Of a stretch of 64,000 nt of DNA, positions 1 through 64,000 are shown piece after piece. Source of the DNA: Bordetella parapertussis (lineage in GTDB: Bacteria > Pseudomonadota > Gammaproteobacteria > Burkholderiales > Burkholderiaceae_A); the NCBI GenBank assembly GCA_945877235.1, contig CAMCRF010000008.1, forward strand, positions 1-64,000. The letters run 5' to 3'. How positions within the stretch are numbered: the stretch's first letter is position 1; each line of letters begins with the position of its first letter. The notes beneath the pieces were generated by a model that saw only the letters and a program-made list of their open reading frames with translations, was not told where the DNA came from and made no database searches. The position numbers were made by a program, and so were the translations under genes.

Positions 1-98
1 ATGAAGCGACCATCACGCCGGCTGCGAGAATCGGCTGCAACGACGTGGTAAAAAGGGCGCTTGTGAGAGCCACCGCGGGCAAGTCGAATGACGACCAT
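1..98 (-). CDS. rpsP: 30S ribosomal protein S16, N-terminal part (cut by window edge)
   Basis: The minus strand encodes 32 codons from an ATG at 98, beginning [17 protein letters not shown] and continuing through [11 protein letters not shown]. This is the conserved start of ribosomal protein S16, a small-subunit assembly protein that binds 16S rRNA. An AAGGA ribosome-binding site lies just upstream of the ATG. The gene runs off the left edge, so only about 40 percent is present. It diverges from mltB, and the two starts are only 66 bp apart, so any promoters must overlap. Confidence 0.9.
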
Positions 99-164
99 AA
101 TGAACGTTCCTTGGGCAATCGGTGAAAAGCCTTGAATTCTATCAGTCGCCCCCATGATTGCAAC

Positions 165-1229
165 ATGAAAGACACACAAGCCGCAGAAACGCGACGCAGA
201 GTCATCCGGTACGGCCTTGGGCTGGGGCTGGGGCTGGGGTTGGGTCTGCCCCGTGTTGCGCTGGGCAAGGCAAAGAGGGGCCTTCCCGACTGGCTGCGCC
301 AAGACGCATTCGAGCAGTTCATAGAGCAGGCAACCCAGAGCGCAGGCCTCCCTCGGTCTTGGGTCTTGCGCCAGTTTGATCGGGCAGAACGACAAGACAG
401 AGCGCTTGCGCTTGCCAACCCTGAACCCAACCCCAATGCACCGGCCCGATCCCTGCGTCGGCGGCTGGCAACCAACCTAACCCCCAAGGTCATCGAAGAT
501 GGCCGCCAGTACCTTCGTCTTCACCAGGCATCCTTCCAAAAAGCAGAGCAACGCTTTGGAGTCCCCAGCCACGTGCTCTGTGCCATCCTGGGCATTGAGA
601 CCCGTTACGGCAAAATCCTTGGGCGGTTTCCAGCAGTCGACACCCTGGCGAGCCTCGGGTTTGCCTCCCCTCGTCGACAGGAATACTTTCGATCTGAATT
701 GCTCTCCCTTCTGCGCATGGGCCACCGGGGTGAGATCTCCCTCGATGGTCTGCGCGGATCCTTCGCTGGCGCGTTGGGAATTCCACAGTTCATGCCGAGC
801 AACTGGGGGCGTTTTGGAGAAGACCTCGACGGAGATGGTCGACTCGACCTCGTCGGAAGTCCCGCCGATGCGATTGGATCGGTCGGCCGTTTTCTCAGTG
901 AACATGGGTGGATTCAGGGACAACCGACCCACACGGTGCTCTCTGAAATCCAGCGCACACTGGTCATGGACCCAGCCCTGAACAGTCGCTTCGTAACCCA
1001 TGGCCTGCGGCCTCTCGATACCGTCGGTCTGCTGAGCGGGCTTGGATTGGTTACGCCAGATGCTGAGTTTCCAACAAGCGCCGCAGCGAGCGTTGTCATC
1101 CTCCCTGAAATCGAGAATGAGGGCCCCGCGTGGATGGCGGGCCAAAACTTCTTCGCGATCTGTCAGTACAACCGCAGCTATCTCTACGCAGCCTCCGTCA
1201 TTCTGCTTGGGCAGGCACTGCAAAGCTGA
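165..1229 (+). CDS. mltB: lytic murein transglycosylase B family protein
   Basis: Predicted periplasmic peptidoglycan lytic transglycosylase (SLT_2/MltB family) that cleaves the MurNAc-GlcNAc bond to form 1,6-anhydro ends. The catalytic Glu is seen in LGIETRYGK (about residue 145), followed by the family blocks [13 protein letters not shown] and [11 protein letters not shown] start at ATG 165, giving 354 aa; an in-frame TTG at 132 is less likely. The N-terminus carries TRRRVIRYG followed by a Gly-Leu repeat core, which could be a Tat-type signal with an unusual hydrophobic region. No lipobox is evident, so it is probably soluble or N-terminally anchored. Its 3' end overlaps the convergent Nudix gene by 32 nt. 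Confidence 0.88.
219..248 (+). repeat. hexanucleotide tandem repeat (GGGCTG-like, 5 imperfect copies)
   Basis: Five head-to-tail copies of a 6-bp unit close to GGGCTG lie inside the mltB signal peptide and encode alternating Gly-Leu. The first three copies are identical and the last two diverged. Because the unit is 6 bp, slippage would add or remove two residues without shifting the frame, changing only the hydrophobic core length. Confidence 0.8.
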
Positions 1230-1998
1230 GCGTGGCTACGGCCGCCTCGTGATTAAAACCTCCTGCAGACCAAGACGCCTGAATATCTGGGGCTGTGAGT
1301 TGCACGAAGGCCTCAACCTCCCCATCGCAGGGTGTAGGTTCGAAACCCTCGGGGGCTTCGAGCCCAAAGGTCCAGACGCGCTCTACCAGTAGACCCTCTG
1401 GCAATGTTCTGAATACACGCACGGCCCCAAAGAACTGGGCACGCGCCGTGAGCGCAGTGGACAGACCCGCCTCCTCTTTTGCTTCTCGAAAGAGCGCCAT
1501 GATCGGGGATTCCATGGCCGTGAGCCCACCGGCCACGCATGCATCGAACAGACCCGGATCGACGGCCTTGCTCGATGCACGGCGCCCAGCCCACCAGATT
1601 CCTGAGCGCGCCTGCAGATTCACCTGAACCGACTCGGACATCAGCCCCAGAGCTCTAAACAGGCTGCGCTCTAGCGAGAGCGCGGGACTTTGCGATCGCA
1701 CACCTTGAGGGCCAATGAGACCAAAGCGCTCATTGCGCCATCCATGGCCTCCATGCATCTCGCGCATGCGCGCCTCGAGGGCGGGGAGCGCATCGGCGGG
1801 GACGCGTGCATCAAAAGACTGCACCACATCTGCGGCAGGACCAGGTGCCGCAAGACCGAGCGCCCAGGGCGCACCTGACGGGTGCAACACCACCCACGGC
1901 AAATACCCATAGTGGACCAACTGATCGGGCGTCATCCACGCGCCAAAGCGCTCTTGGCTTAAGCACTCACCGGGAATCATCGCGGGCCATGCGATCAT
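1198..1998 (-). CDS. Nudix hydrolase with N-terminal DUF4743-like region
   Basis: A complete Nudix box (G x5 E x7 RE x2 EE x G L) lies at about residues 157-179, with AGGLTAMESP and REAKEEAGL visible. This is the Mg-binding catalytic signature for hydrolysis of nucleoside-diphosphate-linked compounds. The roughly 140-residue N-terminal part resembles the DUF4743 domain found in Tnr3-like Nudix proteins, so the substrate may be a thiamine-diphosphate derivative or another nucleotide; this is uncertain. I start at ATG 1998 (266 aa), only 9 bp from the divergent nuclease start; ATG 1980 is an alternative. No ribosome-binding site decides between them. Confidence 0.82.
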   Translation of the reverse strand: MIAWPAMIPGECLSQERFGAWMTPDQLVHYGYLPWVVLHPSGAPWALGLAAPGPAADVVQSFDARVPADALPALEARMREMHGGHGWRNERFGLIGPQGVRSQSPALSLERSLFRALGLMSESVQVNLQARSGIWWAGRRASSKAVDPGLFDACVAGGLTAMESPIMALFREAKEEAGLSTALTARAQFFGAVRVFRTLPEGLLVERVWTFGLEAPEGFEPTPCDGEVEAFVQLTAPDIQASWSAGGFNHEAAVATLSFAVPAQAE

Positions 1999-2007
1999 CG
2001 GGTCTCT

Positions 2008-2529
2008 ATGGTTCGTCTCGTTCACGGATTTGCTGTCTTTCTGGCCTGGGCATTGTGCCTTGCGCCCTTGCCTGGCCTCTCGTTTGAGCGCGGCGCAGAC
2101 CTCTCCCGGCTCACGCTGGTCCGTGCGTTCGACGGGGACTCCATGGTCCTTCGACACCCAGAGCGCGGAGTGCTGAAGGCACGCCTCGCCGGCATTGATG
2201 CGCCAGAAAAAACACAGCCCTTCGGCGTGGACTCTCGTAAGCGGCTCGAGGCCCTCTTAGCCTCGGGCCGTGTATCTGCGACCGCCCTCAAGCTCGACGG
2301 CTTCGGCAGATGGATTGTGACGATTGAAGTCGACGGACAGGACCTCGGTGAGACCCTCATTCGCGAGGGGCTCGCTTGGTACTTTCGAAAATATGAGCGC
2401 GACTTACCCAAGACGCTCAGGCCGCGATATGACGCAGCGGAGGCGCAGGCCAGACGCAACAAGAAAGGCCTCTGGACGCACGAGGACCCACTCGCCCCCT
2501 GGGCCTATCGTCAGAAGCGCTCGCGCTGA
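2008..2529 (+). CDS. exported staphylococcal-nuclease-like thermonuclease (SNase domain)
   Basis: A 173-aa protein with a hydrophobic signal peptide (about residues 1-25, ending near LPGLSFERG) and one SNase-like OB-fold. Family landmarks are FDGDSMVL, the active-site Arg in KARLAGIDAPE, GVDSRKRL and the late block REGLAWYFRKYERD. These proteins are Ca-dependent nucleases for DNA and RNA; here it would act in the periplasm or outside the cell. The start at ATG 2008 is set by the signal peptide. Its last 19 nt overlap the convergent rlmB gene. It may serve nucleic-acid scavenging, which is inference. Confidence 0.85.
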   Translation: MVRLVHGFAVFLAWALCLAPLPGLSFERGADLSRLTLVRAFDGDSMVLRHPERGVLKARLAGIDAPEKTQPFGVDSRKRLEALLASGRVSATALKLDGFGRWIVTIEVDGQDLGETLIREGLAWYFRKYERDLPKTLRPRYDAAEAQARRNKKGLWTHEDPLAPWAYRQKRSR

Positions 2530-3269
2530 CGCACTGCCTCATAGCAGGCCACTGCGCAAGCAACCGACACATTGAGGCTCTCCACCTGGCCCATCAAGGG
2601 AAGCTTGATGAGCGCATCGCATTGCTCTCGAACCAGTCTTCGAAGGCCCTCGCCCTCAGCGCCCAATGCCAATGCCAGAGGGCCGGTAAGGTCTGCACGA
2701 TAAATCGAGTCCTTCGCCTCTCCGGCAAGCCCCAACACGCGATAGCCCTCATCTTGAAGACGCTCAATGGCACGCGTGAGATTGGTGACCTGAAGGTAGG
2801 GCACAGATTCAGATGCACCTGCAGACACCCTCCGTGCAACATCACTCAGGGGGGCCGATCGATCTTTGGGGGCAATGACTGCCGACACTCCGGCGCCGTC
2901 GGCTGCGCGAAGCACGGCACCCAGATTGTGTGGATCGGTTACGCCATCGAGCAGCACGAGCAGCGGTGGACGGGTGGCCCCTTGAAGCGTCTCCAACAAG
3001 CTCTCAAGATCGCTCGGCTGTTGTGTCTGCTCAGCCAGCGCAAGAATGCCTTGATGCCGCTCTCCCCGAGCTTCCTGATCGAGTCGCGCTGCATCGACGG
3101 GCTGAGATGTGATGCCAGCGAGGCTCAACGCTTCTAAAAGGGCCTTAAGGCGCGCATCGCGACGATCTGCTACGTAGAGCACCCGTCGCAAGGTTTGCGG
3201 TGCGGCCTTCAGTCTGGCCCTCACTGCATGAAAACCCAGGAGGACAGATTCCCTCTCGGTACTCCTCAC
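2511..3269 (-). CDS. rlmB: 23S rRNA (guanosine-2'-O-)-methyltransferase RlmB
   Basis: SpoU/TrmH-family (SPOUT) methyltransferase, 252 aa, which methylates the 2'-OH of G2251 in 23S rRNA. An N-terminal substrate-binding region begins at VLLGFHAVRARL. The SPOUT motifs follow: LDGVTDPHNLGAVLRAA, ALALGAEGEGLRRL and the C-terminal knot LPLMGQVESLNVSVACAVA. It is directly downstream of rnr on the same strand and shares a single base with it, so the two are probably translationally coupled, a common pairing in proteobacteria. Confidence 0.95.
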   Translation of the reverse strand: MRSTERESVLLGFHAVRARLKAAPQTLRRVLYVADRRDARLKALLEALSLAGITSQPVDAARLDQEARGERHQGILALAEQTQQPSDLESLLETLQGATRPPLLVLLDGVTDPHNLGAVLRAADGAGVSAVIAPKDRSAPLSDVARRVSAGASESVPYLQVTNLTRAIERLQDEGYRVLGLAGEAKDSIYRADLTGPLALALGAEGEGLRRLVREQCDALIKLPLMGQVESLNVSVACAVACYEAVRQRERF

Positions 3270-5494
3270 TAGCGCCGCTTTCTGCGGGTTTTGCTGCGCC
3301 CTTTGGGCGCCGGGGCAGCCTTCCCGGAAGTGGGCTTTCCGGCCGATGGCAGGGCCTTTGATGGGGTCTTTCGCGCGCGAGGCTGAGGGAAATCGTCGTC
3401 CTGAGGCTCGATTAGCAATGCATCGAGCTCTTCTGGGCCTGGCCCCTTACCCTTCTTCACGGGGCGCACCTGAGAGGGCACCAGCCGGAACTCAATGCGC
3501 CGCGCGTCCAGATCGACCCGCGAGACCTGCACCGTAAGCGCATCGTAGAGTCGGAAGCGACGGCCCGTCCGCTCGCCGCGCAACTCATGGGCGACCTCAT
3601 TGTGTTGAAAGTACTCAGCGCCGAGCTCAGAGATGTGAATCATGCCCTCTACATAGAGCGCATCGAGGGTCACGAAAATGCCAAAAGGCGCAATGCCCGT
3701 AATCGTGCCACTGAGCTGCTCGCCCACGCGCCCCTTCATAAACTGACACTTGAGCCAGGCTTCGACATCACGAGAGGCTTCGTCAGCTCGGCGTTCGGCC
3801 GCAGAGCAGTGGTCTCCCACCACACGCCAACGCTCAATCGAGCTGGACTTCTGGCCTGGGACGACATCGCCGTAGGGCGGCTCGTAACGCTTCTGAGCCA
3901 AGATGGATTTGATGACCCGATGCACCATGAGATCTGGGTAGCGACGGATCGGTGAGGTGAAGTGAGTGTAGGCCGGATAAGCAAGGCCAAAGTGGCCTGC
4001 GTTGTCTGGGCTGTAAATGGCCTGTTGCATAGACCGCAGCAGCAGCGTTTGAAGCAATCGCGCGTCGGGGCGCTGTTTGATCTCTCGGGAGAGTCGAGCG
4101 TAATCGGCGGGCTGAGGATCCTCTCCTCCGCCCAACCGAAGGCCTTGAAGCTTGAGGAAGTCGCGCAGGGATTTCAGGCGCTCGGGCGTTGGACCCTCAT
4201 GAACCCGATAGAGACCCTCACGCTTGCTGCGAATGAGAAAGTCGGCTGCGCAAGTATTAGCCACCAGCATGCACTCTTCAATGAGGCGGTGGGCGTCATT
4301 GCGATGTCGGGGCTCAATGCTGGCAATGCGGCCCTGCTCATCGGTTCGAATAAACGTCTCGATCGTCTCAAGCTCAATTGCACCTCGCGCCTCGCGTTGG
4401 GCCAAAAGCGCACGAAATACCGTGTCAAGGGTTTCGAGCACCACGAACCTTGAGCCGAGCACACGTGCGGCCGGGCCAATTGGATTGGAGAGCGCGTCCC
4501 AGGCTTGGGTGTAGGTGAGCCGTGCAGAGGATTCGATCACGCCGTCGTAGAACTGGTAGGCCTTTACCGTGCCATCGGGGGAGATGATCATGTCGCAGAC
4601 CAAGGCCAAGCGCTCGACCTGCGGATTGAGCGAGCAGAGGCCGTTGGAGAGCTTCTCAGGCAGCATGGGGAGTACGCGCCGAGGAAAGTAAACCGAGGTA
4701 GCGCGCTCAAAGGCGTCTCGATCGAGCGCGTCACCACTCTTGACGTAGTGGCTCACGTCCGCAATCGCCACGAGCAGTCGCCAGCCGCGCTTGCCCTCAG
4801 ACACCGCATAGACCGCATCGTCAAAGTCGCGGGCGTCCTCGCCGTCGATGGTCATGAATGGGAGATCGCGAAGATCGATGCGACCTTTGACGTCCGAGGT
4901 CCGAACGGCCTCAGGCAACTTCTTGGCGATTGCCTCTGCCTCGGCCGAGAATTGATGCGGGACATCGAACTTGCGCACAGCAATCTCGACCTCCATGCCC
5001 GGATCATCGAGGGAGCCCAACACCTCGACCACACGGCCGATTGGGGGCGTGTAGCGGGTTGGGGGGTCGATGATCTGAACCATGACCACTTGGCCGGGCT
5101 GTGCGCCGCCCGTGTCACCCGGGCTCACGATGATGTCGTGCTTGATACGCTGGTCCTCTGGGACGACCAAAATAATGCCGCGCTCGTGCACCAAACGCCC
5201 AACCAGTCGATCGACGGTGTGCTCGAGTACCTCGAGAATAGTCGCCTCTGGCCTGCCCTTGCGGTCTTGCCCGGTCACCTTTGCAACCACACGATCGCCA
5301 TGCATGGCTTTGAGCATCTCGCGAGGCGAGACAAAGACATCGTCTCCACCCGCATCAGGCCGAATAAATCCAAAGCCGTCTCGGTGGCCCATCAGCTTGC
5401 CCGTGAACTGAAGGTCATCCGAACCTTCAGTCGCTGGAATCGTTGCTGTCTTAGCGGTTGGTGTGGATGCCGCTGAGCGGCGAGGTTTTGACAA
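3269..5494 (-). CDS. rnr: ribonuclease R
   Basis: 3'-5' exoribonuclease of the RNase II/R family that degrades structured RNA. Domains in order are a cold-shock-type OB domain (GKLMGHRDGFGFIRP), the RNB catalytic domain with acidic cluster TIDGEDARDFDDAVY, an S1 domain near FMKGRVGEQLSGTI, and a Lys/Arg-rich tail typical of RNase R. I choose a TTG start at 5494 (741 aa), because upstream codons run into tRNA-Leu on the other strand. That makes it shorter than the usual 800-plus aa and leaves out the N-terminal helix-turn-helix. It precedes rlmB. Confidence 0.9.
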   Translation of the reverse strand: MSKPRRSAASTPTAKTATIPATEGSDDLQFTGKLMGHRDGFGFIRPDAGGDDVFVSPREMLKAMHGDRVVAKVTGQDRKGRPEATILEVLEHTVDRLVGRLVHERGIILVVPEDQRIKHDIIVSPGDTGGAQPGQVVMVQIIDPPTRYTPPIGRVVEVLGSLDDPGMEVEIAVRKFDVPHQFSAEAEAIAKKLPEAVRTSDVKGRIDLRDLPFMTIDGEDARDFDDAVYAVSEGKRGWRLLVAIADVSHYVKSGDALDRDAFERATSVYFPRRVLPMLPEKLSNGLCSLNPQVERLALVCDMIISPDGTVKAYQFYDGVIESSARLTYTQAWDALSNPIGPAARVLGSRFVVLETLDTVFRALLAQREARGAIELETIETFIRTDEQGRIASIEPRHRNDAHRLIEECMLVANTCAADFLIRSKREGLYRVHEGPTPERLKSLRDFLKLQGLRLGGGEDPQPADYARLSREIKQRPDARLLQTLLLRSMQQAIYSPDNAGHFGLAYPAYTHFTSPIRRYPDLMVHRVIKSILAQKRYEPPYGDVVPGQKSSSIERWRVVGDHCSAAERRADEASRDVEAWLKCQFMKGRVGEQLSGTITGIAPFGIFVTLDALYVEGMIHISELGAEYFQHNEVAHELRGERTGRRFRLYDALTVQVSRVDLDARRIEFRLVPSQVRPVKKGKGPGPEELDALLIEPQDDDFPQPRARKTPSKALPSAGKPTSGKAAPAPKGRSKTRRKRR

Positions 5495-5515
5495 TTTGAA
5501 TAATCTCGTTAAAGT
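5488..5515 (+). promoter_or_regulatory. sigma70-type promoter for tRNA-Leu
   Basis: TTGACA at 5488-5493, a 16-nt spacer and TAAAGT at 5510-5515, about 16 nt before the mature tRNA 5' end. The -35 element is a perfect match and the -10 matches 4 of 6. The -35 overlaps the proposed TTG start codon of divergent rnr. Confidence 0.55.
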
Positions 5516-5531
5516 AGCGGGCTTGCTATCG

Positions 5532-5618
5532 GCCCAGATGGCGGAATTGGTAGACGCACTAGGTTCAGGTCCTAGCGGTGGCAACACTGTGGAGGTTCGA
5601 GTCCTCTTCTGGGCACCA
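5532..5618 (+). tRNA. tRNA-Leu (anticodon CAG)
   Basis: An 87-nt class II tRNA with acceptor strands GCCCAGA and TCTGGGC, an encoded CCA end, a long variable arm and the T-loop GGTTCGAGTCC. The seven-base anticodon loop TTCAGGT, closed by CTAGG/CCTAG, gives CAG and reads CUG leucine codons. It sits between the rnr start and the purA 3' end. Confidence 0.97.
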
Positions 5619-5635
5619 TCCCCCCCTTCCCTCTT

Positions 5636-7965
<2,330 letters not shown>

Positions 7966-7994
7966 GGCTCCATTATCGCCTGCTTTTGTGCAGG

Positions 7995-8870
7995 TTATTT
8001 TTTGCCCGTTGAACCTCGGAAATACCGCAGGAAATCGGACTGCGGATCGGTGATGATGACGTCGCTGGGCTTATTGAAACTCTCACGGTAAGCCTGCAGG
8101 CTGCGGTAGAACGCCGCGAACTCTGGGTTCTGACCGAATGCAGCAGCGTACATGGCTGTAGCCTTAGCGTCTCCGTCGCCCTTGACGATCTGTGCCTTCC
8201 GATACGCCTGGGCCAGCACGCCCACCCGCTGACGGTCTGCGTTCGCGCGGATCTTTTCTGCCTCGGCAGCACCTTGAGAGCGTCGCTCGCTTGCAATGGC
8301 CTTACGCTCGGATTCCATACGACGGAAGACAGAGTCGCGAATTTCGTCTGCAAAGTCCACTCGGCGCAGTCGCACGTCGACGATAGCAACACCGATCTGC
8401 TTCGCGTCTTCAGAGACACGCGCCAAAATGCCCTGCATGACCTTCTCACGCTCGCCTGAGATCACGTCGTTGACGGTGCGCGTGGCAATTTCGTTGTTGA
8501 GACCGTCTCGAAGGGCACGCGAGATGCGGTCTTCTGCGCTGGCTAAACGACCGGCCACGCTGGTGTAGAAGGCCTTGGGGTCTTCAACGCGCCACTTCAC
8601 GTAGGTGTCGACCACCACGTTCTTTTTCTCACTGGTGATGAATCGATCTGCATCGGGGGAGTCGATGGTGAGGATGCGCTTTTCAATAAACACCACATTC
8701 TGGAATGGTGGGGGCAGCTTGAAGTAGAGCCCCGGTTCGCTCACGACACGCTTGACCTCACCCAGCGCGAACACCAGGCCGAACTGTCGTTGATCGACGA
8801 TGAACACACAGGACGACACCAAAAGCACCAGGACTAGCGCGCCCGAGAGTGCAGCAAATAAGCGGTTCAT
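7995..8870 (-). CDS. hflC: membrane protease modulator HflC
   Basis: SPFH/prohibitin-family inner-membrane protein, 291 aa, with one N-terminal membrane segment (about residues 5-25) and a periplasmic SPFH domain (VDQRQFGLVFALGEV, ISRALRDGLNNEIATRTV). With HflK it forms the large cage around FtsH that modulates proteolysis of membrane proteins. It shares one base with the end of hflK, so the pair is translationally coupled, as in E. coli. Confidence 0.95.
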   Translation of the reverse strand: MNRLFAALSGALVLVLLVSSCVFIVDQRQFGLVFALGEVKRVVSEPGLYFKLPPPFQNVVFIEKRILTIDSPDADRFITSEKKNVVVDTYVKWRVEDPKAFYTSVAGRLASAEDRISRALRDGLNNEIATRTVNDVISGEREKVMQGILARVSEDAKQIGVAIVDVRLRRVDFADEIRDSVFRRMESERKAIASERRSQGAAEAEKIRANADRQRVGVLAQAYRKAQIVKGDGDAKATAMYAAAFGQNPEFAAFYRSLQAYRESFNKPSDVIITDPQSDFLRYFRGSTGKK

Positions 8871-10225
8871 TAGCGAGCCTCCCTTAGACGGTCACGGAGA
8901 CTGGGTGCTGCTGCAGGAGCAGGAGCAGTCGCAGGTACGTTCTCAGCACCAGGGGACACGGGATTTCCTGCTGCAGTTGAACCCTGGACAGCCGCTGCGG
9001 CGGCAGCCTGAGAGGCAGCCTGCGTTTGTTGCATGATCTTGTCGAGGGGCAGGTAGAGCATATTGCTGTTCGACTTGTTCTCGACCATGACTTTCGACAC
9101 GTTGGTGAACACCTCTTGCATGGTTTCGATATAGAGACGCTCACGCGTGACCTGGGGCGCCTTGGCGTACTCCACCACAATGCGTTTGAAGCGATCTGCG
9201 TCACCAGCCGCCTGGGCAACGACCCGCTCGCGGTAACCCTCAGCCTCCTCAATGAGGCGATCCGCCGCACCTCGGGCCCTAGGCACGACGTCGTTTGCGT
9301 AAGCCTGGCCCTCGTTCTTGAGGCGCTCAGAGTCTTGGGCTGCCTTGATGGCATCGCTAAAAGCTGCCTGCACTTCCTCCGGCGGCTGCACGTTCTGAAT
9401 GGTGACGTTCACAATAGTGAGCCCTGCTGCGTAGCGATCAGCAATGCGCTGCGTGATGTTGAGGGCTTCGCGACCAATGGCCTCTTTGTTCTCGTAGAGC
9501 ACGGCGTCGCTTAGGCTGCGGCCGACCACCTCGCGCATTGCGGTCTCTGCGGCCTGGGTGACGATGTCGTCGGGGCGCACATTGTTAAACAAATAGTCCT
9601 CGGGCTTAGAGACGCGGTACTGAACGGCAAACTGGATGTCGATCATGTTCTCGTCTTTGGTGAGCATGAGCGAGTCACGCCCCTGTCCGCTTCTCTCGCC
9701 GCGAAAGCCCACAGTGGCCTGACGCAATTGAGCGAGGTTCACGACCTCGTGGGACTCAAAGGGATAGGGCATGCGCCACTTGAAGCCTGCACCCGTGGCG
9801 TACTGGTATTTGCCAAAGCGCAGCACGACACCCGTCTGGCCCTCTTGAACGATGTAGAAGCCGGAGGCGAGATAGAGGCCCATGAGCGCCAGCAGAATGA
9901 TGCCAATGAGACCCTTGCCGACCTGGAACTGGGGGAAGCCAGCGCCTGGCCCGGAGCCATTGCCGCCACCATTCCCATTGCCCCACGGGTTTCGATTCCC
10001 TCTGCCCCGTTGCCCTTTGCCACCGAAGAGATTTCCAAGCTTACGGTTGAAGTCACGCCAGACCTCGTCGAGATCGGGCGGCTCATTTCCCGGACGCTGC
10101 TGGTTGCGGGGGGGCTCGTTGCGGGGAGGCTGATCGCCTTCAGGCGGGCGGGTGTCGTTCTGGTCCGACTGCCGGCCCCAGCGTGGGTCGCCAATGGAGA
10201 ACAGGCGAAAGAGGCGATGGATCAT
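8870..10225 (-). CDS. hflK: membrane protease modulator HflK
   Basis: Partner of HflC in the FtsH-regulating complex, 451 aa from ATG 10225 (MIHRLFRLFSIGDPRWG). A Pro/Asn/Gly-rich cytoplasmic segment (about residues 20-100, with runs such as GNRNPWGNGNGGGNGSG) precedes one membrane helix (IGIILLALMGLYLASGFYIV) and the SPFH domain (EGQTGVVLRFGKYQY, AAETAMREVVGRS). The C-terminus is Ala/Pro/Gln-rich and probably disordered. Longer in-frame starts exist but add sequence that overlaps hflX and is unlike the family. It is followed by hflC with a 1-nt overlap. Confidence 0.94.
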   Translation of the reverse strand: MIHRLFRLFSIGDPRWGRQSDQNDTRPPEGDQPPRNEPPRNQQRPGNEPPDLDEVWRDFNRKLGNLFGGKGQRGRGNRNPWGNGNGGGNGSGPGAGFPQFQVGKGLIGIILLALMGLYLASGFYIVQEGQTGVVLRFGKYQYATGAGFKWRMPYPFESHEVVNLAQLRQATVGFRGERSGQGRDSLMLTKDENMIDIQFAVQYRVSKPEDYLFNNVRPDDIVTQAAETAMREVVGRSLSDAVLYENKEAIGREALNITQRIADRYAAGLTIVNVTIQNVQPPEEVQAAFSDAIKAAQDSERLKNEGQAYANDVVPRARGAADRLIEEAEGYRERVVAQAAGDADRFKRIVVEYAKAPQVTRERLYIETMQEVFTNVSKVMVENKSNSNMLYLPLDKIMQQTQAASQAAAAAAVQGSTAAGNPVSPGAENVPATAPAPAAAPSLRDRLREAR

Positions 10226-10241
10226 GGGGAGGAGTGCGTGC

Positions 10242-11378
10242 CTATGTGAATAGATGTTGTGATTCTGTTTGCTGATTGAGACTGCCGAGCAGATCCTGGG
10301 TTCCCTCTGCAACATGGGAAGGCCAACCGTGGCTTTGAATCGCCTCTCGCAGCAGACCAAGCCCAGCGCCCTGCCCGGCGCTTAGCCATACCCGTTGAAT
10401 CCTACCATGGGGGTCTCGCTCGACCCGAGGCTCGAGCCCAACCCGATCAATCTTATTGAAAATCTCGATGCGGGGGACATCTGCAGCCCCGATCTCGGTG
10501 AGCACAGACTCCACTGCATCTTGCCGCGCCATGCGGTCAGGATCGGATGCGTCAATGACATGCAAAAGCAGGTCCGCCTGGACGGCCTCCTGCAGCGTGG
10601 ACTGGAACGCTTCGACGAGTGTGTGGGGTAATGACTGAATGAAGCCCACGGTGTCAGAGAGCACCATGAATCGGTCGGGTGCCAGGAACACCCTGCGGCT
10701 TGTCGTGTCGAGGGTGGCAAACAGCTGGTCGGCCGCATACACCCCAGCTCGGGTAAGGGCATTAAAGAGTGTGGACTTTCCAGCGTTGGTGTAACCAACC
10801 AGAGAAACGTCGAGCGTGCCTGATCGAATACGAGCACGCCTGCGGTTCTGCCGTTGCTTGGTGATGCTTGCCAGCCGCTGTTTGAGCTGCTTAACGCGCT
10901 GGCCAATGAGGCGCCGGTCGGTTTCGAGCTGGGTCTCGCCCGGGCCGCGAAGACCAATGCCACCCTTCTGACGCTCAAGGTGCGTCCAGCCACGCACCAG
11001 GCGCGCCGACAGGTAATCGAGCTGAGCAAGCTCGACCTGGAGCTTGCCCTCGTGGCTGCTGGCTCTCAAGGCGAAGATGTCGAGAATCAGTTGAACACGG
11101 TCAAGTACGCGGACGGCCAAGATCCGGGAAAGATTGCGCTGCTGAGCGGGTGAAAGCTCGTGATCAAACACAACCAAATCAATGCGATCAGACAGGCAGC
11201 GCAAGCGGATTTCGTCTGCCTTCCCTGTGCCAACAAAGAGGGCGGGGTCCGGCCGGTCTCGGCGCCCCGTAATGGTGCCAACGACCTGAGCCCCCGCGGA
11301 CTGGGCGAGCGCAACGGTCTCCTCTGCATTGCTGGCATGGGATAGCGCCGAGTGCCCGCTCAGCAGAACAGACACCAC
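10242..11378 (-). CDS. hflX: GTPase HflX
   Basis: Ribosome-associated GTPase that splits stalled 70S ribosomes under stress. The 378-aa protein has the HflX N-terminal domain (HELSPAQQRNLSRIL, GRPGPGETQLE-like block GLRGPGETQLETDRRLI) and a G domain with P-loop GYTNAGKSTLFNAL, G3 DTVGFIQSLPH and G4 NKID. The start is GTG 11378. It lies between hfq and hflK, the conserved order. The 114 nt to hfq hold no other gene or clear terminator. Confidence 0.95.
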   Translation of the reverse strand: MVSVLLSGHSALSHASNAEETVALAQSAGAQVVGTITGRRDRPDPALFVGTGKADEIRLRCLSDRIDLVVFDHELSPAQQRNLSRILAVRVLDRVQLILDIFALRASSHEGKLQVELAQLDYLSARLVRGWTHLERQKGGIGLRGPGETQLETDRRLIGQRVKQLKQRLASITKQRQNRRRARIRSGTLDVSLVGYTNAGKSTLFNALTRAGVYAADQLFATLDTTSRRVFLAPDRFMVLSDTVGFIQSLPHTLVEAFQSTLQEAVQADLLLHVIDASDPDRMARQDAVESVLTEIGAADVPRIEIFNKIDRVGLEPRVERDPHGRIQRVWLSAGQGAGLGLLREAIQSHGWPSHVAEGTQDLLGSLNQQTESQHLFT

Positions 11379-11492
11379 GAGGGTTCTGGGCGCGCGCGAG
11401 AAATCGCGCTCGGAGGAGGACGGCGAGACAAAACTGCCGAGATCGCTCAGCGTGCCCCCCTCAGCTTTTCTTGTCGGCCTTTTACGGGGGCG

Positions 11493-11732
11493 TTACTGAC
11501 TGTCGGACTCAATGGAGAAGTTCACCACGCGGGAGGGCACGATGGTTGAAATGGCGTGCTTATAAACCATTTGGGTCACGGTGTTCTTGAGCAGCACGAC
11601 GTACTGATCGAAGGATTCGATATGCCCCTGCAGCTTAATGCCATTGACCAGGTACACCGAAACGGAGACGTGCTCGCGCCGAAGGGTGTTGAGAAAGGGG
11701 TCTTGTAAGGCCTGGCCTTTATTCTGCGTCAT
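11493..11732 (-). CDS. hfq: RNA chaperone Hfq
   Basis: A 79-aa Sm-fold protein that promotes pairing of small RNAs with mRNAs. The Sm1 region ([22 protein letters not shown]) and Sm2 motif ([12 protein letters not shown]) are both intact, including the proximal-face YKHAIS block. The C-terminal tail is short, about 10 residues after the core, as is usual in betaproteobacteria. It is followed by hflX and preceded by der. Confidence 0.97.
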
Positions 11733-11829
11733 TCAGAGCTCCATCTTATTTATTGTGATTTTGCGTTGACCGTCTCCACGTCGAGACGTTCACGCATTTC
11801 CCAAAACTATACCGCCAAGGCATGAAATT

Positions 11830-13209
11830 TCAGTCTTGGGGAGCGTATGGATTCTTGGAGACCTTCCACTCAATGCGGAGCGGAGTGCCCTCCAGGTCGA
11901 AGCGAGCCCGGAACTGGGACTCGAGGTAGCGCTTGTAGACGTCGGTCACGCTGTCGAGTGCATTTCCATGCACCACCACGATGGGCGGATTCTGGCCACC
12001 TTGGTGCGCGTACCGCAGCTTCGGGCGAACCTGGCCCCGCCTGGGGGGCTGCTGACGCTCAACAGCCTCGCGCAGCGCGCGGGTGAGCTTTGGCGTCGAC
12101 AGCTTTCGCGTGGCTGCGCTGTAGGCCGCGAGCACAGAGCGCATGAGCGGGTCGAGTCCGTTGCCCTGCAAGGCAGAAATATGGTGCACGCGCGCCCACA
12201 CCAAAAAAGGGAGCTTGCGGGTGATCCGCCGCTTTACGTCTTCTCGCTCAAGTGCGTCCAGCCCATCCCACTTGTTCACGGCGATCACCAGCGCGCGTCC
12301 GGCCTCCATGATGTAGCCCGCAATATGGGCATCTTGGTCGGAGATGTCTTGCTGTGCATCGAGCATAAGCACTGCCACATGACACGATTCGATGGCCTGC
12401 AAGGTTTTGATCACTGAAAACTTTTCGATGGCCTCGAAGACCTTCCCCTTGCGACGCAGGCCAGCCGTGTCAATGAGACGAAACTTGCTGCCGTTGCGCT
12501 CGAAAGGAATCTCAATGGCATCGCGGGTGGTGCCGGGCATATCGAATGCAATGACCCGCTCCTCCCCCAAGAGGGCATTGATGAGGGTCGATTTTCCGAC
12601 GTTCGGGCGCCCGGCGATGGCGACTCGAAGCCCGTGCAGTGGAAGCCCGTCCTCCCCGCGAGGCTCCGAGTACTGATCGGGCGTAACACCCTCGGTGCCT
12701 GCGGCTGGGGTTGGGAGGCGCGATAGCGCGTCTTCCACCAGCGAATACACGCCGTCGCCGTGTGCGCCTGAGATGGCCACGGGCTCGCCCAAGCCAAGTT
12801 CATAAAACTCGGCTGTTCGGCCCTCGTATGTAAGGCCTTCGAGCTTGTTGACCGCCAGCAGGGTGGGACGACCGGACCGGCGAAGCTGTTGGGCAATCTG
12901 GTGGTCCTGCGGCGCGAGGCCAGACCGACCGTCGACGAGGAAAATGACCACATCGCTCTCGGCAATCGCTTGTAAGGTCTGCTTGGCCATTTGAGCCAGG
13001 ATGCCGTCCTTCGCAACGGGCTCAAAGCCGCCCGTATCGACTACGATGTAAGGCCTCGGACCAACGCGACCTTCTCCAAAGTGCCGGTCTCGAGTGAGCC
13101 CAGGCATATCAGCCACGAGGGCGTCACGTGATCGCGTCAGTCGATTGAAAAGGGTGGACTTTCCAACGTTGGGTCGCCCAACCAGAGCGACCACAGGTTT
13201 AAATGACAT
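11830..13209 (-). CDS. der: ribosome biogenesis GTPase Der (EngA)
   Basis: Double-GTPase required for 50S subunit maturation, 459 aa. Two G domains are visible: [20 protein letters not shown] at residue 10 and [20 protein letters not shown] near residue 200, each followed by its DTxG motif and NKxD (VNKLEG, VNKWDG). The C-terminal KH-like domain includes PPIVVVHGN. It is separated from hfq by 97 nt and from bamB by 7 nt, the common betaproteobacterial order. Confidence 0.97.
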
Positions 13210-13216
13210 ACAGGTC

Positions 13217-14395
13217 CTAGGACTTGAGGAGACTCAAGCGGCCGCCCTCAGTTTGAATCAGAAGGCCTCCGCGCGTGAGCAGCATCGGGCCTGATGGCCG
13301 TCCCCCCTCAAGCCGCACGCGGCCAATGGGCGCGCCAGTCTCTCTTGCGAGACCATGGAGGTAGCCATCAAAATCTGCCACCCACACAGCTTGTCCAAGC
13401 GACACGGGCGTTGTGAGTCTGCGCAGAAAGAAGGCCTCGGTCTTCCAACGCTCAGCACCCGTTTTGGCGTCGAGCGCGAAGACGCGGCTGCTGGCATCGA
13501 CGGCATAGACGGAGGTGACGTCGACAGCAACTGGCAGGCCCACGGCCAAATTCTTTCTCCAGAGCACCCGACCGGTCTCACTCTGAAGGCAGGCAACCTG
13601 ATTCTGATAAGCCGCCACGCAAACCTGTTCACCCTGAACCGCCGGCAATCCGAGGAGGTCCGCGATGCGCTCGACCTCGTTAGAGCCCTTGGGTGTCGCA
13701 ACCTGGGCCTCCCAACGAACCGCTCCCGTGGCTGCGTTCACCCAGACCATCCGCCCAGCAGGCATGGTCACGACCGCATCAACGGTGCCCAAGGCGGGCG
13801 TGCTGATCGCTTCCACGCTGGAGGGCGCTCCACGCACACCGGACTGACCATGCAGTGCGAGCGACGGCATGGTCCGCTGGAAAATCCAACGGCGACTGCC
13901 CGTTTCCAGATCAAAGCCGGCAAGCCGATTGTCTGCCAGCCGAACCACCACCAGCCCGCCAGAGAGCGCAGGACGCTCGTGGCTCACCCCGCCAATTGGC
14001 ACGCGCCAGCGAATGCTGCCCGAGTCATCGATGAGCACAAGTTCACCATCACGGGTGATCACTGCAAAGCGCCCCTCGGCACTGCCGCCGCCGAATCCAA
14101 CGCCTGCCGCCAAGGGCGCACCCACCCCCACGCGCCAGCGAGAAGCCCCCGAATCGAGCGCGAAGGCCTGGACATCGCCTGACGGCGCAGCGACCACGGC
14201 CAACCCGCCAGAGGCAGCGGGTGCGAATGCACCCTCGCCGCTGCCGCCGGTTGGCGTTTTTGGCACCTCAACAGACCAGACTGCCGCAAGCGAGGCAGTG
14301 GGCTTCAGATCGGTGAGGCTCGCAGGCTTGAGCTTGCTGGTCGAACACCCAGCGAGCGCGAGGAGTGACAAGGCCACAACAGCTGAACGCATCAT
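13217..14395 (-). CDS. bamB: outer membrane assembly lipoprotein BamB
   Basis: Lipoprotein of the BAM complex that inserts beta-barrels in the outer membrane. The 392-aa product has a lipobox (LALAGC, Cys at about residue 17) and an eight-bladed PQQ-like beta-propeller of repeats such as [13 protein letters not shown] and [14 protein letters not shown]. Despite the fold it does not bind PQQ. Its start overlaps the yfgM stop by 4 nt (ATGA), so the two are coupled, and der follows 7 nt later. Confidence 0.95.
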
Positions 14396-15042
14396 GGATT
14401 TCCTTTCTGTTGTGCCGCAATCACGGCCATTTTCCGATCGATGAGATCAAGGGTTCGCGGGGCAGCGTCGGCCGCCAGCCCAGCGCGAGCGCTTGTCCAC
14501 GCTGCGATGGCGTCGGTAGGCCTGCCAAGCGCTGCGAGGACATCGCCTCGGCGGTCCTCCACGAGGGGCTTCACGGCATCGGGTGGTGTGCCGTCGAGCG
14601 CCTTGAGGGCCTCCTCGGGCTTGGATTGGTCGAGCAGCACACCCGCCATGCGAATGCGCGCAACCCATGCTAGAGCGGGATCCTTTGAGTCTTGCGCAAT
14701 CACGAGCGCGGCGCGCGCACCATCGAGGTCACCAGAGCCAGCCGCCAGCCGAGCCAGTTGCAAGGCGGCCATGTCTGCCTGGGCAAGCCCCGCGTAGCCA
14801 TCAAAGAGGGGCTGGGCGGCAGCTTTAGCCTTCTCGAGGTCTTGAGACTCAATCGCCTTGTTCAGCGCCTCGAGCAGCAGAGTCGCCTTCTCTGCACGAT
14901 TGGCCTGATACACGTTCCAGCCCGTATACCCCGCAAGTCCCAGAGCGCTCGCAATGAGCAGCGACAGCACCCAGCGCTGGTTCTCCTTCCACCAGCCCTT
15001 GATCGCCTCCATTTGTTCTTGCTGCTCTAAATCTTCACGCAC
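14392..15042 (-). CDS. yfgM: YfgM-family periplasmic TPR protein
   Basis: A 216-aa protein with a cytoplasmic N-terminus, one membrane helix (about residues 24-43, [18 protein letters not shown]) and a periplasmic tetratricopeptide-like region. YfgM is an ancillary SecYEG/PpiD translocon subunit in E. coli. The short acidic N-terminus [22 protein letters not shown] is typical of the family. It overlaps hisS by 8 nt and bamB by 4 nt, which supports one operon for protein export and outer-membrane assembly. Confidence 0.9.
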
Positions 15043-16327
15043 CTGCGACTCCTTGAGTGAGGAGGGACAGACACTGTCCCGCCAAATCGTTGATAGAAAC
15101 TGTGACCTGACTCGCGTCGATGCGAAGAGGCTTTAAAATCACCTGATTGCTGTCACGCTCGGCTTCTCCGATGAGCACGGCAACCAAGGCACCACTGGCA
15201 TCAGCCTTCTTCATTTGGGACTTCACGCTCGTCGTGCTGCCATGCAGCTGTACACGCAGTCCGGCCGAACGCAGCCGCTCCGCAGCCTGGAGCGCCAGGC
15301 CCTCCGATCGGTCGGCAAAATGCACGACATAGACATCGATGGCGCGCTCGGGCTTGACCGGCGCAACCTCCTCAAGCAGGGCGAGCAACCGCTCGGCCCC
15401 AATGGCGAATCCTGCTGCTGGGGCCGGCTTTCCACCCATCTGGGCCATAAGGCCGTCGTATCGCCCACCGCCACAGACCGTGCCCTGCGCACCGAGTCGA
15501 TCGGTTACCCATTCGAACACCGTCAGGTTGTAGTAGTCGAGTCCGCGCACCAAACGGTGGTTCATCTCGAAGGGGACCGAGGCAGCAGAGAGGGATTCGA
15601 GCACGCGATCTTGATGCGCGCGTGAGGCATCACCCAGGAAGTCAGGCAACCGCGGGGCTTGCTCAATCAGCGGCTGCATCTCGGGGTTTTTGCTATCGAG
15701 AATGCGAAGCGGATTCGTGCCCAGGCGCCGCTGGCTGTCGGCGTCGAGGTGCGCTGCATGGTCGGAGAAAAAACGGATGAGGGCCTCACGATGCGCAGCC
15801 CGCTCCTCGCTGCTGCCGAGTGAATTGAGCTGCAGCTGAGGGCGATCGGCAACAGGAATCCCAAGCGCCTCCCAAAGCCGCCAGATCAGGAGAATCTGCT
15901 CGGCATCGACAATCGGATCGGCATAGCCGAGTGCCTCGAGGCCAAACTGGTAAAACTGGCGATAACGCCCTTTCTGGGGACGCTCGTGACGAAACATGGG
16001 CCCGAAGTACCAAAGCCGTCGTGGTCCATCGTAGAGCAGGTTGTGTTCAATGGCCGCACGCACCACGGCAGCCGTGTTCTCAGGTCGCAGGGTAAGCGCT
16101 TCGCCATTGAGCGCGTCGGTGAAGGAGTACATCTCTTTCTCGACGATATCTGTGACCTCACCGATGCCGCGAATAAACAACGCAGTCGGCTCCACAATGG
16201 GCGTGCGGATAGCGCGATACCCGTATTGCTCAAATACGGCAGCCACAGTGGACTCGACCCGCTGCCAGACAGCCATGTGCTCGGGCAGCAGATCGTTCAT
16301 GCCCTTTACTCCAAGAATCTTCTCCAT
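15035..16327 (-). CDS. hisS: histidyl-tRNA synthetase
   Basis: Class II aminoacyl-tRNA synthetase, 430 aa, charging tRNA-His. It starts with the family N-terminus [13 protein letters not shown]. Motif 2 is seen in [19 protein letters not shown], the His-specific block in [16 protein letters not shown], and motif 3 in [15 protein letters not shown]. The C-terminal anticodon-binding domain follows. It is distinct from the shorter regulatory homologue hisZ in the same window. ispG lies 9 nt upstream. Confidence 0.97.
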
Positions 16328-16336
16328 ACCGACTGC

Positions 16337-17596
16337 TTATACCTTTGCCTTTCCGTACCGGCGTTCGACGTAATCCGCCACCATCTGCTGGAACTCCTCC
16401 GCAATCTGGTCTCCCTTGAGCGTTGGTCCGCGCTCACCATCGATATAGACCGGGGCTACCGGCTGCTCTCCGGTGCCAGGCAGGCTAATGCCGATGTCAG
16501 CGTGCTTGCTCTCCCCGGGACCATTCACGACACAGCCCATCACGGCGACATTCATGGACTCCACCCCCGGATACTCTCGACGCCAAATGGGCATCTGATC
16601 CCTGAGGTAAGCCTGGACCTTTGAGGCGAGTTCTTGGAAAAAGGTTGAGGTTGTTCGGCCACATCCCGGGCAGGCAATGACCATGGGCGTAAAGGCGCGC
16701 AGCCCCAGCACCTGGAGCATCTCCTGGGCAACCACGACCTCTTTGCGACGATCGCCGCCCGGCTCGGGGGTGAGCGAGACTCGAATAGTGTCTCCAATGC
16801 CCTCTTGCAGGAGCACACCCATCGCAGCGGTGGAGGAGACGATTCCTTTGCTTCCCATACCGGCTTCGGTGAGCCCCAGGTGCAGCGGATAGTCACAGCG
16901 ACGCCCGAGCTCTCGATAGACCGATATGAGGTCTTGAACGGCAGAGACCTTGGCAGACAAGATGATCTTGTCGCGCCCCATACCCCACGCCACTGCCTGC
17001 TCCGCACTCTCAATCGCGGAGGTGACAAGCGCCTCGCGCATGACGGCTTGGGCATCCCAAGGATCTTTACGGGCGGCGTTTTCGTCCATGAGGCGTGCTA
17101 GCAGGTCTTGGTCTAGGCTGCCCCAGTTGACACCAATGCGAACGGGTCGATCGAACCTCATGGCCGCCTCGATCATGGCGCCAAATTGGGTGTCACGTTT
17201 GCTGCCGCGGCCCACATTACCGGGATTGATGCGGTACTTCGAGAGGGCCAAAGCACATTCGGGGACTTCAGCCAGCAGCTTGTGACCATTGAAGTGGAAG
17301 TCGCCTACGAGAGGCACTGGGCAGTTCATGCGATCGAGTTGCTCGCGAATGGCCGGAACCGCCTTTGCGGCCTCAAGGGTGTTTACGGTGATCCGAACCA
17401 CCTCAGACCCAGCGAATGCCAGGTCACGCACCTGTATTGCCGTTCCGATGGCGTCTTCTGTGTCGGTGTTGGTCATGGACTGAACCACCACAGGCGCATC
17501 GCCGCCCACACGCACCTGGGTGCTGCCCCAGGCTACTGTGACCTGCGTGGTGGAGCGACGGGGCAGCGGACCGCAGGCAAATGGCTGGTTAGACAT
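16337..17596 (-). CDS. ispG: 4-hydroxy-3-methylbut-2-enyl diphosphate synthase (IspG/GcpE)
   Basis: [4Fe-4S] enzyme converting MEcPP to HMBPP, the penultimate MEP-pathway step; ispH, the last step, is at 61-62 kb. From ATG 17596 the protein is 419 aa, with a GGAGGG ribosome-binding site upstream. The TIM-barrel part includes [13 protein letters not shown] and [11 protein letters not shown]. Cluster cysteines are in [14 protein letters not shown] and [14 protein letters not shown]. Its first 8 nt overlap the end of rlmN. The rodZ and pilF genes usually found in between are absent. Confidence 0.95.
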
Positions 17597-18668
17597 GGAC
17601 CCTCCCATGGAGCTGAATGCGTTGGGTGATGGTGGTGCGATCTTGGATGTCGCCGGCCAACTGGCCACAGGCAGCATCAATGTCGTCTCCTCGCGTCTTG
17701 CGCGTGGTGACGACGAAGCCCTGGTCAGCGAGGATTCGTCCAAAAGCACGAATGACGTGCTGAGAGGATCTTCGCAGGCCGGACTGAGGAAAAGGGTTGA
17801 ATGGGATGAGGTTGAACTTGCAGGACATCTCGTGGCGGCGCACCAGCTCGACGAGCTCCCACGCATGTTCGGCGGAATCATTGACCCCTTCGAGCATAAC
17901 GTACTCAAAGGTGATGAAGTCGCGCGGGGCCACCCGTAAGTACCTTTTGCATGCTGCCATGAGCTCGGCGAGCGGGTATTTCTTATTGAGGGGCACGAGG
18001 TCGTCTCGCAGCCGATCATTGGGTGCGTGCAGCGAGACCGCCAGCGCAACGGGACACTGATCAGCAAGGCGATCCATCATGGGGACGACCCCAGAAGTCG
18101 AGACCGTCACCCGTCGACGCGAGAGCCCATAGGCGTTGTCATCGAGCATGAGCTCAAGCGCTGGTGCAAGCTGGTCGAAATTCAGCAAAGGCTCGCCCAT
18201 GCCCATGAGCACAACGTTGGTAACACGCGAATCGAGTAGACGATTGGCCATGTGGAGCTGACCAATAATTTCTGCCGTGGTCAGGTTGCGAGCAAAGCCC
18301 TGATGGCCAGTGGAGCAGAACCTGCAGGCGACTGTGCAGCCTGCTTGTGACGACACACAGAGCGTTCCGCGATCGTCCTCGGGAATGAAGACTGTCTCAA
18401 TGGCATTGCCCGCACCTGCGTCTAAGACCCATTTGCGTGTGCCATCGGCAGAGAGATGGTCACGCAAGATCGGAAGCGACTCAATACAGGCCCGCTCTTG
18501 CAGTGCCTCGCGAAACGAACGAGCGAGGTCGGTCATCCCCTCAAACTGGTCCGCTGACCGCTGGTGAATCCATTTCAGCAGTTGGCGGGCTCGGAAGGGT
18601 TTCTCGCCGATGGACTGCACCCACTCGGTGAGTGCGTCAGGCCCCAGTCCGAGGAGATTGACCGTCAC
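17589..18668 (-). CDS. rlmN: dual-specificity RNA methyltransferase RlmN
   Basis: Radical-SAM enzyme, 359 aa, that makes m2A2503 in 23S rRNA and m2A37 in some tRNAs. The CxxxCxxC cluster motif is at Cys111, Cys115 and Cys118 ([15 protein letters not shown]). The mechanism also needs two further cysteines, one of them likely in the C-terminal block DIDAACGQL, which is present. It is followed directly by ispG with an 8-nt overlap and preceded by ndk after a 5-nt gap. Confidence 0.96.
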
Positions 18669-18673
18669 ATGCC

Positions 18674-19099
18674 CTACCGGCTGTAGATGGCAAGCGCAGG
18701 GAAGAAGAATGCAATCTCCTGAGCTGCGGTCTCAGCGCCATCGGAGCCGTGCACCGCGTTGGCGTCGATGCTGTCCGCGAAGTCTGCGCGAATGGTTCCA
18801 GGCGCAGCCTTCTTGGGATCCGTTGCCCCCATGAGGTCACGGTTGGTGGCAATTGCATTTTCGCCCTGAAGCACTTGGATCATGACGGGGCCGGAAACCA
18901 TGAAGTCGACCAGGTCTTTGAAGAAAGGGCGCTCACGGTGAACGGCATAAAAGGCCTCTGCTTCGCCGCGTGAGAGGTGCTTCATTTGCGCGGCGATAAC
19001 CTTCAGGCCGGCGCCTTCGAAGCGGGAATAAATCTGGCCAATGACGTTCTTGGCGACTGCGTCGGGCTTGATGATCGACAGGGTGCGTTCTTGCGACAT
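18674..19099 (-). CDS. ndk: nucleoside diphosphate kinase
   Basis: Transfers the gamma phosphate from ATP to NDPs through a phosphohistidine. The 141-aa protein begins [15 protein letters not shown], and the active-site His lies in [15 protein letters not shown] choose ATG 19099 rather than the in-frame start at 19111, because the family normally begins with this short lead-in and a GAGAG site lies just upstream. It is the first gene of the long minus-strand block. The 179 bp to the divergent membrane protein hold both promoters. Confidence 0.96.
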
Positions 19100-19278
19100 G
19101 ATTGCTCTCACTTGTGGTTAAAACATTGAAATGTTTGGAACATATTTGGAACTTCTTCCCTGTTATTGGTCTATGTAAGGACAGGAAGATTCCCCAAATG
19201 TCTCGGCAAATTGCTTGATTTCCAAGACAAACCTGAGAGTATAACGGCAGCGTTTTTTTAAACAGGAGTCAGGCCACC

Positions 19279-19977
19279 ATGTTCCCTCAGTCTCAGCAGT
19301 CCTTTACCGCAACCCGCGCGTCGTCCGCACTGCAAAACCGCGTGCTGCGCAACACCTACTGGATGCTTGCCGCAACCATGGTGCCCACGGTTCTGGGTGC
19401 TTGGGTTGGCATGTCCATGGGCTTTTCGCTCTTTTCGGGCAGCCCGCTGATCAGCTTCCTGCTGTTCATGGGCATTGCTTTCGCTTTTTTCTGGGGCATT
19501 GAGCGCACCAAGCACAGCATCACGGGCGTCTACCTGCTCCTCGGATTCACCTTTTTCATGGGGCTCATGCTCTCCCGTCTGCTCGGGGTGGCCTTGGGCA
19601 TGGGCAATGGCGGGCAGCTCGTTGCAGTGGCGGCTGGCGGTACTGGCGCCATTTTCTTCGGCATGGCCAGCCTCTCCACGGTCATTAAGCGCGACCTCAC
19701 GGGCATGTCCAAGTTCCTATTCATCGGGGTTCTGTTGCTGATCCTGGCGTCCGTCGCCAACATCTGGCTTCAAATGCCTGCACTCATGCTGACCGTATCC
19801 GTCCTCGCCGTCGGAATTTTCAGCGTGTTTCTGCTCGTTGACCTGCAGCGCATCGTGAACGGTGGAGAAACCAACTACATCAGCGCAACGCTGGCGGTCT
19901 ATCTCAGCATCTACAACATCTTCAGCAATCTGCTGGTCATTCTCATGTCACTCTTCGGCGGCGGCAGCAAGGAGTAA
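19279..19977 (+). CDS. Bax inhibitor-1/YccA family membrane protein
   Basis: A 232-aa integral membrane protein with seven predicted helices, starting around NTYWMLAATMVPTVLGAWVG and ending with the family C-terminus LAVYLSIYNIFSNLLVILMSL. In E. coli YccA interacts with FtsH and HflKC; other members conduct Ca2+ or protons. An AGGAG site precedes ATG 19279. The hflKC genes lie about 10 kb away on the opposite strand. The 3' end overlaps convergent rlmD by 30 nt. Confidence 0.9.
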   Translation: MFPQSQQSFTATRASSALQNRVLRNTYWMLAATMVPTVLGAWVGMSMGFSLFSGSPLISFLLFMGIAFAFFWGIERTKHSITGVYLLLGFTFFMGLMLSRLLGVALGMGNGGQLVAVAAGGTGAIFFGMASLSTVIKRDLTGMSKFLFIGVLLLILASVANIWLQMPALMLTVSVLAVGIFSVFLLVDLQRIVNGGETNYISATLAVYLSIYNIFSNLLVILMSLFGGGSKE

Positions 19978-21336
19978 CCGCTCGAAAACAGCCAGCGACT
20001 CGACATGCGCGGTCTGGGGGAACATGTTTACCACCCCAGCCTGCGCGAGTCGCCAGGCACCCTGATGCACCAAAATTGCCGCATCCCGCGCCAGCGTGGC
20101 CGGGTTGCATGACACCATCACGATTCGATCTGGCCCCCTGCCTTCTCTCGACTGCGCTGCGAGCGCCTCACACAACGACTGAGCGCCCTCGCGGGGAGGG
20201 TCCACCAACACTCTGTCCAATGGGCCCAGGGCGTCGAGCCACTGCAGATCCACCTCAAAGAGGTTCTTCGCCTCAAAACGGGTTTTCTGGTCGAGACCCT
20301 GCGCTCGGGCGTTCTGTTCAGCCTGGTCGGTCAACGCCTGGCTACCCTCAAACCCCAAGACCTGCGACGCACGTCTGGCCATTGCAAGACTGAAATTTCC
20401 AAGGCCACAGAAGAAATCTGCTGCGCGGTGGCTAGATTGCAAATCGAGCCGACGAAGCGCCTGGTCAACCAGCACCCGGTTGATTGCAAAGTTCACTTGG
20501 GTGAAATCGACTGGCGAGTAGGGCATGGTGAGGCCGAATTCGGGCAGCGTGTAGGCGAGCTGAGTCGTTTCACCCCGCCCTCCCGGCAGCGGTGCAGCCG
20601 TGCTTGGACCCTTGGGCTGAAGCCAGAAGGCTACATCGGTGTATTCCGCCTCGAAAGCCAAGAGTCTTTGTGCATCCCCTGGCCCGAGCGGCGACAGATT
20701 GCGCAACACCCAGACTTCGAGCCCCTCGCCCATGGCCAGCTCAGCCTGTGGAATTTCCCGGGCAATGCTCAGTGAGGCGATGAGCGCGCGCAGCGCCGGC
20801 AAGCGCGCCGCAACCGGTGGGGGAAGGACCTTACAGGTCTCCATTTGGGTTACGAAGCTGCTGGAGCGTTCGCGAAAGCCCATGAGCAGCCCACCCTTTT
20901 TGTCGACCCATCGCACCGACATGCGTGCACGCATGCGGTACCCCCAATCGGGGCCCCGCATAGGCGATAGCACCTCCAGAGGCTTGAGCCGCCCGATATG
21001 CCAGAGTGCGTCCTCAAGCGCACGCTGCTTAATGGCCACCTGCGCAGCACCACTTGCATGCTGCATGGAGCAGCCCCCGCAGACACCGAAGTGCGGGCAA
21101 GCAGGAGTCACCCGGTCTGGCGATACGCGGTGCCAGTGCACTGCACGTGCCTTAGCGTAGCTTGGCCGCTCTCGCAGGATCTCCAGATCAACACACTCGC
21201 CAGTCAGTGCACCCGACACGAAAAGGACCTTGCCATCGTGGCGCGCAATACCCTGGCCTTCAAGGTCAACAGACTCGATCTCTATGGATTGAAGGGTGCG
21301 CACCACGCGTGGTGCGCCAATCGTGCGCCGTCCCAA
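19948..21336 (-). CDS. rlmD: 23S rRNA (uracil-5-)-methyltransferase RlmD
   Basis: SAM-dependent methyltransferase for m5U1939 of 23S rRNA, 462 aa. It has an N-terminal TRAM domain (IESVDLEGQGIARHDGKVLFVSG), a [4Fe-4S] motif (ACPHFGVCGGCSMQH plus a later Cys in METCKVL), the SAM motif ADFFCGLGNFSLAMA and the catalytic Cys in VMVSCNPATLARD. It ends a likely operon running from yihY through surE, pcm, nlpD and the exonuclease, 3 nt after the exonuclease stop. Confidence 0.94.
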   Translation of the reverse strand: MGRRTIGAPRVVRTLQSIEIESVDLEGQGIARHDGKVLFVSGALTGECVDLEILRERPSYAKARAVHWHRVSPDRVTPACPHFGVCGGCSMQHASGAAQVAIKQRALEDALWHIGRLKPLEVLSPMRGPDWGYRMRARMSVRWVDKKGGLLMGFRERSSSFVTQMETCKVLPPPVAARLPALRALIASLSIAREIPQAELAMGEGLEVWVLRNLSPLGPGDAQRLLAFEAEYTDVAFWLQPKGPSTAAPLPGGRGETTQLAYTLPEFGLTMPYSPVDFTQVNFAINRVLVDQALRRLDLQSSHRAADFFCGLGNFSLAMARRASQVLGFEGSQALTDQAEQNARAQGLDQKTRFEAKNLFEVDLQWLDALGPLDRVLVDPPREGAQSLCEALAAQSREGRGPDRIVMVSCNPATLARDAAILVHQGAWRLAQAGVVNMFPQTAHVESLAVFERLLLAAAAEE

Positions 21337-21339
21337 GGC

Positions 21340-22161
21340 CTACTCCTTTTCGTGCGGCCAGGCTGCGAGAAACCGCTCCCAGTGCTGACCACTGAGTGGG
21401 GCATCGGGCTGACCAATCTGGGCCTGCAGCGCGCTGCGAACCAGCTCCAGCTCTTGCAAATAGGCAGCTTGATGCAGCTCTCCGCGCAACAGTCGAAACC
21501 GGGTGAAGAGCAGATAGGTGTTCACGACATCTGTCTCGCAATACGCTGCGACCTCTGCCCAGCGGCCCTCGAGATAGGCATCCCATACCTTTGCGCCATC
21601 CTCACCTAGCTTGCCCGGAAAGCCGCAGAGTTGGGCCATGGCGTCGAGCGGGGCATTCGCGCGCCCGCTGTAGGCCGCCAGCACATCCATGAGGTCAAGG
21701 TGTCGGCTGTGATAGCGCGCAAGGTAGTTGTTGTATTTGAAGTCTCGATTGTGTTCACCCTGGTCCCAGTAAACGCCGCCGGGAACGCTGCGCATCATGG
21801 CGCGCTGGTGAAGGACTGGGGCATCGAAGCCGCTGCCATTCCAACTCACCAGTTGAGGCTGGTGCCGCTCGATGGTGTTAAAGAACTGACGAAGCCGCTG
21901 TGCCTCCTCTTCATCGGACACCCCCGGCGTCGCGCCCAGACATCGAATCCGAAATCCCTCGTCGTCTCTAAAGGCGCAGCCAATGACCCAGATGCGCTGG
22001 AGATGGTGAGGGAAGAAATCAGACTGCCCCGCATCCAGCCTTGCCTGACGTGCGTGAGAAACGCCGTCTGAATCCGAGAGTTCAGCGGGAAAGTGGCCCA
22101 AGGCCCGAAGGCCTGCAGCATCCGGAACGGTCTCCAGATCGAAACAAAGAATGGGAGTCAT
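21340..22161 (-). CDS. predicted 3'-5' exonuclease (DnaQ-like, PolB-associated type)
   Basis: A 273-aa DEDD-superfamily protein. Exo I is ILCFDLETVPD at residues 4-14, Exo II is LVSWNGSGFDAPVLHQRA, and the third motif includes AYCETDVVNTYLLFTRF. This matches the 'predicted 3'-5' exonuclease related to DNA polymerase B exonuclease' family. Its cellular role is not established. I use ATG 22161, which places the first catalytic Asp at residue 8. It occupies the place between nlpD and rlmD where many betaproteobacteria carry rpoS. Confidence 0.87.
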   Translation of the reverse strand: MTPILCFDLETVPDAAGLRALGHFPAELSDSDGVSHARQARLDAGQSDFFPHHLQRIWVIGCAFRDDEGFRIRCLGATPGVSDEEEAQRLRQFFNTIERHQPQLVSWNGSGFDAPVLHQRAMMRSVPGGVYWDQGEHNRDFKYNNYLARYHSRHLDLMDVLAAYSGRANAPLDAMAQLCGFPGKLGEDGAKVWDAYLEGRWAEVAAYCETDVVNTYLLFTRFRLLRGELHQAAYLQELELVRSALQAQIGQPDAPLSGQHWERFLAAWPHEKE

Positions 22162-22180
22162 GAACGGCCCTCGCGCCTCG

Positions 22181-23098
22181 CTAGCGACTGGGCAAAAAAC
22201 CCAGAGGGTCGATGGGCTTTCCCCCCTTACGCAACTCAAAGTGCAGCATCGGTCGGTCGGCATCGGACATGCCCAGCTCGGCAATTTTCTGTCCGCGTCG
22301 CACAGACTGCCCCTCCTTCACCAGAATGGCCCGATTGTGTGCGTATGCCGTAATGAAATCATTGGCGTGCTTTACGATGACCAGGTTTCCATAGCCACGC
22401 AGGCCGTTTCCGCTGTACACCACGCGGCCGCGCTCTGCGGCAAAAACAGCCTCGCCGGGGGCGCCAGCAATCGCAATTCCTTTGCTGCCCCCCTCAGAGA
22501 ACTGGGTAATCACACCACCATTTGCGGGCCAGACCCAGCTCAAACCGTCTGTTGCTGGCTCGGCTGGTGGGGCAACCGGCGCCTCAGGCGGTGTCGATGC
22601 CGCCGGCGGGGGTGCAATAGGAGGCGTCACCGGGGCCGAGGCAACGGGTGGGGCCGAAGCAGCAGGCGAGGGCGAAGCGGCGGGCGCCAGGGGCTTGACG
22701 TCGATCTGACTCGAGATCGCTGCCTGTTGAGAGGGAACCAACGCTGCGGGCGGCGCGGCGCTGGGCCCACGCACGGTGAGCATCTGCCCGACCTCAATGC
22801 GATTGGGATTGGTGACCTGATTCCAAGACGCAAGCTCGCGCCAGTCGACTCCGTATTCCAGGGCAATCCCAATCAGGGTCTCGCCACGTTTGACACGATG
22901 CATACCCGCAGGGACGGGCTGTTCTGGCTCGACCGCGGCTTGCGTAACTGCGGGTGCTGCGCTGGCCTTTGCCTTGCCCGTAATGCTGGTCTGACTGGGG
23001 GAATCTGCCTGCTGAACGGTGCGGGATTCAATGGGCGCTGGTGGTCGATGCGCACATGATGCAAGCGCCAAAGCCAGAGTCAGGAAAAAGAGTTTCAT
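22181..23098 (-). CDS. nlpD: LysM/LytM lipoprotein NlpD (amidase activator)
   Basis: A 305-aa lipoprotein with lipobox LALASC (Cys about 15), a LysM domain (HRVKRGETLIGIALEYGVDW, about residues 66-110), a long Pro/Ala linker and a C-terminal LytM domain. The first zinc ligand His of active M23 peptidases is replaced (GSKGIAIAGAPGE), so the domain is degenerate, like E. coli NlpD, which activates AmiC at the division site. It overlaps pcm by 4 nt. Normally rpoS would follow; it does not here. Confidence 0.92.
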   Translation of the reverse strand: MKLFFLTLALALASCAHRPPAPIESRTVQQADSPSQTSITGKAKASAAPAVTQAAVEPEQPVPAGMHRVKRGETLIGIALEYGVDWRELASWNQVTNPNRIEVGQMLTVRGPSAAPPAALVPSQQAAISSQIDVKPLAPAASPSPAASAPPVASAPVTPPIAPPPAASTPPEAPVAPPAEPATDGLSWVWPANGGVITQFSEGGSKGIAIAGAPGEAVFAAERGRVVYSGNGLRGYGNLVIVKHANDFITAYAHNRAILVKEGQSVRRGQKIAELGMSDADRPMLHFELRKGGKPIDPLGFLPSR

Positions 23099-23916
23099 CT
23101 TTGAATACCGGATCGAATAGGAACAAACTGAACGACATCGTAGGTGCTGGTCTTGAACCCAAGCGCTCGGTCCTGGGTAATCACCACCAGCCGTTGCTCT
23201 GGGCTTCCAAGAGGACCAACCAAAACACCACCGTCGCTTAATTGTCTCAGCAATTCGGGAGGCGGGTGGGCCATCCCAGCGGCCATGACCACTACATCAA
23301 ACCCCGGACCATCCTCAAGGCAGAGCTGCCCATCGGCCAGCTTGAGCGTGACGCGGTATCCCATCTCTGTGAGCCGCTGAGCGGCCGCCTTGTGAAGGGG
23401 CTCGATGCGCTCCAATGAGACGACCTCATCAAAGAGCTGGGCCATCACGGCAGCCTGGTAGCCGCAGCCCGTACCAATCTCCAGGGCACGAAGCGGCCGT
23501 GCACCGTTGTGTGGCAGCGCCAGCGAGACAGCCTCTAAGGCCAGAGAGAGCGATCGGGCGACGACATAAGGCTGAGAGATCGTCTGGGCGTGGCCAATCG
23601 GCAATGCGGTGTCCTCGTAGGCCCGGCTTGCGAGCGCGGGATCCACAAACCGATGGCGCGGCACCGATGCCATCGCACCGAGAACGCGCTCATTCTGAAT
23701 GCCCGCGCGTCGAAGCCGCTCGAGCATGCGATCGCGATATCGATCGCTGGCCAGACCGGGATTCATGTGAGGATCCGCGAGCGTAGCCTCGCGGCTGATT
23801 GGCTTCTGCATCCGCCGCGCAGCGGGCACGGACTGACCCCACTTTGGCTCTAAGACCCGCTCCGCGGGGGCCTGTGGGCGAGGCGCCCCGGGGACTATGA
23901 TGGGCTTACGAGCCAA
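23095..23916 (-). CDS. pcm: protein-L-isoaspartate O-methyltransferase
   Basis: Repairs isoaspartyl damage by SAM-dependent methylation. The 273-aa protein has a basic N-terminal extension of about 60 residues, then the family core: QTISQPYVVARSL, SAM motif LEIGTGCGYQAAVMAQL and VVVMAAGMAHPPPELLRQL. The extension is often seen in betaproteobacterial homologues, and a shorter start cannot be excluded. It overlaps surE by 22 nt upstream and nlpD by 4 nt downstream, preserving the surE-pcm-nlpD order. Confidence 0.94.
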   Translation of the reverse strand: MARKPIIVPGAPRPQAPAERVLEPKWGQSVPAARRMQKPISREATLADPHMNPGLASDRYRDRMLERLRRAGIQNERVLGAMASVPRHRFVDPALASRAYEDTALPIGHAQTISQPYVVARSLSLALEAVSLALPHNGARPLRALEIGTGCGYQAAVMAQLFDEVVSLERIEPLHKAAAQRLTEMGYRVTLKLADGQLCLEDGPGFDVVVMAAGMAHPPPELLRQLSDGGVLVGPLGSPEQRLVVITQDRALGFKTSTYDVVQFVPIRSGIQR

Positions 23917-24644
23917 TCCAGCACCTCTTGCTGCGCGTCTGTGTCACCCAGATCGACCCGCAAGGGGGTAATGGAAACCTGGCGCGCAGAGAGCGCGTGA
24001 AAGTCGGTTCCTGGCCCAGCATCGCGAATGCCACCGGGCGCGCCAACCCAGTACATGGGCTCTCCACGCGGGGACTCCACCCGCACTACGGGCTGAGACG
24101 CATGCCTGCGCCCGAGTCGCGAGACAACATAACCCTCCAGGGCCTCGATGGGAACGCTGGGAATGTTTACGCTCAGAAGCTTCGGGGACGTAAACGGCTG
24201 TCGAAGCACCTTGGCCACGACGTGCTTGGCCACATGCACAGCCGTGTCTAGGTTCTGAAATCCCCGATCGGCGAGCGAGAATGCAATGGCGGGGATGCCC
24301 AGGAGGTAGCCTTCCATGGCAGCGGCGACGGTGCCGGAATACAGCGTGTCCTCTGCAACATTCTGCCCATTGTTAATGCCCGAGACGACAAGATCAGGGG
24401 GTTCGGCCAGGAACCCCGTAACCGCCACGTGAACGCTATCCGTTGGTGTGCCATTCACGTAATGAAAGCCGTTGGCTGACCTGCGGACATACAGCGGGCG
24501 ATCTAGGGTGAGTGAGTTGCTTGCCCCGCTTCGATCAGCCTCTGGCGCAACAACGGTGACGTCACCAAACTCCCGCATAGCCTCTGCCAGCGCCTCGATG
24601 CCAGGGGAGAAGTAGCCATCATCATTCGAGACAAGAATTCTCAC
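23895..24644 (-). CDS. surE: 5'/3'-nucleotidase SurE
   Basis: Metal-dependent survival-protein phosphatase acting on nucleoside monophosphates. The catalytic motif RILVSNDDGYFSPGIEAL is at the very N-terminus, and VVSGINNGQNVAEDTLYSGTVAAA follows near residue 85. I choose the GTG at 24644 (249 aa), which overlaps the stop of the CBS gene as GTGA and places the first catalytic Asp near residue 8, as in the family. A longer start at 24674 would add ten unusual residues. Confidence 0.94.
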   Translation of the reverse strand: MRILVSNDDGYFSPGIEALAEAMREFGDVTVVAPEADRSGASNSLTLDRPLYVRRSANGFHYVNGTPTDSVHVAVTGFLAEPPDLVVSGINNGQNVAEDTLYSGTVAAAMEGYLLGIPAIAFSLADRGFQNLDTAVHVAKHVVAKVLRQPFTSPKLLSVNIPSVPIEALEGYVVSRLGRRHASQPVVRVESPRGEPMYWVGAPGGIRDAGPGTDFHALSARQVSITPLRVDLGDTDAQQEVLDWLVSPS

Positions 24645-25116
24645 TGGCCGCTCTGCCCTTCCTCGGTTGGCCAATCGCGGATGTAGGCCTTGAGCATCTT
24701 GTTCTCAAAGCTCTGGGCCTCGAGCACTGCACGGGCCACATCATGGAACGAGACAACCCCAAGGAGGGTGTCTGCATCGATGACCGGCAGATAACGCTCG
24801 CCACAGGCATTCATGACCCGACGAAGCTCGTCTACAGTGAGCTCCGGATCCACGACAGTGGGACGGGCATTCATGACCTCGGAAACGAGAATTTCGGCCA
24901 TCGTCGGGGTGGGCCCAATGCGCTGCTCTTGCTGGCGCTTTGCTAACACCCGCATGACTTCGCGGAACGTCAGCATGCCTGCCAGACGACCAGACTGCAT
25001 GACGACGACGGAGCCAATGTCACGCTCGGCCATGGTGATCACGGCCTCTGCGAGGGGAGTGTCCGGGTTAACGGTAAAGAGTGTATTCCCCTTAAGCCTG
25101 AGGATTTCTGCAACTT

Positions 25117-25120
<4 letters not shown>
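24641..25120 (-). CDS. tandem CBS-domain protein
   Basis: A 159-aa cytosolic protein made of two CBS domains (about residues 7-60, TLFTVNPDTPLAEAVITM, and 78-140, PTVVDPELTVDELRRVM). Such pairs bind adenosyl ligands such as AMP, ATP, SAM or NAD. There is no catalytic domain, so it is probably a sensor or regulator of unknown target. It overlaps yihY upstream and surE downstream by 4 nt each, so all three are probably translated from one mRNA. Confidence 0.85.
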
Positions 25121-26938
<1,818 letters not shown>

Positions 26939-27880
26939 CGTGCACCGGGCTGCCCGTGCAGGAGCCCATGCCAGTGACGCGTAATGGACTTCGCTGAAAC
27001 CCCTTTTTGAACCCAGTCTGAAAGGTATTGATCGAGCGGCTCGAGCACCGCCTCACGGCAATCTGGCCGGCGAGCATCCTCACCAAAAAGGGCCGCATCC
27101 AGCTCCCTGAGAAGCCAAGGATCATGATAGGCAGCCCGCCCCAGCATGACCCCATCGAGCCCGAGAGCATCTCTCGAGGCGAACGCTTCTTGACAGGCCT
27201 CGATGGAGCCCAACCCCCCATTGAGGACAAAGGTCAGGTGCGGGAAATCGTTTTTGAGTTGGCGCACGACCGAGTATCGAAGCGGAGGCACTTCTCGGTT
27301 CTCCTTTGGAGAGAGTCCTTTGAGTATGGCCGAACGCGCATGCACGATAAACACGCTGCAGCCCGCCAGCGCAACCGTCCCAACAAAATCTCGTACAAAG
27401 GCGTAGTCATCTCGCTGATCCACGCCGATGCGATGCTTGACCGTGACCGGGCAATCCACGGCATCCCGCATGGCCTTCACCCCTTGTGCAACTAGCGTGG
27501 GCTCGTTCATCAGGCATGCGCCAAAGGCTCCTTTCTGGACCCGTTCGCTTGGACAGCCACAATTGAGGTTGATCTCCTGATAGCCCCATTGCACTCCGAT
27601 CCGAGCCGCCCGGGCCAGGTCCTGAGGCTCGCTTCCACCGAGCTGCAGGGCGAGCGGATGCTCCGTGACGTCATGCCCCAGAAGCCGCTCCAAGTCGCCG
27701 TGGAGGACTGCTCCTGTGGTGACCATTTCGGTGTAGAGCAGCGCATTCGGAGCAAGAAGTCGGTGAAAGTACCGGCAATGCCGGTCTGTCCAATCCATCA
27801 TGGGGGCGACGGACAGACGATGCGAGAGCGGTTGAGAGGGCTGAGGCATTTGCATAGCCACAGTTTAGAATGCCGCGTAG

Positions 27881-27956
27881 GCCTCCGTAGCTCAGTGGAT
27901 AGAGCATCCCCCTCCTAAGGGGAGGGTCGCACGTTCGATTCGTGCCGGAGGCACCA
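27881..27956 (+). tRNA. tRNA-Arg (anticodon CCT)
   Basis: A 76-nt tRNA with acceptor arms GCCTCCG and CGGAGGC, D-arm GCTCAGTGGATAGAGC, T-arm GCACGTTCGATTCGTGC and an encoded CCA. The loop CTCCTAA, closed by TCCCC/GGGGA, gives anticodon CCT, which reads AGG. trhO begins 14 nt downstream. Confidence 0.97.
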
Positions 27957-27970
27957 ACCATTTCTGCGCT

Positions 27971-28723
27971 ATGCCCATTCTCAACATCGCCGCTTATCAC
28001 TTTTCCGAGATCTCGAACCCAGAAGTGGTGCGAGATTTCATCTTGAACGCTGCGACAGCACTGGACGTCAAGGGCACCATTCTGGTCACGCCAGAGGGGC
28101 TCAATGCCTTCCTGGCTGGCGAACAATCGGACGTGCACCACGTCTTGCGTACGCTGCGCACCATTTCGGGCTTTGAACAGCTTCAAGCCAAGGAAAGCTG
28201 GTCAGACACCGTTCCTTTTCAGCGCTTTAAGGTCAAGCTCAAGCGCGAGATTATTCGCATGGATCACCCAACCATTCGACCGGCTCAGGGCCGCGCTCCA
28301 GCCGTCGATGCGCAAACCCTTGCGCGCTGGTTGGACCAAGGCCACGACGACCAAGGCCTACCCGTGGTAATGCTCGACACCCGAAACGACTTCGAGGTTG
28401 ATGAGGGCGCGTTTCACAATGCCATTGACTGGCGCATACAGAAATTCACCCAGTTCCCTGAGGCCGCCAAGGCTCACGCGGAGGACCTTCGGGGTAAAAC
28501 TGTGGTGAGTTATTGTACCGGTGGCATTCGCTGCGAAAAGGCCGCCATCTTTATGCACGAGATCGGGCTTACGAATGTATTGCAGCTAGAAGGCGGCATT
28601 CTGAAGTACTTCGAGCAGACGGACGGGCGCCATTTCCAAGGCGGCTGCTTTGTGTTCGATGACCGCCGCCTGCTCGACCCCGGGCTACAGCCTACCCCGC
28701 TCAGAGTGCCAAGCGCGTCCTGA
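27971..28723 (+). CDS. trhO: tRNA uridine(34) hydroxylase TrhO (rhodanese-like, YceA)
   Basis: Oxygen-dependent enzyme that hydroxylates U34 to ho5U in wobble positions. The 250-aa protein has the UPF0176 N-terminal domain (GTILVTPEGLNAFLAG) and a rhodanese domain (VVMLDTRNDFEVDEGAFHNA) with the active-site Cys in SYCTGGIRCEKAAIFM. It shares a transcription direction with the tRNA-Arg just upstream and could be co-transcribed with it. The 3' end overlaps the convergent TonB receptor by 23 nt. Confidence 0.93.
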   Translation: MPILNIAAYHFSEISNPEVVRDFILNAATALDVKGTILVTPEGLNAFLAGEQSDVHHVLRTLRTISGFEQLQAKESWSDTVPFQRFKVKLKREIIRMDHPTIRPAQGRAPAVDAQTLARWLDQGHDDQGLPVVMLDTRNDFEVDEGAFHNAIDWRIQKFTQFPEAAKAHAEDLRGKTVVSYCTGGIRCEKAAIFMHEIGLTNVLQLEGGILKYFEQTDGRHFQGGCFVFDDRRLLDPGLQPTPLRVPSAS

Positions 28724-30767
28724 GTCCAATCAGCCAGTTGCGAGGCAGCCCAGGCTCGAGCGGAGCTGAATTATTCACAATGACCGAGGCGACATAAGTC
28801 TTATCCGTGAGGTTTTCCGCCCGAGCGAAGAGCGTCCAGTCCCAACCATGAGCGACCCCGCGGTAGCCTACCCAAGCATTCATCAGCTGGGTGCCGTTCA
28901 CCCTGACTTGGTTCAGATCATCGGCCACCCGAGACCCGAATGATTGGCCCTCGAGGGCAGCACTCCAGCCCATGGCTTGGCCACTGCGATCTCGGGCAGA
29001 AGCCCACTCCAGGGCGGCAAACGCCTGATGGCGGGGAACCGATGGGATGCGAGATCCGGATGTGATGAGACCCAGAGTGGATCGGGCCGAGTCTGAATAG
29101 ACAGCTCGCATCCAGGTGAGTGCCGCAGAGGACCGAAAACCCAGGCCCCAGTCCTTGGCATGGGCGAGCTCAAGTCCTTCACGAATCGTCCCAGGCGCAT
29201 TCCGAAAAGAAGTCCGACCGAAGGCAGACTGATCGGTCACGACCTCGTCAACCGTTTTGGCTCGAAACCCCACCAAGTCAAGCCGCTCTTGCGGGCTCGG
29301 CCTCCATTTCATGCCGACCTCAAACTGGCGATTCACAGCGGCCTTGAGTGCTGAATTAAAGTCGCTGGTGGGAATCGCGCCAGACGGCGCACTGGCGTAT
29401 GCCACCTCGGCAAGGGTGGGAGACTCAAACCCTCGGCCCACACTGGCAAACACATTCAACTTTGGGGATGCGTGCCAGGTCAGGCCCACGACTGGACTGG
29501 TCTGACGGTACTGCACCTCACCGCTGCTATTTCCATTGCTGAGATAGAAGTCAGAATTCTCCAACCGCAGTCGGCCAACACGAACGCCGAGCAGGCCAGT
29601 GACTTGCTCTGCAAGTGGAACTTCCCAAGATCCATAAAGACCAGTTGCAATGGCAGCGTTGTCCTCATCGCGGTTGAGTCCAGCTTTTTCGCCCAAGGAC
29701 GCAGGGCCAGCTTGACGCCGCTCCACCGCGCGGTCGTGCTCTAGTCCGAGCAGAAATGCGCCGGGAACCGAGGACCCAAGGCGCAGACCCGACAGCTGTA
29801 GGCCCAAACCCGAGAAATCACGCTCCAGCCCAACCCAGGCATTAAAGGCTTGGTATTGCAGGTTAGAGCGTGTTCCCGCATAGACTCTCGCCTCCAGCGC
29901 AGCGGACTTCGAGAGCTCAGAACGCAAGCGTACCCCTAACTGACTCTGATCCGTGATCTTACGAACACGACGGGCAACGGTATTGGCGCCAGCCTGCTGA
30001 GGGTTTTGCTCGAAGGCTGCCGGGGTGAGGCCCGCAGGGTCCTCTGCGAGTGGCTGATCCCAGTCGCTAAGCACCACGGACCACGTTGTTGCGGGGCTGA
30101 TCCGTAGGTCGAACTTCGCATGCAACTGCTCGCGCTTGGCAGCGGATTGGTCGCGATGGCCATCGGTCTCAAAACGAGAGACATCGACCAGGAGCGCGCT
30201 GCGGTCGTTGGCCTGATCCAACTGAAGGCTTTGTCGCATCAGTCTATCGGATCCCCAGACCGCAGATGCAGTGCCCGAGACCCCGGTGGCGGGTGTACGA
30301 CTGAAGGACTGGATGACGCCCCCGGATGCATTGCCATAGAGGATCGCCAACGGACCTCGAATCACCTCAATGCGATCGGCAGAACCGAGCGCAAAGCTCG
30401 AGGCCTGCCCTTGACCATCGGGAATGCTCGCGGGAATGCCATCTGCAATGAGGCGTATGCCGCGCACACCAAAAGCAGCACGTGCGCCGAACCCGCGGAT
30501 GGAGATCTGCGGGTCTTGGGCGTAATTGTTCCGATTGCTGGCCATGACCCCAGGGAGCCTTGCAAGTGCCTCTGTCAGATTCACCTGCGGACCCGCCGTC
30601 TGCAAGACCAATGACTGCACGGCGTTCACGGCGGCAGGCGCATCAAACCCGTCCTGCTCGACACGCGTTGCACTCACCACCACCTCGGGGATGAGCGTGG
30701 CCTCCTGGGCACAAACGCCCGCACTCAAAAACACCGCCCCAAAGGCGGGGAATAATTTGATGTTCAT
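28701..30767 (-). CDS. pqqU: TonB-dependent outer membrane receptor, PqqU (YncD)-like
   Basis: A 688-aa receptor with signal peptide (cleavage near GVCAQ), TonB box region IPEVVVSATR, plug domain and 22-strand barrel ending in Leu. Plug blocks NYAQDPQISIRGFGARAAFG and GIPASIPDGQGQ closely parallel, from memory, E. coli YncD/PqqU, the high-affinity PQQ importer; the end NLTDKTYVASVIVNNSAPLEP matches too. It is third in an operon with a cytochrome c and a PQQ-dependent dehydrogenase, which supports PQQ as cargo. I use ATG 30767; GTG 30773, overlapping the cytochrome stop as GTGA, is possible. Confidence 0.85.
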   Translation of the reverse strand: MNIKLFPAFGAVFLSAGVCAQEATLIPEVVVSATRVEQDGFDAPAAVNAVQSLVLQTAGPQVNLTEALARLPGVMASNRNNYAQDPQISIRGFGARAAFGVRGIRLIADGIPASIPDGQGQASSFALGSADRIEVIRGPLAILYGNASGGVIQSFSRTPATGVSGTASAVWGSDRLMRQSLQLDQANDRSALLVDVSRFETDGHRDQSAAKREQLHAKFDLRISPATTWSVVLSDWDQPLAEDPAGLTPAAFEQNPQQAGANTVARRVRKITDQSQLGVRLRSELSKSAALEARVYAGTRSNLQYQAFNAWVGLERDFSGLGLQLSGLRLGSSVPGAFLLGLEHDRAVERRQAGPASLGEKAGLNRDEDNAAIATGLYGSWEVPLAEQVTGLLGVRVGRLRLENSDFYLSNGNSSGEVQYRQTSPVVGLTWHASPKLNVFASVGRGFESPTLAEVAYASAPSGAIPTSDFNSALKAAVNRQFEVGMKWRPSPQERLDLVGFRAKTVDEVVTDQSAFGRTSFRNAPGTIREGLELAHAKDWGLGFRSSAALTWMRAVYSDSARSTLGLITSGSRIPSVPRHQAFAALEWASARDRSGQAMGWSAALEGQSFGSRVADDLNQVRVNGTQLMNAWVGYRGVAHGWDWTLFARAENLTDKTYVASVIVNNSAPLEPGLPRNWLIGLRTRLAL

Positions 30768-30769
30768 GA

Positions 30770-31108
30770 TCACGACCCCGGTTCGACCTGAATCCGAATC
30801 GACGCATACCAGGCCGAAAGGTTCTCAATGTCCAGATCTGTCAGTGGCTTCGCAATCACACCCATGACCTCATGCTTGCGCTTTCCGCTGCGATACGCCT
30901 TGAGCTGCTCGGATAAGTACAAAGCCTGCTGACCCGCAAGATTCGGCGCGCTTGGCATGGGGGCAATGCCAAGCGGACCATGGCACACCGCACAGGCCAT
31001 GGCCGCCTTCTGCCTACCCTGCCCTGGATCCGCCGCCCACACCGCACCGCTCATCAAGAGCGGTGCGAGCAGGCATAGCGTGAAGCGACGACTTGGAATG
31101 GCAGCCAT
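30770..31108 (-). CDS. mono-haem c-type cytochrome (class I)
   Basis: A 112-aa periplasmic protein with a signal peptide (LCLLAPLLMSGAVWAADP) and one haem-binding CAVCH motif at about residues 37-41. A distal Met ligand is probably in KHEVMGVI. The PNLAGQQALYLSEQLKAYRSG block is typical of cytochrome c4/c553-type domains. ATG 31108 shares a base with the stop of the PQQ dehydrogenase gene, so it is almost certainly that enzyme's electron acceptor. The TonB receptor follows immediately. Confidence 0.9.
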   Translation of the reverse strand: MAAIPSRRFTLCLLAPLLMSGAVWAADPGQGRQKAAMACAVCHGPLGIAPMPSAPNLAGQQALYLSEQLKAYRSGKRKHEVMGVIAKPLTDLDIENLSAWYASIRIQVEPGS

Positions 31109-32388
31109 TAAGGGTTGTAGCTGATGCGATAGATCGCGCCCGCGTAGTCGTCGGAGACCAGCATGGAGCCATCTTTCATAACCGCCACATCGACCGGTCG
31201 TCCGCGATAGAGACCCGTTTCAGGATCGAGAAAGCCCGATGCGAAGACTTCCATCTTGCCAGCGGTTCCGTCGGGTTTGACAGGGATGTACTGAATCTCT
31301 GCCCCGGACGGTTTGGTGCGGTTCCACGATCCGTGCGCAGCGACAAAGGCTCCACCCTGGTACTTCGCAGGAAACTTTTTACCGGTGTAGAAAGCCATGC
31401 CAAGTTGCGCCTGGTGCGCGGGAAACTCCACCTGCGGGAAGACAGCGCCTGCTGGCTCCTTCATGTCCTTGAGGTCGGGAGCAGCAGACGAACCCGCTAC
31501 TTTGAACTTTCCGTTCCAGTATGGGAACCCAAAATGCTGACCCGTCTTTGTCGAGCGGTTGAGCTCGCCCGGAGGAATGTCGTCACCCAAGCCATCGACC
31601 TGGTTGTCTGTCCACCATAGGCTCCCATCTTTCGGATTGAAGTCCATGCCCACAGAATTACGAGCACCCATTGCAAAGACCTCACGGCCCTGTCCGCTGA
31701 AGGGGTCTAGGCGAATAATTCCGCCGATTCCAACCTTGTTGTAGAGATCGATTTTTTCTTTGGGCTGCACGTTGTAGGGCTGACCCAGGGTGATGTAGAG
31801 CTTGCCGTCTGGACCGACACGGCAAGTGCGCGCGCCGTGGTTGAAGGACTCTTCGTCGGTGGGAATGAGCTTGCCTTTGGCAACCACCTCGATCACTGCA
31901 ACATCGGGGCCCTCGTAGAAGAACTCAGCTGCGGGGAAGTTGAGCACACGGTTGTGCTCGGCCACAATGAGAAATCCGTCTTTCGTCCAGCAGACCGCAT
32001 TGGGGTTAGTGAATTTGAGCGACGGGGCAAAAGACTTCACCTCGTCTGCAACGCCATCGCTGTTGCGATCCGTCACCGCCCAAACCGTCGTCTTGCGTGT
32101 GCCCACGAAGAGCATGTTAGTTGAGGGTGCAACCGCCATGTGGCGTGCATCGGGCACCACAGCAAACAACTCAATCTTGAAGCCATCGGGAAGCTTGACC
32201 TTCTTCAGGTTTGCCCGAATGGCATCGGCATTCTTTCCTTCTTGTGCAACGACAGGAATGTTCAGATCGGTTGTGGCCACCTTCATTTGCTTAAGGGTCG
32301 AGAGATTGTCTGGTGCGGCCCAGACGCTGCTCCCCACCAGCGCGGCGGCAACTGCAATCGCCACCGCAGACTTCTTCATGATGCTCAT
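31108..32388 (-). CDS. PQQ-dependent sugar dehydrogenase (L-sorbosone dehydrogenase-like)
   Basis: A 426-aa periplasmic six-bladed beta-propeller oxidoreductase of the soluble glucose/sorbosone dehydrogenase superfamily. It has a signal peptide (VAIAVAAALVGSSVWA) and the blocks AVAPSTNMLFVGTR, FNHGARTCRVGPDGKLYITL, GARNSVGMDFNP, AAHGSWNRT and DGSMLVSDDYAGAIYRISY, the last typical of the family. It would oxidise an aldose or related substrate and pass electrons to the adjacent cytochrome c; the substrate is unknown. AGGAG precedes ATG 32388. A paralogue is transcribed divergently. Confidence 0.86.
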   Translation of the reverse strand: MSIMKKSAVAIAVAAALVGSSVWAAPDNLSTLKQMKVATTDLNIPVVAQEGKNADAIRANLKKVKLPDGFKIELFAVVPDARHMAVAPSTNMLFVGTRKTTVWAVTDRNSDGVADEVKSFAPSLKFTNPNAVCWTKDGFLIVAEHNRVLNFPAAEFFYEGPDVAVIEVVAKGKLIPTDEESFNHGARTCRVGPDGKLYITLGQPYNVQPKEKIDLYNKVGIGGIIRLDPFSGQGREVFAMGARNSVGMDFNPKDGSLWWTDNQVDGLGDDIPPGELNRSTKTGQHFGFPYWNGKFKVAGSSAAPDLKDMKEPAGAVFPQVEFPAHQAQLGMAFYTGKKFPAKYQGGAFVAAHGSWNRTKPSGAEIQYIPVKPDGTAGKMEVFASGFLDPETGLYRGRPVDVAVMKDGSMLVSDDYAGAIYRISYNP

Positions 32389-32435
32389 GTCGCTCTCCTG
32401 GATGTGAATGTAATGGGCACGGTGAACTGTGTTTC

Positions 32436-32449
32436 ATCACAATAGTGAT
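32436..32449. promoter_or_regulatory. short inverted repeat ATCAC-AATA-GTGAT
   Basis: A perfect 5-bp inverted repeat with a 4-bp spacer, embedded in AT-rich DNA 48 bp upstream of the minus-strand dehydrogenase start. It could be an operator half-site pair, but it is short enough to occur by chance. No regulator gene is adjacent. Confidence 0.35.
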
Positions 32450-32506
32450 AATTTTTGATTGGGTGGCCTGTGAGAAACCCTGAGAGACATTCCTTCATGC
32501 GCATAG

Positions 32507-32530
32507 CTTGGTACTGGGGTGAGTACCAAG
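32507..32530. promoter_or_regulatory. perfect 9-bp inverted repeat, candidate operator between divergent PQQ operons
   Basis: CTTGGTACT (32507-32515), a 6-bp spacer GGGGTG and AGTACCAAG (32522-32530) form a perfect dyad in the 198-bp region between the two divergent PQQ dehydrogenase operons. No T-tract follows on either strand, so it is not an intrinsic terminator. A dimeric repressor or activator site is the simplest reading; the regulator is unknown. Confidence 0.5.
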
Positions 32531-32586
32531 AGACAAGCACGCCAGATCTTTTGATGATTTCACATGAACAATCCCAGGAGTTTTAT

Positions 32587-33789
32587 ATGAAAAAAATATC
32601 AAAAGCATTCGGACTGACGATCATCGCCGCGGCCTTCACAAACGCCGCAACGCCCGCGCTCGCGCAAGCCTGGAAGCAGGGTATGACGCCAGAACAGGCC
32701 AATTCCACGCTCGCTCCTCACGCAGGCAAGGCGACTGTCACCCCTGCCACGGATATCCCACTCTCAAAGCTCAAACTACCCAAAGGATTCGTAGCTGAGG
32801 TGTGGTCTACCGGCACGCCCGGGGGCCGTGCCATGGCGATGGGAGACAACGGAAAGATCTATGTCGGAACCCGTGCACTCGGTAGGGTTTACGAGATTTC
32901 AGACAACGGCAAAGAGCGTGCTTCGCGCGTGGTCATCGACAAATTGACACAGCCCGCAGGCGTGGCCTTCCGAAACGGAAGCCTCTATGTCATGGCTATC
33001 GACAAAGTACTTCGATTCGACGGGATCGAGCAGAACCCCAATGTGGCACCGGTTGACATGACCGAGGCCTTCAAGCTGCCCAAGGAGCAGCATCACAACT
33101 GGAAGTACATCAAGTTCGGACCCGATGGGAAGCTCTACGTCCCTTTTGGCGCGCCCTGCAACATCTGTGAGCTGCCTACCTCTGAGTACGCCCAGATTCG
33201 CCGCTACAACCCCGACGGCTCAGGTATGGAGGTCATCGCAACCGGCGTGCGCAACTCGGTTGGCTTTGACTTTCACCCTCAGACCAAAGACCTCTGGTTC
33301 TCAAACCACGGCAGAGACTGGATGGGAGACGACTTACCAAACGACACACTTCATCGTCTTGGAAAGACCGGCGCAAACTTTGGCTTCCCCTACTGTCACC
33401 AAGGCAGCATTCCCGATAACACCATCCAAAAGGCAGATGCCTGCAAAGGCGTAGACAAACCAGTGGCCCTCATGGGCCCCCACGCGGCTGCGATGGGTGT
33501 CACGTTCTACACCGGCAACCAGTTTCCGAAGGAGTACCAGGGCGCAGCACTGGTGGCACGCAAGGGGTCCTGGAATCGCACCAAAAAGATTGGGTTCGAT
33601 GTGGTGATGGTCAAGGCTAACCCAGACGGCAGCAATGCCAAGGTCACGCCCTTCATCACGGGCTTCCTCGACGAGGGCAGCCAGAGCTTCTGGGGGCGCC
33701 CTGCCTACATGCTCCAAATGAAAGACGGTTCTTTGCTCTTGTCTGACGAGCAGCTCGGCGCCATTTATCGCATCAGCTATCGTGGTTAA
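32587..33789 (+). CDS. second PQQ-dependent sugar dehydrogenase paralogue
   Basis: A 400-aa periplasmic paralogue of the divergent dehydrogenase. It has a signal peptide (LTIIAAAFTNAATPALAQA) and the same propeller blocks: NGKIYVGTRALGRVYEI, KYIKFGPDGKLYVPFG, GVRNSVGFDFHP, ARKGSWNRT and DGSLLLSDEQLGAIYRISY. The start is ATG 32587, set by AGGAG at 32576-32580; a longer reading frame upstream lacks a ribosome-binding site. The next gene, a di-haem cytochrome c, overlaps it by 8 nt and is the likely electron acceptor. The substrate is unknown and may differ from the paralogue's. Confidence 0.86.
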   Translation: MKKISKAFGLTIIAAAFTNAATPALAQAWKQGMTPEQANSTLAPHAGKATVTPATDIPLSKLKLPKGFVAEVWSTGTPGGRAMAMGDNGKIYVGTRALGRVYEISDNGKERASRVVIDKLTQPAGVAFRNGSLYVMAIDKVLRFDGIEQNPNVAPVDMTEAFKLPKEQHHNWKYIKFGPDGKLYVPFGAPCNICELPTSEYAQIRRYNPDGSGMEVIATGVRNSVGFDFHPQTKDLWFSNHGRDWMGDDLPNDTLHRLGKTGANFGFPYCHQGSIPDNTIQKADACKGVDKPVALMGPHAAAMGVTFYTGNQFPKEYQGAALVARKGSWNRTKKIGFDVVMVKANPDGSNAKVTPFITGFLDEGSQSFWGRPAYMLQMKDGSLLLSDEQLGAIYRISYRG

Positions 33790-34411
33790 AGCAGTCTTGG
33801 CGTGGCACGCTCCTCTGGGTGCCACGCTGTTGTTCTTGGCTTTCGCCATGAACGCCCCCTCGATCGGGGCAGCGCCGCTCGCCCAAGTGATCCACCAAAA
33901 AGCCTGTGCGGCCTGCCACGGTCTTGATGGAAACGCGCCCGTCGACGGCGTGCCGTCGCTTGCTGGTCAGCCAGCGGTCTTCATTGAAACGCAGCTCGTG
34001 TACATCCGCGAAGGACTGCGCGACGTGCCCGCAATGCGAGAGGTCGCCAAAGGACTCAGTGATTCAGAGATGACACAGCTCGGTCGGTGGTACGCCACCC
34101 TGCCCGCGAAGACCCAGAGCAGTCGCTTTAACGCCGCTGCTTTCGCGCGTGGTCAAGTCCTGGCCAAACAAGCGCTCTGCGGCACCTGCCATATGCCGAA
34201 TTACCAGGGCCAGCAACAAGTGCCGCGGCTGAGCAGCCAGCGGGAGGACTATCTTCAAGTCACGCTTCGACTGATGCGCGATGGGAAGGCTGCAGGCAGG
34301 GACACCATCATGACCACGGCGCTCGAGGGTCTCGACAACCAAGCACTTGACGACCTCGCGCATTATTTTGCAAATCGAGATCAGCCCGGGAACAGCCCTG
34401 TGCTCAAGTAG
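33782..34411 (+). CDS. di-haem c-type cytochrome (c4-like)
   Basis: A 209-aa exported cytochrome with two haem motifs, CAACH (about residue 42) and CGTCH (about residue 138), arranged as two tandem class I domains as in cytochrome c4. The GTG start at 33782 overlaps the dehydrogenase end by 8 nt, and the signal peptide region is LGATLLFLAFAMNAPSIGAAP. Position and coupling suggest it carries electrons from the PQQ enzyme to a terminal oxidase. Its 3' end overlaps convergent cysM by 31 nt. Confidence 0.9.
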   Translation: MVKAVLAWHAPLGATLLFLAFAMNAPSIGAAPLAQVIHQKACAACHGLDGNAPVDGVPSLAGQPAVFIETQLVYIREGLRDVPAMREVAKGLSDSEMTQLGRWYATLPAKTQSSRFNAAAFARGQVLAKQALCGTCHMPNYQGQQQVPRLSSQREDYLQVTLRLMRDGKAAGRDTIMTTALEGLDNQALDDLAHYFANRDQPGNSPVLK

Positions 34412-35280
34412 CGATCTCCACGATCACAGACAATAAACACGACGGTAGCCTGCTCGAGTTGCTCCGCAATGCGCAGCGCAATGACGCAGGCACCCGCTGC
34501 TGACGGGCCGCAGAACAGCCCCTCCTCTCGGGCGAGGCGTCGAGCCATCTCCTCGGCCTCAGCCTGCGTGACTTCTTCAATCTGATCGATGATGGCCTTG
34601 GACCGGATTGGCGGCACATAGGCCGGAGCCCACTTTCGGATTCCGGGAATAGAGGACCCGTCTGCTGGCTGCGCACCAACAATGGTGACTTGAGGGCTCT
34701 GTTCTTTGAGGTACCGTGAGACGCCGGTAATGGTCCCCGTGGTGCCCATAGCGGAGACAAAGTGAGTCACCTGCCCTCGGGTGTCTCGCCAGATCTCGGG
34801 CCCGGTACCCTCGTAATGGGCCATCCAGTTGTCATCGTTGGCGAACTGGTCTAACACTCTGCCCTCACCGCGAGCCTGCATGGCAAGCGCCAGATCGCGT
34901 GCCCCCTCCATGCCCTCCTTTTGCGTGACCAACACGAGTTCGGCCCCAAAGGCACGCATGGTCTGTCGACGCTCAAGAGAGAGGTTGTCGGGCATGATGA
35001 GCACCATGCGGTAGCCTCGAATGGCCGCGGCCATAGCCAACGCAATTCCCGTGTTGCCACTGGTCGCCTCGATGAGCGTATCTCCGGGCCGAATTTCGCC
35101 TCGAGCCTCCGCCCGGGCAATCATCGATACGGCTGGCCGATCTTTTACTGAACCTGCTGGGTTGTTGCCCTCGAGCTTCCCCAGAATGCGGTTCCCGAGA
35201 AGTCGGTTGCGCTCGCCGCTGACTCGAAGCAGCTCCACGAGCGGGGTATTTCCAATCGATGCTTCAACGCCTGCTGACAT
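34381..35280 (-). CDS. cysM: cysteine synthase B
   Basis: PLP enzyme making cysteine from O-acetylserine and sulfide or thiosulfate, 299 aa. The PLP lysine is in NPAGSVKDRPAVSM, with SGNTGIALAMAAA and GTTGTITGVSRYL for phosphate binding; the CysM type is suggested by the C-terminal REEGLFCGPSAAGACV. ATG 35280 has GGAGG 8 nt upstream. An in-frame GTG at 35304 inside oxyR is the alternative. It follows oxyR and recG on the same strand. Confidence 0.9.
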   Translation of the reverse strand: MSAGVEASIGNTPLVELLRVSGERNRLLGNRILGKLEGNNPAGSVKDRPAVSMIARAEARGEIRPGDTLIEATSGNTGIALAMAAAIRGYRMVLIMPDNLSLERRQTMRAFGAELVLVTQKEGMEGARDLALAMQARGEGRVLDQFANDDNWMAHYEGTGPEIWRDTRGQVTHFVSAMGTTGTITGVSRYLKEQSPQVTIVGAQPADGSSIPGIRKWAPAYVPPIRSKAIIDQIEEVTQAEAEEMARRLAREEGLFCGPSAAGACVIALRIAEQLEQATVVFIVCDRGDRYLSTGLFPG

Positions 35281-35284
35281 GCCC

Positions 35285-36235
35285 CTAGCCTCCACTCTTT
35301 TCACGTTCTTTTGGCGGCAACACCGGGGAGCAGCCCGAGAGCTCGACCGATTGAATCAGCGTGCGAAGCGCTTCGAGTGCCGCCCGTCGACCAAAACTCT
35401 TGCGCCACGCCAAACAGACGCGGCGCGTTGGAACCGGTGCTGTAAAGGGCACAAAGGCCAGCAGTGCATCCGCGGTGCTGGCAACGGACAAGCGAGGGAG
35501 TACCGTCACGCCCAGGCCCGAGGCCACCATGTGTCGAATCGTTTCGAGCGAACTACCCTCGAAGCTCTTTTGAATACCAGCGGAACTCTGAGAGAGCCTG
35601 GCGGACTCCGGACAAACCTCAAGCACATTGTCGCGAAAGCAATGACCGACCCCCAAAAGCAACATGGTTTCGGTCTTGAGGTCCTCGGACGGGAGAGACT
35701 TCTTGGCTGCCCAAGGGTGTGGCTTGGGGACCGCAACAATAAACTCCTCATCGTAGAGCGGCATGAGGTCTAGGCCCGTGGTGTCGAAGGGCTCCGCCAT
35801 GATGGCCGCATCAATCTCTCCGGTGCGCAAGAGCTCCAAGAGCTTGTGGGTGTAGTTCTCAAAGAGCATGAGCGGCATCTTGGGGTACTGCTTGATCATG
35901 GGCTTCATGATGCGCGGCAAAAGGTAAGGCCCAATCGTGTAAATCACACCGAGCTTGAGGGGTCCCACCAGCGGGTCACGGCCCTGCACTGCAATGGTCT
36001 TCATCTGCGCGACTTCATCGAGCACCCGCTGGGCCTGAACCACCAACTGCTCACCGATTGGCGTGAGCGACACTTCTGAGCCACCGCGCTCAAAGATCTG
36101 GGCCTCCAGTTCGGTCTCGAGCTTTTTGATGCTGACCGAGAGCGTGGGCTGACTGACAAAACAGGCCTCCGCAGCGCGGCCAAAGTGGCGCTCCCGGGCA
36201 ACTGCAACGATGTAACGCATTTCGGTCAGGGTCAT
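35285..36235 (-). CDS. oxyR: hydrogen-peroxide-sensing LysR regulator OxyR
   Basis: A 316-aa LysR-family regulator. The N-terminal winged helix is MTLTEMRYIVAVARERHFGRAAEAC (read as two blocks). The redox-active cysteines fall exactly at Cys199 (GVGHCFRD) and Cys208 (LEVCPES), as in E. coli OxyR, so peroxide sensing through a disulfide should be intact. I choose ATG 36235 because the family starts MTLTE; a GTG at 36244 is possible. The recG stop codon is directly in front of this start and cysM follows. Confidence 0.93.
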   Translation of the reverse strand: MTLTEMRYIVAVARERHFGRAAEACFVSQPTLSVSIKKLETELEAQIFERGGSEVSLTPIGEQLVVQAQRVLDEVAQMKTIAVQGRDPLVGPLKLGVIYTIGPYLLPRIMKPMIKQYPKMPLMLFENYTHKLLELLRTGEIDAAIMAEPFDTTGLDLMPLYDEEFIVAVPKPHPWAAKKSLPSEDLKTETMLLLGVGHCFRDNVLEVCPESARLSQSSAGIQKSFEGSSLETIRHMVASGLGVTVLPRLSVASTADALLAFVPFTAPVPTRRVCLAWRKSFGRRAALEALRTLIQSVELSGCSPVLPPKEREKSGG

Positions 36236-36236
36236 C

Positions 36237-38282
36237 CTAGGCACTCGTCAAATAGTCTTCTGTGCGGTACGCCCAGCGATCGAGAAGCTGGCTCATGATC
36301 TTCGGCTCCAGCCCGTCGTGCACGAGCTGTGCGCCAAACTCTACCGCAAACCGCACCATAGACTCATCTTGGGAGAGGTCGCTGTATCGCAAGGCCGGCT
36401 CACCAGATTGACGGGTTCCAAGCAGTTCTCCTGGCCCTCGAATCGCCAGGTCTCTGCGTGCCAGCTCAAACCCATCCTCACACTCGTAGAGCGCCTTGAG
36501 GCGGGCACGCGCAAGCTCAGAGAGTGGCTCCTCATAGAGGAGAATGCAGGTGCTCTGACCCTCGCCTCGGCCTACTCGCCCGCGAAGCTGATGGAGTTGT
36601 GCAAGACCAAATCGCTCCGCATGGTCAATGACCATGAGCCGTGCCTGGGGCACATCAACGCCCACCTCGATTACTGTGGTTGCCACCAGTAACACGCACT
36701 CACCCGTAGCAAATGCAGCCATGGCGGCGGACTTCTCGGCTGTAGACATGCGCCCGTGGACCGCACGCATGCGATCACCGAAATGTGGCTGTAGCCAGGC
36801 CTGGGTCTCTTCCAGTGCGATGAGCGCGCGCTCCGCCTCCTGCTGCTCCTCAATCACGGGGCAGACCCAATAGGCCTGCCCCTCGGTCTGCGTAAAGTGG
36901 AGCAGTCGACCCAGCAATTCCTCGCGTCTAGCTTGAGAGAGTAACCGCGTGCGAATAGGCTGGCGGCCTGGTGGGCGGTCGGAGATCACCGAGACATCAA
37001 GGTCCGCAAGATAGGTCATAGCCAGACTGCGTGGAATGGGCGTCGCAGACATACCCACGATGTGGACACTTGTGTTGTCTTGGCCCTCGCGCAAGGCGAC
37101 CCGTTGGGCAACACCGAATCGATGCTGCTCGTCGACCAAGGCCAAGCCCAGCCTTGCGAACTGGACACCCTTTTGAATCAGCGCATGGGTTCCAACAACC
37201 ACCTGTGATGTGCCCCCCTCCATATTCGCGAGCACCTCGCGCCGAGCGGCTGCAGACTGACCGCCCACAAGGGCCTCCACGCGAATATCGAGGGGCCCCA
37301 GCCAGCCCGACAACTTGGCAAAGAGCTGCTGAGCGAGGAGCTCCGTAGGCGCCATAACTGCCGCCTGGTAGCCAGATCCGATGGCCTGAACCACAGCAAG
37401 CGCTGCCAAGACGGTTTTGCCGCTGCCCACATCCCCTTGAATGAGCCGATGCGTTGGGCGATCCGCGCTAAGGTCCTGACTCACCTCACGCCAGGCCTGC
37501 TTCTGACCGTCCGTGAGCGCAAATGGAAGCGAGTCCAACAGGCGCAAGACCAGGCCCTGCCCATCGCGAAGCGCTGGCGCCTTGCGCTGCTGGCGACGGC
37601 CGCGGGCATATCGCAGAGCCAGCTGCTGGGCAAGCAGCTCATCGAGTCGGATGCGGTCCCAGGCTGGCCCAGAGCGCTGCACGACCTCCTCTACAGTGGG
37701 CCTTCCATGCCGACTGACACTCGGCGCATGAATACGCTCAAGGGCATCAGGCAGCGGCAGCACACCAGCCTGCTCGAGTACCGACGTGGGTAACCACTCC
37801 TTGAGGTCGAGGGACTGCATGGCCCGCTGCACATGCCTGCGAATAACAGACTGAGCCAGCCCCTGTGTAGTCGGATAGATCGGGACCAAGGGCTGCCCTG
37901 TGAGCGCATCGGCCGACATCCAGCCCACCCGCACCGAGGGATGCACAAACTCGAGCTGAGCACCGAAGCGCCTGGCCTCACCGAGCACTCGGATGTGCTT
38001 TCCGGCCTCAAACTGAGCCTGAATGTTGGCGTGAAAGTAAAAGAATCTAAGGCGCGCTACGCCGGAGTCGTCCTCAACGTCGACCACGAGCGTGCGCCTT
38101 GGCTTGAACTGCACCCGCGCTGACAGCACCCGCACTTGACACTGCACCGAAGCCCCGGAGACCACAGCAACCAGGGGCCAAACGCGCGATTCATCCTCGT
38201 AGCGGGTTGGAAAATGCAAAACCAGATCTACAGATCGACGCAAGCCGAGCCGGTTGAATCCCTCGGGCCAGTCTTTACCCAT
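36237..38282 (-). CDS. recG: ATP-dependent DNA helicase RecG
   Basis: Superfamily 2 helicase that remodels stalled replication forks and Holliday junctions. From ATG 38282 it is 681 aa, close to the usual 690. An N-terminal wedge domain (LHFPTRYEDESRVWPL) is followed by Walker A RLIQGDVGSGKTVLAALA, DEQH box LVDEQHRFGV, motif III MSATPIPRSLAMT and motif VI HQLRGRVGRGEGQSTC. Upstream in-frame codons continue to 38465 but overlap mmsA and look non-coding. The stop abuts oxyR, a pairing common in Burkholderiales. Confidence 0.94.
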   Translation of the reverse strand: MGKDWPEGFNRLGLRRSVDLVLHFPTRYEDESRVWPLVAVVSGASVQCQVRVLSARVQFKPRRTLVVDVEDDSGVARLRFFYFHANIQAQFEAGKHIRVLGEARRFGAQLEFVHPSVRVGWMSADALTGQPLVPIYPTTQGLAQSVIRRHVQRAMQSLDLKEWLPTSVLEQAGVLPLPDALERIHAPSVSRHGRPTVEEVVQRSGPAWDRIRLDELLAQQLALRYARGRRQQRKAPALRDGQGLVLRLLDSLPFALTDGQKQAWREVSQDLSADRPTHRLIQGDVGSGKTVLAALAVVQAIGSGYQAAVMAPTELLAQQLFAKLSGWLGPLDIRVEALVGGQSAAARREVLANMEGGTSQVVVGTHALIQKGVQFARLGLALVDEQHRFGVAQRVALREGQDNTSVHIVGMSATPIPRSLAMTYLADLDVSVISDRPPGRQPIRTRLLSQARREELLGRLLHFTQTEGQAYWVCPVIEEQQEAERALIALEETQAWLQPHFGDRMRAVHGRMSTAEKSAAMAAFATGECVLLVATTVIEVGVDVPQARLMVIDHAERFGLAQLHQLRGRVGRGEGQSTCILLYEEPLSELARARLKALYECEDGFELARRDLAIRGPGELLGTRQSGEPALRYSDLSQDESMVRFAVEFGAQLVHDGLEPKIMSQLLDRWAYRTEDYLTSA

Positions 38283-38372
38283 CAGGTGAAATACGAAATG
38301 ACGCGCGCGTGCTTCATGCGCACAATCATGCTTGATACCTCCTCCCAAAACAAAAGCGACTGAAAATCCACC

Positions 38373-39878
38373 ATGAACTTGATCACACACCTTATCGCCG
38401 GCCAACACGATGCGGGGGCGAATGGCCGCCGCCAACCCGTCTTCAATCCAGCAACTGGTCTTCAAACCGCGGAGGTCTGCCTAGCCGGTGCGGCAGAGGT
38501 CGACCGCGCCGTGCGGGCTGCGCAGACCGCTTTCCAAGGCTGGTCCCAGGTGCCGCCCTTGCGCCGCGCACGTATTCTCTTTAAGTTTCTCGAGCTGCTT
38601 AACCAACATCGAGATGAACTCGCCCGACTCATCACCGCTGAGCACGGAAAGGTCCTGAGCGACGCCCAAGGCGAGGTCACACGCGGAATTGAGATCGTAG
38701 AGTTTGCGACGGGCATTCCCCAACTGCTCAAAGGCGCTTTCACCGATCAGGTCTCGACCGGAATTGACAACTGGGTATTTCGGCAGCCACTTGGCGTCGT
38801 AGCGGGCATCACCCCCTTTAATTTTCCCGTCATGGTCCCCATGTGGATGTATCCCGTCGCAATTGCCTGCGGCAATACCTTCGTGCTCAAGCCCAGCCCA
38901 ATAGACCCCAGTGCAAGCCTGCTCCAGGCGCAGCTTCTTAAGGAGGCCGGCCTCCCTGATGGTGTTTTCAATGTCATCCAAGGCGATAAAGATGCGGTTG
39001 AGGCACTTCTCGATCACCCCGATGTCCAGGCCGTCAGCTTTGTCGGTTCAACCCCGATCGCCAACTTCATTTACGAGCGGGGTGCTCGAAATGGCAAGCG
39101 TGTCCAGGCGCTCGGTGGCGCCAAGAACCACATGGTCGTCATGCCCGATGCAGATCTCGACCAGGCGGTCGACGCGCTTGTTGGTGCTGCGTATGGCTCT
39201 GCGGGCGAGCGCTGCATGGCCATCAGCGTCGCTGTGCTCGTGGGCGACGTGGCCGACCGCATCATGCCCAAACTGACTGAGCGGGCGCGGCAGCTCAAGA
39301 TCATGAATGGCATGCGTGCCGAGGCTGAAATGGGTCCCATTGTGACGGCACAAGCCAAGGCTCGAATTGAGGGCTACATCACCTCCGGCATTGAAGAGGG
39401 CGCCACACTGCTGGTTGATGGGCGTAACCCTGACACAGCGGGCATGGGTGAGGGTTGTAGCGAGGGGTTTTGGCTGGGCGGATCGCTCTTTGACCATGTC
39501 AAACCCGACATGAGGATCTATCGCGAGGAGATCTTTGGGCCCGTGCTCTCCTGTGTCCGTGTCCAAGACTTCGCGCAAGCAGTTGCGCTCATCAACGCAC
39601 ATGAGTTTGGAAATGGTGTCTCGTGCTTCACCCGCGACGGGAATATCGCGCGCGAGTTCAGCCGACGGATTCAGGTCGGCATGGTGGGCATTAACGTTCC
39701 CATCCCAGTCCCCATGGCATGGCATGGCTTTGGCGGGTGGAAAAAGTCTCTTTTTGGAGACACGCATGCGTATGGAGAAGAAGGGGTTCGGTTCTACACG
39801 CGCCAGAAGTCGATCATGCAGCGCTGGCCCGAGAGCATCGAAAAAGGCGCGGAATTCGTCATGCCAACCGCCAAATAG
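38373..39878 (+). CDS. mmsA: methylmalonate-semialdehyde dehydrogenase (CoA-acylating)
   Basis: A 501-aa aldehyde dehydrogenase converting (methyl)malonate semialdehyde to propionyl- or acetyl-CoA in valine, thymine and beta-alanine breakdown. The catalytic Cys is in [15 protein letters not shown], cofactor binding in [17 protein letters not shown], and the MMSDH-specific blocks [18 protein letters not shown] and [16 protein letters not shown] are present. It is divergent from recG. It may be unrelated to the downstream puc operon, which has its own promoter 18-60 bp after this stop. Confidence 0.93.
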
Positions 39879-39896
39879 CATCGACCTAGACAAATG

Positions 39897-39914
39897 TGTC
39901 ATTGCAGCTTGACA
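39897..39914. promoter_or_regulatory. PpsR/CrtJ-type box 1 (TGT-N12-ACA)
   Basis: TGTCATTGCAGCTTGACA matches the TGT-N12-ACA palindrome bound by the redox/light-responsive photosynthesis repressor PpsR/CrtJ, and its arms extend to TGTCA/TGACA. It contains the TTGACA -35 element of the puc promoter, so binding would block RNA polymerase. The position upstream of pucB fits known PpsR targets. Confidence 0.78.
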
Positions 39915-39937
39915 AATTAAACTGTCTAGTCAAATCT
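39909..39937 (+). promoter_or_regulatory. puc operon promoter (-35 TTGACA)
   Basis: A perfect TTGACA at 39909-39914 is followed 17 nt later by a weak -10 region, AAATCT at 39932-39937. A weak -10 fits a regulated promoter. Both elements are covered by the two PpsR-type boxes. The predicted start site near 39944 would leave a leader of about 39 nt before pucB containing ACCCC-GAA-GGGGT. Confidence 0.5.
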
Positions 39938-39940
39938 ACA
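39923..39940. promoter_or_regulatory. PpsR/CrtJ-type box 2 (TGT-N12-ACA)
   Basis: TGTCTAGTCAAATCTACA is a second TGT-N12-ACA site, starting after an 8-bp gap from box 1. CrtJ is known to bind cooperatively to two such sites spaced 8 bp apart at the bchC promoter of Rhodobacter capsulatus. This box overlaps the -10 region. Confidence 0.72.
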
Positions 39941-39982
39941 CACACCCCGAAGGGGTATCCCTTTCATATAAGGAGTGTGAAG

Positions 39983-40135
39983 ATGACTGACAAAGAAAAG
40001 GTCTGGCCCACGGGCTTGACAGAGGCCGAGTCGGAGGAAATTCACCGTAATCTGATCCAAGGAACCCAGTTCTTCGGGATGATCGCGGCCTTCGCTCATC
40101 TACTGGCGTACATTTATTCCCCATGGCTGGGTTAA
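39983..40135 (+). CDS. pucB: light-harvesting 2 beta subunit
   Basis: A 50-aa antenna peptide with one membrane helix. It has the LH beta signature: LTEAESEEIH with the first conserved His, then AAFAHLLAYIYSPWLG with the His that ligates a B850-ring bacteriochlorophyll. Numbered as in Rhodoblastus acidophilus these are His12 and His30; position 20, Arg in that protein and a B800 contact, is Gln here. A strong AAGGAG site precedes ATG 39983. pucA follows 10 nt downstream. Antenna peptides are inserted in the cytoplasmic membrane. Confidence 0.95.
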   Translation: MTDKEKVWPTGLTEAESEEIHRNLIQGTQFFGMIAAFAHLLAYIYSPWLG

Positions 40136-40145
40136 GGAGCGCGAC

Positions 40146-40361
40146 ATGATCTACGGAAAAATGTGGTGTGTCGTAAAGCCCTCTGTGGGCATTCCTATGT
40201 TTTTGGCGGCCGTTGCGATTGGATCTTTTCTGGTCCACCTCGCGATTACCACCAACACAACCTGGGTGAAGCGTTTCCTCAACGGTGAGCCCGTGCGAGT
40301 CACCGCTGTTGCCGAAACCCCCGGAGCAGCGCCTGCTGCCCCGGCTCCTGTGAAGCGCTAA
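40146..40361 (+). CDS. pucA: light-harvesting 2 alpha subunit, LH3-like (Phe44-Leu45)
   Basis: A 71-aa antenna peptide. It aligns without gaps to the Rhodoblastus acidophilus LH2 alpha chain: KMWCVVKPSVGIP at the N-terminus, the bacteriochlorophyll-ligating His31 in FLVHLAI, and TTW at 38-40. Positions 44-45, Tyr-Trp in B800-850 complexes, are Phe-Leu here, the pair found in blue-shifted B800-820 (LH3) complexes. An Ala/Pro-rich tail (GAAPAAPAPVKR) resembles that of Rubrivivax gelatinosus. AAGGAG precedes the ATG. Confidence 0.95.
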   Translation: MIYGKMWCVVKPSVGIPMFLAAVAIGSFLVHLAITTNTTWVKRFLNGEPVRVTAVAETPGAAPAAPAPVKR

Positions 40362-40380
40362 TCCAGCGCGTAACAGGAGT

Positions 40381-40419
40381 GGCCTGCTGAGTTGAATCAT
40401 TTGGTCAGCTCATCAGGCC
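40381..40419 (+). other. intercistronic stem-loop between pucA and pucC
   Basis: A 15-bp stem (one mismatch, one G-U) with a 9-nt loop: GGCCTG at 40381-40386 pairs with CAGGCC at 40414-40419, and TGAG with CTCA inside. It lacks a T-run, so it is more likely an mRNA processing or 3'-stabilising structure than a terminator. Such hairpins are known after puc and puf antenna genes and raise the antenna mRNA above the downstream genes. Confidence 0.7.
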
Positions 40420-40438
40420 TCTTCGGCAATCACCTCTC

Positions 40439-41821
40439 GTGCGTGACCCCGACATCGGTCTTCCAAACAGGCGATTTCGTCTCGCCCTCTCCTTCCTTCC
40501 TTTCGCAGACGTTGCGAGCCCAGATCTGCCGCTCAGCAGGCTGCTGAGACTCTCCCTGTTTCAGGTCTCGGTGGGCATGGCGATGGTCCTGCTGCTGGGA
40601 ACCCTCAACCGAGTCATGATCGTCGAGCTCAAGGTGCCCACCGCACTGGTCGCGATCATGGTCTCGCTCCCCATTCTCTTCGCTCCCTTTCGCGCGCTGA
40701 TTGGTTTCCACTCTGATCGGCATCAGTCAGAATTGGGCTGGCGCAGGGTTCCTTACATGTGGCGAGGAACGATGGCTCAATTCGGTGGCTTCGCCATCAT
40801 GCCCTTCGCACTACTTGTACTTGCCGGCGCGGGGCAAGCCGCCCACGCCCCCCTCTGGATCGGCTATGTGGCAGCTGGCGCAGCCTTTCTGCTAGTTGGT
40901 GCGGGCCTACACACCGTTCAGACCGCGGGACTTGCCCTTGCCACCGATCTCACCGCCGAGCATTCCAAGCCAAGAATGGTTGGTCTGATGTATGTCACGC
41001 TCTTGCTCGGCATGGCAGTCAGTGCACTTGTTTTTGGCCACCTGCTGAGCGACTACAGTCATGGCCGGCTAATTCAGGTCATTCAAGGCGCTGCCGTGAC
41101 CACCATAGTCCTCAATACCATTGCACTCTGGAAGCAGGAGCCACGCAATCGCGCGCGGGCTGCCCAAGCCTCTGACAATGAGCCTGGCTTCTGGCAGAGC
41201 ATCGAGCAATTGGCACCCTCGCGTCGCCAAAAAATTTGGCTGCTCACCATTTTTATTGGCACCCTGGCTTTCACCATGGAGGACGTGCTTCTCGAACCCT
41301 ATGGTGGAGAGGTCCTTGAACTCAGCGTCTCTGCGACAACCTACCTCACGGCGACACTCGCCCTGGGCAGTCTGATTGGCTTCTGGTGGGCCTCTGAACA
41401 ACTTGGGCGGAAAGCCTGCCCCTATCGACTCACCCGGCTCGGTGCATGGGTCGGCGTACCAAGCTTTCTTGTCGTCATGCTCGCGGCGCCTCTGCAGTCC
41501 CATCTGCTGTTTTCGGGTGCAGTCTTCGGCATTGGCCTCGGGGCTGGCCTCTTTGGACATGGCACCCTAACCGCAACTATTCTCGCTGCACCCCACGGTC
41601 AGTCCGGGCTTGCCCTTGGGCTCTGGGGGGCCCTACAGGCAACAGCTGCAGGCCTCGGGATGGCGAGCGGGGGGATTTTAAAAGACTTGGCAGGGCAGAT
41701 CCTAAGCCCAGGCCCTTCGTATGCTGTGGTTTATGCTTTGGAGCTGCTGCTGCTTGGCCTGACTCTCATACTGCTACGAACATCGCCTCTCAACACCCAA
41801 GGACACTCTCGTGGACACTAA
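40439..41821 (+). CDS. pucC: PucC-family light-harvesting assembly protein (BCD MFS family)
   Basis: A 460-aa, 12-helix major-facilitator-type protein of the bacteriochlorophyll-delivery (BCD) family, needed for LH2 assembly. Diagnostic blocks are LFQVSVGMAMVLLLGTLNRVMIVEL, split here as the first helix, then PFRALIGFHSD, RRVPYMWRG and MEDVLLEPYGGEVL. The start is GTG 40439, 78 nt after pucA and just beyond the stem-loop. The last 11 nt overlap a small downstream ORF. Whether it carries pigment or acts as a chaperone is unresolved in the family. Confidence 0.93.
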   Translation: MRDPDIGLPNRRFRLALSFLPFADVASPDLPLSRLLRLSLFQVSVGMAMVLLLGTLNRVMIVELKVPTALVAIMVSLPILFAPFRALIGFHSDRHQSELGWRRVPYMWRGTMAQFGGFAIMPFALLVLAGAGQAAHAPLWIGYVAAGAAFLLVGAGLHTVQTAGLALATDLTAEHSKPRMVGLMYVTLLLGMAVSALVFGHLLSDYSHGRLIQVIQGAAVTTIVLNTIALWKQEPRNRARAAQASDNEPGFWQSIEQLAPSRRQKIWLLTIFIGTLAFTMEDVLLEPYGGEVLELSVSATTYLTATLALGSLIGFWWASEQLGRKACPYRLTRLGAWVGVPSFLVVMLAAPLQSHLLFSGAVFGIGLGAGLFGHGTLTATILAAPHGQSGLALGLWGALQATAAGLGMASGGILKDLAGQILSPGPSYAVVYALELLLLGLTLILLRTSPLNTQGHSRGH

Positions 41822-41900
41822 AGATATTTTGTTAATTTTGTTTGTCGTCGTCATGGTCTTTCAACTGGCAAACTGGTACAACCGCCCCCCCAAAAAATAA
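41811..41900 (+). CDS. 29-aa single-helix membrane peptide downstream of pucC
   Basis: A GTG at 41811 inside the pucC end, preceded by AAGGA 7 nt upstream, opens a 29-codon frame: MDTKDILLILFVVVMVFQLA, then NWYNRPPKK. It has one hydrophobic helix (about residues 5-20), an aromatic NWY belt and a basic C-terminus, the layout of tiny membrane-protein subunits. I do not recognise the family. By position it recalls pucD/pucE genes after pucC in Rhodobacter, but no homology is claimed. Confidence 0.6.
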   Translation: MDTKDILLILFVVVMVFQLANWYNRPPKK

Positions 41901-41924
41901 CGCCCCTTCGAAAGCGAGTTCACT

Positions 41925-42119
41925 ATGTTTGGTTTGCCATTCCTTTTCGTTGTGCTCTTGGCTGTTCTGTTTATCGGCCCCCTCATTCACCCGGTCATTC
42001 TGCGCAACAAGGGCGTGGAGTTCAGCAAAGAAGCCAAACAGCACCAGACGCTCATGGTCTGGGGCTATTTGCTCGTGATTGGCCTACTCCTTGCACAGGC
42101 GGTTCAGAGACCCTGGTAG
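41925..42119 (+). CDS. 64-aa two-helix membrane protein downstream of pucC
   Basis: ATG 41925 to 42119 encodes 64 aa with two hydrophobic helices (residues 4-27, FLFVVLLAVLFIGPLIHPVI, and 43-60, LMVWGYLLVIGLLLAQAV) linked by a polar loop RNKGVEFSKEAKQH. It ends QRPW. The ribosome-binding site is weak (GCGAG). It lies 24 nt after the 29-aa ORF and 16 nt before the convergent gcvT end, so it closes the puc operon. The family is not recognised; a role in antenna assembly or packing is speculation. Confidence 0.65.
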   Translation: MFGLPFLFVVLLAVLFIGPLIHPVILRNKGVEFSKEAKQHQTLMVWGYLLVIGLLLAQAVQRPW

Positions 42120-42135
42120 GTCGCGCGCAGTCAGG

Positions 42136-43242
42136 TCACTGAGCGCGCTTGTAGCGCTTGGGGACGAAAGGTAATTTCGCCGCACTGAGCGCTAAGCGCT
42201 TGTCGCGGACCACGGCAAAAAGGGGCTGTCCTGCAGCCTCTGAGTGCACCATTGCCATCAGGATGGGGTAACCCAGAGACGGCGACACGGTTCCGCTGGT
42301 GACCTCGCCCACCACATCACCCGAGGCCAGCACAATTGCTGCATGCGCCCGAATGGGCACCGGCTCTTTGCTCGTGAAGGCCAAGAGCCGTTTGCTCGGC
42401 TGCCCCCACTGAGCACCAATGGCCTGAGCACCGGGATACCCACCTGCCTTCGCCCCAGCAGGCCGGCGAGCACTGGCAATTCCGAAGGTCAGTCCAGCCT
42501 CAACCGGCGTTACCGAGGGGGTCATGTCGGAGCCGTGTAGCGGTAGGCCAGCCTCTAGGCGCAGGGTGTCGCGCGCGCCAAGACCAGCACACGCAACCCC
42601 CTCGGCAGCCATGAGCGCACGCACCACGCGTTCCGCATCCTGTGTGGGGATTGAGATCTCGTAGCCATCCTCACCCGTATAGCCGCTGCGCGTCGTAAAG
42701 CAGGAGGCCCCAAGAAGATTCAGCTCAGCAGCCTCCATGAAGCAAAGCCCCACCGCCCGCGCGTCCAGTGCGGCCAGGACGGCCTCAGCACGGGGGCCTT
42801 GCAGCGCGATGAGCGCCGCATCGACCCACTCGAACCGAAGGTTGGGCGCGAGCCGCTGCATGCGCGCGAAGTCTGCATCCCGGTTACCGGCGTTCACGAC
42901 GAGACGCACTTCATGACCAAGCCAAACCGCCATAAGGTCGTCTTCAATGCCGCCTTGGTCATTGAGCAACAACGAGTAGCGCTGCTGGCCCACGGGCCAG
43001 CCCTGAAAGTCCAACGGCAGAACAGCCTCAAGCCCCTGAGAGAGGGCCTCTGGGGAGGATGCCGTGACTCGGATTTGACCCATGTGAGAGACATCGAAGA
43101 GGCTCGCAGAAGCACGACAGTGCAGGTGCTCCGCCTTCAATCCCATGGGGTACTGAATGGGCATGTCAAAGCCCGCAAACGGGCCAAACTTCGCACCGAG
43201 CTCACGATGCAGGTCTGCGAGCGGAATCTGGCGCGCCGTCAT
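42136..43242 (-). CDS. gcvT: glycine cleavage system aminomethyltransferase (T protein)
   Basis: Tetrahydrofolate-dependent T protein that releases ammonia and forms 5,10-methylene-THF. The 368-aa protein shows the family N-terminus [15 protein letters not shown], the signature [21 protein letters not shown], and the folate-site block [17 protein letters not shown]. It overlaps the end of gcvP by 4 nt and closes the gcvH-gcvP-gcvT operon. Confidence 0.96.
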
Positions 43243-46124
43243 GACACGTAGTCCGAGACGGGTGGGCAGGTGCAGACGAGGTTGCGATCTCCTGCCGCGT
43301 TATCGATTCGCTTGACCGAGGGCCAGAATTTTGCGGCTCTCACCCAGGGCAGGGGGTAGACCGCCACCTCCCGCGAATAACTGTGCGACCAGTCTCCTGC
43401 AACCTCAGTAGCGGTGTGCGGAGCCTGCTTGAGGGGGTTGTCTGTGCGGTCCCATGCCCCTGAGCGAACCTGCTCAATCTCCGCTGCAATCGCAATCATC
43501 GCGTCGCAGAAGCGATCGAGCTCAGCCTTCCCTTCAGACTCCGTGGGCTCCACCATGAGGGTGTCAGTGACAGGGAACGAGAGCGTTGGCGCATGAAAGC
43601 CGTAGTCCATCAGTCGCTTCGCAACGTCCTCAGCCGTAATGCCCAGTTCACCTTTGAGGGACCGCAGGTCAAGAATGCACTCGTGTGCGACCCGGCCCGA
43701 GGGCCCGGTGTAGAGAATCGGGAAGTGAGGCGCAAGCCGGTGGGCCATATAGTTCGCGTTCAGGATGGCCGTTTCCGTTGCCTTGCGAATGCCACTTGAG
43801 CCCATCATACGAATGTAGAGATAGGAAATCGTGGTAATGAGCGCACTGCCAAACGGCGCGGCAGACACACTGTTTGCCGCCTCGGGCTGCTCAAAAGGAT
43901 GCACAGGCAGAAATGGGGCAAGGTGCTTGGCCACAGCAATAGGCCCCATTCCCGGGCCACCACCGCCATGCGGAATGCAGAAGGTCTTGTGCAGGTTCAT
44001 GTGACAGACGTCCGCACCGATCTGCCCAGGCTTGGTTAAGCCCGCCTGCGCGTTGAGATTCGCACCGTCCATATAGACCTGCCCCCCTGCTGCGTGGATC
44101 TGGTCACAGACGTATTGAATGGAGGCCTCAAAGACCCCGTGAGTCGACGGATACGTGACCATGAGTGCACTGAGCTGGTCCGCATGCTGAGTGATTTTTG
44201 CATCAAGGTCACGGAGATCGATATTGCCCTGCTCATCGCAGGCGACCACCACGATCTTGAGGCCCATCATTTGAGCGGTGGCAGGATTCGTGCCGTGGGC
44301 GGAGGACGGGATCAGACAGACGTCGCGATGCCCTTGGCCCAGAGAGCGCTGGTATTGACGAATGGCCATCATGCCGGCGTACTCGCCCTGCGCTCCAGAG
44401 TTGGGCTGGAAGCTCACCTCATCAAAGCCCGTGATTTCACAGAGCCAGTCGCGCAGGTCCTTGAGCATCATGGCGTAGCCCTTAGCCTGCTCGGGCGGAA
44501 CGAACGGGTGAAGCGATGCAAACTCCGGCCAGCTGACGGGCGCCATTTCCGTGGCCGCGTTGAGCTTCATGGTGCAAGAGCCCAGCGGGATCATGGAATG
44601 GACGAGGGAAATATCTTTGTTCTCCAGGCGCTTGAGGTAGCGCACAAACTCGGTCTCGCTCTGGTAGCGATGGAAGACAGGGTGCGTCAGCACCGAATCT
44701 TGACGCAGAAGGTCCCCGGGCACTGACGCTGGTACCTGGCTCATTGGAATCTTGCGCAGGTCATCTGTTGATATGCGTCGACCGCCTAAGACTTCAATCA
44801 GGTCGGCCAGGTCCGTGAGCGTGACTGTCTCATCGAGGGCCACTCCAACGGCCTGACCAGAGACGCGCAGGTTGATCTGCTTCGCAGCAGCGCGGCTGAG
44901 AACAACCGCTCGCTGACTGCCGAGCTCAAACCACAGCGTGTCGAAAAACTGCGCATGGGCAGGTTTTACGCCAGACACCTCAATGAGGAGCCTCGCAAAG
45001 AAATTGACCCGCTGAGCAATGCGCTGCAGCCCTTGCGGCCCGTGATACACCGCGTAGAAGCTCGCCATGTTCGCCAACAGGGCCTGCGCAGTGCAGATAT
45101 TGCTGGTGGCCTTGTCTCGCCGAATGTGCTGCTCGCGGGTCTGAAGCGACATGCGGTAGGCAGGATTTCCTGCGGCATCGACTGACACCCCAATAATGCG
45201 TCCCGGCATCGAACGGACCAGATCGGCCTTCACCGCCAAAAACGCAGCATGTGGTCCGCCAAAGCCCATGGGCACGCCAAACCGTTGCGCGTTGCCCAGC
45301 GCTGCATCGGCCCCCATAGCCCCGGGGGACTTCAAAAGCATGAGCGACAACAAGTCGCAACCAACCGCAAGCCGGGCACCGTTAGCATGCACTTGCTCTG
45401 CAACCGACTCCAATTGGAGTACACGCCCCTGCGTGTTGGGCGTCTGCACATGCACGCCGAAAGCCGTGGGAAGCTCTGCCGCAAGCACAGATGCATCCAG
45501 GCAGTCACAGACCATCACCTCGACACCGAGCCAGGCGGCGCGGCTCTTGATGACTGCAATCACCTGAGGATGAACCTGCGTATCAACCAGGTAGCGATTC
45601 GCCGGGGCGCGCTTGTTGGCCCTGAGAAACATGCCCATCGCCTCTGCCGCAGCTGTGGCCTCATCAAGTAAAGAGGCGTTTGCGGTCGGCAGCCCAGTGA
45701 GGTCAACCACCACCTGCTGAAAGTTCATGAGCGCCTCGAGCCGCCCCTGGGCGACCTCTGCCTGGTACGGCGTGTAGGCGGTATACCAGCCTGGGTTCTC
45801 GAGCAGATTGCGCTTGATGGGCTCGGGCGTGTGGGTGCCAAAGTAACCGGCCCCAATGTAAGTTCGCCATACCTGATTGTGGCGCGCAATCTCACGCAAG
45901 CTCGAAAGTGCCTCTACCTCGGTCTCTGGCTCGGGAAGGGCCAGCGGTCCGGGCGACAAAATGGCCTCTGGTACGGTGGCCTGAATGAGATCCTCAACCG
46001 AGGCCACGCCGAGAGCCTGAAGCATGGACTGCTGCTCGGCGTGAGAGGGACCGATATGGCGTGCATGGAAAGCCTCTGCATCGAGCAGGCCTTCGAAGGA
46101 ATCAACAGGCTCGTATCCTTGCAT
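43239..46124 (-). CDS. gcvP: glycine dehydrogenase (decarboxylating), P protein
   Basis: PLP enzyme that decarboxylates glycine and passes the aminomethyl group to lipoyl-GcvH. The full-length single-chain form (961 aa) is present: N-terminal half with [17 protein letters not shown] and [17 protein letters not shown]-terminal half with the PLP lysine in [21 protein letters not shown]. It lies 4 nt after gcvH and overlaps gcvT by 4 nt, so expression should follow the upstream glycine riboswitch. Confidence 0.97.
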
Positions 46125-46128
46125 GGTC

Positions 46129-46515
46129 TTAGGCTCCCTTTCCCGGACCCGCGGTGTAGGCCGCTACCGTCAAGAGTCCTGCAAGTGGGTCAGCCTGCGC
46201 GGGGCGAATTTTAAAGAGCCATCCGCCTGCATAAGGCGCCTCATTGACGAGCTGTGGCTCAGAGCTAAGGGCTTCATTCACCGCAACCACCTCGCCCGCG
46301 ATCGGCGCATAGACATCTGATGCCGCCTTGGTCGATTCGACCACGGCGCAGGCCTCTCCAGCTGTCACAGCGCGGCCAATGGCCGGAAGTTCCACGTAAA
46401 CCAATTCTCCGAGCGAGTCCTGCGCGAGTTCGGTGATGCCAACAGTGACCTCACCAGAGTCGAGCTTGGCCCATTCATGGCTTTCGGTATAACGCAGTTC
46501 TTGGGGAAATTGCAC
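46129..46515 (-). CDS. gcvH: glycine cleavage system H protein
   Basis: Lipoyl carrier of the glycine cleavage complex. From GTG 46515, which has GGAGG 6 nt upstream, the protein is 128 aa: [17 protein letters not shown] at the start, the lipoylated Lys in [14 protein letters not shown], and GGWLFKIRP near the end. A longer start at 46554 runs into the riboswitch region and is unlikely. It is the first gene of the operon, 46 nt downstream of the glycine aptamers. Confidence 0.95.
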
Positions 46516-46560
46516 AGCAGCCTCCAGAGGTTGACGCGATGGAGCCCATCGCATGCCCCC

Positions 46561-46715
46561 CTCTGTCCTTGGCGCCTGAGAGATTATCCTTCGGCGGGTC
46601 GCTCACGGGCGACCACTCTCCAGAGTGCGCGGTGCTGTTGGTCCTTTTGCCTGAGAGTTTTTGGGGATCTACACCTTCGGCGACAGGCATAAAAAAACCT
46701 GTTCTCTCCCAAGAG
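46561..46715 (-). ncRNA. tandem glycine riboswitch controlling gcvHPT
   Basis: Read on the minus strand, two glycine aptamers follow each other. The first has GGGAGAGAAC, CGCCGAAGG and ACTCTCAGGCAAAAGGAC; the second has TGGAGAG, CGCCGAAGGATAA and CTCTCAGGCGCCAAGGAC. These are the conserved P1/P3 junction blocks of the class. The gcvH start is 46 nt after the second aptamer. No terminator is evident, so control may be translational, with glycine exposing the GGAGG site. Confidence 0.92.
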
Positions 46716-46813
46716 CACCTCTGCGCAGGCACTAGTGTTCAAGAGCCGCCACTTGAAGTCAAGGAGCCCCTAAACTCCAAACTGAAACTTCAATCATTTA
46801 GGGTTCTAGGCTC

Positions 46814-47233
46814 ATGAAATATCTACACACCATGGTCCGCGTGACCGATCTCGATGCCTCCATTCGGTTCTACACCGAGGCCCTGGGCCTCGAACTCCTG
46901 CGCCAGCGCGACATTCCAGCTGGTCGCTTTACCTTGGCGTTTCTGGCTGCGCCCGGAGACTCAGAAGCCCAGATCGAGCTCACCTACAACTGGGACCCCG
47001 AGGTCTACACGGGCGGGCGAAACTTCGGTCACGTCGCCTATGCGGTCGACAACATCTATGCGACCTGCCAGCGGCTCATGGATCACGGCGTCACGATCAA
47101 TCGGCCCCCCAGGGATGGCCGAATGGCCTTTGTCCGCTCCCCAGACAACATCTCTATTGAGTTGCTGCAACGCGGCGATGCATTACCCCCCGCAGAGCCT
47201 TGGGCCAGCATGCCCAATGTGGGCCAATGGTAG
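46814..47233 (+). CDS. gloA: lactoylglutathione lyase (glyoxalase I)
   Basis: Metal-dependent enzyme converting the methylglyoxal-glutathione hemithioacetal to S-lactoylglutathione, 139 aa. Ligands and family blocks are visible: YLHTMVRVTDLDASIRFYTE (first His), AQIELTYNWD (Glu), NFGHVAYAVDNI (second His) and ISIELLQRG (Glu). It is divergent from the riboswitch. A paralogue is at 59.1-59.5 kb. Its end overlaps the fabI-like start by 7 nt. Confidence 0.93.
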   Translation: MKYLHTMVRVTDLDASIRFYTEALGLELLRQRDIPAGRFTLAFLAAPGDSEAQIELTYNWDPEVYTGGRNFGHVAYAVDNIYATCQRLMDHGVTINRPPRDGRMAFVRSPDNISIELLQRGDALPPAEPWASMPNVGQW

Positions 47234-48003
47234 TGAACGCAGACTGGCTCAAAGGCCGAAGAGGCTTGATTATCGGGGTGGCCAACGCCCACAGCATTGC
47301 TTTTGGTTGCGCGACAAAACTACGTGAGATGGGCGCTGAGGTCGCACTTACCTATCTCAATGACAAAGCCTTGCCCTACGTGGAGCCGTTAGCCAAACAA
47401 CTCGATGCAACACTCCTGCTTCCGCTCGACGTGACACAGCCCGGAGCCATTGCGGCGGTGTTTCAGACCTTGGAAGACCACTGGGGCGCTTTGGATTTTG
47501 TCATTCACTCCATTGCCTTTGCCCCGAGAGAGGACCTTCATGGCCGCATTGTGGATTGCTCAAGAGAAGGCTTTCTGCTGGCCATGCAGGTCTCCTGTCA
47601 CTCGTTCATAGAGGTTGCCCACCACGCAGAACGACTCCTGCGTCGCGGCGGTGCCCTGATCACCATGAGTTACTACGGGGCAGATAAAGTGGTTCAGAAC
47701 TACAACCTCATGGGCCCAGTCAAGGCCGCTTTGGAATCCACGGTGCGCTACATGGCCAATGAGCTCGGACCCGCCGGCATTCGGGTTTATGCCGTTTCGC
47801 CAGGGCCCCTGCGCACACGGGCAGCCAGCGGGATCGACCACTTCGATGAACTGGTCCAAATGGCCGTCGACCGCACCCCCGAGCACCGACTTGTCGACAT
47901 TGCCGAAGTAGGCCAGGTGGTCTCCTTTCTGGTGAGCCCAGCGGCGTCGGGCATGACGGGTGACACCGTCTACGTCGATGCGGGGCTCCACAACATCGCA
48001 TGA
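47227..48003 (+). CDS. fabI: enoyl-ACP reductase, FabI-like short-chain dehydrogenase
   Basis: A 258-aa SDR of the FabI type, which performs the NADH-dependent last step of fatty-acid elongation. FabI features are IIGVANAHSIAFGCA for cofactor, HSIAFAPREDLHGR, and the Tyr-x6-Lys site in NYNLMGPVKAALES with the earlier Tyr in SYYGAD. It starts at ATG 47227, overlapping gloA by 7 nt, and its stop overlaps ackA by 4 nt. It is more diverged than typical betaproteobacterial FabI, so it may be a second or specialised copy. Confidence 0.87.
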   Translation: MVVNADWLKGRRGLIIGVANAHSIAFGCATKLREMGAEVALTYLNDKALPYVEPLAKQLDATLLLPLDVTQPGAIAAVFQTLEDHWGALDFVIHSIAFAPREDLHGRIVDCSREGFLLAMQVSCHSFIEVAHHAERLLRRGGALITMSYYGADKVVQNYNLMGPVKAALESTVRYMANELGPAGIRVYAVSPGPLRTRAASGIDHFDELVQMAVDRTPEHRLVDIAEVGQVVSFLVSPAASGMTGDTVYVDAGLHNIA

Positions 48004-49169
48004 CCGACGCGGTCCTGACCCTCAACGCCGGGTCCTCCTCACTCAAGTTGGCCGTATTCGGGGCGCAGGGCGATGAGCCGTTTCTCACCGGTCAGGTTGA
48101 GCGTATTGGGGCGCAGGGCAGTCTGCGACTGCAATTGAGCGACGGCGCAACCGTCGCACCTCCCCGCGTCCCTCTCTCAAATCATGCCGAGGCGTTAAGT
48201 GCTGTCATCCAGGCGTTGAAGCAAGCGCTCCCAGACCTTGCCTTCTCTGCAATTGGGCACCGGGTTGTGCACGGTGGGGACCGCTTCACCTCGCCCGCGC
48301 GCGTGACCCCAGCCGTCATGGAGTACCTGACCACCCTGGAGCCCTTTGCTCCCCTGCACCAGCCGCATAACCTTGCGGGCATTCGCACCGCGATGGCTGC
48401 CTTCGGAGACGTTCCCCAAGTTGCTTGCTTCGACACCGCCTTCCATCGTGGTCACCCCTTTGTGAACGATAGCTTCGCCCTTCCCTTTCGCTACTTTGAG
48501 AGGGGCGTTCGCCGGTATGGGTTCCATGGGCTGAGCTACGAGTACGTGAGTGCTCGCCTGCGAGACCTCGCACCTCAGATCGCGCAGGGACGTGTGGTCG
48601 TTGCGCACTTGGGCAATGGTGCTTCGATGTGCGGCATGGTCGACGGGAAATCTGTCGCATCGACCATGGGGTTTTCTGCGCTCGATGGTCTGCCCATGGG
48701 TACGCGATGTGGCCAGATTGATCCGGGGGTCTTGCTCTACATGCTCGACCAAGAGGGCCTCTCCTCCTCCGAGATCCGACACACCCTGTATAACGAGTCA
48801 GGTCTACTCGGCCTCTCGGGGGGCCTCTCTAATGACATGCGCACGCTAGAGGCGTCCAACACCCCAGAGGCCCAGCGCGCCATTGACTATTTCGTCTTTC
48901 GCATCCAGCGTGAGATCGGCGCCATGGCTGCCGCCATGGGCGGAATCGATGCGCTGGTGTTTTGTGGGGGCATCGGAGAGCACTCACTAGGGGTGCGTGC
49001 TCGAGTATGCGAACGCATGCAGTGGATGGGTATCGAGATCGATCACCACCGCAACACCCAGAACGCACAGGTCATCTCCCCGGAGGGCTCACGCACCTGC
49101 GTGATGGTCATTCCCACGCAAGAGGAACTGGTGATTGCGCGGGCAGCCAGAGCGGTCAGTGGCCTCTAA
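48000..49169 (+). CDS. ackA: acetate kinase
   Basis: Interconverts acetate + ATP and acetyl phosphate + ADP. The 389-aa ASKHA-fold protein has LTLNAGSSSLKLAVF at the N-terminus, GHRVVHGGDRF, RYGFHGLSYEYVS, VAHLGNGASMCGMVDGKS and FCGGIGEHS. It is coupled to the fabI-like gene by a 4-nt overlap. Phosphotransacetylase (pta), which often accompanies this pair in betaproteobacteria, is not in the window. It ends overlapping convergent btaB by 4 nt. Confidence 0.95.
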   Translation: MTDAVLTLNAGSSSLKLAVFGAQGDEPFLTGQVERIGAQGSLRLQLSDGATVAPPRVPLSNHAEALSAVIQALKQALPDLAFSAIGHRVVHGGDRFTSPARVTPAVMEYLTTLEPFAPLHQPHNLAGIRTAMAAFGDVPQVACFDTAFHRGHPFVNDSFALPFRYFERGVRRYGFHGLSYEYVSARLRDLAPQIAQGRVVVAHLGNGASMCGMVDGKSVASTMGFSALDGLPMGTRCGQIDPGVLLYMLDQEGLSSSEIRHTLYNESGLLGLSGGLSNDMRTLEASNTPEAQRAIDYFVFRIQREIGAMAAAMGGIDALVFCGGIGEHSLGVRARVCERMQWMGIEIDHHRNTQNAQVISPEGSRTCVMVIPTQEELVIARAARAVSGL

Positions 49170-49795
49170 GACGGTTGTGGACTGAGCGCCGCACTCACGC
49201 AGTAGCGCCCGAGCCGCCAATTCGCCTTTACGCCAAGCGGGCTGACTTCGGGTGAGAAAAGCTCGGGCCTTGGGTAGACCTCGAAGCGCTTGAGAAACTC
49301 AAGCACAAGCCGTCGCGGTAATGCCGGCCAGCCTGAGAGGTCTCCAAAATCCACCGCGGCAAGATACCCGTCGGGGCTGATCCAGCTGCTGGCGTTCTGA
49401 ATGGCCAGGTCCGGGCGAGGCATCATGGACAAGGAGTAGGGAAACATCACCACATCCACGCAACCTGCTGGGCGATAGGACTCTGCAAATCCATGGACCA
49501 GCGTAATCTGAGCTGTGAGCCCCGCCTGCCTCACCTTACGACGAGCCATCTCCAGCATGGCCTCTGATGCGTCAACCCCAATCAGTTGGAGGTCGGGACG
49601 ACGTCTTGCGAGACGAATCAGATTGTGAGCCGTGCCGCAGCCCATTTCACAGACACGGCCGCCCTCGGGCGGATCCAGCGTGTCGACCAGTCGGTCGCGC
49701 CCGAAAAGAAACAGGGGTCGAGTCCAGTCGTAGACGTAACGCGTCCAACGATAGACGCTATCCATCTTGGCGCCGTGCTGTTCGAGCGAATCCAT
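49166..49795 (-). CDS. btaB: betaine lipid N-methyltransferase BtaB
   Basis: A 209-aa class I SAM methyltransferase (motif I CEMGCGTAHNLIRLA, then LIGVDASEAMLEMAR). With btaA immediately upstream (5-nt gap) it matches BtaB, which trimethylates diacylglyceryl-homoserine to the betaine lipid DGTS. The N-terminal YRWTRYVYDWTRPLFLFGRDRL is typical of BtaB proteins, as far as I recall. DGTS replaces phospholipids under phosphate limitation. Confidence 0.9.
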   Translation of the reverse strand: MDSLEQHGAKMDSVYRWTRYVYDWTRPLFLFGRDRLVDTLDPPEGGRVCEMGCGTAHNLIRLARRRPDLQLIGVDASEAMLEMARRKVRQAGLTAQITLVHGFAESYRPAGCVDVVMFPYSLSMMPRPDLAIQNASSWISPDGYLAAVDFGDLSGWPALPRRLVLEFLKRFEVYPRPELFSPEVSPLGVKANWRLGRYCVSAALSPQPS

Positions 49796-49800
49796 GCGCG

Positions 49801-51027
49801 CTACGCTGCTGGGAATGCTTGCCGCTGCATGAGGTGAAACCCCCCGTAGATGGCCGATCGGTCTTGCTTGTGAAGGTGCGCTGAGGTCTCACGGGCGTAG
49901 TGCCAGTTGCGCAGCACTTGCTTGTCAACACGATGGAGCAAGATGTTCTCTGCACCCGCAGTGCGAAAGATGACACGCGCTTTCGGCGATGCCGCACGCT
50001 GCACTTCACTCCAAAGCGCGTTGAGCTGCTGATCATTCATCCAATCTTGTGCGTCCAGGAAGACAAACGCATCAACGGACTCCGCCGGCTGGGCCTTGAG
50101 AAAGGTGGTGAGCATCATGCGATGCATCTCGACCTGCCCAATGCGCTGACGCAGATTCTCATAGTGGCGCTCCTGCAGGTACCGAGGTAGCGCCTCTGTC
50201 TGATCGAGGTCATATCTGCGCCCAAACGCCTGCCAGGCAAAGTAATTGGTCGAGAGGTCAAAGTCACAGGCCAGTCGACGCAAACGGTCATGCAGAACCA
50301 TTGACATCGACGGCGCATCTCCTTGGAGCTTCTGGAACTGAGCGGCTGGAATCCCGAGACCATAGAGCGCGAACGGATTCTGAAGCGCCCTCTGCACAAA
50401 TGGACGTTTGAGCACCCGCCCCATGGTTGCATCGAATATTTCAGCCTGCTCCTGACGGTTCGAGGCGCTGAGGATGTCCCTTGGGTTCACGCCGAAGAGA
50501 CGAGCCGCGAGGTGGCTCGCGCCGATGAAGCGCCCAAGTACCCCTTTGGTATAGAAATTCTCGGTGAAGGCATCAATGCGGCGGGTAAAGGGTGTCCGCT
50601 TCTCCCAATACGCGCGGCTGGCTTGGTCGAGATGGGGGGCAATCTTTTCGAAGTAACGCGCACGGTTCTCGCGTTGATTGGCGTGACCAAAGAAAGCCAA
50701 GAAGTCTTCATGCTGGTCAAGGCCGCGGAGGGCTGCATGCTTCAGGTGATTGAGGGCAATATGCGCGCGACTCAAATCCAATGCTGAAATCCGAATTTCG
50801 GCCGCCGTCAGCATGTTGAGGAGGTTGCAGCCACCAGATGCGATCGCTACGACATGCTCGCCGTCTTGTAGCTGAAGTGCCTGAAGATCGACCTCGGGAT
50901 CCTCCCAGATCTGGGGATAGACAAGGTGGTTAAACAACGCCGCAAAGATGCGGTCTGAGATTCGAAGACCGCGCTCGGAGGGGACCTCTCCCAGAACGGC
51001 GTCTACAGCGATAGATTTGCTTGACAT
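49801..51027 (-). CDS. btaA: SAM:diacylglycerol 3-amino-3-carboxypropyltransferase BtaA
   Basis: DUF3419-family enzyme, about 408 aa, that transfers the aminocarboxypropyl group of SAM to diacylglycerol, the first step of DGTS synthesis. Visible blocks are NHLVYPQIWEDPEVDLQAL, VVAIASGGCNLLNML (SAM site), ALDLSRAHIALNHLKHAAL and VFLDAQDWMND. ATG 51027 is chosen; GTG 51036, closer to GGGAG, is a fair alternative. btaB follows after 5 nt. No PhoB box was recognised in the 180 bp upstream. Confidence 0.92.
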   Translation of the reverse strand: MSSKSIAVDAVLGEVPSERGLRISDRIFAALFNHLVYPQIWEDPEVDLQALQLQDGEHVVAIASGGCNLLNMLTAAEIRISALDLSRAHIALNHLKHAALRGLDQHEDFLAFFGHANQRENRARYFEKIAPHLDQASRAYWEKRTPFTRRIDAFTENFYTKGVLGRFIGASHLAARLFGVNPRDILSASNRQEQAEIFDATMGRVLKRPFVQRALQNPFALYGLGIPAAQFQKLQGDAPSMSMVLHDRLRRLACDFDLSTNYFAWQAFGRRYDLDQTEALPRYLQERHYENLRQRIGQVEMHRMMLTTFLKAQPAESVDAFVFLDAQDWMNDQQLNALWSEVQRAASPKARVIFRTAGAENILLHRVDKQVLRNWHYARETSAHLHKQDRSAIYGGFHLMQRQAFPAA

Positions 51028-51207
51028 GCGCGGCACTCACTCCCGTGACGTTCAAGGCGAACGAATTAGCGGCAAAGCGTGAATGACCGAGATGACAAAA
51101 GCGTGACAACACAGGTTGGGTGCCAGAGTTCTCAACGTTTATTGAATTATCTGGTTTATTTATCTGTGAGACCCATTTAAGCCGCGATTCCGCGATAGCA
51201 TGAGCCG

Positions 51208-52269
51208 GTGGATCCCTCTCAGACACAGCATCCGGCCATTGGGTCCCCCCTCTCAGAGGAGCGATACAGACGCCTCTTCGAAACCGCACAAGACGGGATT
51301 TTGTTGATTACCTTTCCGGAGGGCATGGTCTTCGATGCGAATCCATTTTTCCTACGAATGGTCGGGTTCCAAAGTGAGGACATCCTTGGGAAGCGGCTCT
51401 GGGAACTCGGGCTTCTCGCCGATAAAGCGGCAAATGAAGGCATGCTCCGAGAGTTGATGCATCTTGGCTATGCGCGCTACGAGCACCTCGACCTGCTATC
51501 ACGAGACGGACGCACCGTTCCGGTTGAGTTCGTCAGCAATGTATACGAGGTACATGGTCAAAAAGTCGCGCAGTGCAATATTCGCGACATCAGCGATCGA
51601 CGGAGGGCCGAATTGGCCTTGCAACGAGAGCAAGAGCTCCGTCAAGGGCTGCTGCTTGAGGTCATTGAGACACTTGGCTCCGTGGTGGCTGGTCGAGACC
51701 CCTACACAGCAAGCCATCAGAGGCGAGTGGCGTCACTTGCCTGTGCAATCGCAAGGCAGATGTCCCTACCCCCCGAGAAGATTCAAGGGGTGCGTATTGC
51801 AGCCCTACTCCATGACATCGGAAAGATCACCGTTCCGATTGAAATCCTTACCAAGCCGGGAGAGCTTTCAGCACTCGAGATCGCCATACTGCGAACTCAC
51901 GCCCAGGCAGGCCACGATATTCTAAAAACAATTCAGTTTCCGTGGCCCATTGCACTCATTGTGCTGCAACACCACGAGCGACAAGACGGATCTGGATACC
52001 CCAGAGGACTATCGGGAGACCAGATTCTCCTTGAGGCTCGCATCCTCGCCGTGGCTGACCTGGTCGAAGCCATGTCGAGTCAGCGCCCATATCGCGTGCC
52101 CGCCTCGATCGATAGAGCCCTTCAAGAGCTCGAGCGCGGTGCAGGCGTGTGCTACGACAAAGAGGTCGCAACATGTTGCCTCGACCTCTTTAAGCATCAG
52201 GGTTATGCATTTCCAGCCCCCGACTTTCGGATGCTCCCACTTCAGGTCTCTGCCCGGAGCACCCCCTAA
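51208..52269 (+). CDS. PAS domain HD-GYP phosphodiesterase (c-di-GMP)
   Basis: A 353-aa protein with a PAS domain (about residues 15-135, RRLFETAQDGILLITF) and an HD-GYP domain (about 150-345). Metal ligands and signature are complete: His170 in TASHQRRVA, HD at 202-203 in LLHDIGKI, His231, HHERQDGSGYP with GYP at 263-265. Such enzymes hydrolyse c-di-GMP. There is no receiver domain, so the PAS domain is the likely input. It starts with GTG 51208, and the diguanylate cyclase begins directly after its stop. Confidence 0.92.
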   Translation: MDPSQTQHPAIGSPLSEERYRRLFETAQDGILLITFPEGMVFDANPFFLRMVGFQSEDILGKRLWELGLLADKAANEGMLRELMHLGYARYEHLDLLSRDGRTVPVEFVSNVYEVHGQKVAQCNIRDISDRRRAELALQREQELRQGLLLEVIETLGSVVAGRDPYTASHQRRVASLACAIARQMSLPPEKIQGVRIAALLHDIGKITVPIEILTKPGELSALEIAILRTHAQAGHDILKTIQFPWPIALIVLQHHERQDGSGYPRGLSGDQILLEARILAVADLVEAMSSQRPYRVPASIDRALQELERGAGVCYDKEVATCCLDLFKHQGYAFPAPDFRMLPLQVSARSTP

Positions 52270-53112
52270 ATGGGGCCAGACGCGCTGCTTTACAGCTTAG
52301 CCGCGCTCACGCTCCTCACGCATGCAGCAGGCGTGCTCCTAACGCTCTCGGTGGCGCACAAAACCTCACGTCACCGCCGACTATGGCTCATTTTGACGGT
52401 CTGCCCGCTGCTGCTCATCGCGCATGGTCTACTCGAAATCAACTCTCCCAACTTCGCGAGCACCCACGTAGTGCTTCAGGCGACCTTCTCTCTTGTTATC
52501 GCGGCTATCCTCACGCTTGCCGTGCTGCTTCTGCGAGTGCTGCTTAAAGATCTGAACGACAAGTCAGCGGTGCTAGAAAATCGATCTCGAATAGACAACC
52601 TGACAGGGCTCTTGCAGAGAGAGGCCTGGGTCACCTCGGTGGAGCGGGAGATTGAGACTGCCTCGCGAGATGGATCGGTTTTGTCCATTATGGAAATAGA
52701 CGTTGATCACTTTAAGCAGGTGAATGACACCTTCGGTCATGGGGTTGGGGACGACACTCTTATGCATCTTGCAGCGCTCTGCAAAGCAGCAGTTCGCGAG
52801 ACTGACCTATGGGGCCGACTCGGCGGCGAGGAGTTTGTCTGTGCAATGCCGCATACAGACATCTCCCTCGCCGTTGAGATCGCTGAGCGGTTGCGTGCAT
52901 CCGTGGAGCATCAGAGCTGCGTCTTTGGCTCAAAAGCAATCACAATCACAATCAGTATTGGGCTCACGTCACTACGTCCTTCTGACCACCTCGCAATCGA
53001 TAAGCGCACGTTGATTAAAGACCTTGTGAGAGAGGCTGACGATGCCATGTATGTAGCCAAACAGTCAGGTCGAAACCGCTGCTGCGTTTTCTCGCGAGAG
53101 ACACAGCACTAA
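52270..53112 (+). CDS. membrane-bound diguanylate cyclase (GGDEF)
   Basis: A 280-aa protein with three hydrophobic helices (about 6-28, 38-55, 68-92) and a GGDEF domain. The active site is GGEEF at residues 185-189, and the inhibitory I-site RxxD (RETD, 176-179) lies five residues before it, so product inhibition is expected. The IDVDHFKQVNDTFGH block is intact. It begins immediately after the HD-GYP gene stop, giving a synthesis/breakdown pair on one mRNA. Confidence 0.93.
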   Translation: MGPDALLYSLAALTLLTHAAGVLLTLSVAHKTSRHRRLWLILTVCPLLLIAHGLLEINSPNFASTHVVLQATFSLVIAAILTLAVLLLRVLLKDLNDKSAVLENRSRIDNLTGLLQREAWVTSVEREIETASRDGSVLSIMEIDVDHFKQVNDTFGHGVGDDTLMHLAALCKAAVRETDLWGRLGGEEFVCAMPHTDISLAVEIAERLRASVEHQSCVFGSKAITITISIGLTSLRPSDHLAIDKRTLIKDLVREADDAMYVAKQSGRNRCCVFSRETQH

Positions 53113-54005
53113 AACCAAATGATTAATTCTTGCGTGAGCGATCGGTAGGTGTAGGAGTCGCCACGTATACCTGCGCTGCGCTTGAGAGTAAGCACCGTGC
53201 GAAATGTCAGTGACGCTTTACCCAACGGCTCAATCGAGACCTCTGCAAGCTGCGAATCGGATTCAGGGGAGAGTGCAACCCGCTGGATCCCCCAACCGAG
53301 GCGCGCCCGGACACGAAGATCCGGAGTCCGTCTGTTGAGACCCAAGAGCACCAGCGTCTCTCGGTAGCGATCAGCACTGAAGTAAATCCCCCTGGCCTGC
53401 ATCGGATCATCGTCTCGATGGATGCGATGCCAGATCTGCACTGTCACCCCCTCGGACGGATATAGGTCAAAGACCAGCTTGGTGAGGAGGCGACTTCGCG
53501 TGTTGCGATCAGAGAACTCAGTCTTTGACCATGACAGCACGGTGCTCCATTGCTCAGCCCATTGGGTCTCTAGCCCGGCCCCCACAAGCCAGAAGCGGCG
53601 GTTGGTCTCAAATCCCCGCCGCGTCTCTACTGCATCCCGCAACAGGAAGCCCTCCGCGCGTGAAGCCTTAAAGAGTGGGAAGGAGACCCTATTTTCGGTT
53701 GTGATGAGCTGGTCAGCCAAACCATCGCCCATGTAAACGTTGCTCTCGACCTGGAGCCCGCTCTCCCCCGATGATCTATAGCTGAGGCCCAGCTGGCTGG
53801 TGTGCAGTGTCCAATCCAATTCCCGATAGCGGGATTTTTGTAGCGACCACCTCCAATGCTCCTGAGCAGTCTGCTGATTTGGTGAGAATGACTGACGAAG
53901 CTTGACAGCCTCAAAGCGATCCGTATCGCTCGACAGCAGCCACTCTGTTGCAAGTGACTGCGCTCGCGCACTGGTGCTCACCGAGAGCGCCAACAAAGCA
54001 GCCAA
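53109..54005 (-). CDS. outer-membrane beta-barrel protein, YaiO-like
   Basis: About 298 aa. A signal peptide (ALLALSVSTSARAQS) is followed by many short amphipathic strands (LDWTLHTSQLGLSYRS, RFWLVGAGLETQW, LRVRARLGWGIQRVAL) and a C-terminal aromatic residue (ELIIWF), as in barrels folded by BAM. YaiO-type barrels accompany polysaccharide synthases, and the gene 29 nt upstream is one. The start is unclear: TTG 54005 gives a short signal, and no ATG or GTG lies between it and the glycosyltransferase stop. Confidence 0.65.
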   Translation of the reverse strand: MAALLALSVSTSARAQSLATEWLLSSDTDRFEAVKLRQSFSPNQQTAQEHWRWSLQKSRYRELDWTLHTSQLGLSYRSSGESGLQVESNVYMGDGLADQLITTENRVSFPLFKASRAEGFLLRDAVETRRGFETNRRFWLVGAGLETQWAEQWSTVLSWSKTEFSDRNTRSRLLTKLVFDLYPSEGVTVQIWHRIHRDDDPMQARGIYFSADRYRETLVLLGLNRRTPDLRVRARLGWGIQRVALSPESDSQLAEVSIEPLGKASLTFRTVLTLKRSAGIRGDSYTYRSLTQELIIWF

Positions 54006-54034
54006 GGGGAGGGTCAGCCAATATGGGTCTTTGG

Positions 54035-55342
54035 CTATTTTGTTCCCCAGTTCTTGCGCACTCCAAGGAGCTCGGAGATGTAGCCGTACACACAGGATGG
54101 CTGAAGAATAAGCCCGTAAGCAAGGGTATACGAGAGGAAGCCCATGTAGTTCTTCCGCACCTTCAGGTCCTCTTCAAAAAACATTCTGGCCTCAGCAACA
54201 TACATGACCCGGGTCAACAGAAGGCCAGGCGGAATAAGTGCAAGGGTCATTGGACCAACGATCCAGAAGTGGCCAAAGCACGCCAGAATAAGGCCGGGGA
54301 TGAAGCCAATTGTGTAAGCGAGATCCATGAGCGGGAATATGGCGTTCCACACAACAAACATGCTGCTCCATCTTGATTTGACAATCAGTCGAGGACTGTC
54401 GCGAAAGGCCTCAATCAAACCCCGAGACCATCGCTGCCTCTGCTTTACGAATTTCCAAATGGTGTCGGGACAATTCGTAAACGCGCAGGCATCGGCTGCA
54501 TGACCCACGCGAAACCCCTCCCCCAAGAGTCTCCAGGTGAGCACAATGTCCTCACCCACGGTGTTGGGCCAGCCTCCAACGCGCTCAATAGCTGATCGCT
54601 CATAGAGTGAAAATGCACCCTGCGCCACCAAGGTCCCTTGGAATAAAGACTGAACCCGCTTGACAGCTGCAATGCCAAGAAAGTAGTCCCATTCCTGAGC
54701 CTTACACAACCAATTTTTACGAGAATTTCGAATCAAAATCGCTCCCGCGACTGCCCCCGTATTCACGGGATCGCCGAGATAACGCTCAACAAGGTTGAGC
54801 ACTCCATTGCGCTTCACCCAGCAATCTGCATCGACGCTTACGATCAGATCCGTCTCACTCTGCCGAAGCCCCTCGTTGAGTGCAGCAGACTTTCCACCGT
54901 TGTGGGGTAGGTCTATAAGCCTGAGTCGCTGATCTCGAAGGCCCATCGACAGTACCTCTTTTACGGTCCCGTCAGACGAACCGTCATTGATCAAGAGAAT
55001 CGTCAACTCGCCAGGGTAGTCTTGGTCCAAGACACTCTGGACGGTCTCCCGAATTGAGCACTCTTCGTTAAACGCCGGGATCAGTATGGTCACTGGAGGG
55101 TATCGCCTCGGCTTCACACGAGCTGGTCGTTTGTCCAGCAACATGGAGGCCACGACGAATGCGTTCATGAAGCCAGGAACGATGGCAATGAACGAAATGA
55201 AGAAGACCGCAAGCGGCTGCCCGACAGCTTCAGTCAGATCAGACAGCCATGGTTGAGCGAGAACAATAGAGATCGCCATCCACGTTGAAGCAATGGTGAA
55301 GACGATCCAGAACTTCTTGCGAATGGTTATGTATTTAGACAC
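54035..55342 (-). CDS. processive family 2 glycosyltransferase (PgaC/cellulose-synthase-like)
   Basis: A 435-aa inner-membrane synthase with two N-terminal helices, a GT2 domain and about three C-terminal helices. Catalytic motifs are complete: PAFNEECSIRETV, NDGSSDGT, SVDADCW, the base in VGEDIVLTWRL and QRQRW (QxxRW) that marks processive beta-glycan synthases. The product could be poly-N-acetylglucosamine, cellulose or another beta-glycan; no PilZ domain is seen. It is followed by the YaiO-like barrel. The c-di-GMP enzymes next door suggest regulation. Confidence 0.87.
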   Translation of the reverse strand: MSKYITIRKKFWIVFTIASTWMAISIVLAQPWLSDLTEAVGQPLAVFFISFIAIVPGFMNAFVVASMLLDKRPARVKPRRYPPVTILIPAFNEECSIRETVQSVLDQDYPGELTILLINDGSSDGTVKEVLSMGLRDQRLRLIDLPHNGGKSAALNEGLRQSETDLIVSVDADCWVKRNGVLNLVERYLGDPVNTGAVAGAILIRNSRKNWLCKAQEWDYFLGIAAVKRVQSLFQGTLVAQGAFSLYERSAIERVGGWPNTVGEDIVLTWRLLGEGFRVGHAADACAFTNCPDTIWKFVKQRQRWSRGLIEAFRDSPRLIVKSRWSSMFVVWNAIFPLMDLAYTIGFIPGLILACFGHFWIVGPMTLALIPPGLLLTRVMYVAEARMFFEEDLKVRKNYMGFLSYTLAYGLILQPSCVYGYISELLGVRKNWGTK

Positions 55343-55410
55343 CTAGAGGTCGTTATACACCTTAACGACGAATCTAAAATACATTGATAGGGCGCACTGT
55401 CCTTTTAGTC

Positions 55411-55453
55411 TCCCGAGATCAGTCGCCAATCCTCCCGAGATCAGGCGCCAATC
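55411..55453 (+). repeat. two tandem 21-bp repeats, 22-bp period
   Basis: TCCCGAGATCAGTCGCCAATC at 55411-55431 recurs at 55433-55453 with one T-to-G change. It lies between the glycosyltransferase start and the hsdM remnant, at the edge of the decayed accessory patch. Its role is unknown; it could be a remnant of a mobile-element end or a regulator site. Confidence 0.75.
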
Positions 55454-55490
55454 AAGCGGCGTGTTAGCAGGACACTTTACTTAGCTGGCA

Positions 55491-55778
55491 TCAGGCCAAT
55501 GCTTTGGGGGCCTTGAGCAGGGCGACTTCTTGCAAAACCGCATTGCGGGCGTCATCCTCGATGGCAGCCTTGATAAAGCCTAAAACGTCTTCAACGCATT
55601 TGCCCGGTGTGTGGTCTCCCCCCTCAATGTAGGCAGCGACGTTTTCGCTGATAAAGCGATAAAACAGAGGGCCCAAGACGTACTGCTTGAAGTCCCAACC
55701 GTCCAAAGCTCCTCGGACATCGTTAGCGATTTGCTAGATCCGGCGTTGCAGTTCGGCGGGTTGTTGAGGGCTGGTCAT
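55491..55778 (-). pseudogene. hsdM: remnant of type I restriction-modification methylase HsdM N-terminus
   Basis: From ATG 55778 the frame reads MTSPQQPAELQRRI, stop, then QIANDVRGALDGWDFKQYVL and GPLFYRFISENVAAYIEGGD. This is the conserved HsdM N-terminus, where a Trp normally stands at the TAG (55734-55736), so one TGG-to-TAG change broke it. After GGD the sequence leaves the HsdM pattern and ends within 38 codons, so most of the gene is deleted. No hsdS or hsdR lies nearby. It is non-functional. Confidence 0.85.
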
Positions 55779-55825
55779 GCTTCTTTTCCTGCCGAATGTT
55801 TGTGTTGTTTGAATTCGTATTTTTT

Positions 55826-56224
55826 TCACTCCGGCGCGACCAATCGGACGGTCGGGAAATAATTCTTATAACGCCGAGTATCTCGGGTTAATACCGGCAA
55901 CCCGCTGACGGCGGCGTGAGCACCAATAAAAAAATCCCCGAGCACATTACTTTTTACACCGCCACTGCGACGGTATTGCACAAATGCTTTTCCGGCCAAA
56001 AACAAGGCGGGCTTGGGTATCTCTAGCATGCGCAGCTCCATACTATCGAGCACATGGTCCAGAGCCTCGACCGTAGAAAACGTCAGCGACAGCTCAGAGT
56101 AGATGATCGGGTTGATGACCAGCCGGTGCACCTTGGACTGTGCCTGCAGCTGCGCCATGGACCAGTCGACCCAGTCCCGATCGTTCTCCAGGAGATCTAA
56201 AAGAACGTTCGTGTCGACAAGCAT
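55826..56224 (-). CDS. vapC: PIN-domain toxin VapC
   Basis: A 132-aa PIN-domain ribonuclease. The acidic active-site residues are in place: MLVDTNVLLDLL (Asp4), IIYSELS, SNVLGDFFIGAHA and VLTRDTRRYKNYFP. VapC toxins cleave tRNA-fMet or rRNA. Its start shares one base with the vapB stop, giving the usual antitoxin-toxin order. It appears intact, although it sits among decayed genes. Confidence 0.92.
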   Translation of the reverse strand: MLVDTNVLLDLLENDRDWVDWSMAQLQAQSKVHRLVINPIIYSELSLTFSTVEALDHVLDSMELRMLEIPKPALFLAGKAFVQYRRSGGVKSNVLGDFFIGAHAAVSGLPVLTRDTRRYKNYFPTVRLVAPE

Positions 56225-56475
56225 TAGGCCATATTCCCTGCATCATCGCGCAGCAAGGCCATCAGGTCTTGGGTTCGCCACTGCACATCGGCCTTGCCTC
56301 GGGCGGCTTCGAACCGGTCAGGCTTGCGCTTGCCTGAGCCTTCTGCCTTGTGGATCACAACCTCGCCGTCTTGGTTGACGGCAAAGTCCACTGGCATACC
56401 AGGCCTCAAGCCCAGTGCATCGCGGATCTGCTTGGGGATGGTGACTTGCCCCTTGATGGTGAGCGTGGTCGACAT
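56224..56475 (-). CDS. vapB: AbrB/MazE-type antitoxin VapB
   Basis: An 83-aa protein with an N-terminal swapped-hairpin AbrB DNA-binding domain (TIKGQVTIPKQIRDALGL) and a C-terminal helical tail (WRTQDLMALLRDD) that should wrap the toxin. It would neutralise VapC and autorepress the operon. AGGAGG precedes ATG 56475. The upstream 56476-56570 region must contain the operator, but I see no clear palindrome. Confidence 0.9.
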   Translation of the reverse strand: MSTTLTIKGQVTIPKQIRDALGLRPGMPVDFAVNQDGEVVIHKAEGSGKRKPDRFEAARGKADVQWRTQDLMALLRDDAGNMA

Positions 56476-56659
56476 GCAGCCTCCTGTGTTTTACTTTAGA
56501 TTGCATGGTAATACTTCCTGCCATAACGGGCAATAGTGGCGCTGTGGGCAGCATTGCTGAGATCACCAAGCGCGAGGGGATGGAGAAGATGCGGGCGAAC
56601 AAATTCATGAAAATGGTCCGGCTTGCGCACACGATGTGTGGAGGGCGTTGGCGTGTTGA

Positions 56660-56821
56660 TCAGGCGCCCAACAGTCGGCGTGTGAGCAGCGACTGCATGT
56701 CTCGGCGGCCATCGGCAATCACAAACACCACCACGTCAGACAGCGGCTTGACCTTGCCAGCGGCCACTTCCTGCAAAACCTGCTTGAATGCTGGGTTCTT
56801 GGCAGATGACCACCAATGCAC
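56660..56821 (-). pseudogene. unidentified coding remnant beside tRNA-Thr
   Basis: A minus-strand frame ending at 56660 reads WWSSAKNPAFKQVLQEVA, then a segment ending SLLTRRLLGA. It looks like the C-terminal end of a real protein, but its upstream part is cut by the tRNA-Thr terminator. Family not recognised. The hsdM remnant ends with a similar short string (VLQEVA), which may be chance. The rest of the gap, 56476-56659, shows nothing I can identify on either strand. Confidence 0.45.
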
Positions 56822-56835
56822 GGGGCAACAACGGA

Positions 56836-56866
56836 CGAAAAAATGGCCTGAGAGGTTCAGGCCATT
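56836..56866 (-). terminator. rho-independent terminator of tRNA-Thr
   Basis: On the minus strand, AATGGCCTGA (56866-56857 region), a 5-nt loop and TCAGGCCATT form a perfect 10-bp stem followed by a run of six Ts. It begins 6 nt after the tRNA 3' end. It is one of only two clear intrinsic terminators in the window. Confidence 0.88.
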
Positions 56867-56871
56867 GAATG

Positions 56872-56947
56872 TGGTGCCGGTGAAAGGAATCGAACCCTCG
56901 ACCTTCGCATTACGAATGCGCTGCTCTACCGTCTGAGCTACACCGGC
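56872..56947 (-). tRNA. tRNA-Thr (anticodon CGT)
   Basis: A 76-nt minus-strand tRNA with acceptor GCCGGTG/CACCGGC (one internal G-U possible), D-arm GCTCAGACGGTAGAGC, T-loop GGTTCGATTCC and encoded CCA. The anticodon loop TTCGTAA gives CGT, reading ACG threonine codons. The accessory remnants lie on its 3' side, the usual place for tRNA-targeted integration, but I found no duplicated 3' end. Confidence 0.96.
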
Positions 56948-56972
56948 AACACACCCATTCTATCAAAGCCCG

Positions 56973-58544
56973 TTAAATCTCCCGCTTCGACATCAGGGAC
57001 ACAATGTGATCAGCCTGCCGAAGAGCCAGCGCCACAATGGTCAGCGTGGGGTTCTCCGCCGCACCGGTGGTGAACTGGCTTCCATCGGAGATGAACAGGT
57101 TCTTGATGTCATGACTGCGGCCATAGGCATTCACCACACCATCCTCTGGCTTGGCGGCCATACGGCAGGTGCCCAGGTTGTGGGTGGAGGGATAAGGCGT
57201 CGTGGGGAAGAAGCGCGTGGCGCCGGCCGCCTCATAGACCGCCATGCCTCTTGCATAGGCGTGGTCCCGCATCTTGATGTCATTGGGGTGATCATCAAAA
57301 TGAACGTTCGCCACCGGCAGGCCATGCTTGTCTTTGGCTTTGTCGTGCAGGGTGATCCGGTTGGTCGCCTGAGGCATGTCCTCACCCACCAGCCACATGC
57401 CGGCCATGTTTTCGTAGGCCTCCATGCCCGTGGTGAATTCCCGGCCCCATGAGCCCGGATCCAAGAAAGCCGCCATAAAGGGAACCCCGAGAGACAGCGT
57501 CTCCATCTCATAGCCCCCCACAAACCCGCGCTTCGGATCGTGCTTGGCTTCGTCCTGGATGATGCCGGCCATGGTGGTTCCGCGCCACATCTTCACGGGG
57601 CGATCGAAGCTGGCATAGACCGAGCCAGTCATGTGGCGCATATAGTTGCGGCCCACCTGGTCCGAGGAGTTGGCGAGGCCCTTGGAGAACTTGCCCGAAG
57701 CCGAGAGCAGCAGCAGCCTTGGGGTCTCAATGGAGTTGCCGGCAACCGCCACCACTCGGGCCTTCTGGCGCTGGGACTTCCCGTCCTTGTCATAGTAGAC
57801 GACGCCTGTGACCTTGCCGCTGTTGTCGTGCTCGATCTTGTAGACATGACACTGGCTGCGCACTTCGAGGTTGCCCGTCTTCTCGCCCTTGGGCAGTTCG
57901 GCATAGAGCGTGGACCACTTTGCGCCGCTCTTACACCCCTGGAAACAGAATCCAATCTGCTGACAGGCTGCACGACCATCGCGTGGCTGGCTGTTAATCG
58001 CCATATTGCCGGTGTGCACCATGGAATAGCCGATCTTCTTGGCGCCATATTCCATGACCTTGAAGTTGTTGTTGCCCGGCAGGCCTGGAATGCCATTCGT
58101 GCGCGTTACACCCATGCGGTCTTCGGCCATGGCGTACCAGGGCTCCATTTCCTTGAGGGTGACGGGCCAGTCCAGCAGGTTTGCGCCCTTCACCTCGCCA
58201 TAGACACTCTTGGTCTTGAACTCATGTTCCTGAAACCGCAGCGAGGCACCCGCCCAGTGGGTGGTGGAGCCGCCCACTGACTTCACGATCCAGGCCGGCA
58301 GGTTGGCAAAATTACGCGAGACTCGCCAGGAGCCCGAGGTCATGCGCATATCGGTCCATGCAAGCTGCCCGAATGACGCCCACTCGTCATTGATGAAATC
58401 TTCCATCTCGTGACGCGCACCGGCCTCAAGACACACCACCTTCACGCCCTTGAGGGCGAGCTGGGTGGCCAGAGTTCCGCCGCCAGCGCCCGATCCGACA
58501 ATCACAACGACCGAGTCATCATCCATCCGAAATTTTGTAGTCAT
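56973..58544 (-). CDS. GMC-family FAD oxidoreductase (gluconate 2-dehydrogenase large-subunit type)
   Basis: A 523-aa FAD flavoprotein. The dinucleotide motif is at the N-terminus (VVIVGSGAGGGTLATQLAL), with GGSTTHWAGASLRF and the C-terminal GMC block SDGSQFTTGAAENPTLTIVALALRQADHI. It has no signal peptide. The upstream gene encodes a Tat-signal small subunit that can carry it to the periplasm as a complex. It would oxidise a sugar, sugar acid or alcohol and reduce the cytochrome encoded nearby. The substrate is not predictable from sequence. Confidence 0.88.
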   Translation of the reverse strand: MTTKFRMDDDSVVVIVGSGAGGGTLATQLALKGVKVVCLEAGARHEMEDFINDEWASFGQLAWTDMRMTSGSWRVSRNFANLPAWIVKSVGGSTTHWAGASLRFQEHEFKTKSVYGEVKGANLLDWPVTLKEMEPWYAMAEDRMGVTRTNGIPGLPGNNNFKVMEYGAKKIGYSMVHTGNMAINSQPRDGRAACQQIGFCFQGCKSGAKWSTLYAELPKGEKTGNLEVRSQCHVYKIEHDNSGKVTGVVYYDKDGKSQRQKARVVAVAGNSIETPRLLLLSASGKFSKGLANSSDQVGRNYMRHMTGSVYASFDRPVKMWRGTTMAGIIQDEAKHDPKRGFVGGYEMETLSLGVPFMAAFLDPGSWGREFTTGMEAYENMAGMWLVGEDMPQATNRITLHDKAKDKHGLPVANVHFDDHPNDIKMRDHAYARGMAVYEAAGATRFFPTTPYPSTHNLGTCRMAAKPEDGVVNAYGRSHDIKNLFISDGSQFTTGAAENPTLTIVALALRQADHIVSLMSKREI

Positions 58545-58563
58545 TTTTGTTCTCCCCTCGTGC

Positions 58564-59106
58564 TCAGAGCCAGGTCAGATCGTTGAAGCCACGGTTGATA
58601 TAGCCACCCTTGGAGGCACTCTCGCCCTCATAGCCAAAGACCGGCCAGACCTCCTTTTGGTTGTAGAGGCTCACCACCAGGTCTCCGCGAATCGCTTGGA
58701 AAAAAGGAGTTTTCTCAACAGCCTTCAAGATCTTTACCCGATCAATTTCCCAGCCTACCGACTCGTAGTGAGCACGCTGGTGAGCTTTCTTTGCGCGACC
58801 ATTGAGGTCGGCAACCCCTTTCTCCAACATGGCCTTAAACTTCGCATCCCCCGCTGCTTTCGCGTCCATTCCCTTGATCGCCACGGCGTAATACTTGGTG
58901 GCAATACGGTCGTGTGGATAAATGTCGCGCGCTAACTGAATGAGTGTGCGTGCGGTTTCGGGCTTGAGCGCCTTGAGCTCAAGCGCCCAAGCCTCCGAGC
59001 TGTTCATCAAGGCGCCTGCCGAAACGACCACCGACGCGGCCACGCTGGCGCGTATGAACTCCCGCCGAGCGGGCTTCTGTGGCGTAAAGCGAATCACTTG
59101 CTCCAT
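58564..59106 (-). CDS. gluconate 2-dehydrogenase subunit 3 family protein (Tat-exported)
   Basis: A 180-aa protein with a twin-arginine signal (ARREFIRASVAASVVVSAGA) and the subunit 3 domain, including LARDIYPHDRIATKYYA and VSLYNQKEVWPVFGYEGESA. Such small subunits escort the folded FAD-containing GMC subunit through the Tat system. It lies 19 nt upstream of the GMC gene, so the two form one complex with the cytochrome as the likely electron outlet. Confidence 0.9.
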   Translation of the reverse strand: MEQVIRFTPQKPARREFIRASVAASVVVSAGALMNSSEAWALELKALKPETARTLIQLARDIYPHDRIATKYYAVAIKGMDAKAAGDAKFKAMLEKGVADLNGRAKKAHQRAHYESVGWEIDRVKILKAVEKTPFFQAIRGDLVVSLYNQKEVWPVFGYEGESASKGGYINRGFNDLTWL

Positions 59107-59141
59107 GGTTGTCTCCTGTTTTTTGAATGGATAACGCTGTG

Positions 59142-59537
59142 CTACCGGTAATGCCCGTGACGCTCCAGGACTTCGATCTTGTAGCCGTCTGGGTCCGTCA
59201 CAAAAAAGAATCGTGCTGCAAGCTCGCCTTGATAGTTCATAGCCTTGATGTCGCCAAGGGTCATGCCGAGCGCCGACATCCGGCCATGCTCCGCTGCCAG
59301 CTCATCAACACAGACTGCGAGATGCCCGTAGGCGCTACCTTGCTCGTAGGGCTCTGCTCGTCCCTTGTTCTCGGTCAACTCAAGCTCAAAGTCATTCTCG
59401 TCATTGCGCAGATAGGTGAGTTTGAAAGTCTCGTAATCCAGAACATGCACGGGCTTGAGTCCAAATGCCTTTTGGTAGAAGTCCACCGAACGCTCGGTGT
59501 TCATGACGCGGATCATGGTGTGAATTGCCTTGGCCAA
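59142..59537 (-). CDS. gloA: glyoxalase I-like metalloprotein (second copy)
   Basis: A 131-aa paralogue of glyoxalase I inside the GMC operon. The TTG start at 59537 has GGAG 11 nt upstream and places the first ligand His in AIHTMIRVMNTERSVDFYQK. Other ligands are in DFELELTENKG (Glu), YGHLAVCVDEL (His) and YKIEVLERHGHY (Glu). All four metal ligands are present, so it is probably active. Its place in an oxidoreductase operon suggests detoxification of a reactive aldehyde product, which is inference. Confidence 0.85.
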   Translation of the reverse strand: MAKAIHTMIRVMNTERSVDFYQKAFGLKPVHVLDYETFKLTYLRNDENDFELELTENKGRAEPYEQGSAYGHLAVCVDELAAEHGRMSALGMTLGDIKAMNYQGELAARFFFVTDPDGYKIEVLERHGHYR

Positions 59538-59550
59538 ATGCCTGCTCCTT

Positions 59551-59928
59551 TTATTTGAGTGAAGTGAGATATTCGATAACCAGTGCACGCCGCTCCGGGC
59601 TTCGCATGGCATAGCCCATGGTGTTTCCTGGCACCAGCGCCTGTGGGTCTTCAAGCCACCGATCAAGGGTCTTTGCGTCCCAGGTGAGATTGGCCTTTGA
59701 GAGCGCTGCGGAGTAGACATAACCCTCGACACTTCCAGAGGGGCGCCCAATGACTCCCCTGAGCATAGGCCCCGATTTCTTGGGCTCTTGTGCGCTCACT
59801 GCATGACAAATCGAGCAGGCCTTCTCAAAGAAGACTCTGCCCTCTTGGCTTGCGAGGACCGCGCTTGAGATAAGGCTTGAGGCAAGGAGGACAACAGCGC
59901 CACCCCCCCTGCTTACCCACCGGCTCAT
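59551..59928 (-). CDS. mono-haem cytochrome c (class I)
   Basis: A 125-aa exported cytochrome with a signal peptide (VVLLASSLISSAVLASQ), one CSICH haem motif at about residue 39-43, the conserved KSGPMLRGVIGRPSG loop and a Met ligand in PGNTMGYAM. It resembles small mitochondrial-type or c2-like cytochromes. It lies between the ribbon-helix-helix gene (4-nt overlap) and the glyoxalase gene, and is the probable electron acceptor of the GMC enzyme. Confidence 0.9.
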   Translation of the reverse strand: MSRWVSRGGGAVVLLASSLISSAVLASQEGRVFFEKACSICHAVSAQEPKKSGPMLRGVIGRPSGSVEGYVYSAALSKANLTWDAKTLDRWLEDPQALVPGNTMGYAMRSPERRALVIEYLTSLK

Positions 59929-60281
59929 TGACGAGTCGCGCGATTGATCGCGCCCATGTCCGAGGCGTGGAAAGATTCGGAGGAGTGCTCAATGTCCTCG
60001 GATGCGACCGCTCCTCCCTGCAACTTTCGGTTCAAATACCGCAGGCAGGTGACCCTCAGGAACGAGGCAAAATTTGGCGTCTCACCGTTGGCATGCATCA
60101 CCTCGCGGTGCAGCGTGGAAATCAGCGCATTCGTGGAGCTGGCCTCGTCCTCGGCAATACGGGCCAGAATCTCCCACACAAAATTCTCTAAGCGAATGCT
60201 CGTCACGACCCCGTCAATGCGGACCGTGCGCGTGCGGGACTCATACAGAATTGGATCGGCTTTTGCGTAAAACTCACACAT
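59925..60281 (-). CDS. ribbon-helix-helix domain protein (RHH_4 type)
   Basis: A 118-aa protein with the block RTVRIDGVVTSIRLENFVWEI and a following helix region ending LRVTCLRYLNRKL, matching the ribbon-helix-helix domain family thought to bind DNA. GGGGA precedes ATG 60281. It is the first gene of the GMC/cytochrome operon and overlaps the cytochrome start by 4 nt, so it may autoregulate the operon. No operator was identified in the 127 bp upstream. Confidence 0.8.
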   Translation of the reverse strand: MCEFYAKADPILYESRTRTVRIDGVVTSIRLENFVWEILARIAEDEASSTNALISTLHREVMHANGETPNFASFLRVTCLRYLNRKLQGGAVASEDIEHSSESFHASDMGAINRATRQ

Positions 60282-60408
60282 CGAAGAATTCCCCTTTTTT
60301 GTGTTGAGGAGGGGTTGAATGTGTGAAGCATTGTTCTGTGATTGAAGTCTCTACCGGTAATAGTGGGTTACATACCCGAGTAATCCCTGACCTCGTTAGC
60401 ATGTGCAC

Positions 60409-61182
60409 ATGCAAAAGATTCCTACGTCTCGCATTGTCGCTAGCATGCCCGGCAGCCTCCCCATGGGGGGTGCGCAGCCCAACACGCCCATCTACGCGTT
60501 CGACGAGGCATTGTTTCGGCCCGAGGAGCTCGTACCGCCATCAATCGCCCCATCGCGCACTGACCTCGCGCTCGACGGTCAACTTGCCTTTGTCATCACT
60601 GGCGTGCTGACGCGTGCGCAATGCCAACGCATTGTGCTGGCCACCGAGGCTTTGGGATATTCAGCTGCAGCACCAGGCATTGCCACGCCGCCGGGCATGC
60701 GAATGAACGAGTCCGTGCACTGGATTGCAGATGCACACCTCATGGCATGCATAGCGGCCCGTGTCATTCCGTTGGTACCACCCACCATCGACGGCCGCCG
60801 AGTCCAAGCGCGCCTGAGCCAACGGCTCAACATGTATCGGTACCACCCCGGGGATCAGTTCCGATTTCATATCGACGGTGATTGGCCCGGCTACGGCCTG
60901 GACGACCGGGGCCAACGCATGGTGGAGTGGAGTGATGCGCGTTCAGCGCTGTCGATGCTGCTTTACTTAAACGACGCTCGCGACGGACTTGAAGGCGGTG
61001 CGACCCGGCTGCACAGCCGGCTAGGCGCCGTTGTAGATGTCAACCCGGTGGCGGGTGACGCGCTCTTCTTTCGCCATGGTTTCTCCCTGGACTCCGTTCA
61101 GCACGAGGGCTTACCCGTGAAGGCCGGAATCAAGCACCTGGCAAGAATCAATGTGATGTACGAGGAGCCCGCCGCGGGTTAG
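60409..61182 (+). CDS. 2-oxoglutarate/Fe(II)-dependent dioxygenase (prolyl 4-hydroxylase-like)
   Basis: A 257-aa protein from ATG 60409 (GTG 60403 is possible). The C-terminal domain has the double-stranded beta-helix signature: HxD in RFHIDGDWP, a distal His in [11 protein letters not shown] and a probable 2OG-binding Lys/Arg in [11 protein letters not shown]. It resembles the prolyl-4-hydroxylase-like group. The substrate is unknown. It diverges from the GMC operon and its stop overlaps convergent ispH by 4 nt. Confidence 0.82.
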
Positions 61183-62114
61183 CTCAACCCCTTAGGCAGC
61201 GGGAACCGAATATGCTCCTCGGCGCCAGGCAACCGGCGCACCGCCCCAGCACCCAGACCCTTCACAGCCTGAACCAAGCCCTGAACCAAGGCCTCCGGTG
61301 CCGAGGCACCCGCGGTAATGCCCACGCGAGACTTCCCCGCCAACCAGTTGGCGTCAAGCTCAGAGGCGTCATTCAAGAGATACGCGGGAACCCCATGGCG
61401 CTCTGCAACTTCACGCAGTCGATTGCTGTTTGAGCTTGAGCGGCTCCCCACCACCAGCACCACGTCGACCTGCCCACTCATGAGCTTCACCGCATCCTGT
61501 CGGTTCTGTGTGGCGTAGCAGATGTCACTGAACTTGGGGCTGCGAATGTTTGGGAAGCGCGCCTTGAGCGCATCGACCACCACCTTGGTGTCGTCCATCG
61601 ACAACGTGGTCTGCGAGACATAGGCCAAGCGATCGGGTTTGGTGACTTCAAGCGTCTGTACTTGCTGCTCGTCCTCAACCAAATAAATTCCTGAGTCGAG
61701 CTGACCCATCGTGCCCTCAGTCTCAGGGTGGCGGGCATGACCAATCATCACAATCTCATAGCCCTCTGCTGCCAGCTTTCGCACTTCGACATGCACCTTG
61801 GTGACCAGGGGGCAGGTGGCGTCGAAGACATCAAGCTCGCGCTCTACTGCGTGCGCTCGGACCTTGCGGGACACCCCGTGTGCACTCATGATCACGCGGG
61901 CACCCACGGGAACCTCCTCGAGGTCTTCAATGAAGACGGCGCCCTTTTCGCGCAGCTCACGCACGACATGGTCGTTGTGCACAATCTCATGACGCACATA
62001 GACCGGCGCACCAAACTTATCGAGCGCCCGCTCCACGATCTCAATGGCCCGATCAACACCTGCGCAGAATCCGCGCGGCTCGGCCATCACAATTTCAGAT
62101 GCGGTCTCTGCCAT
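61179..62114 (-). CDS. ispH: 4-hydroxy-3-methylbut-2-enyl diphosphate reductase (IspH/LytB)
   Basis: [4Fe-4S] enzyme that makes IPP and DMAPP, the last MEP-pathway step. The 311-aa protein has the three cluster cysteines in [24 protein letters not shown] and [10 protein letters not shown], plus the conserved SAHGVS and [10 protein letters not shown] blocks. Isoprenoid supply matters for carotenoids and bacteriochlorophyll side chains in a phototroph. It follows the FKBP gene by 2 nt, the classical slpA-ispH pair. Confidence 0.96.
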
Positions 62115-62116
62115 GA

Positions 62117-62551
62117 CTAGAGGACTCCAATAATCTGTACTCGGAAGTCTAAGGGTACCCCCGCCAAGGGGTGATTGAAGTCGAAGATCGCCTCATCGCC
62201 ATCCCACCCTTTGAACACGCCCGCAAAGCGCCCGCCATCGGGACTGGGAAACTCAATCAGATCCCCAGGCTCGAGGGGGTCGGCGGGATCTGCATGTGCG
62301 TCCATGAGTGATTTGGCCAAACGTTGAACCAGCTCCGGATTTCGAGGACCAAATGCATCGTCTGGTCCCAGCCTGTAGGAGCGTTCCTCGCCCTCGCGAA
62401 GTGCAAGCAGACAACGCTCCAAGCCCTCCGAGAACTGTCCGAGGCCCATCTGTAAGGTTGCGGGCTTGTCATCAAAGGTGCTCAGAACAACCTGCCCATC
62501 GTCGAGCGCGAGGCTGTAGTGGAAGGTGACGTGGGAGTTCACATGAATCAT
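62117..62551 (-). CDS. slpA: FKBP-type peptidyl-prolyl isomerase (SlpA-like)
   Basis: A 144-aa cytosolic FKBP with an inserted-flap domain. FKBP parts are [19 protein letters not shown] and [21 protein letters not shown]; the insert-in-flap chaperone region includes [17 protein letters not shown], and the core resumes at [17 protein letters not shown]. It acts as a prolyl isomerase/chaperone. It is directly upstream of ispH, an arrangement shared with E. coli fkpB-ispH. Confidence 0.92.
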
Positions 62552-62657
62552 GTCTGGAGCATCCTTCTAGGGGGCTAATCGTCCTGGACTAAGAGAGCCG
62601 GGGGGCTGTGCGGCAGCGGGCCGAGCGAGTCTCGAGCATTTTAAGCGAGGCAAGCCT

Positions 62658-63323
62658 ATGCACACCGAAATTGGCCCCAGAGAAAAAATGTCCCGTTGGG
62701 GCGCAGCACAGCTGAGTGACGCTGAGCTCTTGGCAGTGCTCTTTCAAACAGGTCGACCGGGCGAGAATCATCTCCAACAGGCCCAGCGGCTGATTGGGGT
62801 GTTCGGGAATCTGAGCTCTCTCATGCGAGCGCCCCAGGGTCAACTACTGGCGCAGCGTGGAATTGGCCCAGCGCGAGCAAGCCTCATCATGGCTTTCCGA
62901 GAACTGACTCGGCGCATCACGGGCGCACTGCCCAGAGGGGCCCACATTCAACGACCCGCCGACCTTCGGCCCTGGATCGTTGAGGAGGTCGGTGGGCTCA
63001 ACCACGAGGCCTTTGGGGTGGCCTTCTTAGACACCCACCAGCGACTGATCGCCATCGAGATCCTCTTTCGGGGATCACTAACACAGACCAGCGTGTACCC
63101 ACGGTCGATCGCCAGCCGAGCCTTACAACACAATGCAGGTCGATTGGTACTCTTTCACAATCACCCATCCGGAGAACCCAGCGCCAGCCGAGCAGACATC
63201 CAATTGACGCAGCGGCTTCAAGACCTTTTTTCACATCTCGAAATAACAATCTGGGAGCATCTGGTGGTCGCTGATGGAGAGGTCTACGGTATTCTGCAGC
63301 CGAGCATCAGAGACTTGATTTAG
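62658..63323 (+). CDS. radC: RadC family JAB-domain protein
   Basis: A 221-aa protein with a helix-hairpin-helix-like N-terminus (LSDAELLAVLFQTG, LAQRGIGPARASLIMAF) and a JAB1/MPN+ metalloprotease-like domain carrying the complete JAMM motif VLFHNHPSGEPSASRADI. Despite the name, a role in DNA repair is doubtful and the biochemical function is unsettled. It lies just upstream of rpmB, as in many proteobacteria. Confidence 0.93.
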   Translation: MHTEIGPREKMSRWGAAQLSDAELLAVLFQTGRPGENHLQQAQRLIGVFGNLSSLMRAPQGQLLAQRGIGPARASLIMAFRELTRRITGALPRGAHIQRPADLRPWIVEEVGGLNHEAFGVAFLDTHQRLIAIEILFRGSLTQTSVYPRSIASRALQHNAGRLVLFHNHPSGEPSASRADIQLTQRLQDLFSHLEITIWEHLVVADGEVYGILQPSIRDLI

Positions 63324-63397
63324 GCTGGCTGGCCGGCTAAACTCTTGGATTACCCGTCGCTACCGCGACATTTGTTTCGATAAAAAGGATTACAGCC

Positions 63398-63631
63398 ATG
63401 GCACGTGTATGCCAAGTGACCGGCAAAAAGCCCATGGTGGGGAACAACGTTTCTCACGCCAACAACAAGACCAAGCGTCGCTTCTTGCCAAATCTGCACT
63501 ATCGCCGATTCTGGGTCGAGAGCGAGGGCCGTTGGGTTCGTCTGCGGGTGTCTAATGCAGCCGTACGGACCATCACTAAAAACGGCATTGAGTCGGTGCT
63601 CGCTGACCTGCGCGCCCGCGGTCAGGCTTAA
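63398..63631 (+). CDS. rpmB: 50S ribosomal protein L28
   Basis: A 77-aa ribosomal protein. It shows the family N-terminus [20 protein letters not shown] and the [17 protein letters not shown] block. Only one Cys is present, so it is the zinc-free form. It lies 11 nt upstream of rpmG and 74 nt after radC. Confidence 0.97.
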
Positions 63632-63642
63632 GGAGAAACAGC

Positions 63643-63810
63643 ATGGCAAAAGCCGGACGCGAAAAGATTAAGTTGGAGTCCACCGCTGGCACGGGGCACT
63701 TCTACACCACCACCAAGAACAAAAAAACCATGCCCGAGAAAATGGAGATCAAGAAATTCGATCCCAAAGCACGCAAGCATGTCATGTACAAAGAGGCCAA
63801 GATCAAGTAA
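63643..63810 (+). CDS. rpmG: 50S ribosomal protein L33
   Basis: A 55-aa ribosomal protein, [20 protein letters not shown] and then [20 protein letters not shown]. No cysteines are present, so this is the zinc-independent (C-minus) type. AAGGAG lies 8 nt before ATG 63643. It forms the rpmB-rpmG operon, which ends in a strong terminator 26 nt downstream. Confidence 0.97.
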
Positions 63811-63835
63811 GGCGCTCCTGTACCTCCGTTGTCCT

Positions 63836-63860
63836 AAAGCCCCGCCACCGCGGGGCTTTT
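63836..63860 (+). terminator. rho-independent terminator of rpmB-rpmG
   Basis: AAAGCCCCGC, a CACC loop and GCGGGGCTTT form a perfect 10-bp stem that ends in a T-run. It lies 26 nt after the rpmG stop and could also serve the convergent gene on the minus strand. Confidence 0.93.
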
Positions 63861-63876
63861 CATTTTCAGTGACCGA

Positions 63877-64000
63877 TCAGTGTCCGTGCAGTAGGCTGGT
63901 CGCCAACGCAGCGAGCCCAACCCCCAGCAGCATCAACAGCGGCTGCTGCCAAGCGGCCTTTCGCTGACCACCATGGTGGTGCGAATCCGCCTGTGCATGG
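63877..64000 (-). CDS. C-terminal end of a membrane protein with His-rich segment (cut by window edge)
   Basis: A minus-strand frame ends at TGA 63877-63879 and reads AQADSHHHGGQRKAAW, then QQPLLMLLGVGLAALATSLL and HGH. A His-rich stretch before a final membrane helix is common in metal-ion transporters such as nickel/cobalt permeases, but 40 residues are too few to assign a family. It converges on the rpmG terminator. Confidence 0.6.
   Translation of the reverse strand, partial: HAQADSHHHGGQRKAAWQQPLLMLLGVGLAALATSLLHGH

Follow-up and report, generated by a model that had tools for sequence, protein, structure and literature searches.

We think it likely (with a probability of roughly 0.78) that the pucBAC operon in the window, the whole 64,000-nucleotide stretch of DNA analysed here, encodes the peripheral antenna (LH2) of a phototrophic, freshwater-type member of the Burkholderiales, probably its only one, in which the alpha chain has no hydrogen-bond donor at residues 41, 44 and 45 and the long-wavelength band falls at about 805–826 nm, with about 813 nm as the best estimate. 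We infer the pattern of hydrogen bonds and the band position from named relatives and solved structures. This LH2 is an ordinary member of a widespread and partly known kind of antenna. The worth of the analysis lies in a corrected forecast, which takes in alpha Val41, alpha Ser27 and a beta-chain Gln, and in the apparently repeated exchange of Phe and Tyr at alpha residue 44.

Assignment to LH2 follows from alpha and beta LHC domains (PF00556), both with the bacteriochlorophyll-ligand His, beside a pucC gene. The LH2 beta gene, pucB (39983..40135, + strand, 50 aa, 35.3 bits), is separated by 10 bases from the LH2 alpha gene, pucA (40146..40361, +, 71 aa, 32.4 bits against a cut-off of 23), the translation of which begins MIYGKMWCVVKPSVGIPMFLAAVAIGSFLVHLAITTNTTWVKRFLNGEPVRV and includes Met1, Ser27, His31, Val41, Phe44 and Leu45. 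The gene for the LH2 assembly factor, pucC, comes next (40439..41821, +, PF03209, 472 bits), with a putative GTG start as listed. A 64-aa ORF 3ʹ of pucC (41925..42119, +), which had no match in a Pfam scan and is 91% identical in the locus of the nearest relative (L001), is a putative operon member. The upstream neighbor (38373..39878, +) is an aldehyde dehydrogenase gene (PF00171), presumably mmsA-like and not a photosynthesis gene, and we take the downstream neighbors (42136..46124, −), from their sequences, to be gcvT and gcvP. L001 has the same gene order as the window (cysM-like, LysR-type, recG, mmsA-like, pucBAC, small ORF, gcvT and gcvP, some of these names being recognised from sequence without a Pfam scan), with 77% DNA identity over 14.4 kb and protein identities of 100% for pucB, 96% for pucA and 84% for pucC.

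The window contains 93 listed ORFs of at least 150 aa, many of them overlapping. Besides puc, we scanned 40 ORFs of the window against Pfam, with no match to any puf, puh, bch or crt family; within the window, the puc operon thus lies away from a photosynthesis gene cluster and is surrounded by housekeeping, lipid and transport genes. In the genome that holds L001 (G001), puc and puf are on separate contigs.

The numbering of the window alpha chain equals that of solved LH2 alphas: HMMER places residues 3–52 on 3–52 of 7ze3_A, in an alignment that we inspected, and residues 3–47 on 3–47 of 1kzu_A, as read from the match table only. Hence, residues 44–45 (codons TTC and CTC, 40275..40280, +) are Phe-Leu, and both this pair and the gapless register with solved LH2 alphas, as claimed in the original prediction, are borne out. 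The same pair is found in the B800-820 LH3 of Rbl. acidophilus 7050 (1IJD); the corresponding residues are Tyr-Trp in the B800-850 complex of Rbl. acidophilus (1kzu) and Tyr-Tyr in that of Rba. sphaeroides (7pbw).

What does the Phe-Leu pair mean for the color of the antenna? Hydrogen bonds to the C3-acetyl groups set the B850 band, with two bonds giving about 850 nm, one about 825 nm and none about 800 nm, as stated in excerpts of PMC9618040. The donors described are alpha Tyr44 and Trp or Tyr45, and in LH3 (1IJD) Tyr41 bonds the alpha pigment (PMC6988754, PMC9618040, both in part). The codon for residue 41 in the window (40266..40268, +) specifies Val. The expectation of an LH3-like loss of hydrogen bonds with absorption near 820 nm is therefore partly right: the classical donors at residues 44 and 45 are absent, but since residue 41 is Val, as in the PucD antenna, and not Tyr, the LH3 wavelength cannot be transferred to the window. 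By the hydrogen-bond rule, Val41 leaves the window alpha one bond poorer than LH3. We rejected an assignment to LH3 proper because Tyr41 is missing; LH3 further differs in having Ala27 where the window has Ser27, and is reported to be made in low light beside LH2. Might a plain LH3-type band at about 820 nm nonetheless arise, with some other donor replacing Tyr41? The shared Phe44-Leu45 is in keeping with this idea but Val41 is not, and we know of no other residue in solved structures that reaches the acetyl groups; we regard such a band as unlikely.

The best solved match to the window alpha is the PucD-LH2 of R. palustris (7ZE3), which has Val41, Phe44 and, like the window (Val-Phe-Leu), no C3-acetyl donor at residues 41, 44 and 45. 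PucD-LH2 absorbs at 803 nm (PMC9618040, in the part available), and a similar collapse of the window band to an LH4-like single peak at about 803 nm is conceivable. We consider this improbable for two reasons. First, the window alpha has Ser27, a possible donor to the C13 keto group, as do 270 of the 272 distinct alphas in our set, whereas 7ze3_A has Val27. Second, Limnohabitans planktonicus, whose genus carries the residues of the window, has a separate 813 nm band. PucD-LH2 also differs from the window in Met45 and in an Arg at beta(-10), and it is described as having a gamma subunit with an extra bacteriochlorophyll and as one of several puc pairs (PMC9618040, in part). Section 7 of that paper gives the PucD residues as Met44 and Phe45; the aligned 7ze3_A sequence reads Phe44-Met45.

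The absorption peaks of L. planktonicus, at 799 and 813 nm (given in part of a review, PMC12654162), come from the nearest kin of the window with a published spectrum. The link runs via the genus of Limnohabitans sp. G3-2, into which L. planktonicus is assumed to fall. In this genus, a PucA match was found in 37 of 90 genomes, in one case spread across two reading frames. Like the window alpha, the alphas begin with MIY; of the 36 that could be parsed, 35 have Val41-Phe44-Leu45 and one has Val41-Tyr44-Leu45, and all 36 betas have Gln at beta(-10). As in the relatives of the window, there is mostly one puc pair. The genus differs from the window at alpha residue 4, which is Gly in the window but Ser in 31 and Ala in 5 of the 36 parsed alphas (L142–L177). 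It also differs in the position of puc: the distance to puf is 6.8 and 7.0 kb in two Limnohabitans genomes, whereas the puc operon of the window is set among housekeeping genes.

We propose that, in an alpha chain without donors at residues 41, 44 and 45, the C3-acetyl groups of the B850 ring would turn out of plane. This would raise the site energies and put the long-wavelength band near 805–826 nm instead of 850 nm, and Ser27, for which a bond to the C13 keto group is possible, may prevent the band from falling to the 803 nm seen in PucD. In Rba. sphaeroides, the Y44F/Y45L mutant is described as B800-826, with Ser27 still in place (PMC8775250, PMC9618040, both in part), which speaks against a plain prediction of 800 nm; the long-wavelength band of L. 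planktonicus is intermediate. Since an equal change gives unequal bands in different backgrounds (803, 813, 820 and 826 nm), the predicted number is soft. The part of PMC9618040 that deals with Ser27 leaves open its role when other bonds are missing, and suggests that finding it out may require a triple mutant. From their sequences, the freshwater antennae look like that case in nature, and would offer a natural test of the role of Ser27 without a C3 bond.

The beta chain of the window keeps His39, at the B850 ligand position, and His21, and has Gln29 at beta(-10), opposite Arg in five alignments (7zdi_B, 7ze3_B, 7pbw_BA, 7zcu_B and 8z81_b). In Rba. sphaeroides, the beta(-10) Arg is reported to bond the B800 acetyl group, which is worth about 10 nm, and to sense membrane potential through the carotenoid (PMC8775250, in part). 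The window belongs to a group that we define here as MIY-type: the alpha starts with MIY, residue 41 is mostly Val (113 of 117 distinct pairs) and beta(-10) is Gln. The beta chain could be parsed in 114 of these pairs (three were unparsed) and always has Gln at beta(-10), as against Arg in all five MN/MT-type pairs; one false alpha parse, starting with MGP, was excluded from these counts. The Gln co-occurs with alpha Ile2-Tyr3, which replaces Asn/Thr2-Gln/Asn3. We infer a probably changed B800 site in MIY-type LH2; the reported 799 nm band of L. planktonicus argues that B800 is still present. Another residue of the beta chain, Trp48, could in principle restore an 850 nm band, since in Phs. molischianum a Trp of the beta chain serves as a C3 donor (table 1 of PMC9618040). 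However, the C-terminus of the PucD beta (LAYVYSPWL) is nearly identical and is described in part of the same paper without such a bond, and Limnohabitans betas end alike although L. planktonicus absorbs at 813 nm. We therefore consider rescue by Trp48 very improbable and retain the expectation of a blue-shifted band.

The relatives of the window alpha are betaproteobacterial, as had been predicted, but the Phe-Leu pair is not unusual. Among the best 120 of 631 homologues, 101 have Phe-Leu and the remaining 19 have Tyr-Leu, which is not a chance distribution, and we rejected the description of the window alpha as a rare blue-shifted variant. We assembled 345 distinct full-length MI-type alphas from three protein searches (the best 120 of each, the second started from a Tyr44 chain) and from fetched loci, a set that is no census; it comprises 284 Phe-Leu, 43 Tyr-Leu, nine Tyr-His and six Tyr-Tyr chains, and one each of Phe-Phe, Phe-Met and Ser-Leu. 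Phe-Leu thus predominates in this family of freshwater Burkholderiales. Across 399 genomes of the order, a PucA match was found in 29; five of these are MN/MT-type and one (L103) was unparsed. Phe-Leu alphas of the family also occur in several MAGs titled Rubrivivax sp., and two MAG records titled “Bordetella parapertussis” carry puc genes of the freshwater family (pucBAC in L001, at least pucBA in L010); this title looks misassigned. Two loci with Tyr44-His45 are L092 (in G084) and L099 (in G203). His45 could itself donate a hydrogen bond, making these chains a possible further spectral variant.

The suggestion that the antenna is permanently tuned finds support in the number of puc operons in relatives, which are the sole source for copy number. 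The LHC family matched exactly four times, which we interpret from scores and spacing as one puc pair and one puf pair, in 19 of 20 genomes and, among the matches listed, in 47 of 53, a count that leaves out one genome with puc and without puf (G166). The exceptions among the matches listed have five (G018, which carries a fusion gene described below), six (G487, with a further pair on another contig), three (G430, G447 and G349) or two (G469 and G498). In a set of eight genomes, there were four matches in six and three in two; G320 has two pucA genes, both Phe-Leu. Most relatives thus have a single puc operon and hence no second LH2 to supply 850 nm absorption. In the nearest genus, that of G001, puf was found in 7 of 11 genomes and puc in 3 of 11, such that LH2 is an optional part there, although absence of a copy is weak evidence in genomes that are mostly drafts.

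The scarcity of puc in the nearest genus (3 of 11 genomes) might also mean that the window operon is decayed or silent. This is highly improbable. Comparison of the window with L001 over pucB and alpha residues 1–50 revealed 16 changed codons, all of them synonymous, and no amino acid changes; pucB and the core of pucA are thus under purifying selection, and pucA looks like a working gene. In the alpha tail (residues 51–71), there are 11 synonymous and three non-synonymous changed codons. We rejected the Ala/Pro-rich tail as evidence, since it is of low complexity and variable.

Conserved boxes upstream of pucB also argue against decay. Two TGTN12ACA motifs, each a putative operator, lie at 39897..39914 and 39923..39940 (both +), 26 bp apart, and both are found at the same sites in L001. 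We take this motif to be a PpsR/CrtJ-type operator. The motif as such is no commoner in the window than chance predicts (six found, 9.9 expected; in L001, five found and 2.2 expected), and the evidence for the boxes is therefore their place and conservation. In 119 distinct upstream regions, at least one box was present in 75 of the 83 belonging to the MIYG group of the window, and 38 of these 83 had two boxes exactly 26 bp apart, whereas a box was present in only 3 of 31 Limnohabitans-type (MIYS/MIYA) regions and in none of five MN/MT-type regions. Among 3000 random 310-bp stretches of the loci, which may include puc regions, 160 had a box and 45 had the 26-bp pair. Of 11 genomes from the G001 genus, 10 have a PpsR/CrtJ gene that scores over the curated cut-off; in 14 control genomes, PpsR matches were found in eight, none of them over the cut-off.

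It is a new observation that alpha residue 44 seems to flip repeatedly between Phe and Tyr within the freshwater family. The codons in the loci are TTC or TTT for Phe and TAC or TAT for Tyr, which are one base apart. When alphas identical in residues 1–43 are grouped, 9 of the 61 groups with more than one member hold both Phe44 and Tyr44; Leu45 is constant in eight of the nine, and both residues change in the other. On an alpha-only tree, a minimum of 39 changes at residue 44 is needed for 58 Tyr rows, compared with 48–57 (mean 53) in 30 shuffles, but this tree rests on 45 alpha residues and is weak. A quick tree of pucBA DNA (252 bases, 129 loci), built with a warning of long branches, requires a minimum of only four changes, which follows from the presence of Tyr44 in only five of the 129 loci. 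In a comparison of columns over 267 alphas, with each column omitted from its own tree, residue 44 has a ratio of 0.71 and ranks first among columns with at least 20 minority rows, the next having 0.57; the thinner columns 14 (0.73, 11 rows) and 11 (0.70, 16 rows) are level with it.

What might the exchange at residue 44 achieve? In Rba. sphaeroides, changing Tyr44 to Phe alone is reported to give a band at 838–839 nm (PMC8775250, in part), from which a Tyr44-Leu45 chain should be redder than a Phe44-Leu45 chain; we found no spectrum of a Tyr44-Leu45 chain in literature searches that were not aimed at that question alone. We tentatively propose, at somewhat under even odds, that residue 44 of a single LH2 is a recurrent one-nucleotide color switch (Phe about 813 nm; Tyr, with one bond, about 825–840 nm), swapped to fit underwater near-infrared light. 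The color switch of proteorhodopsin is an analogous case. The idea is testable, since named Limnohabitans strains of both states exist: the protein of Limnohabitans sp. Hippo3 (P0193, identical to L156 in G443) has Tyr44-Leu45, and those of 2KL-27 (P0186), Rim8 (P0189) and Jir72 (P0190) have Phe44-Leu45. These strain names belong to cluster representatives, and P0186 stands for 86 sequences. Tuning by a single residue has been known from mutants and from species with multiple puc operons; the flips suggest that it exists as standing variation throughout a planktonic group.

Blue-shifted antennae of betaproteobacteria had already been published, for Limnohabitans and for Rhodoferax antarcticus. 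The LH3 of the latter absorbs at 819 nm and, according to excerpts of PMC5374385, is encoded by one puc operon, with no 850 nm band and with Phe44-Phe45 in PucA, as opposed to Phe-Leu in the window. Gemmatimonas phototrophica, a freshwater-type aerobic phototroph, has a blue-shifted outer antenna, LHh (816 nm), which is a concentric ring reported to be tuned by a Trp31 rotamer (PMC12817894, in part); its 7o0u_aa chain has hardly any sequence match to the window alpha (E 0.61).

Two benefits of a blue shift have been put forward: less back-transfer from LH1 (PMC8775250, in part), and better cover of underwater near-infrared light, raised for the 816 nm antenna of Gem. phototrophica with sunlight behind 50 cm of water (PMC12817894, in part). 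By analogy, the second would fit plankton with a constant trait. The window antenna may serve to capture near-infrared wavelengths that pass more readily through water, and to pass energy downhill to LH1. For a common freshwater antenna, the expected color would move from the textbook 850 nm to about 805–826 nm, a shift that bears on estimates of light use by these bacteria; one source labels many of these chains “B-800-850”.

A different arrangement of an LHC domain occurs in the genus of Polynucleobacter sp. AP-Kaivos-20-H2. In G018, a single reading frame (L179:961–1632, −) fuses BchF (TIGR02020, 178 bits; PF07284, 203 bits) to a C-terminal LH beta domain (PF00556, 33 bits). Of 186 genomes examined in the genus, 15 contain such a fusion (L179–L194; 222–224 aa, 81–100% identity) and 82 have some match; in each of the 15, a separate match to beta is present as well. 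The ligand His of the beta part is kept in all 15, and pN/pS is 0.13 for the beta part, indicating purifying selection, 0.07 for BchF and 0.53 for the linker. Among 398 genomes of the family, there were 13 matches at E 1e-25 or better, all within the genus and five of them full length. The fusion could physically link the synthesis of pigment with the assembly of the antenna.

Three further observations concern the window itself. NCBIfam NF040862, named as LH1 beta (pufB), matches the LH2 beta at 39983–40135 with 66.4 bits against a cut-off of 61, and such pucB genes may thus be annotated as pufB. At 49166–51036 (−), a DUF3419 protein (PF11899) adjoins a methyltransferase, which we take to be a betaine-lipid pair like btaA-btaB. 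At 28701–34411, on both strands, a TonB receptor, two glucose/sorbosone-type dehydrogenases and a c-type cytochrome are encoded side by side.
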